A stretch of 64,000 nt of DNA from Costus lasius (lineage: Eukaryota; Streptophyta; Magnoliopsida; Zingiberales; Costaceae), in NCBI GenBank assembly GCA_027563935.2, contig JANVAS020000239.1:1240001-1304000 (forward strand), written 5' to 3'. Under the pieces are notes generated by a model. That model did not search any database. It was not told the origin of the DNA and was given only the letters and a program-made list of their open reading frames with translations. The position numbers and the translations under genes were made by a program. Shown one piece after another: positions 1 through 64,000 of the stretch (position 1 is its first letter; each line of letters begins with the position of its first letter).

Positions 1-2813
1 GATTCATCAAAACGAATATTCCAGCTTCTTGATGCTTGCTTAAGTCCATAAATAGACTTCTTTAACTTGCATATTTTATGACGATCTGATGGATTAGTGA
101 AACCCTCAGGTTGTGTCATATACACATCCTCATCCAGATTTCCATTAAGGAAAGCTGTCTTCACATCCATCTGCCAGATCTCATAATCGTAATATGCAGC
201 TATCGCGAAAAGAATCCGAATAGACTTAAACATGGCTACAGGTGAGAAAGTTTCATCATAATCTATCCCGTAGATTTGTTTGAAACCTTTCGCAACTAGC
301 CTGCCTTTATAGGTAACTACGTTACCATCCATGTCAATCTTCTTCTTGAAGATCCATTTACAGCCTATAGGGATTACTCCCGGATGCGGATCAACCAAAT
401 CCCAGACTTGGTTATCTAACATGGAGTCCATTTCGGCTCGCATAGCATCAAGCCATCTAGCTGACTCCGGTCCACTGACCGCATCCGCATAAGTAAGGGG
501 TTCATTATTATCAATGATGTAGACTCCGTCATAGCGCTCAGGCTGTCGACGGATCCTTCCCGATCTTCGCGGTTCCTGTGATATCTGAGCCTCAGGTTGT
601 TCAGTAACCTGTTCTACCGGCTCAGGCTCATCCAACTGTGCTTGACTACTTTGTCCTTCCTCTGGATTCTCATCCAGCTTTATTTCTCTCCCACTGGCCT
701 CTTGCAGAAGAAACTCCTTCTCAAGAAATATGGCCGTCCGAGCAACAAACACCTTGTTCTCCTTGGGATCGTAGAAATAATAACCCTTAGTTTCCTTAGG
801 GTAACCGACAAAGATGCATTTCTCAGATCTGCTCTCCAGTTTCCCAGAGGCGAGCTTTTTGACATAAGCCTCGCAACCCCAGATCCTGATAAATGTCAAG
901 CTCGGCTGTTTCCCATACCATAACTCATATGGCGTCTTTAAAACGGCCTTGGATGGCACTCGGTTTAGTACCTTTGAAGCTGTTTCCAGTGCAAAACCCC
1001 AAAAGGAATATGGAAGAGTAGCCTGACTCATCATAGAACGAACCATATCAAGTAACGTTCTATTTCTCCTCTCGGACACACCATTCCATTGTGGTGTTCC
1101 TAGCGGAGTGAGCTGTGAGATAATCCCACACTCTTTTAGATAGTCAGTAAACGCATGACTCAAGTATTCTCCACCTCGATCAGAACGAAGTGCCTTGATA
1201 TTTCGGCCTAGCTGATTTTGTACTTCATTCTTGAACTCTTTGAACTTGTCAAAAGATTCACTTTTATGTCTCATCAGATAGACATAACCATACCTACTGA
1301 AATCATCAGTAAAGGTAATGAAGTACTGATAGCCACCTCTTGCATGTTTACTAAATGGCCCACACACATCACTGTGTATAAGGTCAAGTAAACCTGAAGC
1401 CCTTTGACCTTTGTTAAGAAAAGGTGACTTCGTCATTTTACCCATTAAACAAGCTTTGCATGTATCAATCTCCTCATAGGAGAATGATCCCAGCAGTCCA
1501 TGATCATGCAACCGCTTAATGCGCTTCTTGTTAATATGGCCTAAACGACTATGCCATAACAAGGTGCTGTCATCAGCATACTTGGCTTTCTTATTATCAA
1601 TGTTTTGTATAGAATATTCCATGTGCAACATGAATAACCCATTGTTAATTGAACCAGTTGCATAAACAATATTATCACAAGATAAAACACACTTTGAAAT
1701 ATTGCATTCAAAGGCAAATCCTTTCCTGACAAGAGCAGGAATAGAGATAATATTTTTAGTGATACTCGGTACAAAATAACAATTGTTTAATTCCAATACA
1801 ATGCCAGATGGTAAAGAAATGAAATAGTCTCCTACAGCAACAGCAGCAACCCGTGCCCCGTTTCCAACGCGTAGGTCTACCTCATGCTGTCCCACCTGTC
1901 TTCTTCTCTTGAGTTCCTGTACATTTGAACAAATGTGAACTCCACATGCAGTGTCCAACACCCATGAAATATAAGAAGATGAAACCATGACTTCCGTCAC
2001 GTAAATACCTGAGCCAGAAGCGATGCTTCCCCTCTTATCTCCTTGGAGCGCTTTATAGTCCTTTTTCCAGTGACCCAGCTGGCCACAGTGGAAACACCTG
2101 TTGTCCTTGGACCGCTTCACCTTCTGTTTCAGAGCCTTACTGTAGTTCTTGACAGGGGCCTTGCCCTTCTTCCCCTTCTTCTTGTTCCTGGAAGGAACCA
2201 TTAAGACAGAGGTCGAAGGCTTTCCCTTCAGAGTTTCCTCAGTAGTCAAGAGCATATTCAGCAGTTCTGCCGGAGTACAATCGATTTTGTTCATTTTAAA
2301 GTTAATGATGAACGCATCGAAAGAGGGCGGAAGAGACTGCAGAATGATGTCTACAGCAAGCTCCTGGTTAATGGTATGCCCCAGTTTCTCCAGAGCCTCC
2401 TTGTGCCCAATCATCTTGAGCACGTGAGCTCCCACTGGGCTCCCTTCAGCCAGTTTGCTCTGAAAGAAGAGCTTCGTTAGATTATAGCGTTCTGTCCTCG
2501 CCTGTGCAGCATACAGCATCTTGAGGTTCGCTATAATCTCTATAGCCGACATATCCTCATGCTGACGCTGCAGCGGTGGCGTCATAGACGCTAGCATCAG
2601 GCAAGCGACATCAATGCTATCATTGACGTGCTTTTCATAGGTTTCACGAACCGCCCTTGCGGCGTTCGCAGCGGGTTGAGGCGGCACAGCCGTCTCGAGG
2701 ACATACAGTTTCCTCTCTGCCTTAAGAACGATCTTAAGGTGTCCGAACCAGTCAGAGAAGTTCGGCCCAGCAAACTTCTCCCTTTCCAGTAGGGATCGCA
2801 CATTGAAGCTCAT
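1..2813 (-). CDS. Element A: Ty1/copia gag-pol polyprotein, partial (runs off left edge)
   Basis: The minus-strand frame opens at the ATG at 2813-2811 and stays open for about 937 codons to the window edge. Order read from the sequence: copia-type gag (UBN2-like), one zinc knuckle near 2057-2096, aspartic protease with a WVLDTACG core, GAG-pre-integrase with HHCC residues, integrase core with SDRGGEY and NGVSERRNR, a connecting region, and the first part of the reverse transcriptase up to SIYGLKQASRSWN. The YVDD box and RNase H lie left of the window. The encoded proteins would build a cytoplasmic virus-like particle, cut the polyprotein and integrate cDNA. One odd residue: the last Cys of the zinc knuckle is Tyr (codon 2057-2055), whereas J, D and G keep Cys. 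The frame is otherwise the best preserved copia frame here. Confidence 0.93.
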   Translation of the reverse strand, partial: MSFNVRSLLEREKFAGPNFSDWFGHLKIVLKAERKLYVLETAVPPQPAANAARAVRETYEKHVNDSIDVACLMLASMTPPLQRQHEDMSAIEIIANLKMLYAAQARTERYNLTKLFFQSKLAEGSPVGAHVLKMIGHKEALEKLGHTINQELAVDIILQSLPPSFDAFIINFKMNKIDCTPAELLNMLLTTEETLKGKPSTSVLMVPSRNKKKGKKGKAPVKNYSKALKQKVKRSKDNRCFHCGQLGHWKKDYKALQGDKRGSIASGSGIYVTEVMVSSSYISWVLDTACGVHICSNVQELKRRRQVGQHEVDLRVGNGARVAAVAVGDYFISLPSGIVLELNNCYFVPSITKNIISIPALVRKGFAFECNISKCVLSCDNIVYATGSINNGLFMLHMEYSIQNIDNKKAKYADDSTLLWHSRLGHINKKRIKRLHDHGLLGSFSYEEIDTCKACLMGKMTKSPFLNKGQRASGLLDLIHSDVCGPFSKHARGGYQYFITFTDDFSRYGYVYLMRHKSESFDKFKEFKNEVQNQLGRNIKALRSDRGGEYLSHAFTDYLKECGIISQLTPLGTPQWNGVSERRNRTLLDMVRSMMSQATLPYSFWGFALETASKVLNRVPSKAVLKTPYELWYGKQPSLTFIRIWGCEAYVKKLASGKLESRSEKCIFVGYPKETKGYYFYDPKENKVFVARTAIFLEKEFLLQEASGREIKLDENPEEGQSSQAQLDEPEPVEQVTEQPEAQISQEPRRSGRIRRQPERYDGVYIIDNNEPLTYADAVSGPESARWLDAMRAEMDSMLDNQVWDLVDPHPGVIPIGCKWIFKKKIDMDGNVVTYKGRLVAKGFKQIYGIDYDETFSPVAMFKSIRILFAIAAYYDYEIWQMDVKTAFLNGNLDEDVYMTQPEGFTNPSDRHKICKLKKSIYGLKQASRSWNIRFDE

Positions 2814-4594
2814 GGTGTTCGTTGCTGCAGGAATCTACAACAATGCAAGAACAGCAAGGTCAGTATCAATGTCTAGAATCAATCCAGGACTTAAGAAAGA
2901 TTCTTTTCTCACTATTTTAGCTGACTATAAAATCCATTAAAACAGTCCGAAAGAGTAACACTCTTTTAGTGAGATGGGATCCAGATTTCATACTTGGTCT
3001 CCGCGTCCTGCTCAGGCGAGATAAGATGCACAGAGAGTACAAGCACTAATCTCTGGTAGGCAGTCCCTGCCAATCGCCAACCCGTGCGATTCCCCTTCAC
3101 CTGGGCAATCCAGCAGACTGTGCCAACTGAGTTGGTACAACACAGTCTCTGATCCCACAGATGGCTGCCTCCATGTGCTACCATATGCGCCACATATGTA
3201 GCCTACATGGTCAAGCTGACCCGACCTACTCCCTGGACCACCACGTGCTATGCTGAGCAACGAGAAGCGATAAATCCCTTCTCTGTAACACGCAGGTGAA
3301 ATCACACACCGTCTGAAGATAGATGGACGTGCCCACTGAGTGGGTACAACACGGCTCCAACGATAATCAGAACAGTGAGGTTTCGCGCCAGAAGGCTTAC
3401 GAGCTTGATATGTTAGCGTTGGATTTTAACGGTCCTTTTATCTTCATAACTATCATGCAAACCCTATGGTGATAGCAGAAGATAACTAAACATGCAATTC
3501 TAATTATAAGCAATAAGTAGAAAGCATGCTGATCTTTTGTGGTAAAAGCCCATGAACCCTAAGTAAGACCTTAATTTTACTTAAGTCTTCACTTGAGCTC
3601 TTTAAGGGTCCTTTTATATCTGATCTGGCCCAACCCAGGGCCCTAGCGCCAAATGCAGCTCAGGTGCGCCACCAGCTGCATGAGCCTCATCGCCATGTGT
3701 GCATAGAATTCTTGTCTGATTAAAATACATTTTAATCTATCTAGACAAGATTGACTCGCAGGTCAATTACATGTTATAAATTAAAACAATGTGATTCGCA
3801 GATCACAAATGAATATTAATTTATAATTAACCAGGCACGCAGGCCCCAGCACAGCACACATTTGGGCAACCCACATAAGATTAAATAAACAAGCATCATG
3901 GCATCATTCAATCAATCATGTGATCCATAGACAAAATAAAAATTTTGAAATCCCATTGGAATCAATTTTACTTGTCTTATGTGCCCTACAACCTTACAAC
4001 GGTCCATTGATAGGGATCCACTCATCAATCTAGTTAGATCCATGCCCTTGCATGCACCAAGTCCTAACTGACTCGATTTGACCTAATGGTCAACCATGCA
4101 TGCGCCAAGGGCTGAACAACCTTCAAGAGTTCTGGCAAGCGGGTGTGACCCCGGGCTTAACTCAAGAGTGTTCATTGGTTGTCTCAACCAGACCTCGCTA
4201 CACGCCTGTGATGCAATCGACCTATAGCCACCTCGTGCTTGCGCACAGGTGCCATCTGGTCGATCCATCTAGGCTGTCAGATGGTCTGATCAGACTAGTT
4301 TGATCTAACCTGGAGGATGCTTTCAACCCCATCAACCCGTCTAACGGTTTATTGTAGGTGCGGCTTAGATCTAATATGCAAGTCGCGCATGTCATTTAGG
4401 GTTTTCGAAAAACAACTACAACAACATGATAGAAGCGCAACCAACATACATGCGCCAATATAACTCTCATACATGCGCAACATGAACATACTATCAACTA
4501 GTATAATCGCATGAAGAGAAAACATAGATCTAAGCATCATACATATATGGATCACAAAACATACATAGCAATCATATGATTCATATAAGATCTT
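2814..4594 (-). other. Element A: untranslated leader between PBS and gag
   Basis: About 1.8 kb between the primer binding site and gag of element A. It has no convincing reading frame. It aligns by eye with the leaders of J, D and G, including shared blocks near 3040-3330 and 3600-3860. It contains the conserved 66-nt branched structure annotated separately. Confidence 0.8.
2908..2973 (-). promoter_or_regulatory. Conserved branched RNA structure in copia leader (element A copy)
   Basis: Read on the minus strand: outer stem CTCACT/AGTGAG (2973-2968 with 2913-2908), hairpin 1 AAAGAGT-GTT-ACTCTTT (2966-2950), then hairpin 2 GACT/AGTC with a longer loop. The same architecture occurs in C, D, G and J with compensating changes. 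Function is unknown; a packaging, dimerisation or translation signal is an inference. Confidence 0.55.
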
Positions 4595-4608
4595 GGCTTT
4601 GATACCAA
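4595..4608 (-). other. Element A: primer binding site (initiator tRNA-Met)
   Basis: Minus strand reads TTGGTATCAAAGCC directly inside the LTR end, matching the 3' end of plant initiator tRNA-Met with one A for G change. Confidence 0.8.
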
Positions 4609-4609
4609 T

Positions 4610-6333
4610 TGAAGAGTCCCCTTCAAGGGGGAGTGCAAGCGGATAAAACCCCTTTCAAGAAGGGGGGCCGAAACCCTAAATAAAGGGGGCGCATGCATGT
4701 TTGCTAGGGTTTCAACAACATAATCGTTTATATGCTCATATGATCAACTTTGATGGATTAATTAGATCAAGAAGGAGATCATACCAATGCCATAGGGTTG
4801 AATGTCGGCTTGGAAGAAGAGAGCAACTTAGATCTCCTCCAAAAGTTCACACACAAGATGAAGATTGCTTACTTCCTTGGCGTCCCTTGTGCTAGCAAGG
4901 CACCCAAGCTTGCTTGTCGAATGGAAGGAGATGATGAAAAATCTCTCTTGGCCGATCCTTCTTCTCGTCAACTTACACCACCCAAGAATGTGTGTGTCGT
5001 CGAGAGCCAAAGGGGAGATGAGCGTTAGAGAAGCCTTGTGATCGAATGTGGAGACATTCATCACTTTGCAAAACCGAAATGCCAAAATTGGCAAGTCTTG
5101 AATACATGCGTTATTCGTTCACATGAAGTGAACCAAACGCATATCTCTTCTCTCAAATGAACCAAGCGCTCACATATGAGCCGGTTCAATGCAGTTGGTC
5201 CAATGACCAAACCAAATCAGCCCAAGAATTGGTCCAGACCAAAATAAACCCTAAGGTTCAAAATCTGACCGTTCATCTTTTGATGCCCTTGATTTCATCG
5301 ATCTAGCATCCACACTCTCGATCGAAGCTTACCGATCTCAAGCCCTAATCAATCAAACATGATCAGACTGGATCTCACTTACAATCAGAGTTTAAACTCC
5401 TTTAAACTGAATCAAAACAATCCAGTCCACACGATCTGACTCAAGTAAGCCATATCACCAAATTGTGCGACCCTAAGGGTTTCCTTTAAATGTCGGTAAC
5501 GATAACTCACGTTATCACAATCAGTGAGGGGTATCTAGCAACACATCACTGTCTCCCGATATAAAGGAAAGAGTCTTCCAAGACTACACCCAAACCACAG
5601 CACAAGTGTGAATCCACTTCACAAGGCATACATGTATCCTTTGCCACTGGATGTTCTTATTGGACAAGCATGTCAAGCTTGTAACTCCAATACGATGAGC
5701 ATGATTAGATCAGATGATCATAGTCATCTGGGTATGGCCATACACTTTCTCAATCATCTCATCCAAGGGGGCCCTTTTAGAACATCACACTCCTTGAACA
5801 AGGAGACGGCAATCCTATGTCTATCACTAGTGTCCTAACCTGACTCATGATCATTATCCAAGATAGTTTATAACCATTATCTTTCAAATGATATTGAACT
5901 ACCTCAAAACAATGACAATCATCATTTAGAAACACAAGTGATCTCAAGTCAAAGGACATGTGCCACTTGTAGCATACAAGGATTATTCACATTGTGACAA
6001 GCAATTGAATATCTTAGTAGGGTCTGTCCAGTACATCCAATGTACCCATGAGTCTACATCTTATTCCATGCTCGAAGCATCCTATAAGATTAGAACACAT
6101 GTTAGTCTCAATCATATCAAGGTTGTCTCATGTTCACCAAGATATCTCGACTAAGGACTTAACTGTCAGCCTAGCTGAACAGCTTTGAGACATTATTCAG
6201 TAGTACACTTATTACAGCAGACAAGGTAACAAACTGAATAACAACCATGCCTTTATAAACACAAGAGTTTATTACATGATACTGATACAATCCCAAAGGC
6301 CTCAAACATTAGCCTTAAGGGCATACCCCAACA
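4610..6333 (-). mobile_element. Element A: 5' LTR (Ty1/copia)
   Basis: A 1724-bp LTR on the minus strand, starting TGTTGGGGTATGCC at 6333 and ending in CA at 4610, next to the PBS. It aligns over its length with the LTRs of J, H and D. The 5 bp outside it (AGATA, 6334-6338) are the predicted target duplication; the other copy lies left of the window. It lies inside the 3' LTR of element B. Confidence 0.9.
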
Positions 6334-6373
6334 AGATAGACCAACAACGGCTCCAAGGGCATAAACACTAACA
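6334..6373 (-). mobile_element. Element B: first 40 bp of the 3' LTR, cut by element A
   Basis: Minus strand begins TGTTAGTGTTTATGCCC at 6373, directly after a polypurine tract, and stops where the LTR of A starts. The start resembles the LTRs of C and I, so B belongs to that subfamily. The rest of the LTR should lie beyond A, left of the window. Confidence 0.72.
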
Positions 6374-6390
6374 ATCTCCCACTTGCACTT
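6374..6390 (-). other. Element B: polypurine tract
   Basis: Minus strand reads AAGTGCAAGTGGGAGAT immediately before the LTR start; the same tract precedes the 3' LTRs of D and H. It primes plus-strand DNA synthesis in this family. Confidence 0.75.
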
Positions 6391-8551
6391 GGACTAAGTT
6401 GTTGATAAATCTCAACCTCATGTCCCTCGTATGACCATCATGCTTTAGCGGCACCAAAGCCTTGGCCAGTGGGTCTGCTTATCTGGACATCACCTTTGTC
6501 AATGATCTCTCTAATTAGGTGAAATCTCCTGAGTATGTGTTTGGATTTTTGATGAGATCGTGGTTCCTTCGCCTGTGCAATCATACCTGTCACATTTGAG
6601 ATCGATCGGATCCACGGCAGTTGGAACCACCTGAAGTTCTGAAATGAACTTCATTATCTAAACAGCTTCTTTGGCTGCCTCAGAAGCGGCAACATACTCA
6701 GCCTCAGTCGTTGAATCAGCTATGGTGGACTGCTTGAAACTTTTCTAGCATATAATGCCACCATTCATCTTGAACACATAGCTGGCCTACGATCTAAAGT
6801 CATCAGGGTCTGACCAGAACAATGCATCAATGTAGCCCTAAACACTAAGCTCTTCCTGTCCCCCAAAGACCAAGAACAAATCCTTAGTTCTTCTCAGATA
6901 CTTCAGAATGTTCTTTACAGCAACCCAGTGCTGCAAACCTGGATTGGATATCGTTTTCGATGAGTAGTATGTCATCGACATACAATACCGGAAATGTCAC
7001 CAAACCCCCATTGAATTTTCTTTATGCACATGCGTCATCTTCGCTTTTGATAAAGCTGTAATCTCTTACTGCCTCATTAAAATGAAGATTTCAACTTTGA
7101 GATGCTTGCTTTAATCCATAAATGGATCTTTTTAGCCTACAGACCTTATTCGCCTTTGTAGGATGGATGAAGCCATCAGGATGTGTCATATACACATCCT
7201 CTGTCAACTTCCCATTAAGGAACGCTATCTTTACATCTATCTGCCATATCTCATAATCGTGATATGCAGCTATAGCAAGCAGGATTATAATGGATTTGAT
7301 CATGGCAACTGGCGAGAAGGTTTCATTATAGTCTACCCCGTGGACCTGTCTAAATTCTTTAGCGATAAGTCTACCCTTATAGGTAATCGTGTTGCCATCC
7401 ATGTCAGTCTTCCTCTTGAAGACCCATTTACATCCTATGGATTTTACCCCATATGGTAGCTCAACCAATTCTCAGACTTGGTTAGCCGACATGGAATCCA
7501 TCTCAGATCTCAAGGTCTCGATCCATCTCTCAGTGTTTGGTCCAACAACTGCCTCATCATAGGTCCTGGGTTCATCCTCAATGATGAAGATCCCAACGTG
7601 CTGGGTTGGCAGCGACCCATACCGCTCAGGTGCACGACGAATCCTCCAAGACCTACGTAGGATCTGTGCCTGAGCCTCCAGTTGCCCAACAACCCGTGCA
7701 AGTGGCTTAGGTTCCATCTCAGTGTCTTGTGGCTATCTCAAGTGCATGGCCCTAGAACGAGTGTGGTAGAGTTGCATGACTCATCATAGATCGAACCATA
7801 TATAACAAAGTTTGATTTCTCCTCTCAGACACACCATTCCATTGAGGTATTCCAAGAGGAGTGAGTTGGGATAGAATCCCACACTCTCTAAGATAGTCAA
7901 GTACTCTCCACCATGATTTGATCAAAGAGTCATAATAGATCTTCCTACCTAGTTCTCTACTTCATGTTTGAACTGCTTAAATTTCTCATAGGATTCGGAC
8001 TTATGTCTCATAAAATAGACATAACCATATCTACTAAAGTTATCAGTAAATGTGATGAAGTAGTTATACCCTCCTATAGCTTATTTACTAAATGGCCCAC
8101 ATACATCACTATGTATGAGATCCAATAAACCTCCTACCCTCTAACATATCTTGGTGAAGGGGGCTTTTGTTATATTCCCTAATAAACAAGGCTCACAGGA
8201 CCCCTCCAAGGAGGTTGAATCTAACAATCCATTTGTATGGAGTTGTTGAATGTGATTCTTGTTTATATGGGGTAATCGATAATGCCAAAGGTACACACCA
8301 ACTAAACCACTCAGTTTGTAACTTTAATGATTTATGTTACAAATAGAGTTATCTATGTCCAAGACATATAATCTATTGCATAAAGTACCCTTCCCATAAA
8401 ACACATTTGCAAATGAAAAAGAATAAGAGTCCTCTTTTATTTCAAATTTAAATCCATTCCTTGCCAAACAAGGAATAGATATAATGTTTTGGTAAGAGAG
8501 GGTACATAATAGCAATGATTTAACTCTAGTTGAAGTCCAGAAGGCAAGGAG
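6391..8551 (-). pseudogene. Element B: decayed Ty1/copia pol (pre-integrase to RNase H)
   Basis: From high to low coordinates the minus strand encodes remnants of GAG-pre-integrase (about 8551-8200), integrase core (about 8150-7780), connecting region (7717-7472), reverse transcriptase (7468-7091 is the longest open piece, with GCKWVFKRK, FSPVAMIKSI and SIYGLKQAS) and RNase H (about 6900-6400). A YVDD box is visible near 6970-6985 but out of register with the longer piece. Stops, frameshifts and deletions are spread throughout; the integrase C-terminal part near 7740-7770 and part of RT near 6950 are missing compared with A and D. It is the most decayed copy and the outermost layer of the nest. 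At 8552 it is interrupted by C, so gag should lie right of the window. Confidence 0.85.
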
Positions 8552-9495
8552 TGTTGGTGTATATGCCCTTGGACCCATTGTTAGTCCATCTTGTACTACT
8601 TGACGTTGATATTTAATATATATTGTACTGGCATTGTTGTTATTATGCTGTGTTTACATCTGCGATTATGTACATGGATAATAATGTCCCTGGAGAAAGA
8701 TTGTATCTGTGCTCAAACGGTGTGTCCCCGGTCGAATACCTGAGTGGATAAGGGACAGCTCTGGTACATGTGAGACTAGTATATGGGCTGGTTACGCATG
8801 GGGTGCTAACGCAGGCATATAGGTATATCAGTGGTGGATATACTGGACCGACCGGCTGTGAGGCTTTAACTTGGTGTCATGAGTTAAGCTCACAAGTGAC
8901 ATAAGATGCATTGATCTCTTGACTTGAGGTCATTGACTCTTCTATATGGTTAGGGACATGCTTTGATACAACCTAACGACTCGCCGTAGCAGGGAAGCTT
9001 GATATCCACGGGCCAGACATAGGATTTGCCCCTTCCTGCGGGAAGCTTGATATCCACGGGCCCCCCCCCCCCTATGGTTGTATGACTGAGAGTGTATGAC
9101 CATACCCAAGTGAAAGCCTGATCTAGTCATGACTATGAGATTGGGTGAAAACAAAGTGGTGACTCACTTTGTCCAATCGGATATCAGTTTGGCAAAGAGA
9201 CTGTAATGCATCGATTTCTTGTTGCGATGATGGGGATGTCGATACTGATATCCATTCCAATGACTTGTGTAGCAGCGATGCACTGCTAGGTGCCAATCAC
9301 TGCTTGTGATGATTGGGTTCATCACTGCCAACGTCTGAGGAACCTACAGGGTTGCACAACTTGAAACTCGGGTTCTCGTATTGATCTGGTAGCCTATTGA
9401 TTGAGTTATTGGATAACTCAGATCTGTTTGGGAGAATCCATCAACACCACTGTGCTAGAAGAGATAAAAAGGAATCAATTGGAGCTAACTTGTTT

Positions 9496-9597
9496 TTGGG
9501 CCTAGTAGGTCAAATGGGCCCAATGGGCCCAATAGACCAAGTTGGGCTAATAGGCCAAATGGGCTCAATAAGCCATTTGGGCGAATGGGCCAAATGG
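9496..9597 (+). repeat. GGGC-rich minisatellite in LTR C
   Basis: About 100 bp of imperfect short units of the type CAAATGGGCC or CAATGGGCC in direct array, in the U3 part of LTR C. Read directly; unit boundaries are approximate. Confidence 0.7.
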
Positions 9598-9827
9598 AAT
9601 GGCGCAAGCTACTTGGAGTGAACTTGGCACATTTCCTTGAGGTGGACAAATCCAAGTTGGACATCTTCTTAAGGTGAGTAGCTTGGAGCTTCTCACTTGG
9701 AGTGGGTGAATGTACTTGGGCGCATGGCACTTGGAGTTGGCGAAATGGGTGTTACCTCTTGAAGAGGTGTGTCTCTTCATGAAGATGTGTGGCTCTTCAC
9801 TAGTGAAGAGGTGTACCTATTCATGGG

Positions 9828-9835
9828 TATATAAA
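9828..9835 (+). promoter_or_regulatory. TATA box, first copy, LTR C
   Basis: TATATAAA lies 18 bp after the perfect palindrome CTCTTCACTAGTGAAGAG (9793-9810) and before a pyrimidine-rich stretch, as in plant core promoters. Transcription start not determined. Confidence 0.6.
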
Positions 9836-10058
9836 CCCCCTTCCTCCCCCCTCGTCGTAACTCTTGAACTCTTGCCACAAATCCAAGTTGGAGATCTTCT
9901 TAAGGTGAGAAGCTTGGAGCTTCTCACTTGGAGTGGGTGAATGTACTTGGGCGCATGGCACTTGGAGTGGGCGAAATGGGTTTTACCTCTTGAAGAGGTG
10001 TGTCTCTTCATGAAGAGGTGTGGCTCTTCACTAGTGAAGAGGTGCACCTATTCATGGG

Positions 10059-10066
10059 TATATAAA
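10059..10066 (+). promoter_or_regulatory. TATA box, second copy, LTR C
   Basis: Same TATATAAA 231 bp downstream, with the same palindrome at 10024-10041 and the same downstream pyrimidine-rich block. Confidence 0.6.
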
Positions 10067-10623
10067 CCCCCTTCCTTCCCCCTCGTCTTAACTCTTGAAC
10101 TCTTGCCCCTTTTGTCCCCTTGTCGCCACTCCTAGAAAGAGAAAGAGGGATGTTCGCCCATTGCCTCTCCTCTTCCCTTTAGTGAGTTCGGAACTTTGGA
10201 AGTTCCTTGGCGCCCTCCTCTCCAAAGTTGGACTTTGGCTTCGGTTGATTCCGGTTCGGATCTTGGTGGAGTGCTTCAAGAGTTGGACTCCGACGAAGCT
10301 CCATCTCCTCTCCTTGGCATCTCCTCTGGAGTTGGCGCAAGTGATTGAGGAAGTCTCCCAAAGGCGTGGATCTTCTTCCCGAGGCTAGCACCGGGCGTGG
10401 AAGAAGAGGATTCAAGGTTCGGCTGTGTGTGAGACTGCAGAGGGCGGACATTTGGGCGACTGCATCACATCACTTAATTTGCATCAAGGTATCATCTCCT
10501 ACTCACCGTGTCAATCTCCTCGCAAGACTCGATCTTCTTGGTTTTTGGGACTGGCCTGTTTCGGCGATTGCTTCTACTGTGCTTGTCTGTAAAAATTTTA
10601 AAATCCCCGGGGTTTCCCAACAG

Positions 10624-10636
10624 TGGTATCAAAGCC
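10624..10636 (+). other. Element C: primer binding site (initiator tRNA-Met)
   Basis: TGGTATCAAAGCC one base after the CA end of the LTR. Confidence 0.8.
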
Positions 10637-12267
10637 ATCTTGCGAACTCGAACAGTGTTTTATGCTTTTATTGTATGCTCACATGCCATCTGAATTTTTT
10701 TGAAAAATTGCATATGCGCATGAATTTTTCTAAGTAAGAAAAATTGTAAGTTTTTCATTCCTAACATCTATTCGATCTTTTTGGTTTTTCACTTTCTTCA
10801 CATGGTGGGTTAGACCCATATGTGGGAGGATTAATTTCTCCCCACGCATATAGGATAGTCCTATTGTGTGGGACTTGTCAAAGATTATGGGCATATGATT
10901 GTCCTAATCTTGGCAGGTTAAGGATTGCAAGGGTAGACGGCTAGCGTGCTTGGAGCATGCATGCATCACTTATGGACTCCTAAGAGAAACGAAAAGTCCT
11001 AGATTTGCGAACGGACATTGAGGTTGAAAGACATGTTTTCTAAGAAACTAAAACTAAAGTTTTATGTTTTCTTGAGCATATAGAAAAGCATGAGATGATT
11101 GTACATCGTGTTGTGGTCATAGTCAAGCCCCTTGTATGCCTGTGATGTCTTTATGTGAGGCCTGCGTGCTGCTTTTTCTTTTTGTTTTGTAAACGCACAA
11201 AGAAGATTAGGGGCGCATCCCTCATGGAGCTTACATCTTGGCGCATCAACCATGATGGCGCATCTTGCTTGGTGGCGCAAGTAAGGACTTGGCCGAACCT
11301 AGGGTTCGAGTGCTATCCCTCTTGGCACAAGCATTATGGCGCTTCATGCATGGAGGAGCCATCAAGGTATTGGCCAAACCCTTGGGTCTGCATGCTATGC
11401 CGTGATATGGAGGACCTTGAAGCTGCACTTAAAGATAAAGCTTAGTGGCGGCTAGGTTAGGTCTATTTGGGGCTTGTCACCTATGTCAAGCATTGAACAT
11501 CCTTTGGCATGTGATGGTTCATTGCGTTGATTAGGCTATGACCACATCGCTTGTTTACTATTTTTCAATATTTGCTAAAGCATGCCTGGTTGTGTTTTAT
11601 CCTTTTGTTATCACTATAGGGTTGCATGCCTGTAATGTTAGACAAAAGATAAAACTAAGAGGATGAGACCTCAAAAACCCTCAAAATAATATCGAGTCTG
11701 TAGCCTTCTGACGCGTAGCCCTCGTCAAGCTATCGATCAGTGTTGTGCACTGTTTCCCACCCTAGTGGGGCACACCCACTTATCCTTAGAAGGTGTGTGG
11801 TGGCAATAGTTGCCTGAGTCCAGTTACAATCCTGAACGTGCCCTAGCAAGGAAGCTCGTTGGCCCTGGGCATAACGGTTAGGACATACTTTACTAGATTT
11901 CATATGTGGTGGCCACATGATGGAATTCTAGAGGCAGCCTCGAGAGGTTAGGGTTTTGTGTTGCTCTAGCCCTAGCTGGGCACGAAATGCTTGAACTGTC
12001 TTGAGAAGGGGAATTGCCCTGGCGGCAATCGACCGGCGTGCCTACCTTACGAAGCATGAGTCACTTTGTACATCTCATCCCACCCTAGTGGGACGCGAAG
12101 CCTCGTGTGGAATAGGGATCCCATCTCACTAGGAAATCTCAGATTTTCGGATTGACTTTATGGGTTGTCAATTCGATTAAAATAGTGGGAGCCACGATCA
12201 TTTAATGCAAGTCCAAATTAAATGATTTGAAGTAGTACTAATCTGCTATCTTGCTTGTTGTAGATCA
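10637..12267 (+). other. Element C: untranslated leader
   Basis: About 1.6 kb without a convincing gene between the PBS and gag. Its last part (about 11700-12250) aligns with the leaders of D and G, including the CCCATCTCACT block and the branched structure. Around 11210-11400 there are several dispersed TGGCGCA repeats. Nothing else recognised. Confidence 0.7.
12125..12189 (+). promoter_or_regulatory. Conserved branched RNA structure in copia leader (element C copy)
   Basis: Outer stem CTCACT/AGTGGG, hairpin 1 GGAAATC-TCA-GATTTTC (12132-12148) and hairpin 2 ATTGAC/GTCAAT. The stem sequences differ from those in A, D, G and J, yet pairing, 3-nt loop and CGG spacer are kept, which supports a selected structure. 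Confidence 0.55.
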
Positions 12268-12363
12268 ATGGTTACGAACAATAGCGGTTTGTCACTGCGA
12301 TCCCCTCTTGACAAGGATAAGTTGGTTGGATCCAACTTCATGGACTGGTATTAGAACTTGAGG
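12268..12363 (+). pseudogene. Element C: start of gag, cut by element D
   Basis: ATG at 12268 opens a frame resembling the gag N-terminus of A and J (SLRSPLDKDKLVGSNFMDWY). A stop codon (TAG) follows the conserved FMDWY motif. D then interrupts it at 12364. The rest of C gag-pol is expected right of the window. The start lies a few codons upstream of the equivalent ATG in A and J. Confidence 0.7.
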
Positions 12364-13997
12364 TGTTGGGGTATGCCCTTAAGGCTAATGTTTGAGGCCT
12401 TGGGTTATTATCAGTATCATGTATAAACTATGTATATGTTTTTAAAGGCAATTGTTGTTATTCAGATTGTTGCATTATCTGCTGCTATATATATACTTCT
12501 GAGTAATGTCTCAATGATGTTCAGCTGTGCTGACATTCAGAGATGTCCTTAGTCGAGATATCTTGGTGAACATGAGATAGCCTTGATATGATGGAGACTA
12601 ATATGTGTTCTAATCTTGTAGGATGCTTCGAGCATGGAATAAGATTTAGACACATAGGTGCATTGGATGTACTGGACTGACCCTACTTAGGATATTCAAT
12701 TGTTTGTCACAATGTGAATAAATCCTTATAAGCAAGCAAGTGGTATATTCCCTCTGACTTGAGATCACTTGTGTTTCTAAGTGATGATTGGCATTGTCTT
12801 GAGGTACTTCAATATCATTTGAAAGATAATGGTTAAGGATTATCTTGGATAGTGGGCATGAGTCATGTCAGGACACTGGTGATAGATAAAGGATTGCCTC
12901 TCCTAGTTGGAGTGTGATGTTCTACTGGGGCCCCCTCCGGATGAGATGGTTGAGAAAGTGTATGGCCATACCCAGATGACTATGTTCATCTGATCTAACC
13001 ATTCTCATCGTGTTGGAATTACAGGCTTGACAGGCTTGTCCAACGAGAACATCCAGTGTCAAAGGGAACATGTATACTGAGTGAATTGGATTCACACTTG
13101 TGCTATGGTTTGGGAGTAGTCTTGGAAGACTCTTTCCTTCATATCGGGAGACAGTGATGTGTTGCTAGATACCCCTCTCTGATCGTGATAACATATGTTA
13201 TCGTTACCGACAATGAAGGAAACCCTTAGGGTCGCACAATTTGATGATATGGCTTACTTATGTCAGATCGTGTGGACTGGAATTATTCTAGTTCAGTTTA
13301 AAGCAATTTAAACTCTGATTGGAAGTGAGATCTAGTCTGATCATATTTGATTGATTAGGGCATATGATCGGTAAGCTTCGATCGGGAGAATTGATGCTTG
13401 ATCGTAGAGATCAGAAGGTTCAATGAGATGTGTGGTTAGATCTTGAACCATGAGGTTCAGAGAGATCAAGACCATGGCTGGTTTGATTTGGTTCTTGAAC
13501 CAAATGAAATAGAACCGGTTCACTTATGTGAACGCATGGTTCAAAGGGGAGAGGAGTTTTCGATGGCTTCATGGGGAGTTATGCACTTACTATATTTGGA
13601 AGCCGTTTTTCTTTTTGCAACTCTCTCCCACGTTTTCGAACGCCTAACGCCTCTCGCCCCTTTCTCCTCTCGTGCGTGGTTCGTCTTCACGGAGAGTGAA
13701 AAGGAGTTCGGCCAGCAGGAAGGAACACATCTCATCACACGATCAAAGACTCCTTAGTGTCTTTGCTAGCACAAAGAGCACAAGGAAGAAGGCAACATCA
13801 TCTTTTGTGTGATACCTTTGGAGAAGGGGCACTCGCCTCTTTCATCTTCTAAGCCGCCACTCAAAGCATGGCAATGGTAATGTTCTAACCTATCTTTTCG
13901 AGGTTGATCATATGTTTAAGTCAAGCGATTTTGAAACCTAGCATTTCCGCTGCTGCACACTCTAGATGCGCATGTGACCTAGGTTTACCTCCTTTCA
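12364..13997 (+). mobile_element. Element D: 5' LTR (Ty1/copia), 1634 bp
   Basis: Starts TGTTGGGGTATGCCC and ends CTTTCA before the PBS. The 3' partner is 19757-20165 continued at 30980-31410 across gypsy E. About 13 differences were seen over the roughly 840 bp shared, so D is older than E. It contains the palindrome GATAACATATGTTATC at 13187-13202. The 5 bp upstream (TGAGG, 12359-12363) are the presumed target site in C gag. Confidence 0.92.
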
Positions 13998-13999
13998 AT

Positions 14000-14011
14000 T
14001 GGTATCAGAGC
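14000..14011 (+). other. Element D: primer binding site (initiator tRNA-Met)
   Basis: TGGTATCAGAGC, a full 12-base match to the expected primer complement, two bases after the LTR end. Confidence 0.88.
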
Positions 14012-15848
14012 ATGGTTTTTGACTTGATACATATGATTGCTATCTTGTGATCCATGTTTATTTTATGCTTTTGGTAGATCTACTAGATGCGCATGCTTTT
14101 GTTATCATGAGAAAATACATGCTATGTGTTCATACCAAATGTTAGATCTACATGTATTTTTCATTCAAGCTTATGCATGTGATCTTTACTTGCGCTTGTC
14201 ATAGAAGTTTTCAATCAAAACATCATCATGCGCGACCCTCACCTAGATCTATCTAAGCGCCTACTTCAAAGACTTAGACGGGTTAACAATGTTGAAGTCG
14301 TCAGTCAAGTCTGGACCCAATAGCCTAATCAGACCATCTGACAGCCTAGATGGGTCGGCCGGATAGCACCTGTGCGCAAGCAATACAGGTGGCTATAGGC
14401 CTACTGCGGAAGGGCGTGTAGCGATGTCTGATTGAGGCACCTAGTGAACGATCATGATTAAGGCACGGGGTCACACCCGTTTGCCAGAAATCATGTGGGA
14501 CGTTCAGCCCTTAAGGCATGCATAGTTGACCATGTGGTCAACGCAAGTCGGTCATGACTGGGTGCATGCAAGGGCAGTGGGTCTGACTTGGTCTAACGAG
14601 TGGATACCTGTTAATGGACCGTTGTAAGGTAGTAGGGTACATAAGGAAATAAAATTGATGCCATGGGTTTTTTTTTTCAAAAATTTTATTTCTATTTGGA
14701 TCACATGTTTGCATGTTTAACATGTTGAATGGGTGTTTATTTAATCTTATGTGGGCTGCCCTTATTTTGTGTGCTGTGCTGGGGCCTGCGTGCCTGGAAT
14801 TAAATATAAATTTTGTTGTGATCTGCGAATCACGCTTTATTTTATGAAAATGTATAATTGACCTGCGTGTCAAACCATGTCTAGATAGATTAAAATGTAA
14901 TTTGATCAGACATGAGCACATGAGCACACAAGGCAGAGGCGCTTGCAGTCAGTGGCTTCACCAGGTGGGAGGTCTAGAGTTTGACTCTAGAGCAGGCGCA
15001 TACTGCCTGGAGGGCATTTGGGCCCGAGCTGGGCCACATGAAGTACAAGAGTCCCATAAAGAGCTCAAGTGAAGACTTTTGTGAAACTAGGGTTTTACTT
15101 AGGCTTTTATGGGCGTTTACCACATAAGATAATGGTGCTTTCATTTACTATTTTAAGTAATATTAGCACAAGCATGTTTTATTCTTCTGCTATCACTGTA
15201 GAATTTGCATGATAGTAAGAAGATAAAAAAAGACCGATAAAATCCAACGTTAATATCAAGCTCGATTGCCTTCTGACGCGAAACCTCACTGTTCTGACTA
15301 TCGTTGGGGCCGTGTTGTACCCACTTAGTGGGCACGCCCAGCTATCTTCAGACGGTGCGTGATTACACCTACATGCTACAGAGAAGGGATTTATCGCTTC
15401 TCGTTGCTCAGCATAGCACGTGGTGGTTCAGGAAGTAGGTCAGGTCAGCTTGACCATATAGGCTACATATTGAGCATATGATAGTTATATGGAGGCAGCC
15501 ATCTGAGGAATCAGAGACTGTGTTGTACCAACTCAGTTGGCACAGTCTTCTGGATTGCCTAGATGAAGGGGAATCGCACGGGTTGGCGATTGGCATGGAT
15601 AGCCTACCAGTGACTAGTGCTTGAACTCTCTGTGTATCTTATCTCGCCTGAGCGGGACGCGGAGATCAAGTATGAAATCTGGATCCCATCTCACTAAAAG
15701 AGTTTCACTCTTTCGGGCTGTTTTATTAGATTTTTCAGTCAGATAAAATAGTGAGAAAAGAATCATTCTTAAGTCCTGGATTGATTCTAACATGCATACT
15801 GACCTTGTTGTTCTTGCTATGTTGTAGATTCCTGCAGCAACGAACACC
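14012..15848 (+). other. Element D: untranslated leader
   Basis: About 1.8 kb between PBS and gag with no convincing gene; it aligns with the leaders of A, G and J. In-frame TAG at 15825-15827 lies just before the gag frame. The sequence TTGTTGTAG there looks like a plant 3' splice site, but splicing is not shown. Confidence 0.75.
15690..15755 (+). promoter_or_regulatory. Conserved branched RNA structure in copia leader (element D copy)
   Basis: Outer stem CTCACT (15690-15695) with AGTGAG (15750-15755), hairpin 1 AAAGAGT-TTC-ACTCTTT (15697-15713), hairpin 2 GGCTG (15716-15720) with CAGTC (15736-15740). It lies about 95 nt before the gag frame. Confidence 0.55.
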
Positions 15849-18800
15849 ACAGGGCTCAATTTGCGATCCATATTGGAAAAGGAGAAGTTTGCTGGGCCAA
15901 ACTTCTCAGACTGGTACAGACAGCTTAAGATTGTACTTAAAGCTGAGAGGAAACTGTATGTCCTTGAGTCGGCAATACCGGCTCAACCCGCTGCGAACGC
16001 TGCAAGGGCGGTTCGGGATGCTTATGAGAAGCACGTCAGTGATAGTACTGATGTCACTTGCCTTATGCTTGCGTCAATGACGCCCGAGCTTCAGCGTCAG
16101 CATGAGGATTTGTCTGCTATTGATATTATAGCAAATCTCAAAATGCTGTATGCTGCACAGGCAAGGACTGAACGCTATAACTTGACAAAACTTTTCTTTC
16201 ATAGCAAACTGACTGAAGGGAGTCCAGTGGGAGCTCACGTACTCAAGATGATTGGGTACAAAGAAGCTCTAGAGAAACTGGGACATACCATCAATCAAGA
16301 ACTTGTTGTAGATATTATTTTGCAGTCTCTCCCGGCTTCTTTCGATCCGTTCATCATTAATTTTAATATGAACAAAATCGACTGCACTCCGGCAGAGTTA
16401 CTGAACATGCTCTGTACTACAAAGCAGACACTTCAGAAGGGAAAGCCTTCATCCTCTGTCTTAATGATTCCTTCAAGGAATAAGAAGAAGGGGAAGAAGG
16501 GCAAAACCCCTATCAAGAGCTACAACAAGGCTTTGAAACAAAAGGTGAAGCGGTCAAAGGACAACAGATGTTTCCATTGTGGCCAGCTAGGTCACTGGAA
16601 GAAGGACTGTAGAGCGCTCCAAGGAGAGAAGAAGGGAAGCAAGCCTTTCACTTCTGGCTCAGGTATTTACGTGACTGAAGTCATGGTAGCTTCTTCTATT
16701 TCATGGGTGTTGGACACTGCATGTGGAGTTCACATTTGTTCAAATGTTCAGGAACTCAAGAGAAGAAGACAGGTGGGACAGCATGAGGTGGACCTACGAG
16801 TTGGAAACGGGGCACGGGTTGCTGCTGTTGCTGTAGGGGAATATAACATCTCTTTACCATCTGGTTTTGTATTAGAACTTGACAATTGTTATTTTGTACC
16901 AAGCATAACTAAGAATATTATCTCTATTCCTGCTCTTGTCAGGAAAGGTTTTTCTTTTGAAAGCAAAACTTCACAGTGTTGTATTTCATATGATAATATT
17001 GTTTATGCAACTGGGTCGATTAACAATGGGTTATACATGTTGGACATGGAATGTTCTGTACAACAAATTGATAACAAGAAAGCCAAGTATGCTGATGATA
17101 GCACCTTATTATGGCATAGTCGTTTAGGCCACATTAACAAGAAGCGCATTAAGCGGTTGCATGATCGTGGACTGCTGGGATCATTCTCCTATGAGGAGTT
17201 TGATACATGCAAAGCTTGTTTAATGGGTAAAATGACGAAGACTCCTTTTACTAATAAAGGTGAAAGGGCTTCAGGTTTACTTGACCTTATTCACAGTGAT
17301 GTGTGTGGGCCGTTTAGTAAACATGCCAGAGGTGGCTATTCATACTTCATTACTTTTACTGATGATTTCAGTGGGTATGGTTATGTCTATCTAATGAGAC
17401 ATAAGAGTGAATCTTTTGACAAGTTCAAAGAATTCAAAAACGAAGTACAGAATCAGTTAGGCCGTAATATCAAGGCACTTCGTTCAGATCGAGGTGGAGA
17501 ATACTTGAGTCGTGAGTTTACTGACTATCTAAAGGAGTGTGGGATTATCTCACAGCTCACTCCACCAGGAACACCGCAATGGAATGGTGTGTCCGAAAGG
17601 AGAAATAGATCCTTATTGGATATGGTTCGTTCTATGATGAGTCAGGCTACTCTACCTTACTCCTTTTGGGGATTTGCACTGGAAACAGCTGCAAAGGTGC
17701 TAAACCGAATGCCATCCAAGGCCGTTTCAAGGACACCATATGAGTTATGGTATGGGAAACAGCTGAGCTTGACATTTATTAAAATCTGGTGTTGCGAGGC
17801 TTATGTCAAAAAGCTCGCCTCTGGGAAACTGGAGAGCAGATCAAATAAATGTATGTTTGTCGGTTACCCTAAAGAAACTAAGGGTAATTATTTCTATGAT
17901 CCCAAGGAGAACAAAGTATTTGTTGCTCGAACGGCTATTTTTCTTGAGAAGGAATTTCTTCTGCAAGAGGCAAGTGGGAGAGAAATAAAGGTGGATGAAA
18001 TTCCAGAAGTGGGACAAAGTAGTCAAGCTCAGTTGGATGAGCCTGAGCAAATAGATCAGGTTGATCTTTAACCTGAGGCTCAGATGTCACGGGAACCGCG
18101 TAGATCGGGAAGGATCCGTCGTCAGCCTGAGCGCTATGACGGAGTCTACATCATTAATGATGAACCCCTCACTTATGCGGATGCGGTCAGTGGACCGGAA
18201 TCAGCAAGATGGCTTGAAGCTATGCGAGCCGAGATGGACTCCATGTTAGACAACCAAGTCTGGGATTTGGTTGATCCGCCTCCGGGAGTAATCCCTATAG
18301 GCTGTAAGTGGATCTTCAAAAAGAAGAAAGACATGGATGGTAACGTGGTTACCTATAAGGGCAGGCTAGTTGTGAAAGGTTTCAAACAAATCTACGGGAT
18401 AGATTATGATGAAACTTTCTCTCCTGTAGCCATGTTCAAGTCCATTCGAATTATTCTCGCGATAGCAGCATATTATGATTATGAGATCTGGCAAATGGAT
18501 GTGAAGACCGCTTTCCTTAATGGAAAACTGGAAGAGGATGTGTATATGACACAGCCTGAAGGTTTCATCAATCCATCAGAACGTCATAAGATATGCAAAT
18601 TAAAGAAGTCCATTTATGGACTAAAACAAGCATCGAGAAGCTGGAATTTTCATTTTGATGAATCAGTTTGTGAATTTGGTTTCATCAAAAATGAAGATGA
18701 CCCGTGTGTATATAAAAGGTTTAGTGGGAGCGTGATTACTTTCCTAGTCCTCTACGTCGATGATATTTTAATCATTGGAAACGATATTCCTGAACTACAT

Positions 18801-19736
18801 GCAGTTAAGGCATGGTTAAGAAAATGTTTCCAGATGAAAGATTTAGGAGAAGCAGCCTATGTATTAGGTGTGGAGATCTATAGAGATAGATCTAATAGGC
18901 TTCTCATGCTGTGCCAGAGTACTTACATCGATAAGGTCCTAGAGAGATTCCATTTAGAAAATTCTAAAAGAGGATATCTTCTAGTCAAACATGGTCTGAA
19001 TCTTTCAAAGAGCCAGTGTCCTCAAACACAATCTGAGAAAGATGAGATGGACAATACGCCTTATGCTTCGGCTATTGGGTCCATCATGTATGCGATGTTA
19101 TGTACTCGCCCAGACGTCGCTTACGGGTTAAGCATGACCAGTCGGTTCCAAAGTAATCTAGGGAAGGCACACTGGATTGCAGTCAAGAATATTTTGAAAT
19201 ATCTTCGGAGAACCAAAGATATGTTCTTGATTTATGGAGGTCAGGAAGAACTCAGTATTGAAGGATATACTGACGCTTCGTTCCAATCTGACCAAGATGA
19301 TTTCCGATCGCAATCAGGCTATGTTTTTAGCTTGAATGGAGGAGCAGTGGTGTGGAAGAGTTTCAAACAATCAATTGTTGCTGATTCCACAACAGAAGCC
19401 GAGTATGTTGCAGCCTCAGAAGCATCAAAGGAGGCAGTATGGATTCGTAAGTTCATTCAAGAACTTGGTGTTGTTCCTTCAAGTGCAGATCCATTGGTTA
19501 TCTTCTGTGATAACACTGGAGCGATTGCACAAGCAAAGGAACCACGGTCACACCAGAAGTCCAAGCACATACAGAGAAGGTTTCATTTGATCCGTGAGAT
19601 CATAGATCGAGGAGAGATCAAGATCTGCAAGGTACATACAGATGACAATCTAGCTGACCCGCTTACAAAGCCTCTGGCGCAGCAGAAGCATGAGAAGCAC
19701 TGTAATAATATGGGTTTGAGATTTCTCAACCATTAG
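15849..19736 (+). pseudogene. Element D: Ty1/copia gag-pol polyprotein with one stop and no ATG
   Basis: One frame of about 1295 codons. Order: gag; zinc knuckle at 16569-16610 (CFHCGQLGHWKKDC); protease with DTACG (Asp at 16713); HHCC; integrase with Asp near 17297, Asp at 17487 and Glu at 17595, giving D-X35-E; connecting region; reverse transcriptase with YVDD at 18754-18765; RNase H ending NMGLRFLNH at 19736. Two defects are visible. The codon aligned with the ATG of A and J (15849-15851) is ACA and no other ATG opens gag early. A TAA at 18069-18071 replaces the CAA found in A, just before the RT part. Otherwise the frame is open, so inactivation is recent. The copia lineage is not assigned; LTR length would suit an Angela/TAR-like group but this is a guess. 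Confidence 0.92.
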
Positions 19737-19739
19737 TTT

Positions 19740-19756
19740 AAGTGCAAGTGGGAGAT
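19740..19756 (+). other. Element D: polypurine tract
   Basis: AAGTGCAAGTGGGAGAT directly before the 3' LTR start at 19757. Confidence 0.85.
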
Positions 19757-20165
19757 TGTTGGGGTATGCCCGTATGGCTAATGTTTGAGGCCTTGGGTTA
19801 TTATCAGTATCATGTATAAACTATGTATATGTTTTTAAAGGCAATTGTTGTTATTCAGATTGTTGCATTATCTGCTGCTATATGTATACTTCTGAGTAAT
19901 GTCTCAATGATGTTCAGCTGTGCTGACATTCAGAGATGTCCTTAGTCGAGATATCTTGGTGAACATGAGACAGCCTTGATATGATGGAGACTAATATGTG
20001 TTCTAATCTTGTAGGATGCTTCGAGCATGGAATAAAATTTAGACACATAGGTGCATTGGATGTACTGGACTGACCCTACTTAGGATATTCAATTGTTTGT
20101 CACAATGTGAATAAATCCTTATAAGCAAGCAAGTGGTATATTCCCTCTGACTTGAGATCACTTGT
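19757..20165 (+). mobile_element. Element D: 3' LTR, left part
   Basis: 409 bp equal in length to 12364-12772 of the 5' LTR. It is interrupted by gypsy E. The last five bases, CTTGT (20161-20165), are duplicated at 30975-30979. Confidence 0.92.
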
Positions 20166-20167
20166 TG

Positions 20168-20185
20168 TAAGATCCAAGGATCTTA
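20168..20185 (+). repeat. Inverted repeat at the start of LTR E
   Basis: TAAGATCC-AA-GGATCTTA, perfect 8-bp arms with a 2-bp spacer, directly after the TG of the LTR. The same arms occur at 27970, 32480 and 40226. Confidence 0.85.
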
Positions 20186-21991
20186 AGTTCTGGTAAGCAT
20201 TAATTTTGACTTAAATAAAATTATTGACTGAGTTATTATTCCTGAGTATTGATTGTTAATTTATGATAAATTAATTAGAGATTTTGATTATCAATTTATA
20301 GTTAATTAACTGGTTTATTGATTGTTAATTTATTGTAAATTAATTAGAGATTAATGGTGGTTAATCTATTTGATTATTGATTGATAATTTAGAATAAATT
20401 AATTAGACCTTATTGGTTAATTAATTATACTCTATTGGATAATTAAATCCTTATTGGATGTTAGTTAAATCCTTAATGGATTTTCGTTAAGTGATTGGTT
20501 AATGGTTAAGTTAATTAAATAATTAGTCATTTATGAGATATTGGGTTATTGGGTTTAAATTTGAATTAGTGGAATATAAGAGGTAATTAAGTCCTAATCG
20601 GATTAACCATAATTTGAATTATGGTTAACGGGTTAAAGAACTTGAAAACCGAAATTGTAAAAGGGAATTTCGGCTAGGGTAGTTTGTTTTGGCGAAATTC
20701 TAGCTTGGAAGAACCCTAGGCGACGGCTTGAAGGGAGAAGGCGATTCTTGGAAGCTTGGAGGCGATTTTTTTCTTCCTTTTGGCGAAATTCTTTGAGGTG
20801 AAACTTCCTTGGTGAATTCTTGAAGATTTCTTGGGTGACTTAGGGGCTTTAGGCGATTTTGTTGTGGAGTTTTCTTCCTTGAATTCTCGGTTTTAGAGGT
20901 GAGTGGAATGTCTTGTTTGATCTATCCATTTAGTTGTGCTTATGTTAAATAATACACTTGAATTCTTGGAAAATTTCCATGTTAAAACCGAAATTATGCA
21001 AAGTATATTTAAGGTATGAAAACCGAATTTAGAATATTTGTTCATAAGATTCTTGTTTACTAAGGTTTAATTTAAGTTGGAAATTTAGAGTATTTTCCTT
21101 GAAACCGAATTCAAAATATTCTTGTTCTTCATGAAAACCGAAATTTTTGTAAAGGTGTATATCTCATGAAAACAAAAAAATTGTGGCATGAAATTTAAGG
21201 TATTTTTATAGGGGTTTTTGGTAGCTTTAGATCATTGAATTTTGAGCATGAATTTCTTGTTGATTAGATATTTTATAAAGAATTTTGGGTAATATTAAGC
21301 CAATGATTGTTGTAGCCGAAACCTTGTTAATTGTATTTAAACCGAAATTTGATGATTTTAGTTAACATGTTTACATGTTTACATGATTTAAATTTTAAGT
21401 TGATTTTATGGATGCTTGATACATGATATATATATGGTTATGTATTTATGCAATGTTGAGAAATTGTTTGGAAAATTTGGGTGATAACATAGTAAGTTTT
21501 GATTGAACTAATCAGCATGAAATCTAAGGACCACACCATATTATATGATTGTTAATATTATGTAATTATGTGATTGTTAAATATTAAGTGTTTATGTGAC
21601 CTTTGGAATTTTATGTTGATCATTATGTGATTATGTGAAATATGAATATTATGGATTATGTGAATTTGGAAAATTAGGTGGTTATGTGATGGTTAGGACT
21701 AAGGCTAGGTGTAACTATGAACTCAAGGGGATAGTCCTTATGTGATATGTTAAGGGTTTGAATTTCAACCCGGTATTGTGATATGTGAGGGGGGTTGATG
21801 ATCAGCCTGCCTATTATGATTATTGTGATGGGGGCTGAAATTCAGCCTGTCCGATGTGATTTTTGTGATGGCTATCCTAGAGTTAAGTTGACACTTAGGA
21901 GTCCACCTTTGTGAAATATGTCCACCTATGTGAAATTATGAAATAAGATATGTGTGTTGTCCAGTAGGAACCTTTTGGGAGAACGGGTTTT

Positions 21992-22275
21992 GACCCAAAG
22001 TGCTATGTCTTGGTCGGACAGGGGCCACCTCTTGATGTCATTACTCTTTTATGTGTTGGGAATGATATAAGACCCAAAGTGCCATGTCTTGGTCAGACAG
22101 GGGCCACCTCTTGATGTCATCATTCTCGTTTTATGTTATGGCGTGATAGACCAGCGTGCCACGTCGTGACCTGACGGGGGCCACCTCCTGATTCTATTCT
22201 CGTTTTGTGATATGGCGTGATAGACCAGCGTGCCACGTCATGACCTGGCGGGGGCCACCTCCTGATTCTATTCAC
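21992..22275 (+). repeat. Four-unit tandem array in LTR E
   Basis: Units start at 21992, 22071, 22149 and 22223 (74-79 bp each), each with a GACC..AGTGCCAYGTC core and GGGGCCACCTC. LTRs of F have three units (34279, 34358, 34432). Confidence 0.82.
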
Positions 22276-22949
22276 TATCCATGATTATGTGTTGCATGCG
22301 GCTCCCAGTGCTTTGGCCAAGCCGGGTTAGACCATATTGGTCACTACTGAATATGCTGGACAACTAGGTTAAATATGTGTTGGTGTGTTTAGTTGGTTTA
22401 GAATATGTGTGTTCGGTTGGTTTAGAGTATAACTCTAGAACCTGAGGTTATTATATGTTGGTGTGTATATTTTTGACTGTTTATATGACTTTTGCATTGA
22501 ATTTGTTATTATGTGTTGACATGATATCCTGTTAAAGATCTTTAAAATAATCTGCATATGTTTTTGAGAGTATGTTATGGATGGTCAATTAGACTATCCA
22601 CTCACTGGGCTGTGTAGCTCACCCCTCATTATTTTCAGGTGTAGAGCAGGGGCGCAGTTAGCATTATATGGATACTGTGAATTATGCTTAATGTGTTTAT
22701 GCTTATGATGCCGGTTGTGGCTAAACCTTATGATTTACATGAACTATGTGAACCATGTGATGTGAACAGTGTGAACTATGTGAATTTGTGTTGCCAGACT
22801 GTGGCAGTTAAATGATTTTGACTTTTGTGTCACCGCGGGCTTCAGCCTGGTTTCGGTGTTTGGTATTAGTTTATAAAATCGATTTTGTGGATTTGTTTTG
22901 AAATTGGAGTTGATGTGTATTTTTGGCAATCGGTTTTGATACAACTGTA

Positions 22950-22972
22950 ACGTGCATATGTCTAGTGCACGT
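22950..22972 (+). promoter_or_regulatory. Covarying hairpin in LTR E
   Basis: ACGTGCA-TATGTCTAG-TGCACGT: 7-bp stem and 9-nt loop about 200 bp before the LTR end. F carries the same loop with different but complementary stems. Confidence 0.55.
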
Positions 22973-23175
22973 ATTGCGTGGTGGCAGGTACCTTTATGTG
23001 ATTTATGAGATTTGTGATTCGAAGATTTTATATGTTTGGAGTTTTGAAAATTTTCAGATCGTGTTTTTTCTTGAACTCGGTTTTACCTAGCATTTGATCG
23101 ATCTTATATGAAACATCCTATTACTTTTGCGTTTGTGTTATTTGCTTGGGGTTAAGTATGTGGGATGTTACAGAA

Positions 23176-23188
23176 TGGTATCAGAGGA
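23176..23188 (+). other. Element E: primer binding site
   Basis: TGGTATCAGAGGA, an 11-base match to the initiator tRNA-Met complement, three bases after the LTR end. Confidence 0.75.
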
Positions 23189-23269
23189 GTTGGCTAGCTA
23201 AAACTTAGTTTGGGGGAAAACATGTTTGTGTATTGCTAGACACCTAATAGGTTTATGATTGTTTTTCCT

Positions 23270-23320
23270 GACTATGATATGTGTGTGACTATGATATGTG
23301 TGTGACTATGATATGTGTGT
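23270..23320 (+). repeat. 17-bp unit repeated three times before gag of E
   Basis: GACTATGATATGTGTGT three times in tandem, 14 bp before the gag ATG; F has one copy at the same place. Confidence 0.85.
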
Positions 23321-23333
23321 GTAGGAATTTAAG

Positions 23334-26300
23334 ATGGTGCGAACCAGAGGTAATGCTAGTGATGAGGGCGAGCAGACCCCGAACCTCACTAGAACTATTG
23401 AGGCCTTGACTGGCATGGTACAGCAACAAGGTGCCATGATTGAGAGGCAAGCTCAGATGCTGCAGCAGCAGCAGACTCAGCACCAAGAAGCACAACATCA
23501 GCTTTTGCAGCAGCTGACTCAAGAGAGACCCCAGACTACTACTCGGGCAGTGGGGGATGACTCTCAGGAGGGCGCTCACAGGCGTTATGCCTCGTTAGTG
23601 AGTGAATTTCAGAAACTGGGTCCTAGCTCATTTTATGGGGGCTCAGAATCCAGTACTGCTGAGAACTGGCAGTTGGTCTTGGAAAAGATTTTCCAAGTTA
23701 TGCGCTGCTCAGATGAGGATAAGCTATGTTTGTCCACCTATATGATGCGTGGCGACGCAGATGAGTGGTGGAAAGGAGTTGTGAGACTAGCAGCGGAAAG
23801 GCAGGAAACAGTGGATTGGCCTTACTTCCTATCTCAATTTAATGAGAAGTATTTTCCAGATAGCTTGGTAGAGGACCGAGAGGTGGCATTTATTCACCTG
23901 GAGCAGGGTGATATGATAGTGGACCAGTATGAGCTACAGTTCACGAAATTGGGAAAGTATGCTCCTCACCTGATAAACACTGAAAAGAGGAGAGCTACCA
24001 AGTTTCTGAGAGGTCTCAGATGGGATATTCGAGAGCAGGTTGGTGCTCAGCACTTGGAGACCTATGTCGAGACAGTTGGGCGAGCACGCACTATAGAGAG
24101 GTATATATCTGAGAGGAGTTCTCATGCTACGGTGACAGTAGTTCCTGCAGCTGAGGCGGCGGTTCCTCAGTATGGCAGTGGCGGCAAGGGTAAGAAGTAC
24201 CCTAGGCATAAAGATTATAAGAAGAGCAGGTATAAGCCTTACTCCTACAAGGCACCGCAGCAGTCCAGGGATGCACCGCAGCAGTTCAGAGGTGCCAGGG
24301 ATGTAAGAAACAGTAACACTGAGAACGGGATTTGCAGCTACTGTGGGCTCAGGGGACATCTAATGAAAGATTGTCATAGGAAGAATGGCATGTGCTTCAA
24401 ATGTAAGAAACCTGGGCACATGGCCAGGGACTGCAAGGAGCCTGAGATGCAGCCTAGAGGCGCAGATAAGCCTACAGTCCAGACTAGAGTTTATGCTGTG
24501 GCTGAGAAGGATACACGAGCTTCCCGATCCGTTGTGGAAGGTACATTATTTGTATTTGATCAGTTAGCTCGCATTCTATTTGACCCTGGTGCAAATTTGT
24601 CTTTTGTCTCTGTTAAGTTTGCTGCATGTTTACCTGTTGTACCTAAGATGCTAGATTATGCTGTGTCTGTCAGTACTCCTTTAGGAAAGTCATTGTCTAC
24701 AGACACTGTATGTGCTGATTGTGTAGTGCATGTAGAGGGTTATGAGTTTCTGGTAGACTTAATTCTCTTAGACATGCAAGATTATGATGTCATCTTAGGA
24801 ATGGACTGGTTGTCTTCGCATCATGCCTCGGTGGATTGCTTTGAGAAAGTAATCACTTTGAATATGCTTGATGGGAATCGAATTTTTGTGAGAGGTCTAG
24901 TGTCAGACCAAGGACCACATGTGATATCTTTCCTGCAGGCCAGGAAGTTACTTGCTAGTGGGTGCAAGGGTTATCTTGCACATGTCAAGGTGCAGGATGA
25001 TTCTAATTCTGATCTGACTCAGATGGCAGTGGTGAAAGAGTTTCCTGATGTATTCTCTGAGGAATTTACAGGTTTACCACCAGTTAGAGAAGTGGAGTTT
25101 GGCATTGAGTTGGCGCCGGGTACGGCACCCATCTCCAGAGCTCCTTATCGTATGGCTACTTCAGAGTTGGCCGAGCTTAAGAAGCAACTGGAAGAGTTGC
25201 TGGAAAAAGGGTACATCCGGCCTAGTGTTTCTCCCTAGGGAGCGCCAGTGTTGTTTGTGAAGAAGAAAGATGGAACCCTGAGGATGTGTATAGACTACAG
25301 GCAGTTGAATCAAGTGACCATTAAGAATAAGTATCCTCTTCCCAGAATTGATGATCTGTTTGATCAGTTACAGGGAGCTACAGTGTTCTCTAAGATTGAT
25401 CTGAGATCAGGGTATTATCAGCTTAGAGTCAAGGATGAGGATATATTTAAGACTGCTTTCAGGACCAGGTATGGGCATTTCGAATTTTTAGTTATGCCTT
25501 TTGGACTGACGAATGCACCTGCTGTCTTCATGGATTTGATGAACAGGGTATTCCATGAGTTGCTTGACTCTTGTGTAGTAGTCTTTATAGACGATATTTT
25601 GGTATACTCACGGACTACTTCAGATCATGTCAGGGATTTGCGCAAAGTGCTGGAGGTTCTGAGGAAGAAACGGTTATATGCCAAGGCTAGTAAGTGTGAA
25701 TTCTGGTTAGAGAAGATCAGTTTTCTGGGACATGTGATTTCTGGTCAGGGAGTGTCTGTGGATCCTGTTAAAGTACAAGCTATCCTTGATTGGGGAAGAC
25801 CTACTAGTGCTACTGAGATCAGGAGTTTTCTGGGTTTAGCAGGTTACTACCGGCGATTTGTTGAGGGATTCTCCAAGCTGGCGGGTCCTTTAACCAAATT
25901 GACCAGAAAGGAGGCCAAGTTTGTTTGGGATGATAAATGTGAAGAGAGTTTCCAGGAGCTGAAAAGAAGGTTGACTAGTACACCAATCCTCATTATTCCT
26001 AATGATGGGGAAAGGTTTACTGTCTATACGGATGCCTCAGGCAAAGGGTTGGGTTGTGTCTTGATGCAGAAGGGTTCTGTGGTAGCCTATGCTTCCAGAC
26101 AACTGAAGGAGTATGAATTGAACTACCCTACTCATGATTTAGAGTTGGCAGCCGTAGTCTTTGCTTTGAAGATATGGCGTCATTATTTGTTGGGTCAGGA
26201 ATTTGATCTATTCACTGATCACCAGAGTCTCAAGTATATCTTCACTCAGAAGGAGTTGAACATGAGACAGAGGAGATGGATGGAGTTGATCAAAGATTAT

Positions 26301-27938
26301 GATTTCTCTATTCAGTATCAGGCTGGAAAGGCCAATGTAGTAGCGGATGCACTGAGCAGACATCCAGTTACTTCAGTAGCTGCTTTACGAGTCAGTGAGT
26401 GGCGGTTACTGCAGGAGTTCAGCGATCTCAGGATCAGTGTTACTCCTAGAGTTCAGACTGGTTATGTGGCTTTTCTTAGAGTACAGTCTGCTTTGTTGCA
26501 GAAGATCAGAGATCAGCAGTCTGTGGATCCGAAATTAGTCCAGATCAGGGATAGTCTGATTGATGGCGCAGTTCAGGACTTTAGTGTGTCTGATGATGGT
26601 ATTCTTCGGTTTCGTGGAAGGGTATGTGTCCCTGAGGAACCGAGCTTGAGGAAAGAAATATTGGAGGACAGCCATAACTCCAAATATTCTCTACATCCTG
26701 GCGTGATTAAAATGTATCAGGACCTCAAGAAAAATTTTTGGTGGCCGGGTATGAAGAAAGAAGTGCTTGATTTTGTCTCTAGGTGTTTGACTTGTCAGAC
26801 TATAAAGGCCGAACACCAGAAACCTGGGGGTTTGTTGCAGTCTCTTCCTATTCCTGAGTGGAAGTGGGAATGCATCAGTATGGATTTTGTGTGTGGTTTG
26901 CCCAGAACCAGATTGGGTCATGATGCTATTTGGGTGATTGTTGATAGACTTACTAAATCAGCCCATTTTCTCCCGATTAAGATGACTTATTCATTAGAGA
27001 GGCTGGCCAGATTGTACATTGATGAGATAGTCAGACTACATGGAGTGCCAGTTGACATTGTGTCTGATAGGGATTCTCGATTTCTGTCCAGATTTTGGAG
27101 GAGTTTACAGGAGGGTTTGGGTACTAAGTTGAGTTTTAGTACAGCATACCATCCTCAGTCTGATGGCCAGACAGAGCGTACTATACAGACTCTAGAGGAT
27201 TTGTTGAGAGCCTATGTGGTTGATTGGAGTTCTGAGTGGAACCGGGATCTATCTTTGATAGAATTCACTTATAATAATAGTTTCCACTCCAGTATTCAGA
27301 TGGCTCCTTATGAGGCCTTGTATGGGAGAAGGTGTAGGACTCCCTTGTGTTGGGAGGAAACTGGTGACAGGATGATTTTGAGATCTGATGCAGTTCAGGA
27401 GACTACTGATAAGGTCAGAGAGATCCAGGATAAGCTGAAAATTGCTCAGGACAGACAGAAGAGTTATGCTGATGACCGTCGTCGTCCTTTGGAGTTTATG
27501 GTAGGAGACCATGTGTTCTTGAAAGTGTCGCCTACTAAGGGTGTTATGAGATTTGGCAAAAAGGGCAAGTTGAGCCCTAGGTTTGTAGGCCCTTTTGATA
27601 TTATTGAGAGAGTTGGTCCAGTAGCTTACCGTTTAGCTTTACCTCCTACTTTGGATCATGTACATAATGTATTCCATGTCTCTGCTTTGAGGAAATATCA
27701 TCCTGATCCATCTCATGTGTTGGAGTTGGAACCTCTTCAGGTTCAGAGTGATTTGACATTCGAGGAAAGACCTCTCCGGATTGTGGATAGAAAAGATAAA
27801 GTTCTGAGGAACAAGACTATACCTTTAGTCAAGGTTATTTGGGGAAACCAGTCAGTTGAAGAAGCAACTTGGGAAACTGAAGCTGATATGAGGAAAAATT
27901 ATGCTTACCTCTTTGATGATATGGATGCTGAGCTTTAG
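23334..27938 (+). pseudogene. Element E: Ty3/gypsy gag-pol polyprotein with one amber codon
   Basis: ATG at 23334 opens one frame to the stop at 27936-27938, about 1534 codons, with a single in-frame TAG at 25236-25238 where F has TGG. Order: Gln-rich N-terminus, retrotransposon gag domain, two CCHC zinc knuckles (24333 and 24393), aspartic protease core FDPGANLSFVS near 24577, reverse transcriptase with FIDD at 25584-25595, RNase H with [10 protein letters not shown] near 26027, HHCC zinc-binding region near 26670, integrase with DFVCGLP, SDRDSRF and DGQTER (D-X35-E), and a C-terminal region [18 protein letters not shown] like the chromodomain end of plant chromoviruses. The amber codon lies just before the first RT motif, so pol is cut while gag and protease are intact. 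Probably Tekay/Del lineage by domain order and LTR length. Confidence 0.94.
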
Positions 27939-27945
27939 AGGACTA

Positions 27946-27967
27946 AAGCTTTATAAGGAGGGAGGAA
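27946..27967 (+). other. Element E: polypurine tract
   Basis: Purine-rich AAGGAGGGAGGAA directly before the 3' LTR start. Confidence 0.82.
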
Positions 27968-30900
27968 TGTAAGATCCAAGGATCTTAAGTTCTGGTAAGC
28001 ATTAATTTTGACTTAAATAAAATTATTGACTGAGTTATTATTCCTGAGTATTGATTGTTAATTTATGATAAATTAATTAGAGATTTTGATTATCAATTTA
28101 TAGTTAATTAACTGGTTTATTGATTGTTAATTTATTGTAAATTAATTAGAGATTAATGGTGGTTAATCTATTTGATTATTGATTGATAATTTAGAATAAA
28201 TTAATTAGACCTTATTGGTTAATTAATTATACTCTATTGGATAATTAAATCCTTATTGGATGTTAGTTAAATCCTTAATGGATTTTCGTTAAGTGATTGG
28301 TTAATGGTTAAGTTAATTAAATAATTAGTCATTTATGAGATATTGGGTTATTGGGTTTAAATTTGAATTAGTGGAATATAAGAGGTAATTAAGTCCTAAT
28401 CGGATTAACCATAATTTGAATTATGGTTAACGGGTTAAAGAACTTGAAAACCGAAATTGTAAAAGGGAATTTCGGCTAGGGTAGTTTGTTTTGGCGAAAT
28501 TCTAGCTTGGAAGAACCCTAGGCGACGGCTTGAAGGGAGAAGGCGATTCTTGGAAGCTTGGAGGCGATTTTTTTCTTCCTTTTGGCGAAATTCTTTGAGG
28601 TGAAACTTCCTTGGTGAATTCTTGAAGATTTCTTGGGTGACTTAGGGGCTTTAGGCGATTTTGTTGTGGAGTTTTCTTCCTTGAATTCTCGGTTTTAGAG
28701 GTGAGTGGAATGTCTTGTTTGATCTATCCATTTAGTTGTGCTTATGTTAAATAATACACTTGAATTCTTGGAAAATTTCCATGTTAAAACCGAAATTATG
28801 CAAAGTATATTTAAGGTATGAAAACCGAATTTAGAATATTTGTTCATAAGATTCTTGTTTACTAAGGTTTAATTTAAGTTGGAAATTTAGAGTATTTTCC
28901 TTGAAACCGAATTCAAAATATTCTTGTTCTTCATGAAAACCGAAATTTTTGTAAAGGTGTATATCTCATGAAAACAAAAAAATTGTGGCATGAAATTTAA
29001 GGTATTTTTATAGGGGTTTTTGGTAGCTTTAGATCATTGAATTTTGAGCATGAATTTCTTGTTGATTAGATATTTTATAAAGAATTTTGGGTAATATTAA
29101 GCCAATGATTGTTGTAGCCGAAACCTTGTTAATTGTATTTAAACCGAAATTTGATGATTTTAGTTAACATGTTTACATGTTTACATGATTTAAATTTTAA
29201 GTTGATTTTATGGATGCTTGATACATGATATATATATGGTTATGTATTTATGCAATGTTGAGAAATTGTTTGGAAAATTTGGGTGATAACATAGTAAGTT
29301 TTGATTGAACTAATCAGCATGAAATCTAAGGACCACACCATATTATATGATTGTTAATATTATGTAATTATGTGATTGTTAAATATTAAGTGTTTATGTG
29401 ACCTTTGGAATTTTATGTTGATCATTATGTGATTATGTGAAATATGAATATTATGGATTATGTGAATTTGGAAAATTAGGTGGTTATGTGATGGTTAGGA
29501 CTAAGGCTAGGTGTAACTATGAACTCAAGGGGATAGTCCTTATGTGATATGTTAAGGGTTTGAATTTCAACCCGGTATTGTGATATGTGAGGGGGGTTGA
29601 TGATCAGCCTGCCTATTATGATTATTGTGATGGGGGCTGAAATTCAGCCTGTCCGATGTGATTTTTGTGATGGCTATCCTAGAGTTAAGTTGACACTTAG
29701 GAGTCCACCTTTGTGAAATATGTCCACCTATGTGAAATTATGAAATAAGATATGTGTGTTGTCCAGTAGGAACCTTTTGGGAGAACGGGTTTTGACCCAA
29801 AGTGCCATGTCTTGGTCGGACAGGGGCCACCTCTTGATGTCATTACTCTTTTATGTGTTGGGAATGATATAAGACCCAAAGTGCCATGTCTTGGTCAGAC
29901 AGGGGCCACCTCTTGATGTCATCATTCTCGTTTTATGTTATGGCGTGATAGACCAGCGTGCCACGTCGTGACCTGACAGGGGCCACCTCCTGATTCTATT
30001 CTCGTTTTGTGATATGGCGTGATAGACCAGCGTGCCACGTCATGACCTGGCGGGGGCCACCTCCTGATTCTATTCACTATCCATGATTATGTGTTGCATG
30101 CGGCTCCCAGTGCTTTGGCCAAGCCGGGTTAGACCATATTGGTCACTACTGAATATGCTGGACAACTAGGTTAAATATGTGTTGGTGTGTTTAGTTGGTT
30201 TAGAATATGTGTGTTCGGTTGGTTTAGAGTATAACTCTAGAACCTGAGGTTATTATATGTTGGTGTGTATATTTTTGACTGTTTATATGACTTTTGCATT
30301 GAATTTGTTATTATGTGTTGACATGATATCCTGTTAAAGATCTTTAAAATAATCTGCATATGTTTTTGAGAGTATGTTATGGATGGTCAATTAGACTATC
30401 CACTCATTGGGCTGTGTAGCTCACCCCTCATTATTTTCAGGTGTAGAGCAGGGGCGCAGTTAGCATTATATGGATACTGTGAATTATGCTTAATGTGTTT
30501 ATGCTTATGATGCCGGTTGTGGCTAAACCTTATGATTTACATGAACTATGTGAACCATGTGATGTGAACAGTGTGAACTATGTGAATTTGTGTTGCCAGA
30601 CTGTGGCAGTTAAATGATTTTGACTTTTGTGTCACCGCGGGCTTCAGCCTGGTTTCGGTGTTTGGTATTAGTTTATAAAATCGATTTTGTGGATTTGTTT
30701 TGAAATTGGAGTTGATGTGTATTTTTGGCAATCGGTTTTGATACAACTGTAACGTGCATATGTCTAGTGCACGTATTGCGTGGTGGCAGGTACCTTTATG
30801 TGATTTATGAGATTTGTGATTCGAAGATTTTATATGTTTGGAGTTTTGAAAATTTTCAGATCGTGTTTTTTCTTGAACTCGGTTTTACCTAGCATTTGAT

Positions 30901-30974
30901 CGATCTTATATGAAACATCCTATTACTTTTGCGTTTGTGTTATTTGCTTGGGGTTAAGTATGTGGGATGTTACA
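27968..30974 (+). mobile_element. Element E: 3' LTR (Ty3/gypsy), 3007 bp
   Basis: Same length as the 5' LTR with three seen substitutions, which makes E the youngest insertion in the window. Followed by the target duplication CTTGT at 30975-30979. Confidence 0.95.
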
Positions 30975-31410
30975 CTTGTGTTTCTAAGTGATGATTGGCA
31001 TAGTCTTGAGGTACTTCAATATCATTTGAAAGATAATGGTTAAGGATTACTTGGATAGTGGGCATGAGTCATGTTAGGGCACTGGTGATAGATAAAGGAT
31101 TGCCTCTCCTAGTTGGAGTGTGATGTTCTACTGGGGCCCCCTCCGGATGAGATGGTTGAGAAAGTGTATGGCCATACCCAGATGACTATGTTCATCTGAT
31201 CTAACCATTCTCATCGTGTTGGAATTACAGGCTTGACAGGCTTGTCCAACGAGAACATCCAGTGGCAAAGGGAACATGTATACTGAGTGAATTGGATTCA
31301 CACTTGTGCTATGGGTTGGGAGTAGTCTTGGAAGACTCTTTCCTTCATATCGGGAGACAATGATGTGTTGCTAGATACCCCTCTCTGATCGTGATAACAT
31401 ATGTTATCGT
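30975..31410 (+). mobile_element. Element D: 3' LTR, right part, cut by element H
   Basis: Begins with the duplicated CTTGT and continues the LTR of D as in 12773-13204, then stops at GTTATCGT where element H begins. The remaining 790 bp or so of this LTR are not in the window. Confidence 0.9.
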
Positions 31411-32477
31411 TGAAAGTGGGGGGCGAAAACCCTGAACGCATGCACTTCTAAAATTTGCATGGGCGGAAATAGGGATTTCATGAAGATCGCATGTGGCATG
31501 AACATATGATTAACCTTATGTTTGCAAAGATCAAGTTGTGATCTTACCAAAGCCATTGTTTGGATGGCGACTTGGAAGCAAGAGGGCAAGCGGCTCTCCT
31601 CCAAAGTGGACGCACACAAGGTGATGATGGCTTTCTCCCTTGGCGTAAACCTTGTGCTAGCAAAGCTCTTCAAGGAGTCCTCGATGCGTGAAGGAGATGA
31701 GATGCTTTTCTTGGCTGACCGAATCTCCTCCTTGGCGTGAAGACAACCCAAGACGAGAGGAGAAGAGGCGAGAGCACGATGGCATTCGAACGTGGGAGCG
31801 TTTCTATTCTCAAAGAAAAACGCCTTCCAAATATAGTATGTTCACAACTCCACTTGAAGCCACCACTTAAAGCCATCGATAACTCCTCTCCTCTTTGAAC
31901 CATGCGTTCACATAAGTGAACCGGTTCAATTTAATTCGGTTCAAAGACCAAATCAAACCAGCATTGGTTCAGATCTTGTCAAACCAAATGGCTCAAGATC
32001 TAACCATTCATCTCTTGATGCTCCTGATCTCATCGATCAAGCATCAATTCTCTCGATCGAAGCTTACCGATCTCAAGCCCTAATCAATCAAACATGATCA
32101 GACCAGATCTCACTTACAATCAGAGTTTAAACTCCTTTAAACTGAACCAAAACAATTCAGTCCACACGATCTGACATAAGTAAGCCATATCATAAAATTG
32201 TGCGACCCTAAGGGTTTCCTTTAATGTCGGTAACGATAACTTACGTTATCACGAACAGAGAGGGGTATCTAGCAACACATCACTGTCTCCCGATATAAAG
32301 GAAAGAGTCTTCCAAGACTACACCCAAACACAGCACAAGTGTGAATTCAATTCACTAGGCATACATGTTTCCTTTGCCACTGGATGTTCTTGTTGGACAA
32401 GCGTGTCAAGCCTGTAACTCCAACATGATGAGAGTGGTTAGATCATATGAACATAGTCATCTGGGTATGGCCATACA
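31411..32477 (-). mobile_element. Element H: 3' LTR, left part (Ty1/copia, minus strand)
   Basis: Starts TGAAAGTGGGGGGCG, the reverse complement of an LTR end ACTTTCA as in G. It aligns with the LTRs of A and J in reverse. The 5 bp before it (ATCGT, 31406-31410) are the presumed target site in D. F interrupts it after 32477. Confidence 0.88.
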
Positions 32478-34278
32478 TGTAAGATCCAAGGATCTTAAGT
32501 CCTGGTAAGCATTATTTTGGATTTAAATAAAATCATTAGCTGTGATATTTTATTATGATTCAAGTAAAATTTATTGAATGCTAATTAACTAGCTTGTTGA
32601 TTGCTTAATTGTAATTATTTGATTTGAGTCTATTTGGTTGTTAATTTATTGTAAATTAATTAGAGATTATTTGTTTGATTATTGGCTGTTAATTTATGAT
32701 AAATTATTATTGGTTGTTCATGATAAATTAATTAGGATTTATGGGTTGTAATTGTAAGTTAATTAATTACAGTTTGTTGGTTAATTAATTAGACCTTATT
32801 GGTTAATTAAACCCTTATTGGATGTTAATTAGACCTTATTGGATTTTCGTTAAGTTAATGGTTGAATTATTGGGTTTAAACTAATTGGGTTTTAAAATAC
32901 AAATTAGTTAGTTAAATGGGTAAAACCTAATTGAATTAATGGGTTAATGGGTTAAGAGTTAAAAACCGAAAATTCAAATTGATATTTCGGTTAGGGTAGA
33001 GTGTTGGCGATTTTTTTGGCTTGAAAGAAACCTTGGGCGACGGCTTGAAGAGCTTGGCGACTTCTTGAGGAACTTAGGCGATTCTTGAAGAGTTCTTGAG
33101 GCGATTTTGGTGATTTCTCCATCTCTTCCCCTTTGGCGAATTATTCCTTGGTGTTTGGTAGCTTCTTTCAAAGCCTTAGATGATTTTTTTGGAAGGGTTT
33201 TTTCACCTTGGTGTTCACGGTTCAAGGTGAGTGGAATGTCTTATTTGATCTATTAGTTTGGTTGTGTTTGTGACTTGATACAATTGAATTATTGGAATTT
33301 TTATCATGTTAAAACCGAAACTCAAGATGTATTTTTCATGTAAACCAAATTCAAGATGTTTCTTCATGTGAACCGAATCTTTGATAATTATTCATGATAA
33401 TCCGAAATCTTGATATTATTTATGAAGACCAAATTCTTGAAAATATGCATGAAAACCGAAATTTTGATGATTTTCTTTATGAAATCCGAAAGTTGGTAAT
33501 ATGAAATTTAAGGTATTAAATTATGGAAATTCGGAAGTTTTAGACCAATGGTTTGAGCATGAAATTCATGTTAATTCAAGGTGTAAAATTTAATAGATAG
33601 TATGTTATGTTAACCGTGGTTTATATGTAGAGATTTGTAAAATAGTTGATATGAATACATGTTTTAATTTTTGTTAATTTTATGGATAGTTTGTATGACT
33701 ACATGTTTTAGTTTTATGTTAATTTTTATGGATGCTTGTTAACTGCATTATTGAGAAATTGTTTGAGAAATTTGGATGATAACCTAGTAAGGTTTGACTG
33801 AACTAATCAGCATGAAACCTAAGGACCACACTACATTATATGATTGTTAATATTATGTAATTGTGTGATTTTTAAATATTAGGTGTTTATGTGATTTTTG
33901 GAATATTATGTTGTTATGTAAATTGCGAACATTATGTGGTTATGAGATTTTTGAAAATTATGTGATTATGAGAATTTTGAATATTATGTGTTATGTGTTG
34001 GTTAGGATTATGGCTAAGTGTAACAGTGTACTCATTGGATAGTCCCTTATGTGATATGTGAAGGGTTTGAATTTCAGCCCTGTATTTGAGATGTGAGGGG
34101 GCTGATGTTCAGCCTGCCTATTATGATTATTGTGATGGGGGTTGATGTTCAGCCTGCCCGATATGATTTTTGTGATGACTATCCTAGAGTCTAGTTAACA
34201 CTTAGGAGTCCACCTTTGTGAAATATGAAATAAGATATGTCTGTTGTCCAGTAGGAACCTTTTGGGAGAACGGGTTTT

Positions 34279-34500
34279 GACACAAAGTGCCATGTCTTGA
34301 TCAGACAGGGGCCACCTCTTGATGTCATTACTCTTTTATGTGATGGGGTGATATAAGACGCAAAGTGCCATGTCTTGATCAGACAGGGGCCACCTCTTGA
34401 TGTCATCACTCTGATGTGTTATGGGGTGATAGAGCAAAGTGCCACGTCGTGACCTGGCGGGGGCCACCTCTTGATTCTACTCACTATCCATGTTTATGTG
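34279..34500 (+). repeat. Three-unit tandem array in LTR F
   Basis: Units start at 34279, 34358 and 34432, homologous to the four-unit array in E. Confidence 0.8.
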
Positions 34501-35149
34501 TTGCATGTGATTTGCAGCTCCCAGTGCTTTGGCCAAGCCGGGTTAGACCATATTGGTCACTACTGATTATGCTGGACAACTAGGTTAATTAAGTATGGTG
34601 TGTTTAGTTGGTTTAGAATATATGTGTTTAATTGGGTTAGAGTAAAACTCTAGAACCTGAATTTGTATATGCTAGTGTGTACATTTAACTGTCTATATGA
34701 CTTCTGTTTCTTTATTTTGTTACATGTTGACATAATGTTCTGTTAAATATTTTTTAAAAATAATCTGCCTATATTTTTGAATGTATGTTATGGATGGTCA
34801 ATTTAGACTATCCACTCACTGGGCTGTGTAGCTCACCCCTCACTATTTTCAGGCATAGAGCAGGGGCGCATGTCTTGAGTGCATTGGCGTGGATAATTAT
34901 GCTATTTGCTGTTTTAAGAATTTTTATGCTTAATTCTTGGGGCCGGTTGTGGCCTTAACATAAACTATATGAACTATGTGAATCATGAGACTATGTGAAC
35001 TATGTGAAGTATGTTGCCAGTTATGGCAGTCTTATGAGTTTGATTTTTGTGTCACCGCGGGCTTCAGCCTGGTTTCGGTGTTTGGTATGAGTTTATAAAA
35101 TCAATTTTTGTGATTTTGTTTTGAATTTTGACTTGTTGTATATTCTGTG

Positions 35150-35315
35150 CAATCGGTTTTGATATACCCTGTAATTTGCATATGTCTAGTGCAAGTATTG
35201 CCTGGTGGCAGGTACCTTTATGGATTTTATGAATTTGAATCGGTTTTGATATAACTATTGCCTTGCATATGTCTAGTGCAAGGATTGCGTGGTGGCAGGT
35301 ACCCTTATGAGATTT
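35150..35315 (+). repeat. 87-bp tandem duplication with hairpins in LTR F
   Basis: Two copies of a block starting AATCGGTTTTGATATA and ending GGTGGCAGGTACC. Each copy carries the TATGTCTAG-loop hairpin: 35174-35196 (stem ATTTGCA/TGCAAGT with one wobble pair) and 35261-35283 (CCTTGCA/TGCAAGG). E has one copy of the block. Confidence 0.82.
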
Positions 35316-35477
35316 GAGTTTTCTGAATTTGTGTGTATGGATTTATGGAAATTTTTCAGATCGTGTTTTTCTTGAACCCGGTTTTACCTAGCATATGATC
35401 GATCTTATATGAAACATCCTGTATCATTTGTGAATTGTGCCATTTGTTTGGGGTTAAGAATGTAGGATGTTACAGAA

Positions 35478-35490
35478 TGGTATCAGAGGA
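35478..35490 (+). other. Element F: primer binding site
   Basis: TGGTATCAGAGGA three bases after the LTR end, as in E. Confidence 0.75.
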
Positions 35491-35600
35491 GTTGGCTAGC
35501 TAAAACTTAGTTTGGGGGAAAACATGTTTGTGTATTGTTAGACACCTGTTAGGTTTATGATTGTTTTCCTAACTATGATATGCGTGTGTAGGCATTTAAG

Positions 35601-38600
35601 ATGGTGCGAACCAGAGGAAATGCTAGTGATGAGGGCGAGCAGACCCCGAACCTCACGAGAACTATTGAGGCTCTGACTGGCATGGTTCAGCAACAAGGTG
35701 CTATGATAGAGAGGCAAGCTCAGATGCTGCAGCAGCAGCAGACTCAGCACCAAGAAGCACAACAGCAGCTTTTGCAGCAGCTGACTCAAGAGAGACCCCA
35801 GACTACTACTCGGGCAGTGGGGGATGACTCTCAGGAGGGCGCTCACAGGCGCTATGCTTCACTTGTGAGTGAATTCCAGAAACTGGGTCCTAGCTCATTT
35901 TATGGAGGCTCAGAATCCAGTACTGCCGAGAACTGGCAGTTGTGCTTGGAAAAGATTTTCCAAGTTATGCGCTGCTCAGATGAGGATAAGTTATGTCTGG
36001 CCACCTATATGATGCGTGCGGACGCAGATGAGTGGTGGAAGGGCGTGGTGAGACTTGCCGAAGAAAGACATGAGACTGTAGATTGGCCTTACTTCTTGTC
36101 TCGATTTAACGAGAAGTACTTCCCAGATAGTTTGGTGGAGGACCGAGAGGTGGCATTTATTCACCTGGAGCAGGGTGATATGACTGTGGACCAGTATGAA
36201 TTACAGTTCACGAAATTGGGAAAGTATGCTCCTCATCTGATAAACACTGAAAAGAGGAGAGCTACTAAGTTTCTCAGAGGTCTCAGATGGGACATTAGAG
36301 AGCAGGTTGGTGCTCAACACTTGGAGACCTATGTTGAAACTGTTGGGCGAGCGCGCACCATTGAGAGGTATATATCTGAGAGGAGTTCTCATGTTGCCGT
36401 GACAGTAGTTCCTGCAGTTGAGGCGGCGGTTCCTCAGCATGGCAGTGGCGGCAAGGGTAAGAAGTACCCTAGGCATAAAGATTATAAGAAGAGCAGGTAT
36501 AAGCCTTACTCCTACAAGGCACCGCAGCAGTCCAGGGATGCACCGCAGCAGTTCAGGGATGCCAGGGATGCAAGAAACGGTATCACTTGTAGTCATTGTG
36601 GGCTCAAGGGACATCTAGTGAAAGACTGCCATAGGAAGAATGGTGTATGCTTCAGGTGTAAGAAACCAGGGCACATGGCTAAGGACTGCAGAGAACCTGA
36701 GATGCAACCTAGAGGCGCAGATAAGCCTACAGTCCAGACTAGAGTGTATGCTGTGGCTGAGAAGGATACACGAGCTTCCCGATCCGTCGTGGAAGGTACT
36801 TTATTCGTATTTGATCAGTTAGCCCGCATATTATTTGACCCTGGTGCAAATTTATCTTTTGTATCTGTTAAGTTTGCTGCATGTTTACCTGTGTTACCTA
36901 AGGTGATGAATTATGCTGTGTCTGTGAGTACTCCCTTAGGAAAATCGTTATCTACAGATACTGTTTGTGCTGACTGTGTAGTACATGTAGAGGGTTATGA
37001 GTTTCTGGTAGATCTAATCCTCTTAGACATGCAAGATTATGATATCATCTTAGGAATGGATTGGTTGTCTTCCCATCATGCCTCTGTGGATTGCTTTGAG
37101 AAAGTAATCACTTTGAATTTGTTAGATGGGAATCGACTTTTTTGTGAGAGGTCTAGTGTCAGACCAAGGACCGCATGTGATATCTTTCCTGCAGGCCAGG
37201 AAATTACTGGCTAGTGGATGCAAGGGTTATCTTGCGCATGTTAAGGTGCAGGATGATCCTACTTCTGATTTGACTCAGATGGCGGTGGTGAAAGAATTTC
37301 TTGATGTGTTCTCTGAAGAATTTTCAGGCTTGCCACCAATTAGAGAAGTGGAGTTTGGCATTGAGTTGGCGCCAGGTACGGCACCTATCTCCAGAGCTCC
37401 TTATCGTATGGCTACTTCAGAGTTGGCCGAGCTTAAGAAACAACTGGAGGAATTGCTAGAGAAAGGGTATATTCGGCCTAGTGCTTCTCCCTGGGGAGCG
37501 CCAGTGCTATTTGTGAAGAAGAAAGATGGAACCTTGAGGATGTGTATAGACTACAGGCAACTGAACCAAGTGACTATCAAGAATAAATATCCTCTTCCCA
37601 GAATTGATGATCTATTTGATCAATTACAGGGAGCGACAGTGTTCTCTAAGATTGATCTGAGATCAGGGTATTACCAGCTGAGGGTCAAGGATGAGGATAT
37701 ATTTAAGACTGCTTTCAGGACCAGGTATGGGCATTTCGAATTTTTAGTTATGCCTTTTGGACTGACAAATGCACCTGCTGTCTTCATGGATTTGATGAAC
37801 AGGGTATTCCATGAGTTGCTTGACTCTTGTGTGGTGGTCTTTATAGACGATATATTGGTGTACTCTCAGACTACCTCAGATCATGTTAGTGATTTGCGCA
37901 GAGTACTCGAGATCTTGAGGAAGAACCGATTATTTGCCAAGGCTAGTAAGTGTGAGTTCTGGCTGGAAAAGATCAGTTTCCTTGGACATGTGATTTCTGG
38001 TCAGGGGGTGTCTGTGGATCCAGTTAAAGTGCAAGCCATTCTTAATTGGGGAAGACTGACTAGTGCTACTGAGATCAGGAGTTTCCTAGGTTTAGCAGGT
38101 TACTACCGGAGATTTGTTGAGGGATTCTCCAAGCTGGCGGGTCCTTTAACTAAATTAACCAGAAAGGAGGCTAAGTTTATTTGGGATGATAAGTGTGAAG
38201 AGAGTTTTCAAGAGCTGAAAAGGAGATTGACTAGTACACCGATCCTCATTATTCCTAGTGATGGGGAAAGGTTTACTGTTTATACAGATGCTTCTGGCAA
38301 AGGGTTGGGTTGTGTCTTGATGCAGAAGGGTTCAGTAGTAGCCTATGCTTCGAGACAACTGAAGGAGTATGAACTGAATTACCCTACTCATGATTTAGAG
38401 TTGGCGGCCGTAGTCTTTGCTTTGAAGATATGGCGTCACTATTTGTTGGGTCAGGAGTTTGATCTGTTCACTGATCACCAGAGTCTCAAGTATATCTTCA
38501 CTCAGAAGGAGTTGAACATGAGACAGAGGAGATGGATGGAGTTGATCAAAGATTATAACTTCTCTATTCAGTATCAGGCTGGAAAGGCCAATGTAGTAGC

Positions 38601-40194
38601 GGATGCACTGAGCAGACATCCAGTTACTTCAGTAGCTGCACTGCGGGTCAGTGAGTGGCAGTTACTGCAGGAGTTCAGCGATCTCAGGATCAGTGTTTCT
38701 CCTAGAGTTCAGAATGGTTATGTAGCTTTTCTCAGAGTACAGTCTGCTTTGTTGCAGAAGATCAGAGATCAGCAGTCTGTGGATCCGAAATTAGTTCAGA
38801 TCAGGGATAGTCTGGTTGATGGCGCAGTTCAGGATTTTAGCCTGTCTGATGATGGTATTCTTCGGTTTCGTGGAAGGGTATGTGTCCCTGAGGAACCAAG
38901 CTTGAGGAAAGAAATATTGGAGGACAGCCATAACTCCAAATATTCTCTACATCCTGGTGTGACAAAGATGTATCAGGACCTCAAGAAAAGTTTTTGGTGG
39001 CCGGGTATGAAGAAAGAGGTATATGATTTTGTCTCTAGGTGTTTTACCTGTCAGACTGTAAAGGCTGAACATCAGAAGCCTGGTGGTTTGTTGCAGTCTC
39101 TTCCTATTCCTGAGTGGAAGTGGGAATGCATCAGTATGGATTTTGTATGTGGTTTGCCCAGAACCAGGTTGGGTCATGATGCTATTTGGGTGATTGTTGA
39201 TAGACTCACTAAATCAGCCCATTTTCTCCCGATTAAGATGACTTATTCGTTAGAGAGGCTGGCTAGATTGTACATTGATGAGATAGTCAGACTGCATGGA
39301 GTTCCGGTTGATATTGTGTCTGATAGGGACTCTCAATTTTTGTCCAGATTTTGGAAGAGCTTACAGGAAGGTTTGGGTACTAAGTTGAGTTTTAGTACAG
39401 CATACCATCCTCAGTCTGATGGCCAGACGGAGCGTACTATACAGACTCTAGAAGACTTGTTGAGAGCCTATGTGGTTGATTGGAGTTCTGAGTGGAACCG
39501 GGATCTATCTTTGATAGAGTTTACTTATAATAATAGCTTCCACTCTAGTATTCAGATGGCTCCTTATGAGGCTTTGTATGGGAGAAGGTGTAGGACTCCC
39601 TTGTGTTGGGAGGAAACTGGTGACAGAATGATTTTGAGATCTGATGCAGTACAGGAGACTACTGATAAGGTCAGAGAGATCCGGGATAAACTGAAAATTG
39701 CTCGGGACAGACAGAAGAGTTATGCTGATGACCGTCGTCGTCCCTTGGAGTTTGTGGTAGGGGACCATGTGTTCTTGAAGGTGTCGCCTACTAAGGGTGT
39801 TATGAGGTTTGGCAAAAAGGGCAAGTTGAGCCCTAGGTTTGTAGGCCCTTTTGATATTATTGAGAGAGTTGGTCCAGTGGCTTACCGATTGGCTTTACCT
39901 CCTGCTATGGATCATGTGCATAATGTATTCCATGTCTCTACTTTGAGGAAATATCATCCTGATCCATCTCATGTATTGGAGTTAGAACCTCTTCAGATTC
40001 AGAGTGATTTGACTTTTGAGGTAAGACCTCTCCGGATTGTGGATAGAAAAGATAAAGTCCTGAGGAACAAGACTATACCTTTGGTAAAGGTTATCTGGGG
40101 AAATCAGTCAGTTGAGGAGGCGACATGGGAGACTGAAGCTGATATGAGGAAATTTTATGCTTACCTCTTTGATGATATGGATGCTGAGCTTTAG
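35601..40194 (+). pseudogene. Element F: Ty3/gypsy gag-pol polyprotein with one frameshift
   Basis: ATG at 35601 opens gag, two CCHC knuckles (about 36588 and 36648) and the protease. The frame shifts at the T run 37138-37143: F has six Ts where E has five, and the first frame then ends at 37214. The pol frame continues to 40194 with RT (FIDD near 37848), RNase H, HHCC, integrase (DFVCGLP, SDRDSQF, DGQTER) and the chromodomain-like tail. At the amber position of E, F has TGG. Gag and protease frames are open; RT, RNase H and integrase can be made only if the frame is shifted. Most likely a one-base slippage insertion rather than programmed frameshifting, because E has gag and pol in one frame. 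Confidence 0.94.
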
Positions 40195-40200
40195 AGGACT

Positions 40201-40223
40201 AAAGCTTTATAAGGAGGGAGGGA
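40201..40223 (+). other. Element F: polypurine tract
   Basis: AAGGAGGGAGGGA directly before the 3' LTR start. Confidence 0.82.
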
Positions 40224-43220
40224 TGTAAGATCCAAGGATCTTAAGTCCTGGTAAGCATTATTTTGGATTTAAATAAAATCATTAGCTGTGATATTTTATT
40301 ATGATTCAAGTAAAATTTATTGAATGCTAATTAACTAGCTTGTTGATTGTTTAATTGTAATTATTTGATTTGAGTCTATTTGGTTGTTAATTTATTGTAA
40401 ATTAATTAGAGATTATTTGTTTGATTATTGGCTGTTAATTTATGATAAATTATTATTGGTTGTTCATGATAAATTAATTAGGATTTATGGGTTGTAATTG
40501 TAAGTTAATTAATTACAGTTTGTTGGTTAATTAATTAGACCTTATTGGTTAATTAAACCCTTATTGGATGTTAATTAGACCTTATTGGATTTTCGTTAAG
40601 TTAATGGTTGAATTATTGGGTTTAAACTAATTGGGTTTTAAAATACAAATTAGTTAGTTAAATGGGTAAAACCTAATTGAATTAATGGGTTAATGGGTTA
40701 AGAGTTAAAAACCGAAAATTCAAATTGATATTTCGGTTAGGGTAGAGTGTTGGCGATTTTTTTGGCTTGAAAGAAACCTTGGGCGACGGCTTGAAGAGCT
40801 TGGCGACTTCTTGAGGAACTTAGGCGATTCTTGAAGAGTTCTTGAGGCGATTTTGGTGCTTTCTCCATCTCATCCCCTTTGGCGAATTATTCCTTGGTGT
40901 TTGGTAGCATCTTTCAAAGCCTTAGACGATTTTTTTGGAAGGGTTTTTTCACCTTGGTGTTCACGGTTCAAGGTGAGTGGAATGTCTTATTTGATCTATT
41001 AGTTTGGTTGTGTTTGTGACTTGATACAATTGAATTATTGGAATTTTTATCATGTTAAAACCGAAACTCAAGATGTATTTTTCATGTAAACCAAATTCAA
41101 GATGTTTCTTCATGTGAACCGAATCTTTGATAATTATTCATGATAATCCGAAATCTTGATATTATTTATGAAGACCAAATTCTTGAAAATATGCATGAAA
41201 ACCGAAATTTTGATGATTTTCTTTATGAAATCCGAAAGTTGGTAATATGAAATTTAAGGTATTAAATTATGGAAATTCGGAAGTTTTAGACCAATGGTTT
41301 GAGCATGAAATTCATGTTAATTCAAGGTGTAAAATTTAATAGATAGTATGTTATGTTAACCGTGGTTTATATGTAGAGATTTGTAAAATAGTTGATATGA
41401 ATACATGTTTTAATTTTTGTTAATTTTATGGATAGTTTGTATGACTACATGTTTTAGTTTTATGTTAATTTTTATGGATGCTTGTTAACTGCATTATTGA
41501 GAAATTGTTTGAGAAATTTGGATGATAACCTAGTAAGGTTTGACTGAACTAATCAGCATGAAACCTAAGGACCACACTACATTATATGATTGTTAATATT
41601 ATGTAATTGTGTGATTTTTAAATATTAGGTGTTTATGTGATTTTTGGAATATTATGTTGTTATGTAAATTGTGAACATTATGTGGTTATGAGATTTTTGA
41701 AAATTATGTGATTATGAGAATTTTGAATATTATGTGTTATGTGTTGGTTAGGATTATGGCTAAGTGTAACAGTGTACTCATTGGATAGTCCCTTATGTGA
41801 TATGTGAAGGGTTTGAATTTCAGCCCTGTATTTGAGATGTGAGGGGGCTGATGTTCAGCCTGCCTATTATGATTATTGTGATGGGGGTTGATGTTCAGCC
41901 TGCCCGATATGATTTTTGTGATGACTATCCTAGAGTCTAGTTGACACTTAGGAGTCCACCTTTGTGAAATATGAAATAAGATATGTCTGTTGTCCAGTAG
42001 GAACCTTTTGGGAGAATGGGTTTTGACGCAAAGTGCCATGTCTTGATCAGACAGGGGCCACCTCTTGATGTCATTACTCTTTTATGTGATGGGGTGATAT
42101 AAGACGCAAAGTGCCATGTCTTGATCAGACAGGGGCCACCTCTTGATGTCATCACTCTGATGTGTTATGGGGTGATAGAGCAAAGTGCCACGTCGTGACC
42201 TGGCGGGGGCCACCTCTTGATTCTACTCACTATCCATGTTTATGTGTTGCATGTGATTTGCAGCTCCCAGTGCTTTGGCCAAGCCGGGTTAGACCATATT
42301 GGTCACTACTGATTATGCTGGACAACTAGGTTAATTAAGTATGGTGTGTTTAGTTGGTTTAGAATATATGTGTTTAATTGGGTTAGAGTAAAACTCTAGA
42401 ACCTGAATTTGTATATGCTAGTGTGTACATTTAACTGTCTATATGACTTCTGTTTCTTTATTTTGTTACATGTTGACATAATGTTCTGTTAAATATTTTT
42501 TAAAAATAATCTGCCTATATTTTTGAATGTATGTTATGGATGGTCAATTTAGACTATCCACTCACTGGGCTGTGTAGCTCACCCCTCACTATTTTCAGGC
42601 ATAGAGCAGGGGCGCATGTCTTGAGTGCATTGGCGTGGATAATTATGCTGTTTGCTGTTTTAAGAATTTTTATGCTTAATTCTTGGGGCCGGTTGTGGCC
42701 TTAACATAAACTATATGAACTATGTGAATCATGAGACTATGTGAACTATGTGAAGTATGTTGCCAGTTATGGCAGTCTTATGAGTTTGATTTTTGTGTCA
42801 CCGCGGGCTTCAGCCTGGTTTTGGTGTTTGGTATGAGTTTATAAAGTCGATTTTTGTCATTTTGTTTTGAATTTCGACTTGTTGTATATTCTGTGCAATC
42901 GGTTTTGATATACCCTGTAACTTGCATATGTCTAGTGCAAGTATTGCCTGGTGGCAGGTACCTTTATGGATTTTATGAATTTGAATCGGTTTTGATATAA
43001 CTATTGCCTTGCATATGTCTAGTGCAAGGATTGCGTGGTGGCAGGTACCCTTATGAGATTTGAGTTTTCTGAATTTGTGTGTATGGATTTATGGAAATTT
43101 TTCAGATCGTGTTTTTCTTGAACTCGGTTTTACCTAGCATATGATCGATCTTATATGAAACATCCTGTATCATTTGTGAATTGTGCCATTTGTTTGGGGT
43201 TAAGAATGTAGGATGTTACA
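40224..43220 (+). mobile_element. Element F: 3' LTR (Ty3/gypsy), 2997 bp
   Basis: Pair of 32478-35474. Hairpins at 42920-42942 (ACTTGCA/TGCAAGT, fully paired here) and 43007-43029. Followed by ATACA (43221-43225). Confidence 0.95.
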
Positions 43221-43812
43221 ATACACTTTCACAACCATCTCATACAGGGGGCCCCTTTAGAACATCACACTCCAAACAAAGAGAGGCAATCCTATATCTA
43301 TCACTAATGCCCTAACATGACTCATGCCCGTTATCCAAGATAATCTATAACCATTATATTTCAAATGATATTGAACTACCTCAAGACAATGCCAATCCTC
43401 ATTTAGAAACACAAGTGATCTCAAGTCAGAGGAAATATGCCACTTGTTTGCACATAAGGATTATTCACATTGTGACAAGCAATTGAATATCCTAAGTAGG
43501 GTCAGTCCAGTACATCCAATGTACCTATGAGTCTACATCTTATTCCATGTTCGAAGCATCCTATAAGATTAGAACACATATTAGTCTCAATCATATCAAG
43601 GCTGTCTCACGTTCACCAAGATATCTCGACTAAGGACAATACTGTATGTCAGCCAAGCTAAACACCATTGAGACATTATTCAGAAGTATACATATAGCAG
43701 CAGATAATGCAACAACCTGAATAACAACCATTGCCTTTATAAACATAGTTTATACATGATACTGATAATAACCCAAGGCCTCAAACAATAGCCTTAAGGG
43801 CATACCCCAACA
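43221..43812 (-). mobile_element. Element H: 3' LTR, right part
   Basis: Begins with the duplicated ATACA and continues the minus-strand copia LTR to its TGTTGGGG start at 43812. With the left part the LTR is about 1.65 kb, normal for the family. Confidence 0.9.
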
Positions 43813-43829
43813 ATCTCCCACTTGCACTT
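43813..43829 (-). other. Element H: polypurine tract
   Basis: Minus strand AAGTGCAAGTGGGAGAT before the LTR start; shows that 31411-43812 is a 3' LTR. Confidence 0.8.
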
Positions 43830-43832
43830 AAT

Positions 43833-44020
43833 CTAATGGTTGAGAAATCTCAAACCCATATTATTACAGTGCTTCTCATGCTTCTGCTGCGCTAGAGGCT
43901 TTGTAAGCGGGTCAGCTAGATTGTCATCTGTATGAACCTTGCAGATCTTGATCTCTCCACGATCTATGATCTCACGGATCAAATGAAACCTTCTCTGTAT
44001 GTGCTTGGACTTCTGGTGTG
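43833..44020 (-). pseudogene. Element H: C-terminal end of copia RNase H, cut by element G
   Basis: 62 codons on the minus strand ending NMGLRFLNH and a stop at 43835-43833. They match the end of D residue for residue as far as I can read, with no defect. G interrupts it at 44021; the other part of H is expected right of the window. GTGTG (44016-44020) is the presumed target site. Confidence 0.88.
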
Positions 44021-45333
44021 TGTTGGGGTATGCCCTTAAGGCTAATGTTTGAGGCCTTGGGATTATATCAGTATCATGTATAAACTCTATGTTTATAAAG
44101 GCAATGGTTGTTATTCAGGTTGTTACATTATCTGCTGCAATGTGTATACTTCTGAATGATGTCTCAATGATGTTCAGCTAGGCTGACATGCAATATAGTC
44201 CTTAGTCGAGATATCTTGGTGAACATGAGACAACCTTGATATGATTGAGACTAATATGTGTTCTAATCTTATAGGATGCTTCGAGCATAGAATAAGATGT
44301 AGACTCATGGGTACATTGGATGTACTGGACAGACCCTACTTGGTTATTCAATTGCTTGTCACAATGTGAGTAATCCTTGTATGCGAACAAGTGGCATACT
44401 TCCTCTGACTTGAGATCACTTGTGTTTCTAAATGATGATTGGCATTGTTTTGAGATAGTTCGATATCATTTGAAACATAATGGTTATAGACTATCTTGGA
44501 TGGTGAGCATGAGTCATGTTAGGGCGCTAGTGATAGACATAGGATTGCCATCTCCTTCATTGGAGTGTGATGTTCTAAAGGGGCCCCCTGGATGAGATGA
44601 TTGAGAAAGTGTATGGCCATACCCAGGTGACTATGTTCATCTGTTCTAATCATTCTCATCATATTGGAGCTACAGGCTTGACACGCTTGTCCAATAAGAA
44701 CATCCAGTGGCAAAGGAAACATGTATGCCTAGTGAAGTGGATTCACACTTGTGCTGTGGTTTGGGTGTAGTCTTGGAAGACTCTTTCCTTTATATCGGGA
44801 GACAATGAACCGGCTCATCATGTGAGTGCATGGTTCAATGGGAAGAGGAATTTGCGATTGGGGTAAACCCATGGTTGCATCACAAGTTGAGATTTTTCTA
44901 TTTTTAGAAAACATGTCTCTAAACGTGGGCACGCCTCACGTTCTCTCTTTCACGCCTCTTGTCGCCTCTTTGGCTTGGTCTCTACACACATTCTCGAGAG
45001 GAGAAGTTGAGACGACAAGGGAGAGGTTTCGCCAAGCAAATTTGTCTTCTCTTCCCTTCCATATGACAAGGACCTTTGGAGAACCTTGCTAGCACAAGCA
45101 TCAAAAAGGAGTAGGCAACATCACCTTGTGTGCGCACCATTTGGAGGAGAAGCATTCGACTCTCTTCTTCCTAGATGCCATCCAAGAAATGGCATTGGTA
45201 AGAATCGATCCTCATGTATATGAAAATTTAAAGTTGATCATACTGCATGCATCGATCTAGAAACCTATTCCGCTGCGTTAAATCCTCTACATGCGCCTAT
45301 TAGGGTTTCGCCCCCCATGTTAGGGGACTTTCA
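44021..45333 (+). mobile_element. Element G: 5' LTR (Ty1/copia), 1313 bp, internally deleted
   Basis: Starts TGTTGGGGTATGCCC, ends GGGGACTTTCA before the PBS. It is about 300-400 bp shorter than the other family LTRs because the part between GGGAGACAATGA and ACCGGCTC (about 44808) is missing. In D this missing stretch includes the GATAAC palindrome. Confidence 0.9.
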
Positions 45334-45335
45334 AT

Positions 45336-45348
45336 TGGTATCAAAGCC
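45336..45348 (+). other. Element G: primer binding site (initiator tRNA-Met)
   Basis: TGGTATCAAAGCC two bases after the LTR end. Confidence 0.82.
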
Positions 45349-46978
45349 AGGTTTTATGCATGTAGATCTAACCGGCGCCTCCTATAAAACCTTAGACGGG
45401 TTATTAGGGTTGAAGTCATCATCTAGTTAAGATCCAAACAGACTGATCAGACTATCTGACAGCCTAGATGGGTCGACCAGATGGCACCTGTGCGCAAGCA
45501 CGAGGTGGCTATAGGTCGACTGCAGACAGGCGTGTAGCGATGTCTGGTTGAGACAACCTGTGAACGCGCATGAGTTAGGCCCGGGGTCACACCCGCTTGC
45601 CAGAACTCATGAGGTCGTTCAGCCCTTGGCCCATGCATGGTTGACCATTTGGTCGACTCAAGTCAATTAGGACTTGGTGCATGCAAGGGCAGTGGATCTG
45701 ACTAGGACTGATGAGTGGATCCCTAGTAATGGACCGTTGTAAGGTAGTAGGGCACATAAGGAAAATAAAATTGATGCCAATGGGGTTTTCAAAAATTTTA
45801 TTTTCATGTTTGGATCACATGTTGATTGTATACATGATGAATGTTTATTTAATCTTATGTGGGCTGCCCGTTTTAATGTGTGCTGTGCTGGGGCCTGCGT
45901 GCCTGGTTAATAAATGTAAATTATTTACTGTGATCTGCGCATCACATTTTATTTAATTTATAAAGTGTAATTGACCTGCATGTCAATCATGTCTAGATAG
46001 ATTAAATTGTATTTTAATCAGACATGAGCACAGAGCACACTTGGCAGAGGCGCATGCAGCAGTGGCTTGACCAGGTGGGAGGTCCAGGGTTCGACTCTGC
46101 GACAGGCGCATTTACCTGGTGGGAGCACCTGAGCTGCAGTGGGCGCTTGGGCCCTAGTTTGGGGCCAGATGAGATGCAAAAGACCCATCAATAGCTCAAG
46201 TGAAGACTTAAGTTAAAATTAAGGTCTTACCTAGGCTTAATGGGCTTTTACCACATAAGATCAGCATGCTTTCTATTTATTATTTGTATAATTAGAATTG
46301 CATGATTTAATCTTCTGCTATCACCATAGGGTTTGTATGATAGTTAAGAAGATAAAAGACCGTTAAAATCCAACGCTAAAATATCAAGCTCGTAAGCCTT
46401 CTGACGCGAAACCTCACTGTTCTGACTATCGTTGGGGCCGTGTTGTACCCACTCAGTGGGCACGCCCATCTATCTTCAGACGGTGTGAGATTACACCTGC
46501 GTGTTACAAGGAAGGGATTTATCGCTTCTCGTTGCTCAGCATATCACGTGGTGGTCCAGGGAGTAGGTCGGGTCAGCTTGACCATGTAGGCTGCATATGT
46601 GGCGCATATGGTAGCTATATGGAGGCAGCCATCTGTGGGATCAGAGACTGTGTTGTACCAACTCAGTTGGCACAGTCTGCTGGATTGCCCGGATGAAGGG
46701 GAATCGCACGGGTTGGCGATTGGCAGGGATTGCCTACCAGAGATTAGTGCTTGTACTCTCTGTGCATCTTATCTCGCCTGAGCGGGACGCGGAGACCAAG
46801 TATGAAATCTGGATCCCATCTCACTAAAAGAGTTTTACTCTTTCGGGCTGTTTTGCTGGATTTTTCAGCCAGATAAAATAGTGAGAAAAGAATCATTCTT
46901 AAGACCTGAATTGATTCTCACATTGATATTGACCTTGCTGTTCTTGCATTGTTGTAGATTACTGCAGCAACGAACACC
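45349..46978 (+). other. Element G: untranslated leader
   Basis: About 1.6 kb, aligned with the leaders of D, A and J; no convincing gene. It contains a GGTTCGACTCT motif at 46088-46098 (see rejected items) and the branched structure. In-frame TAG lies at 46955-46957. Confidence 0.78.
46820..46885 (+). promoter_or_regulatory. Conserved branched RNA structure in copia leader (element G copy)
   Basis: Outer stem CTCACT/AGTGAG (46820-46825, 46880-46885), hairpin 1 AAAGAGT-TTT-ACTCTTT (46827-46843), hairpin 2 GGCTG (46846-46850) with CAGCC (46866-46870). The G-C pair in hairpin 2 replaces A-T in J. Confidence 0.55.
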
Positions 46979-47090
46979 ACGAATTTCAATGTGCGATCCC
47001 TACTGGAAAGGGAGAAGTTTGCTGGACCAAATTTCTCAGACTGGTACGGACCCCTTAAGATTGTTCTTAAGGCTGAGAGGAAGCTGTATG
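46979..47090 (+). pseudogene. Element G: start of gag, cut by element J
   Basis: Gag N-terminus with REKFAGPNFSDWYG. The codon aligned with the ATG of A and J is ACG (46979-46981), so no AUG opens the frame. The sequence breaks after GTATG (47086-47090) and continues after GTATG at 60104-60108. Confidence 0.85.
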
Positions 47091-48796
47091 TGTAGAGTCC
47101 CCTTCAAGGGGGAGCGCAAGGGGGTGAAACCCTAAGTGTGGCGCATATAACATTTTCGCATGGGATGCTAGGGTTTCAACAAAATCGCATGTAATATATT
47201 CTTATGATCAACTTCAAATGATTGAATGGATCAAGAGGAAGTTCATACCAATGCCATTAGATTGGATGGTGCCTTGGAAGTAAGATTGCGAAAGGGCTTT
47301 CCTCCAAAGGTGGCGCACACAAGAAGATGATGGCTACTCCTTGTGTTCCTTGTGCTAGCAAGGCTTCAAGGCTCTTGTCGTATGAAGGAGATGGAAATAC
47401 ACTTTCGGCTAGGGCGATGAAGCTCTCCTTCTTGTCGTCGAGACCAACCTCTACACGAATGGATCAACGACCAAGCAAGAAGACAACATGCGTTGAGGCG
47501 TTTTCTTAGATGAGGCGTTACATGATTTCCCAATATGGAAAGTCATGAAGCTATCGCCCACTCAAAGCAAACTGCCCTAAAACGCTTTCACCTTGAACCA
47601 ACCGTTCGCACATATGTGAACCGGTTCAATGGAATTCGGTCTAATGCTTTTGGTTCAAAGACCAAACCGAAAACAACCCAAGCCATGGTCTAGATCTCTC
47701 TCTGAACCAAAATGGTTCAAGATCTAACCGTTGATCTCTTGATGCTTCTGATCTCACTGATCTAGCATCACTTCTCTTGATCAAAGCTTACCGATCTCAA
47801 TCCCTAATCAATCAAACATGATCAAATCAGATCTCACTTACAATCAGAGTTTAAACTCCTTTAAACTGAACCCAAACAATTCAGTCCACACGATCTGACT
47901 TAAGCAAGCCATATCATCGAATTGTGCGACCCTAAGGGTTTCCTTTAAATGTCGGTAACGATAACTCACGTTATCACGAACAGTGAGGGGTATCTAGCAA
48001 CACATCACTGTCTCCCGATATAAAGGAAAGAGTCTTCCAAGACTACACCCAAACCACAGCACAAGTGTGAATCCACTTCACTAGGCATACATGTTTCCTT
48101 TGCCACTGGATGTTCTTATTGGACAAGCGTGTCAAGCCTGTAGTTCCAATATGATGAGCATGATTAGATCAGATGAACATAGTCACCTGGGTATGGCCAT
48201 ACACTTTCTCAATCATCTCATACAAGGGGGGCCCCTTCAGAACATCACTCTCCAAACAAGGAGACGGCAATCCTATATCTATCACTAGTGCCCTAACCTG
48301 ACTCATGATCATCATCCAAGATAGTCTATAACCATTATGTTTCAAATGATATTGAACTACCTCAAAACAATGACAATCATCATTTAGAAACACAAGTGAT
48401 CTCAAGTCAGAGGACATGTGCCACTTGATGCAAACAAGGATTATTCACATTGTGACAAACAATTAAATATCCTAGTAGGGTCTGTCCAGTACATCCAATG
48501 TACCCATGAGTCTACATCTTATTCCATGCTCGAAGCATCCTATAAGATTAGAACACATATTAGTCTCAATCATATCAAGGCTGTCTCATGTTCACCAAGA
48601 TATCTCGACTAAGGACATTACAGCATGTCAGCCTAGCTGAACAGCATTGAGACATTATTCAGAAGCACACTTATTGCAGCAGACAATGTAACATACTGAA
48701 TAACAACCATTGCCTTTATAAACATAAGAGTTTATATACATGATACTAATAGAATCCCAAGGCCTCAAACATTATCCTTAAGGGCATACCCCAACA
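47091..48796 (-). mobile_element. Element J: left (3') LTR, 1706 bp
   Basis: Plus strand starts TGTAGAGTCC and ends CCCCAACA, with GTATG on both sides (47086-47090 and 48797-48801), like a solo LTR. The right LTR of J (58398-60103) has the same length and about nine differences. It is followed not by J sequence but by 325 bp of G gag, see findings. Confidence 0.9.
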
Positions 48797-49121
48797 GTAT
48801 GTCCTCGAGACGGCTATACCGCCTCAACCCGCTGCGAACGCCGCAAGGGCGGTTCGGGATGCCTATGAGAAGCATGTCAATGATAGCATTGATGTCGCTT
48901 GCCTGATGCTTGCATCTATGACGCCAGAGTTGCAGCGTCAGCATGAGGATCTATCTGCTATACAAATTATAGCAAACCTCAAGCTGCTATATGCTGCACA
49001 GGCTAGGACAGAACGCTACAATTTGACTAAGCTTTTCTTTCTGAGCAAACTGGCTGAAGGGAGTCCAGTGGGAGCTCTCGTACTCAAGATGATTGGGTAC
49101 AAGGAGGCTCTAGAGAAACTG
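48797..49121 (+). pseudogene. Extra copy of a G gag fragment inside element J
   Basis: 325 bp aligned with 60104-60428 (four differences seen), starting with the GTATG target duplication. It ends in GAGAAACTG, where the sequence switches to minus-strand J integrase. It can encode only a truncated gag piece. Confidence 0.88.
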
Positions 49122-50988
49122 CCTTGGATGGCACTCGGTTTAGTACCTTTGCAGCTGTCTCCAGTGCAAATCCCCAAAAAGAATATGGAAGAGTAGCCTG
49201 ACTCATCATAGAACGAACCATATCAAGTAACGTTCTATTTCTCCTCTCGGACACACCATTCCATTGCGGTGTTCCTGGCGGAGTGAGCTGTGAGATAATC
49301 CCACACTCCTTTAGATAGTCAGTAAACGCATGACTCAAGTATTCTCCACCTCGATCAGAACGAAGTGCCTTGATATTTCGGCCTAGCTGATTTTGTACTT
49401 CATTTTTGAACTCTTTGAACTTGTCAAAAGATTCACTCTTATGTCTCATAAGATAGACATAACCATACCTACTGAAATCATCAGTAAAGGTAATGAAGTA
49501 CGAATAGCCACCTCTGGCATGTTTACTAAACGGCCCACACACATCAGTGTGTATAAGGTCAAGTAAACCTGAAGCCCTTTGACCTTTATTAGGAAAGGGA
49601 AACTTCGTCATTTTACCCATTAAACAAGCTTTGCATGTATCAATCTCCTTATAGGAGAATGATCCCAGCAGTCCATGATCATGCAACCGCTTAATGCGTT
49701 TCTTGTTAATATGGCCTAAACGACTATGCCATAGCAAGGTGCTGTCATCAGCATACTTGGCTTTCTTATTATCAATGTTTTGTATAGAACATTCCATGTC
49801 CAACATGAATAACCCATTGTTAATTAAACCAGTAGCATAAACAATATTATCATAAGAAATTACACACTTTGAAATATTGCATTCAAAGGAAAATCCTTTC
49901 CTGACAAGAGCAGGAATAGAGATAATATTTTTAGTAATACTTGGAACAAAATAACAATTATCCAGTTCTAGTACAAGTCCAGATGGTAATGAGATGTAAT
50001 AAGTTCCTACAGCAACAGCAGCAACTCGTGCCCCGTTTCCAACTCGTAGGTCCACCTCATGTTGTCCCACCTGTCTTCTTCTCTTGAGTTCCTGTACATT
50101 TGAACAAATGTGAACTCCACATGCAGTGTCCAACACCCATGAAATAGAAGAAGAAGATATCATGACCTCAGTCACAAATATACCTGAGCCAGAAGCGATG
50201 CTTCCCTTCTTGTCTCCTTGGAGCGCTTTACAGTCCTTTTTCCAGTGACCCAGCTGGCCACAGTGGAAACACCTGTTGTCCTTCGACCGCTTCACCTTTT
50301 GTTTCAGAGCCTTACTGTAGTTCTTGACAGGGGCTTTGCCCTTCTTCCCCTTCTTCTTGTTCCTGGAAGGAACCATTAAGACAGAGGTTGAAGGCTTTCC
50401 CTTCAGAGTCTCCTCAGTAGTCAAGAGCATATTCAGCAGCTCTGCCGGAGTACAATCGATTTTGTTCATATTAAAGTTAATAATGAACGCATCGAAAGAG
50501 GGCGGGAGAGACTGCAGAATAATGTCTACAGCAAGCTCCTGATTAATGGTATGCCCCAGTTTCTCCAGAGCCTCCTTGTGCCCAATCATCTTGAGCACGT
50601 GAGCTCCCACTGGGCTCCCTTCAGCCAGTTTGCTCTGAAAGAAAAGCTTTGTCAGATTATAGCGTTCTGTCCTCGCCTGTGCAGCATACAACATCTTGAG
50701 GTTCGCTATAATCTCTATAGCCGACATATCCTCATGCTGACGCTGCAGCGGTGGCGTCATAGACGCTAGCATCAGGCAAGCGACATCAATGCTATCATTG
50801 ACATGCTTTTCATAGGCATCCCGAACCGCCCTTGCGGCGTTCGCAGCGGGTTGAGGCGGTATAGCCGTCTCGAGGACATACAGTTTCCTCTCTGCCTTAA
50901 GAACGATCTTAAGGTGTCCGTACCAGTCTGAGAAGTTTGGCCCAGCAAACTTCTCCCTTTCCAGTAGGGATCGCACATTGAAGCTCAT
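49122..50988 (-). pseudogene. Element J: Ty1/copia gag to integrase, truncated by rearrangement
   Basis: ATG at 50988-50986 opens a frame without stops through gag, zinc knuckle (CFHCGQLGHWKKDC intact), protease (DTACG), HHCC and integrase (SDRGGEY, NGVSERRNR; D-X35-E present). It is cut shortly after VLNRVPSKAVS at 49122; the next codons come from G gag in antisense. The rest of integrase, RT, RNase H and the PPT of J are missing. Close to A in sequence. It could make gag and protease but cannot copy itself. Confidence 0.93.
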
Positions 50989-51348
50989 GGTGTTCGTTGC
51001 TGCAGGAATCTACAACAATGCAAGAACAGCAAGGTCAGTATCAATGTTTAGAATCAATCTAGGACTTAAGAAAGATTCTTTTCTCACTATTTTATCTAAC
51101 TGTAAAATCCATTAAAACAGTCCGAAAGAGTAACACTCTTTTAGTGAGATGGGATCCAGATTTCATACTTGGTCTCCGCGTCCCGTTCAGGCGAGATAAG
51201 ATGCACAGAGAGTACAAGCACTAATTTCTGGTAGGCAGTCCCTGCCAATCGCCAACCCGTGCGATTCCCCTTCATCTGGGCAATCCAGCCGACTGTGCCA
51301 ACTGAGTTGGTACAACACAGTTTCTGATCCCACAGATGGCTGCCTCCA
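50989..51348 (-). other. Element J: leader, part next to gag
   Basis: Aligned with 2814-3175 of A; no gene. It ends at TGCCTCCA where L is inserted; the duplicated CTCCA is 51344-51348. Confidence 0.85.
51083..51148 (-). promoter_or_regulatory. Conserved branched RNA structure in copia leader (element J copy)
   Basis: Minus strand: outer stem CTCACT/AGTGAG, hairpin 1 AAAGAGT-GTT-ACTCTTT (51141-51125), hairpin 2 GACTG/CAGTT with one wobble pair. Confidence 0.55.
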
Positions 51349-53286
51349 TGATGTAGGGGGGAAGCGTGGAGTAAAACTACTGATGCAAAATTCAGTTATT
51401 TATTTTTGGGATTTTTAAAAAAAGTCAAAATTCAGAATGCAGCGAGAAAATAGCTATTAGAATTCCTGAGCAACTTTAATCATTTACAAAAAGTAGACAT
51501 ATGTTGCAGGAAAATCCATAAATCAAAAATTCAAACCAATTAAACCAAGATGTGGACCAAAACTTGTTCTTTTAAATCGTATAAGAATTGCAGATTGAAG
51601 ATCTGTCAAGTAATAAGGACATCAAAGGCAAAACAACTATTCAGATTAAAGAATAAAACTGGTGCAGAAATATATCATTCATCAAAAGTTGCACCATCTC
51701 GTAGGTTTATCTGTTCAATCTTAATCTGTCCCAACTGATCCAAATGATAGAGAAGGTTCAGATCTTGCTATTGGATACAAGGATCAGAGCTGAAGGCTTC
51801 TCCGAGTATGTTAAAAACCTGCACAAAGTAGTCTAGTCAGATTACAGGATTGAAACAACTGCAGAAGTTACTCAGATAAGAAAAGATGTCATGTCTCCCA
51901 GGATGATCCATGCGCTGTTAGACTGAGCCAAGTTATCCAAATGATAGATCAAGATGAGTTCTTCGTAATGGCATCAAAGTTCAAGGTTTTCGTTGTGCTG
52001 ATTGCTTAAGATACCTGCAAGAAAAAGCCTAAACAAATTAGAATTAACAGCAAACAGAAACAGGCAAACTGGGAAATCTGGAACAGGGGATGTTGCGCGG
52101 GAGCGGAGGAGGACTCGTCGGCGTTCGTCCGGTGGTGCATGATCGCCGGACCTGTTACGGTTGGAGGTCCCTCTGACGATGGCGAAGAGATGGCCGGAGT
52201 TAGCGGGTGGATGGTGGCTGATCGGAGGAGAATCGCGCGGAAGAGTCGTGCTGGGCGGGAGCTCGGCGGAAACAGGGGATGGCGTGAGTGGCAGGGGCGG
52301 TCGCCGTTCGCCGGATGGTGGACGAAATCTAAACCTGCTACAACTGGAAGCTCGTATGAAGGAGGCGAGGACGTGGCCAGAGTTTGGGGTCGATTGGCCG
52401 CCTGTCGGAGGAGCACGATGCGGAAGGGCGGAACTAGGTCGCGAGCAGGGCGGAAACAGGGGATGGCGTCGGAGTTTCGATTCCGGCCATCGGTGAGGTG
52501 GATGGGCAGATCCCGGCGGCTTAAGACTCGTCTTGGAGAGGAGGAGTGATGTTCGAGATCTTGTGAGGATCAGACCGGCGGATCGTCGGCGGCGTGCTCA
52601 CAAAGATTCAGAAAATCTGCAGGTTTGCTGGGTGTGCGATGTTGGCAGCGGAGCAGGACAATTGGGGAAGAAGGAGATTGGAGAAGAAAGGAAGAGGGAG
52701 GGGCTTAGCCCTAGAAGGAGGAGAAGAGGGAAGAGACATCCGAATCCATCGGAAGAAGGACTATTTCCATTCCATTCATCAAATCATCAAATCATCAAAT
52801 CTGTCTGTACAAGGTTCAAGCTTTGATACATATAGGGGAAGATTGGGAGAGACGTTGCTGCAAAGAGACGTTGGTGTTCCCTTGTTTGAACGGCTGCAGC
52901 GATGGCATTGGAGCTTTCCTCCTTCGATTGCTGAAGAGAAACGTTGAACTTTCCTTGTGAGGTGCGAAGGTAACGTTGAAGCTTCCAACTTTGGCTGAAG
53001 AAGAGCGTTGGCTGCGAGCGTGCGTTGAACCGTTCAGCGTTGAAGATGATCTTGATGCAGATTTGAAGTTGGCGCAAGTCGCATGGCTAGATTGGCTGAT
53101 TTGTGGAGAGTACAACTTATTCTCTGGAAAGTGTCTTGACCAAGTAGTTGAAGTTATTCTTTTCTTTATTTTGAGCTAGCATTTGGAGTGAGTCTTGCTA
53201 GCTTATTCGCGAGCCTCCAAGTCTTTCTCTATGGTAATCTTAAACTCCACTTGTACCGTCGTGGTTTGTGGTCTCTGCCCCCATCA
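51349..53286 (-). mobile_element. Element L: 3' LTR, 1938 bp
   Basis: Plus strand runs from TGATGTAGGGGGG to GCCCCCATCA, so in element orientation it is TGATG...CATCA. The pair at 55044-56981 has the same length with about 12 differences. Target duplication CTCCA on both sides of the whole element. The LTR has a GC-rich part (about 52090-52560) with reading frames on both strands kept in both LTRs; no known domain recognised. Confidence 0.93.
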
Positions 53287-54692
53287 TTTCTCCCCGGGTG
53301 AAAATAATTCTTCCCCGAAGAATTGTTCTTGTGTAGGTGGAGAAGTTCTGTAGGGGTGAGAGTCAGTTGCTCCTCAACGATCCGAAACTTCCAAGTGTTG
53401 TTAGCATCACAGCATCCTGTCTTGTTGTTCCTTGTCCACGATCTAAGCTGCATATCAAGGGTACCTGCATTGAATTCCCTTTCTCGGCCGTACTCATTAG
53501 TAAGTTTGTCATAGAAAATCATAGGACTTATGAAAGAACAAGGAATGTTGAAATCAACGTGCTCAACATCATTAAGTGTAAAGAGCAAATCATGTTTGGG
53601 TTTATTATGTTCTTTTGATCCTAATGGTGGCTTAATAGTGTGAGTAGAAGGACCTAAAAGACAGGATTCAAGCATCATAGGGTCCTGGTAGAGATTTTCT
53701 AAGTCTAGGGTTTGACCTAAAGGTTGAGGATTAGGATCTAGGTCAAGCTCAAAAGGTTCTAACTTAGGTTCAAGACATGGTTCAAGAAGACCTATGGGTT
53801 TGGGTTCAGCTTTAGGCTCTCTAATAGTAGTGCTAAGATCAAGTTGAGAACCTATGGGTATGGGCCCTAAGATTGAAGGTAGAAGTTTTGGCCCTAAAAT
53901 TGAAGGTGAAGGTACTGGTTCTACTGGAAGGTTTGGTTCTTTATGTCTTACTTCTTCAAGTTCACTAGTTTCATCAAGACATGAGTTAGGTTCTAAAGTA
54001 GGCTCCAAAGTTTGTTCAAGTTCTAAAGGGGTCTCTAAAGGTGACTTAGGGTTAGGTTGACTATCAGATAAGTCAACTAAAGGTTCCCTAGTATTGGATT
54101 TACACTCATCTAGGGGTATGTTCAGAATGGTTGTAGGTAGGTCAAGTTTCCTCCTATGTGTTGCTTTAAGATTCTGCTCTACCTCAGTAGCTATTTTGAA
54201 AGCTTCTTCTAAAGTGTGTATGGGGTAGTAGGTGAGACCTTTCCAAATATTAAATCTAAGACCATTCATAAACCTATTAAGTATAACCCTAGGAGTTTCT
54301 CTAATTCTACTCCTATAGCGGAGATCATTAAAGTTGAATATATATTCAGGCACTGTCATAATTTTTTGTGTGAGGCTAATAAATTGGTCACAAAAAGTTT
54401 TATGGAGAAATGGAGAATCATATTTTTCTTCTAGTTTATAAAGCATCTCATCCCATTTTTCAATAGGGGGGCGTCTAAACATTTCTAGGTTTCTTTCTAC
54501 ACTAGTCCAGTATAATTTAGCTGTGCCTTCTAGGAGACTTCGGGTGAACCTAACTTTGCAATGTTCAGGCATGGCAGTTGAATAAAAATAATGCTCAAGT
54601 TTTGTTATCCAATCACTAAAATCCTTAGGGTTAAGAGAACCACTAAAGGTAGGGGGTTGGAGTCTAGTGGCCATGGGATGTTTTGAAAACAC
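53229..54692 (-). CDS. Element L: gag-like protein of a gag-only LTR element
   Basis: 487 codons on the minus strand from ATG at 54692; a second ATG seven codons later is also possible. Residues about 5-185 look like a retrotransposon gag domain (FSGSLNPKDFSDWITKLE, GTAKLYW, EEKYDSPF, VPEYIFNF, RFMNGLRFNIWKGL). The rest is rich in Leu, Glu and Pro with LEPTLEP-like repeats, then a tail that runs into the 3' LTR. No zinc knuckle, protease, RT, RNase H or integrase is visible here or elsewhere in the 1757-bp internal region. No stop interrupts it. This fits the published TR-GAG class of plant non-autonomous elements. It may package RNA for mobilisation by an autonomous partner, which is inference. 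Confidence 0.85.
   Translation of the reverse strand: MFSKHPMATRLQPPTFSGSLNPKDFSDWITKLEHYFYSTAMPEHCKVRFTRSLLEGTAKLYWTSVERNLEMFRRPPIEKWDEMLYKLEEKYDSPFLHKTFCDQFISLTQKIMTVPEYIFNFNDLRYRSRIRETPRVILNRFMNGLRFNIWKGLTYYPIHTLEEAFKIATEVEQNLKATHRRKLDLPTTILNIPLDECKSNTREPLVDLSDSQPNPKSPLETPLELEQTLEPTLEPNSCLDETSELEEVRHKEPNLPVEPVPSPSILGPKLLPSILGPIPIGSQLDLSTTIREPKAEPKPIGLLEPCLEPKLEPFELDLDPNPQPLGQTLDLENLYQDPMMLESCLLGPSTHTIKPPLGSKEHNKPKHDLLFTLNDVEHVDFNIPCSFISPMIFYDKLTNEYGREREFNAGTLDMQLRSWTRNNKTGCCDANNTWKFRIVEEQLTLTPTELLHLHKNNSSGKNYFHPGRNDGGRDHKPRRYKWSLRLP
53287..53300 (-). other. Element L: probable polypurine tract
   Basis: Minus strand reads CCCGGGGAGAAA just before the 3' LTR start. The purine run is short, so confidence is moderate. 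Confidence 0.55.
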
Positions 54693-55028
54693 AATATAAT
54701 CCTTTGAAAATAGAGCTCCCTAAGATGTCAAAAATGATTTCAGCTAGTACGAAAAATTTATCTCAGAATAAACAAACTAGCATGCAAACAATAAGCACAT
54801 AATAATTTTTTTTTTTTATCAAATAGCAAAATATGCAAACTAAATGATATGAACAATGAAACATGAAAGCAATCAATTTTTTTTTTTTCAATCAATTTAT
54901 CAATGAAACATGAAACTAGAATGCAAAACTAAATATAAAGAAACATGAAGGATTTTTTTTTTTTTTTTTTTTTTGTGCAGAGAGAGAAGCAAGGATCGTG
55001 TAGGCAGACAAGAGTTGCCAACGAACCT
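54693..55028 (-). other. Element L: leader with T-rich tracts
   Basis: About 335 bp without a gene. On the plus strand it holds T runs near 54807-54819, 54880-54890 and a run of about 20 Ts near 54954-54974 (A runs in element orientation). Confidence 0.75.
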
Positions 55029-55040
55029 GCTCTGATACCA
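55029..55040 (-). other. Element L: primer binding site (initiator tRNA-Met)
   Basis: Minus strand TGGTATCAGAGC, full match, three bases from the LTR end. It fixes the orientation of L. Confidence 0.88.
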
Positions 55041-55043
55041 AAC

Positions 55044-56981
55044 TGATGTAGGGGGGAAGCGTGGAGTAAAACTACTGATGCAAAATTCAGCTATTTATTT
55101 TTGGGATTTTTAAAAAAAGTCAAAATTCAGAATGCAGCGAGAAAATAGCTATTAGAATTCCTGAGCAACTTTAATCATTTACAAAAAGTAGACATATGTT
55201 GCAGGAAAATCCATAAATCAAAAATTCAAACCAATTAAACCAAGATGTAGACCAAAACTTGTTCTTTTAAATCGTATAAGAATTGCAGATTGAAGATCTG
55301 TCAAGTAATAAGGACATCAAAGGCAAAACAACTATTCAGATTAAAGAATAAAACTGGTGCAGAAATATATCATTCATCAAAAGTTGCACCATCTCGTAGG
55401 TTTATCTGTTCAATCTTAATCTGTCCCAACTGATCCAAATGATAGAGAAGGTTCAGATCTTGCTATTGGATACAAGGATCAGAGCTGAAGGCTTCTCCGA
55501 GTATGTTAAAAACCTGCACAAAGTAGTCTAGTCAGATTACAGGATTGAAACAACTGCAGAAGTTACTCAGATAAGAAAAGATGTCATGTCTCCCAGGATG
55601 ATCCATGCGCTGTTAGACTGAGCCAAGTTATCTAAATGATAGATCAAGATGAGTTCTTCGTAATGGCATCAAAGTTCAAGGTTTTCGTTGTGCTGATTGC
55701 TTAAGATACCTGCAAGAAAAAGCCTAAACAAATTAGAATTAACAGCAAACAGAAACAGGCAAACTGGGAAATCTGGAACAGGGGATGTTGCGCGGGAGCA
55801 GAGGAGGACTCGTCGGCGTTCGTCCGGTGGTGCATGATCGCCGGACCTGTTACGGTTGGAGGTCCCTCTGACGATGGCGAAGAGATGGCCGGAGTTAGCG
55901 GGTGGATGGTGGCTGATCGGAGGAGAATCGCGCGGAAGAGTCGTGCTGGGCGGGAGCTCGGCGGAAACAGGGGATGGCGTGAGTGGCAGGGGCGGTCGCC
56001 GTTCGCCGGATGGTGGACGAAATCTAAACCTGCTACAACTGGAAGCTCGTATGAAGGAGGCGAGGACGTGGCCAGAGTTTGGGGTCGATTGGCCGCCTGT
56101 CGGAGGAGCACGATGCGGAAGGGCGGAACTAGGTCGCGAGTAGGGCGGAAACAGGGGATGGCGTCGGAGTTTCGATTCTGGCCATCGGTGAGGTGGATGG
56201 GCAGATCCCGGCGGCTGAAGACTCGCCTTGGAGAGGAGGAGTGATGTTCGAGATCTTGTGAGGATCAGACCGGCGGATCGTCGGCGGCGTGCTCACAAAG
56301 ATTCAGAAAATCTGCAGGTTTGCTAGGTGTGCGATGTTGGCAGCGGAGCAGGACAATTGGGGAAGAAGGAGATTGGAGAAGAAAGGAAGAGGGAGGGGCT
56401 CAGCCCTAGAAGGAGGAGAAGAGGGAAGAGACATCCGAATCCATCGGAAGAAGGACTATTTCCATTCCATTCATCAAATCATCAAATCATCAAATCTGTC
56501 TGTACAAGGTTCAAGCTTTGATACATATAGGGGAAGATTGGGAGAGACGTTGCTGCAAAGAGACGTTGGTGTTCCCTTGTTTGAACGGCTGCAGCGATGG
56601 CATTGGAGCTTTCCTCCTTCGATTGCTGAAGAGAAATGTTGAACTTTCCTTGTGAGGTGCGAAGGTAACGTTGAAGCTTCCAACTTTGGCTGAAGAAGAG
56701 CGTTGGCTGCGAGCGTGCGTTGAACCGTTCAACGTTGAAGATGATCTTGATGCAGATTTGAAGTTGGCGCAAGTCGCATGGCTAGATTGGCTGATTTGTG
56801 GAGAGTACAACTTATTCTCTGGAAAGTGTCTTGACCAAGTAGTTGAAGTTATTCTTTTCTTTATTTTGAGCTAGCATTTGGAGTGAGTCTTGCTAGCTTA
56901 TTCGCGAGCCTCCAAGTCTTTCTCTATGGTAATCTTAAACTCCACTTGTACCGTCGTGGTTTGTGGTCTCTGCCCCCATCA
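55044..56981 (-). mobile_element. Element L: 5' LTR, 1938 bp
   Basis: Pair of 51349-53286 with the same ends. Followed by CTCCA (56982-56986) and then J leader sequence that directly continues 51343. Confidence 0.93.
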
Positions 56982-58383
56982 CTCCATGTGCTACCATATG
57001 CGCCACATATGTAGCCTACATGGTCAAGCTGACCTAACCTACTCCCTGGACCACCACGTGCTATGCTGAGCAACGAGAAGCGATAAATCCCTTCTCTGTA
57101 ACACGCAGGTGAAATCACACACCGTCTAAAGATAGATGGACGTGCCCACTGAGTGGGTACAACACGGCTCCAACGATAGTCAGAACAGCGAGGTTTCGCG
57201 TCAGAAGGCTTACGAGCTTGATATTTTAGCGTTGGATTTTAACGGTCTTTTATCTTCTTAACTATCATGCAAATCCTATGGTGATAGCAGAAGATAAATA
57301 AATCATGCATTTCTAATTATTTAGAAAATAAAAGAAAGCATGGATCTTATGTGGTAAAAGCCCATAGAGCCTAAGTAAGACCTTAAATCAACTTAAGTCT
57401 TCACTTGCTCTTCTTGGGTCTTTTGCATCTCATCTGGTCCAACCCAGGGCCCTAGCGCTCAATGCAGCTCAGGTGCGCCCACCAGCTGAATGCTCCTCTG
57501 CGATGTGTGCTTTTGTGCTCTTGTCTAATTAAAATACATTTTAATCTATCTAGACAAGCTTGACTCGCAGGTCAATTATACAATAAATTAATTAAAAACG
57601 TGATTCGCAGATCACAAAAATAATAATTTACCAGGCTCGCAGGCCCCAGCACAGCACACATTAAAAGGGCAACCCACATAAGATTTAAATAAACAAGCAT
57701 CATGGCATCATTCAATCAACATGTGATCCATTACAAAGAAAATAAAATTTTGAAAACCCATTGGCATCAATTTTAATTTTCTTATGTGCCCTACAACCTT
57801 ACAACGGTCCATTGATAGGGATCCACTCATCAATCTAGTTAGATCCATGCCCTTGCATGCACCAAGTCCTAACTGACTCGAGTTGACCTAATGGTCAACC
57901 ATGCATGCGCCAAGGGCTGAACAGCCAACATGAGTTCTAGCAAGCGGGTGTGACCCCGGGCCTAACTCATGTGTGTTCACTGGTTGTCTCAACCAGACCT
58001 CGCTACACGCCTGTGATGCAATCGACCTATAGCCACCTCGTGCTTGCGCACAGGTGCCATCTGGTCGATCCATCTAGGCTGTCAGATGGTCTGATCAGAC
58101 TAATTTGATCTATACTAGATGATGCTTTCAACCCCATCAACCCGTCTAAGGGTTTATAGTAAGCGCCTCTTAGATCTAGTAAACGCGCAAGTCATCAAGT
58201 TTTGTGAAAACTTCAAGAACAACATGCGCAACTATCATACTAGCGCCAACATAAATAAATCTCATACATGCGCAACATGAACATACTACCAACTAGTATA
58301 ATCGCATGAAGAGAAATCTTAGATCTAAGCATCAAGCATACATGGATCACACAAAGCAATCATAAGAACATATAAGAACCTAC
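56982..58383 (-). other. Element J: leader, part next to PBS
   Basis: Aligned with 3172-4594 of A; no gene. Confidence 0.85.
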
Positions 58384-58395
58384 GCTCTGATACCA
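58384..58395 (-). other. Element J: primer binding site (initiator tRNA-Met)
   Basis: Minus strand TGGTATCAGAGC two bases from the LTR end. It shows that 58398-60103 is the 5' LTR of J. Confidence 0.88.
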
Positions 58396-58397
58396 AT

Positions 58398-60103
58398 TGT
58401 AGAGTCCCCTTCAAGGGGGAGCGCAAGGGGGTGAAACCCTAAGTGTGGCGCATATAACATTTTCGCATGGGATGCTAGGGTTTCAACAAAATCGCATGTA
58501 ATATATTCTTATGATCAACTTCAAATGATTGAATGGATCAAGAGGAAGTTCATACCAATGCCATTAGATTGGATGGTGCCTTGGAAGTAAGATTGCGAAA
58601 GGGCTTTCCTCCAAAGGTGGCGCACACAAGAAGATGATGGCTACTCCTTGTGTTCCTTGTGCTAGCAAGGCTTCAAGGCTCTTGTCGTATGAAGGAGATG
58701 GAAATACACTTTCGGCTAGGGCGATGAAGCTCTCCTTCTTGTCGTCGAGACCAACCTCTACACGAATGGATCAACGACCAAGCAAGAAGACAACATGCGT
58801 TGAGGCGTTTTCTTAGATGAGGCGTTACATGATTTCCCAATATGGAAAGTCATGAAGCTATCGCCCACTCAAAGCAAACTGCCCTAAAACGCTTTCACCT
58901 TGAACCAACCGTTCGCACATATGTGAACCGGTTCAATGGAATTCGGTCTAATGCTTTTGGTTCAAAGACCAAACCGAAAACAACCCAAGCCATGGTCTAG
59001 ATCTCTCTCTGAACCAAAATGGTTCAAGATCTAACCGTTGATCTCTTGATGCTTCTGATCTCACTGATCTAGCATCACTTCTCTCGATCGAAGCTTACCG
59101 ATCTCAATCCCTAATCAATCAAACATGATCAGATCAAATCTCACTTACAATCAGAGTTTAAACTCCTTTAAACTGAACCCAAACAATTCAGTCCACACGA
59201 TCTGACTTAAGCAAGCCATATCATCGAATTGTGCGACCCTAAGGGTTTCCTTTAAATGTCGGTAACGATAACTCACGTTATCACGAACAGTGAGGGGTAT
59301 CTAGCAACACATCACTGTCTCCCGATATAAAGGAAAGAGTCTTCCAAGACTACACCCAAACCACAGCACAAGTGTGAATCCACTTCACTAGGCATACATG
59401 TTTCCTTTGCCACTGGATGTTCTTATTGGACAAGCGTGTCAAGCCTGTAGTTCCAATATGATGAGCATGATTAGATCAGATGAACATAGTCACCTGGGTA
59501 TGGCCATACACTTTCTCAATCATCTTATGCAAGGGGGGCCCCTTCAGAACATCACTCTCCAAACAAGGAGACGGCAATCCTATATCTATCACTAGTGCCC
59601 TAACCTGACTCATGATCATCATCCAAGATAGTCTATAACCATTATGTTTCAAATGATATTGAACTACCTCAAAACAATGACAATCATCATTTAGAAACAC
59701 AAGTGATCTCAAGTCAGAGGACATGTGCCACTTGATGCAAACAAGGATTATTCACATTGTGACAAACAATTGAATATCCTAGTAGGGTCTGTCCAGTACA
59801 TCCAATGTACCCATGAGTCTACATCTTATTCCATGCTCGAAGCATCCTATAAGATTAGAACACATATTAGTCTCAATCATATCAAGGCTGTCTCATGTTC
59901 ACCAAGATATCTCGACTAAGGACATTACAGCATGTCAGCCTAGCTGAACAGCATTGAGACATTATTCAGAAGCACACTTATTGCAGCAGACAATGTAACA
60001 TACTGAATAACAACCGTTGCCTTTATAAACATAAGAGTTTATATACATGATACTGATAGAATCCCAAGGCCTCAAACATTATCCTTAAGGGCATACCCCA
60101 ACA
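58398..60103 (-). mobile_element. Element J: right (5') LTR, 1706 bp
   Basis: Plus strand TGTAGAGTCC to CCCCAACA, followed by the GTATG target duplication (60104-60108) and G gag. Pair of 47091-48796. Confidence 0.93.
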
Positions 60104-62274
60104 GTATGTCCTCGAGACGGCTATACCGCCTCAACCCGCTGCGAACGCCGCAAGGGCGGTTCAGGATGCCTATGAGAAGCATGTCAATGATAGCATTGAT
60201 GTCGCTTGCCTGATGCTTGCGTCTATGACGCCAGAGTTGCAGCGTCAGCATGAGGATCTATCTGCTATACAAATTATAGCAAACCTCAAGCTGCTATATG
60301 CTGCACAGGCTAGGACAGAACGCTACAATTTGACTAAGCTTTTCTTTCAGAGCAAACTGGCTGAAGGGAGTCCAGTGGGAGCTCACGTACTCAAGATGAT
60401 TGGGTACAAGGAGGCTCTAGAGAAACTGGGACATACCATCAATCAGGAGCTTGCTGTAGACATCATATTGCAGTCTCTTCCGGCTACTTTTGATCCGTTC
60501 ATCATTAATTTTAATATGAACAAGATCGACTGTACCCCGGCAGAGTTGTTGAATATGCTCTTGACTACAGAGTTGACTCTAAAGGGAAAGCCTTCATCCT
60601 CTGTCTTGCTAGTTCCTTCAAGGAATAAGAAGAAGGGGAAGAAGGGCAAAGCCCCTGTTAAGAGCTACAGCAAGGCTCTGAAACAAAAGGTTAAGCGGTC
60701 GAAGGAATACAGATGTTTCCACTGTGGCCAGCTGGGTCACTGGAAAAAGGACTGTAAAGCGCTCCAAGGAGACAAGAAGGGAAGCAATCCTTTCGCTTCT
60801 GGCTCAGGTATTTTTGTGATTGAAGTCATGGTTTCTTCTTCTATATCATGGGTGTTGGACACTGCATGTGGAGTTCACATTTGTTCAAATGTACAGGAAC
60901 TGAAGAGAAGAAGACAGGTGGGACAGCATGAGGTGGACCTACGAGTTGGAAACGGGGCACGGGTTGCTGCTGTTGCTGTAGGAGTTTATTACATCTCTTT
61001 ACCATCTGGACTTGTATTAGAACTGGACAATTGTTATTTTGTTCCCAGTATTACGAAAAATATTATCTCTATTCCTGCTCTTGTCAGGAAAGGATTTTCC
61101 TTTGAATGCAATATTTCAAAGTGTGTTATTTCTTTTGATAATATTGTTTATGCTACTGGGTCAATTAACAATGGGTTATTCATGTTGGACATGGAATGTT
61201 CTATACAGCAAATTGATAATAAGAAAGCCAAGTATGCTGATAACAGCACCTTGTTATGGCATAGTCGTTTAGGCCATATAAACAAGAAGCGCATTAAACG
61301 GTTGCATGATCATGGACTGCTGGGATCATTCTCCTGTGAGGAGCTTGATACATGCAAAGCTTGTTTAATGGGCAAAATGACAAAAGCTCCCTTTTCTAAT
61401 AAAGGTCAAAGGGCTTCAGATTTACTTGACCTTATACACAGTGATGTGTGTGGGCCATTTAGTAAACATGCCAGAGGTGGCTATCTATACTTCATTACCT
61501 TTACTGATGATTTCAGTAGATACGGGTATGTCTATTTAATGAGACATAAAAGTGAATCTTTTGACTAGTTCAAAGAGTTCAAGAATGAAGTACAGAATCA
61601 GTTAGGCCGAAATATCAAGGCACTTCGCTCAGATCGAGGTGGAGAATACTTGAGTCATGAGTTTACTGACTATCTGAAGGAGTGTGGGATTGTCTCACAG
61701 CTCACTCCGCCAGGAACACCGCAATGGAATGGTGTGTCCGAAAGGAGAAATAGAACCTTACTGGATATGGTACGTTCTATGATGAGTCAGGCTACTTTAC
61801 CTTACTCCTTTTGGGGATTTGCACTGGAAACAGCTGCAAAGGTACTAAACCGAGTGCCATCCAAGGCAGTTTCAAAGACTCCATATGAGTTATGGTATGG
61901 GAAACAGCCGAGCTTGACATTTATTAAGATCTGGGGTTGCGAGGCTTATGTCAAAAAGCTCGCCTCTGGGAAACTAGAGAGCAGATCTGAGAAATGTATC
62001 TTTGTTGGTTACCCTAAAGAAACTAAGGGTTATTATTTCTACGATCCCAAAGAGAACAAAGTATTTGTTGCTCGGACGGCTATTTTTCTTGAGAAGGAAT
62101 TTCTTCTGCAAGAGGCCAGTGGGAGAGAAATAAAGCTGGATGAGAATCCCGAAGAAGGACAAAGTAGTCAAGCACAGTTGGATGAGACTGAGCCAGTAGA
62201 TCAGGTTACTGAACAACCTGAGGCTCAGATATCACGGGAATCGCGTAGATCGGGAAGGATCCATCGACAGGATT
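60104..62274 (+). pseudogene. Element G: gag to integrase, with one amber codon and no RT
   Basis: It continues the gag of G after J. One frame runs through gag, zinc knuckle (near 60714), protease DTACG, HHCC, integrase (D-X35-E) and the start of the connecting region (RRSGRIHRQ), then hits LTR M. The only stop is TAG at 61566-61568, where A, D and J have AAG (Lys in SFDKFKEF), within the integrase core. RT and RNase H are absent. Frame after the stop is the same. Confidence 0.9.
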
Positions 62275-62668
62275 GTTGGGGTATGCCCTTAAGGTTAATG
62301 TTTGAGGCCTTGGGATTGTAATAGTATCATGTATAAACTCTTATGTTTATAAAGGCAATGGTTGTTATTCAGGTTGTTACATTGTCTGCTGCAATAATTG
62401 TACTTCTGAATAATGTCTCAATGCTGTTCAGCTAGGCTGACATGCTATATGTCCTTAGTCGAGATATCTTGGTGAACATGAGACAGCCTTGATATGATTG
62501 AGACTAATATGTGTGCTAATCTTATAGGATGCTTTGAGCGTGGAATAAGATGTAGACTCATGGGTACATTGGATGTACTGGACAGACCCTACTAGGATAT
62601 TCAATTGCTTGTCACAATGTGAATAATCCTTGTTTGCAACAAGTGGCACATGTCCTCTGACTTGAGAT
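62275..62668 (+). mobile_element. LTR M: first 394 bp of a copia LTR
   Basis: Starts TGTTGGGGTATGCCC right after CGACAGGAT. It is closer to the LTRs of J than to the 5' LTR of G (about 12 versus 25 or so differences by eye). It may be the 3' LTR of G after an internal deletion and exchange, or another element. Cut at 62669 by LTR I after GAGAT. Confidence 0.8.
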
Positions 62669-64000
62669 TGTTGGTGTATATGCCCTAAGACCTAGTTTTG
62701 GTCCACTTATGTACTACTTGACTTTGATATTTATATATATATCATTCTGGCATTGTCATTATCAATGTTTGTTTACATCTGCGCACATGTACTGACATGA
62801 TAATGTCCCTGGAGATAGATTGGATCTGTGCTGAAACTATTGTCCCTAGTCGATGTACCTTAGTGGATATGGGACAGCTATGGTACTTGTGAGACTGGTA
62901 TGTGAGCTGGTTAGGTACGTGGTGCTAACGCAGACACATGGGTATATCATTGGAGGATATACTGGAAAGACCCGCTGTGAGGCTATGACTTGGTGTCATA
63001 AGTTATCCTCACAAGTGACAGGAGATGCATTAATCCCTTGACTTGAGGTCATTGATCATTCTATATGGTTAGGGACTTGCTTTGATACAACCTAACACCT
63101 CGCCGTAGTTGGGAGGTCATAACGGTTGTCATTGAGCATGTCACGACCCATATGAGAAGGTCAATGGACAGACATAGGATTTGCCCCTTCCTTAGGGAAG
63201 TATGATATCCATGGAGCTCCTCTATGGTTCTATGACTGAGAGTGTATGGCCATACCCAGGTAAGAACCTGTTTTAGTCATAGCCATGTGATTGCGTGAAA
63301 ACAAGTGGTGACACACTTGTCCAATCGGATATCAGTCCGGCAAAGAGACTGTAATGCATCTGTACCTAGTTGCGATGATGGGGATGTCGATGTCGATATC
63401 CATTCCAATGACCTGGGTAGCAGCGATGCACTGCTAGGTGCCACTCACTGCTTGTGGTGACCTTTGGTCAGCACTGCCAGCGTCAGAAGAACCTACAGGG
63501 TCACACACCTTGATACTTGAGTTCTCGTATTGATCGAGAAGCCTTATGATTAAGTTATTGGATAACTCGGATCTAATTGGGAGATTTCATCAGCACCAAT
63601 GGGCCTGATGAGATGGAAGAATGTTATTGGAGCCAAACTTCATTTTTGGCAGGTTGACCCGTATTTGACCATGGTTGGTCACACTTGGATTAGGGTTGCA
63701 TTGGATTGGATCCAAATGCTTAATCAACCCATAGGATGAAGTTTGGGCTAGCTCATTATCCAATGAAGCCAAATAACAAGTTCTCATGAAGAGAAGAGAG
63801 GCTAAAAGGGTATAATGGGGAGAAACCCAACCCCATTGGCGCCTAAGGGGCATAATGGGGTTAGGGTGGCAAAATTGCTTCATTAAGGAAGCAATTTGCG
63901 CCTAGCCCTTCTCCCTTGATGGTATGAATGCCTTTAAGGCATGTATTGGGCTGATATGGTACTTGGGCAATTATGGAAAGGTTGAATGAAGTTTATGGTA
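62669..64000 (+). mobile_element. LTR I: copia LTR of the C subfamily, partial
   Basis: Starts TGTTGGTGTATATGCCC and aligns with LTR C for its first kilobase (ACTACTTGAC, TGATAATGTCCCTGGAGA, ACCTCGCCGTAG and others). It runs off the right edge, so whether it is a 5' LTR or a solo LTR cannot be told. No gene is seen; from about 63620 it diverges from C. Confidence 0.85.

Follow-up and report, generated by a model that had tools for sequence, protein, structure and literature searches.

Retroviral psi signals, including those of HIV-1, MLV and MMTV, comprise several hairpins between the primer site and gag and are present in unspliced RNA. For LTR retrotransposons, the division of one transcript between translation and replication has been presented as a major question in work on the barley copia element BARE, for which separate RNA pools for translation and replication, with splicing, are described (PMC3735527). 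According to these passages, a 104-nt intron within gag gives rise to a Gag-only RNA, BARE2 is mentioned as having conserved dimerisation and packaging signals, and the splicing of BARE was then the sole case shown in Copia besides copia itself (PMC3735527). Drosophila copia, Ogre and EVADE are described as LTR retrotransposons with spliced RNAs (PMC3735527, PMC12786077), and plant LTR retrotransposons as generally without introns, Ogre and EVADE excepted (PMC12786077). The rice locus MIKKI is described as a domesticated, LTR-retrotransposon-derived locus with a spliced transcript; its intron 4 arose with a solo LTR insertion and makes a miR171 decoy (PMC5599236). In CaMV and RTBV, a structured leader is portrayed as uniting a packaging signal with a splice donor and with control of translation (PMC5902531). 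Reported noncoding parts of plant copia elements include, in Sirevirus, palindromic repeats close to the TATA box as well as a polypurine-tract stem (PMC2829016) and, in grapevine, copia leaders of varying length (PMC2576258).

Five elements (A, C, D, G and J) in the window, that is, the whole 64,000-nt stretch of DNA analysed, carry a conserved fold before gag. The carrier is a plant Ty1/copia LTR retrotransposon: gag, integrase and RT domains in copia order, LTR, primer binding site (PBS) and polypurine tract (PPT) are all present. The domains found in the window elements are Retrotran_gag_2, Pol_BBD, gag_pre-integrs, rve and RVT_2, and the PPT AAGTGGGAG precedes the 3' LTR. By the direction of gag, C, D and G lie on the plus strand and A and J on the minus strand. 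An open frame of D with the copia gag through integrase domains spans 15861-18071 (plus). The frame of J at 49084-50988 (minus) comprises Retrotran_gag_2, a zinc knuckle, Pol_BBD, gag_pre-integrs and rve. Primer binding sites are located at 4596-4607 in A (minus), 10624-10635 in C (plus), 14000-14011 in D (plus), 45336-45347 in G (plus) and 58384-58395 in J (minus). A, D, G and J are mutually 90-97% identical (473-608 aligned nt), whereas C shares 54-60% with these four. BLAST within the window revealed no sixth full copy.

Direct repeats at 47091-49121 and 58398-60428 (99.4% identical) contain the LTR of J and 328 bp of the gag of G. The 3' half of J seems to have been replaced via rearrangement, because the repeat copy at 47091 joins the J interior at 49115-49121. 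A further LTR element at 51349-56981 (repeats 51349-53286 and 55044-56981, 99.4%) is nested in the J leader, upstream of the fold. Two large related elements at 20166-30974 and 32477-43220 are probably young insertions, since their terminal repeats are nearly identical (99.9% and 99.4%).

An earlier note on this DNA had described a three-way junction in each of the five elements. The 65-66-nt segments, with an outer stem and the hairpins H1 and H2, are indeed present at 2908-2973 in A (minus), 12125-12189 in C (plus), 15690-15755 in D (plus), 46820-46885 in G (plus) and 51083-51148 in J (minus). The outer stem CTCACTA/TAGTGRG was confirmed, and H2 pairs as first given. H1 is AAAGAGT/ACTCTTT with the loop GTT in A and J, TTC in D and TTT in G; C has GGAAATC/GATTTTC with the loop TCA. 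Two details were too strict. The CGG spacer is not constant: in C, its C is the last base of H1 and GG opens H2. The H1 loop of exactly 3 nt applies to the five window copies but is not general, as the relatives L004 and L005 have 6 nt. The paired changes among the five elements are real, but they are not five independent tests; the covariation within the window rests mainly on C because A, D, G and J are close copies. Folded alone, D prefers a different H2 pairing, G a shifted H2, and J shows small changes.

The structure exceeds 66 nt. In the five window copies and in L004/L005, a hairpin Hd with the loop AAGWCC comes next, so that the layout is a 7-bp outer stem, a 7-bp H1, H2, a linker ending in AUAAAA, and Hd. 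The latter is located at 2875-2904 in A (minus), 12196-12227 in C (plus), 15759-15788 in D (plus) and 51050-51079 in J (minus), each with the loop AAGUCC, and at 46889-46918 in G (plus) with the loop AAGACC. Folding z-scores of 107-115-nt pieces of seven sequences ranged from -2.66 to -3.71, which is modest by itself. A loop-loop contact between H2 and Hd, considered by eye, was ruled out because D and L005 cannot form it. That TAGTGGGAG might act as an internal polypurine tract, an idea prompted by AGTGGGAG being the PPT core, was dropped because A, D, G and J have AGTGAG.

Bacterial assemblies were searched for proteins related to the gag-integrase protein; this yielded plant-like DNA, including L004 and L005. 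This copia DNA occurs in assemblies from two different bacteria and is probably contamination. L004 and L005 are 90% identical over 3.0 kb around the fold and 98% alike over 4.3 kb. Being close to each other, they were counted as one lineage, so that three lineages were compared: A/D/G/J, C and L004/L005. Both have ATAAAATAGTGGGAG, a 7-bp H1, a long H2 and a next hairpin with the loop AAGACC. A 115-nt piece of L004/L005 folds into outer stem, H1, H2 and Hd like the window copies; in a 97-nt piece starting further 5', the outer stem uses another 5' partner and an extra hairpin appears. A covariance model trained on the five window copies only finds L004/L005 with 53 bits, compared with 18 bits (E 3e-4) for a pair-free model. 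This covariance model has no match in L001-L003, and the fold is therefore not general in copia. In the distant relative L002, which is without the fold, four leader hairpins with CCCUUCGGUGG were seen at about 1750-2190, the first two following UUAGUGGGAG.

Other databases were searched. Rfam had 0 matches at gathering for the window and 0 at E<=5 for 11880-12300. Phages had 0 matches, and viral contigs had 0 matches to the first pattern and 0 to the J protein. Protein alignment to viral contigs gave 6 stretches, none confirmed, and the second pattern gave 20 stretches, taken as chance. The plasmid records H1-H3 and H4-H7 are pol relatives; in the two fetched, the matches show no gag N-terminus or leader. 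Hammerhead ribozymes and retrozymes have the core CUGANGA...GAAA. A pattern scan of the leaders of A, C, D, G, L002 and L005 does not assign the fold to these classes: the core is absent in A, C, D, L002 and L005, and the single match in G is about 1.1 kb away from the fold.

A 15-base probe covering the linker and 3' arm only, one side of the structure, was run against the own genome (1.28 Gb). The probe found 372 sites, the reversed probe 4. Fifty of the 372 sites were read, namely the first 30 listed and 20 picked among 100 listed (11 of the 20 for a last base other than T). The covariance model matches all 50 (30/30 and 20/20). Twenty-nine of the first 30 score 46-85 bits; L104, with a foreign 5' half, has 27.7 bits, and L095 contains one additional weak match of 18 bits. 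The second 20 sites score 53-85 bits. By eye, Hd is absent or broken in L091, L102 and L131 among the 50 loci, and in L104 the 5' half is. The probe came from the 3' side only. These matches, those in L004/L005 and the pair counts below are not due to chance. Copies fetched by similarity also match the model (37/37), as expected. A search of the own genome with the L005 segment gave 0 matches, a result of little weight.

Covariation was counted in an alignment of 31 sequences (A4), made with MAFFT and without use of the structure. In A4, 91.8% of the cells are paired, compared with 88.8 (sd 0.3) in shuffles, which do not correct for relatedness, and 31-50% with the structure slid along the alignment. 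Changes on both sides occur in 10 pairs and 35 cells, versus 5.0 and 11.7 in shuffles. The observed paired cells, covariation score and double changes exceed those of all 500 shuffles, and 50 of 500 reach the observed number of pair types. The clearest H1 covariation concerns columns 22-43, with A-U in 21 and G-C in 9 sequences. In Hd, columns 111-122 have A-U in 18 and U-A in 10, and columns 101-132 have A-U in 14, G-U in 12 and G-C in 4. Double changes affect 4/7 pairs of H1, 5/11 of Hd, 1/8 of H2 and 0/8 of the outer stem. Pairing fails in 29 of 31 sequences at the drawn pair 48-76 and in 14 of 31 at the pair that closes the H1 loop.

A smaller alignment of seven sequences from the three lineages (A3) was aligned to the model and hence leans toward it; 96.7% of its cells are paired versus 80.8, with double changes in 15 pairs and 31 cells versus 9.5 and 11.4. 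They affect 5/7 pairs of H1, 5/5 of H2, 4/7 of Hd and 1/7 of the outer stem. In A4, G.U cells outnumber A.C cells 41:27 when only columns 48-76 are left out, and 36:12 when the loop-closing pair and three rearranged copies are excluded as well; the count omitted pairs that are mostly G-U.

An identity profile was calculated for 27 of the 30 loci (L091, L102 and L104 left out) in 30-nt bins, with zero at the start of TAAAATAG. Identity is 0.92 at -20 to +9, the linker and 3' arm, and 0.80-0.92 from -140 to +99. It is 0.73-0.77 from -260 to -141 and 0.45-0.67 from -800 to -261. In gag, from +100 to +399, it is 0.61-0.78; in these 27 loci, the fold exceeds gag in conservation. Four of the 30 loci with the fold (L094, L102, L114 and L118) have no gag match within 1.5 kb.

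The larger family was thus favourable to compensatory pairing: L004/L005 and 50/50 own-genome sites carry the fold, and double changes exceed both controls. The expectation of covariation in all three stems was borne out for H1 and H2, the latter weakly in A4 (1/8), but is not clear for the outer stem. The earlier description as a selected RNA element is supported by the out-of-sample matches, the compensatory changes and the conservation above gag in 27 loci. The conserved fold is almost certainly a selected RNA structure.

Its surroundings appear structured as well. RNAalifold applied to -330 to +75 of the same 27 loci gave 132 pairs, 47 of them with at least one double change and 91% of cells paired, the structure being derived from the alignment on which it is counted and the counts standing without a shuffle control. 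Covarying hairpins are located 5' of the junction, and the domain is about 330 nt in extent. High identity and RNAalifold pairs upstream indicate, therefore, that the fold makes up the 3' portion of a more extensive structured domain. In C, this wider domain up to the 3' splice site would cover 11880-12263 (plus), with approximate limits and upstream hairpins predicted from related own-genome copies. A four-sequence leader alignment (A, C, D and G; 213 drawn pairs, C unpaired in 77 and D in 6) was rejected as too small and misaligned. By eye, a leader hairpin of the type GUGUUG..CCCA-CUYAG-UGGG..CAC recurs at least twice per element, at 15310-15339 and 15518-15547 in D and at 11740-11776 and 11954-11987 in C.

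The leader resembles an intron at its 3' end. Just upstream of gag, the window elements carry TACTRAY or a close variant of it, together with a run of pyrimidines and TTGTAG. Each fold segment ends 72-74 nt before this proposed 3' splice site, and the gag frame follows directly. The proposed acceptor is TTGTTGTAG at 2835-2843 in A (minus), with a branch-like TACTGAC within 2857-2865, and at 12255-12263 in C (plus), with TACTAAT within 12236-12244 and a gag-frame ATG at 12268 after the acceptor. G and J have the same candidate at 46949-46957 (plus) and 51010-51018 (minus), and D has TATGTTGTAG at 15818-15827 (plus). The leaders of L004/L005 terminate in TTTTTGTAG. Under a strict pattern, the branch-like motif is present in 73, the acceptor in 74 and both in 68 of 84 loci, which were parsed out of 87 (3 unparsed). 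L001-L003, without the fold, also show by eye a stretch like a 3' splice site before the gag ATG. The putative branch point and acceptor are conserved across copies and lineages, and the evidence for the acceptor is good.

A donor-like site in U5, 122-194 nt before the primer site, is readable in all eight elements considered (A, C, D, G, J, L002, L004 and L005). With a slash at the proposed exon end, it is ATGGCATTG/GTATGA at 4779-4793 in A (minus; the exon ends at 4785), TGCATCAAG/GTATCAT at 10480-10495 in C (plus; intron from 10489), ATGGCAATG/GTAATG at 13868-13882 in D (plus; intron from 13877), ATGGCATTG/GTAAGA at 45189-45203 in G (plus) and ATGGCATTG/GTATGA at 58550-58564 in J (minus). 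The other sites are CAAG/GTATGG in L002, ACAA/GTAAGC in L004 and TCAA/GTAAGT in L005; C reads CAAG/GTATCA. Scored with a donor matrix and a cut-off of 6, six of the eight pass with 6.3-8.6 (D, G, C, L002, L004 and L005). The choice of donor was partly by eye, because A and J fall below the cut-off and, in A, C, D, G and J, rival U5 sites have equal or better scores. The U5 site is also present in 9/9 parsed of 14 fetched copies, which are close relatives of A or C, and in both of the pieces with a primer site among six further pieces. No strong common donor was found between primer site and acceptor. A weak donor-like CAA/GTATGA just 5' of the fold is common to A, D, G and J (e.g., 15671 in D) and missing in C.

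In A, D, G and J, the proposed join from U5 leads into the gag frame. D and G are without the exon-2 ATG of A and J, and an ATG in the LTR exon (U5) would therefore start the frame; their exon-2 ATG may have been lost through decay. The leaders of A, C, D and G contain 38-54 upstream ATGs, compared with a shuffle mean of 31-36. A genomic search for the A-type exon junction with up to 2 mismatches gave 6 matches, none an element copy and attributable to chance only; genomic spliced copies are not expected often, because spliced RNA would be without the primer site. The leader is probably a spliceosomal intron with its donor in U5, before the primer binding site.

The proposed order of the leader is 5' hairpins, three-way junction, Hd with its AAGWCC loop, branch point, 3' splice site and gag. 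Splicing from U5 to gag would yield a Gag-Pol mRNA lacking the primer site as well as the fold, and unspliced RNA would retain both. Gag may recognise unspliced genomic RNA by the fold, which would then be a signal for packaging, dimerisation or both. This reading is placed first because an intronic leader would keep fold and primer site on the same molecules and in unspliced RNA only, the form that requires such a signal. Recognition by a partner fits, because the loop AAGWCC and the linker AUAAAA are conserved while the stems change. From sequence, we assign a probability of roughly 0.4 to a packaging or dimerisation signal in unspliced genomic RNA. More tentatively, the LTR-internal intron could hold the primer site and a large RNA domain as a signal of genome identity, with one splice deciding between Gag-Pol mRNA and genome and the LTR exon supplying the gag start codon in some copies.

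The position of the fold does not separate packaging from splicing control or export. As a brake beside the branch point, the fold could slow the use of the 3' splice site and spare enough unspliced RNA. Branch point and acceptor follow it immediately on the 3' side, with 8-9 nt between the end of Hd and the branch-like motif in A, C and D, and identity stays high between fold and acceptor. In a variant, the weak donor shared by A, D, G and J would define a short intron made up of the fold and little else; C is without this donor. The structured domain, however, reaches some 330 nt upstream, beyond the need of a local brake, and the conserved loop and linker suggest a partner. Control of splicing is rather unlikely.

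The earlier note had considered packaging, dimerisation and gag translation. The first two are retained. Translation looks less likely, given the many upstream ATGs in four leaders and the intron-like leader. Internal entry or a ribosome shunt past the long leader to gag in unspliced RNA would suit a structured leader directly before gag with many upstream ATGs, and pararetroviral leaders are described as acting in this way (PMC5902531). The proposed splice would, however, take the leader out of the mRNA. In D and G, without the exon-2 ATG, the frame reaches the U5 ATG after the proposed splice, though ATGs may have decayed. A translation element is improbable.

Some simple retroviruses have a constitutive transport element through which intron-containing RNA is exported. 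The fold could likewise let intron-containing RNA exit the nucleus: with an intronic leader, unspliced transcripts would have to be exported by some route, and they alone would carry the fold. Rfam offers no match, and we regard an export element as quite improbable. It is very improbable that the fold is due to chance, or is a palindrome at the DNA level with no function as RNA: the single-sequence z-scores would allow it, but the L004/L005 and 50/50 out-of-sample matches, the pair counts above controls and the 372 versus 4 sites oppose chance, and the strand-specific excess of G.U over A.C argues against a palindrome.

A conserved fold inside an apparent leader intron, together with the primer site, would open the question of how one transcript serves translation and replication to direct testing in an abundant family. 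Such elements can also be found by means of the fold, a noncoding marker. Among the matches listed from the open-access PMC literature, titles and abstract openings revealed none on such a fold or leader intron; most subscription journals are outside this scope.

As in retroviral psi, several hairpins lie between primer site and gag; given the proposed splice sites, they would stay in unspliced RNA and be missing from the spliced form. Unlike psi, the proposed donor precedes the primer site, inside the LTR, and the fold adjoins the 3' splice site; there is no homology. With BARE, the elements share the plant copia background and, as proposed here, a split between translation and replication at the RNA level by splicing. 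The proposed intron is the leader before gag, in contrast to BARE, and the BARE passages describe no such fold. Loss of the primer site with a leader intron would also set these elements apart from copia, Ogre and EVADE as described. MIKKI is likewise derived from an LTR retrotransposon, and splicing is proposed here too, but MIKKI is described as a domesticated locus. Pararetrovirus leaders are alike in being structured, a likeness by description only; the shunt structure belongs to caulimovirus. Sirevirus motifs and grapevine copia leaders are noncoding parts of plant copia as well, but the source passages describe no such leader fold. Structured leaders of retroelements are already known, and the domain described here is taken as a new form. 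The intron-like appearance of the leader, with a putative donor in U5 before the primer site and an acceptor just before gag, looks new.
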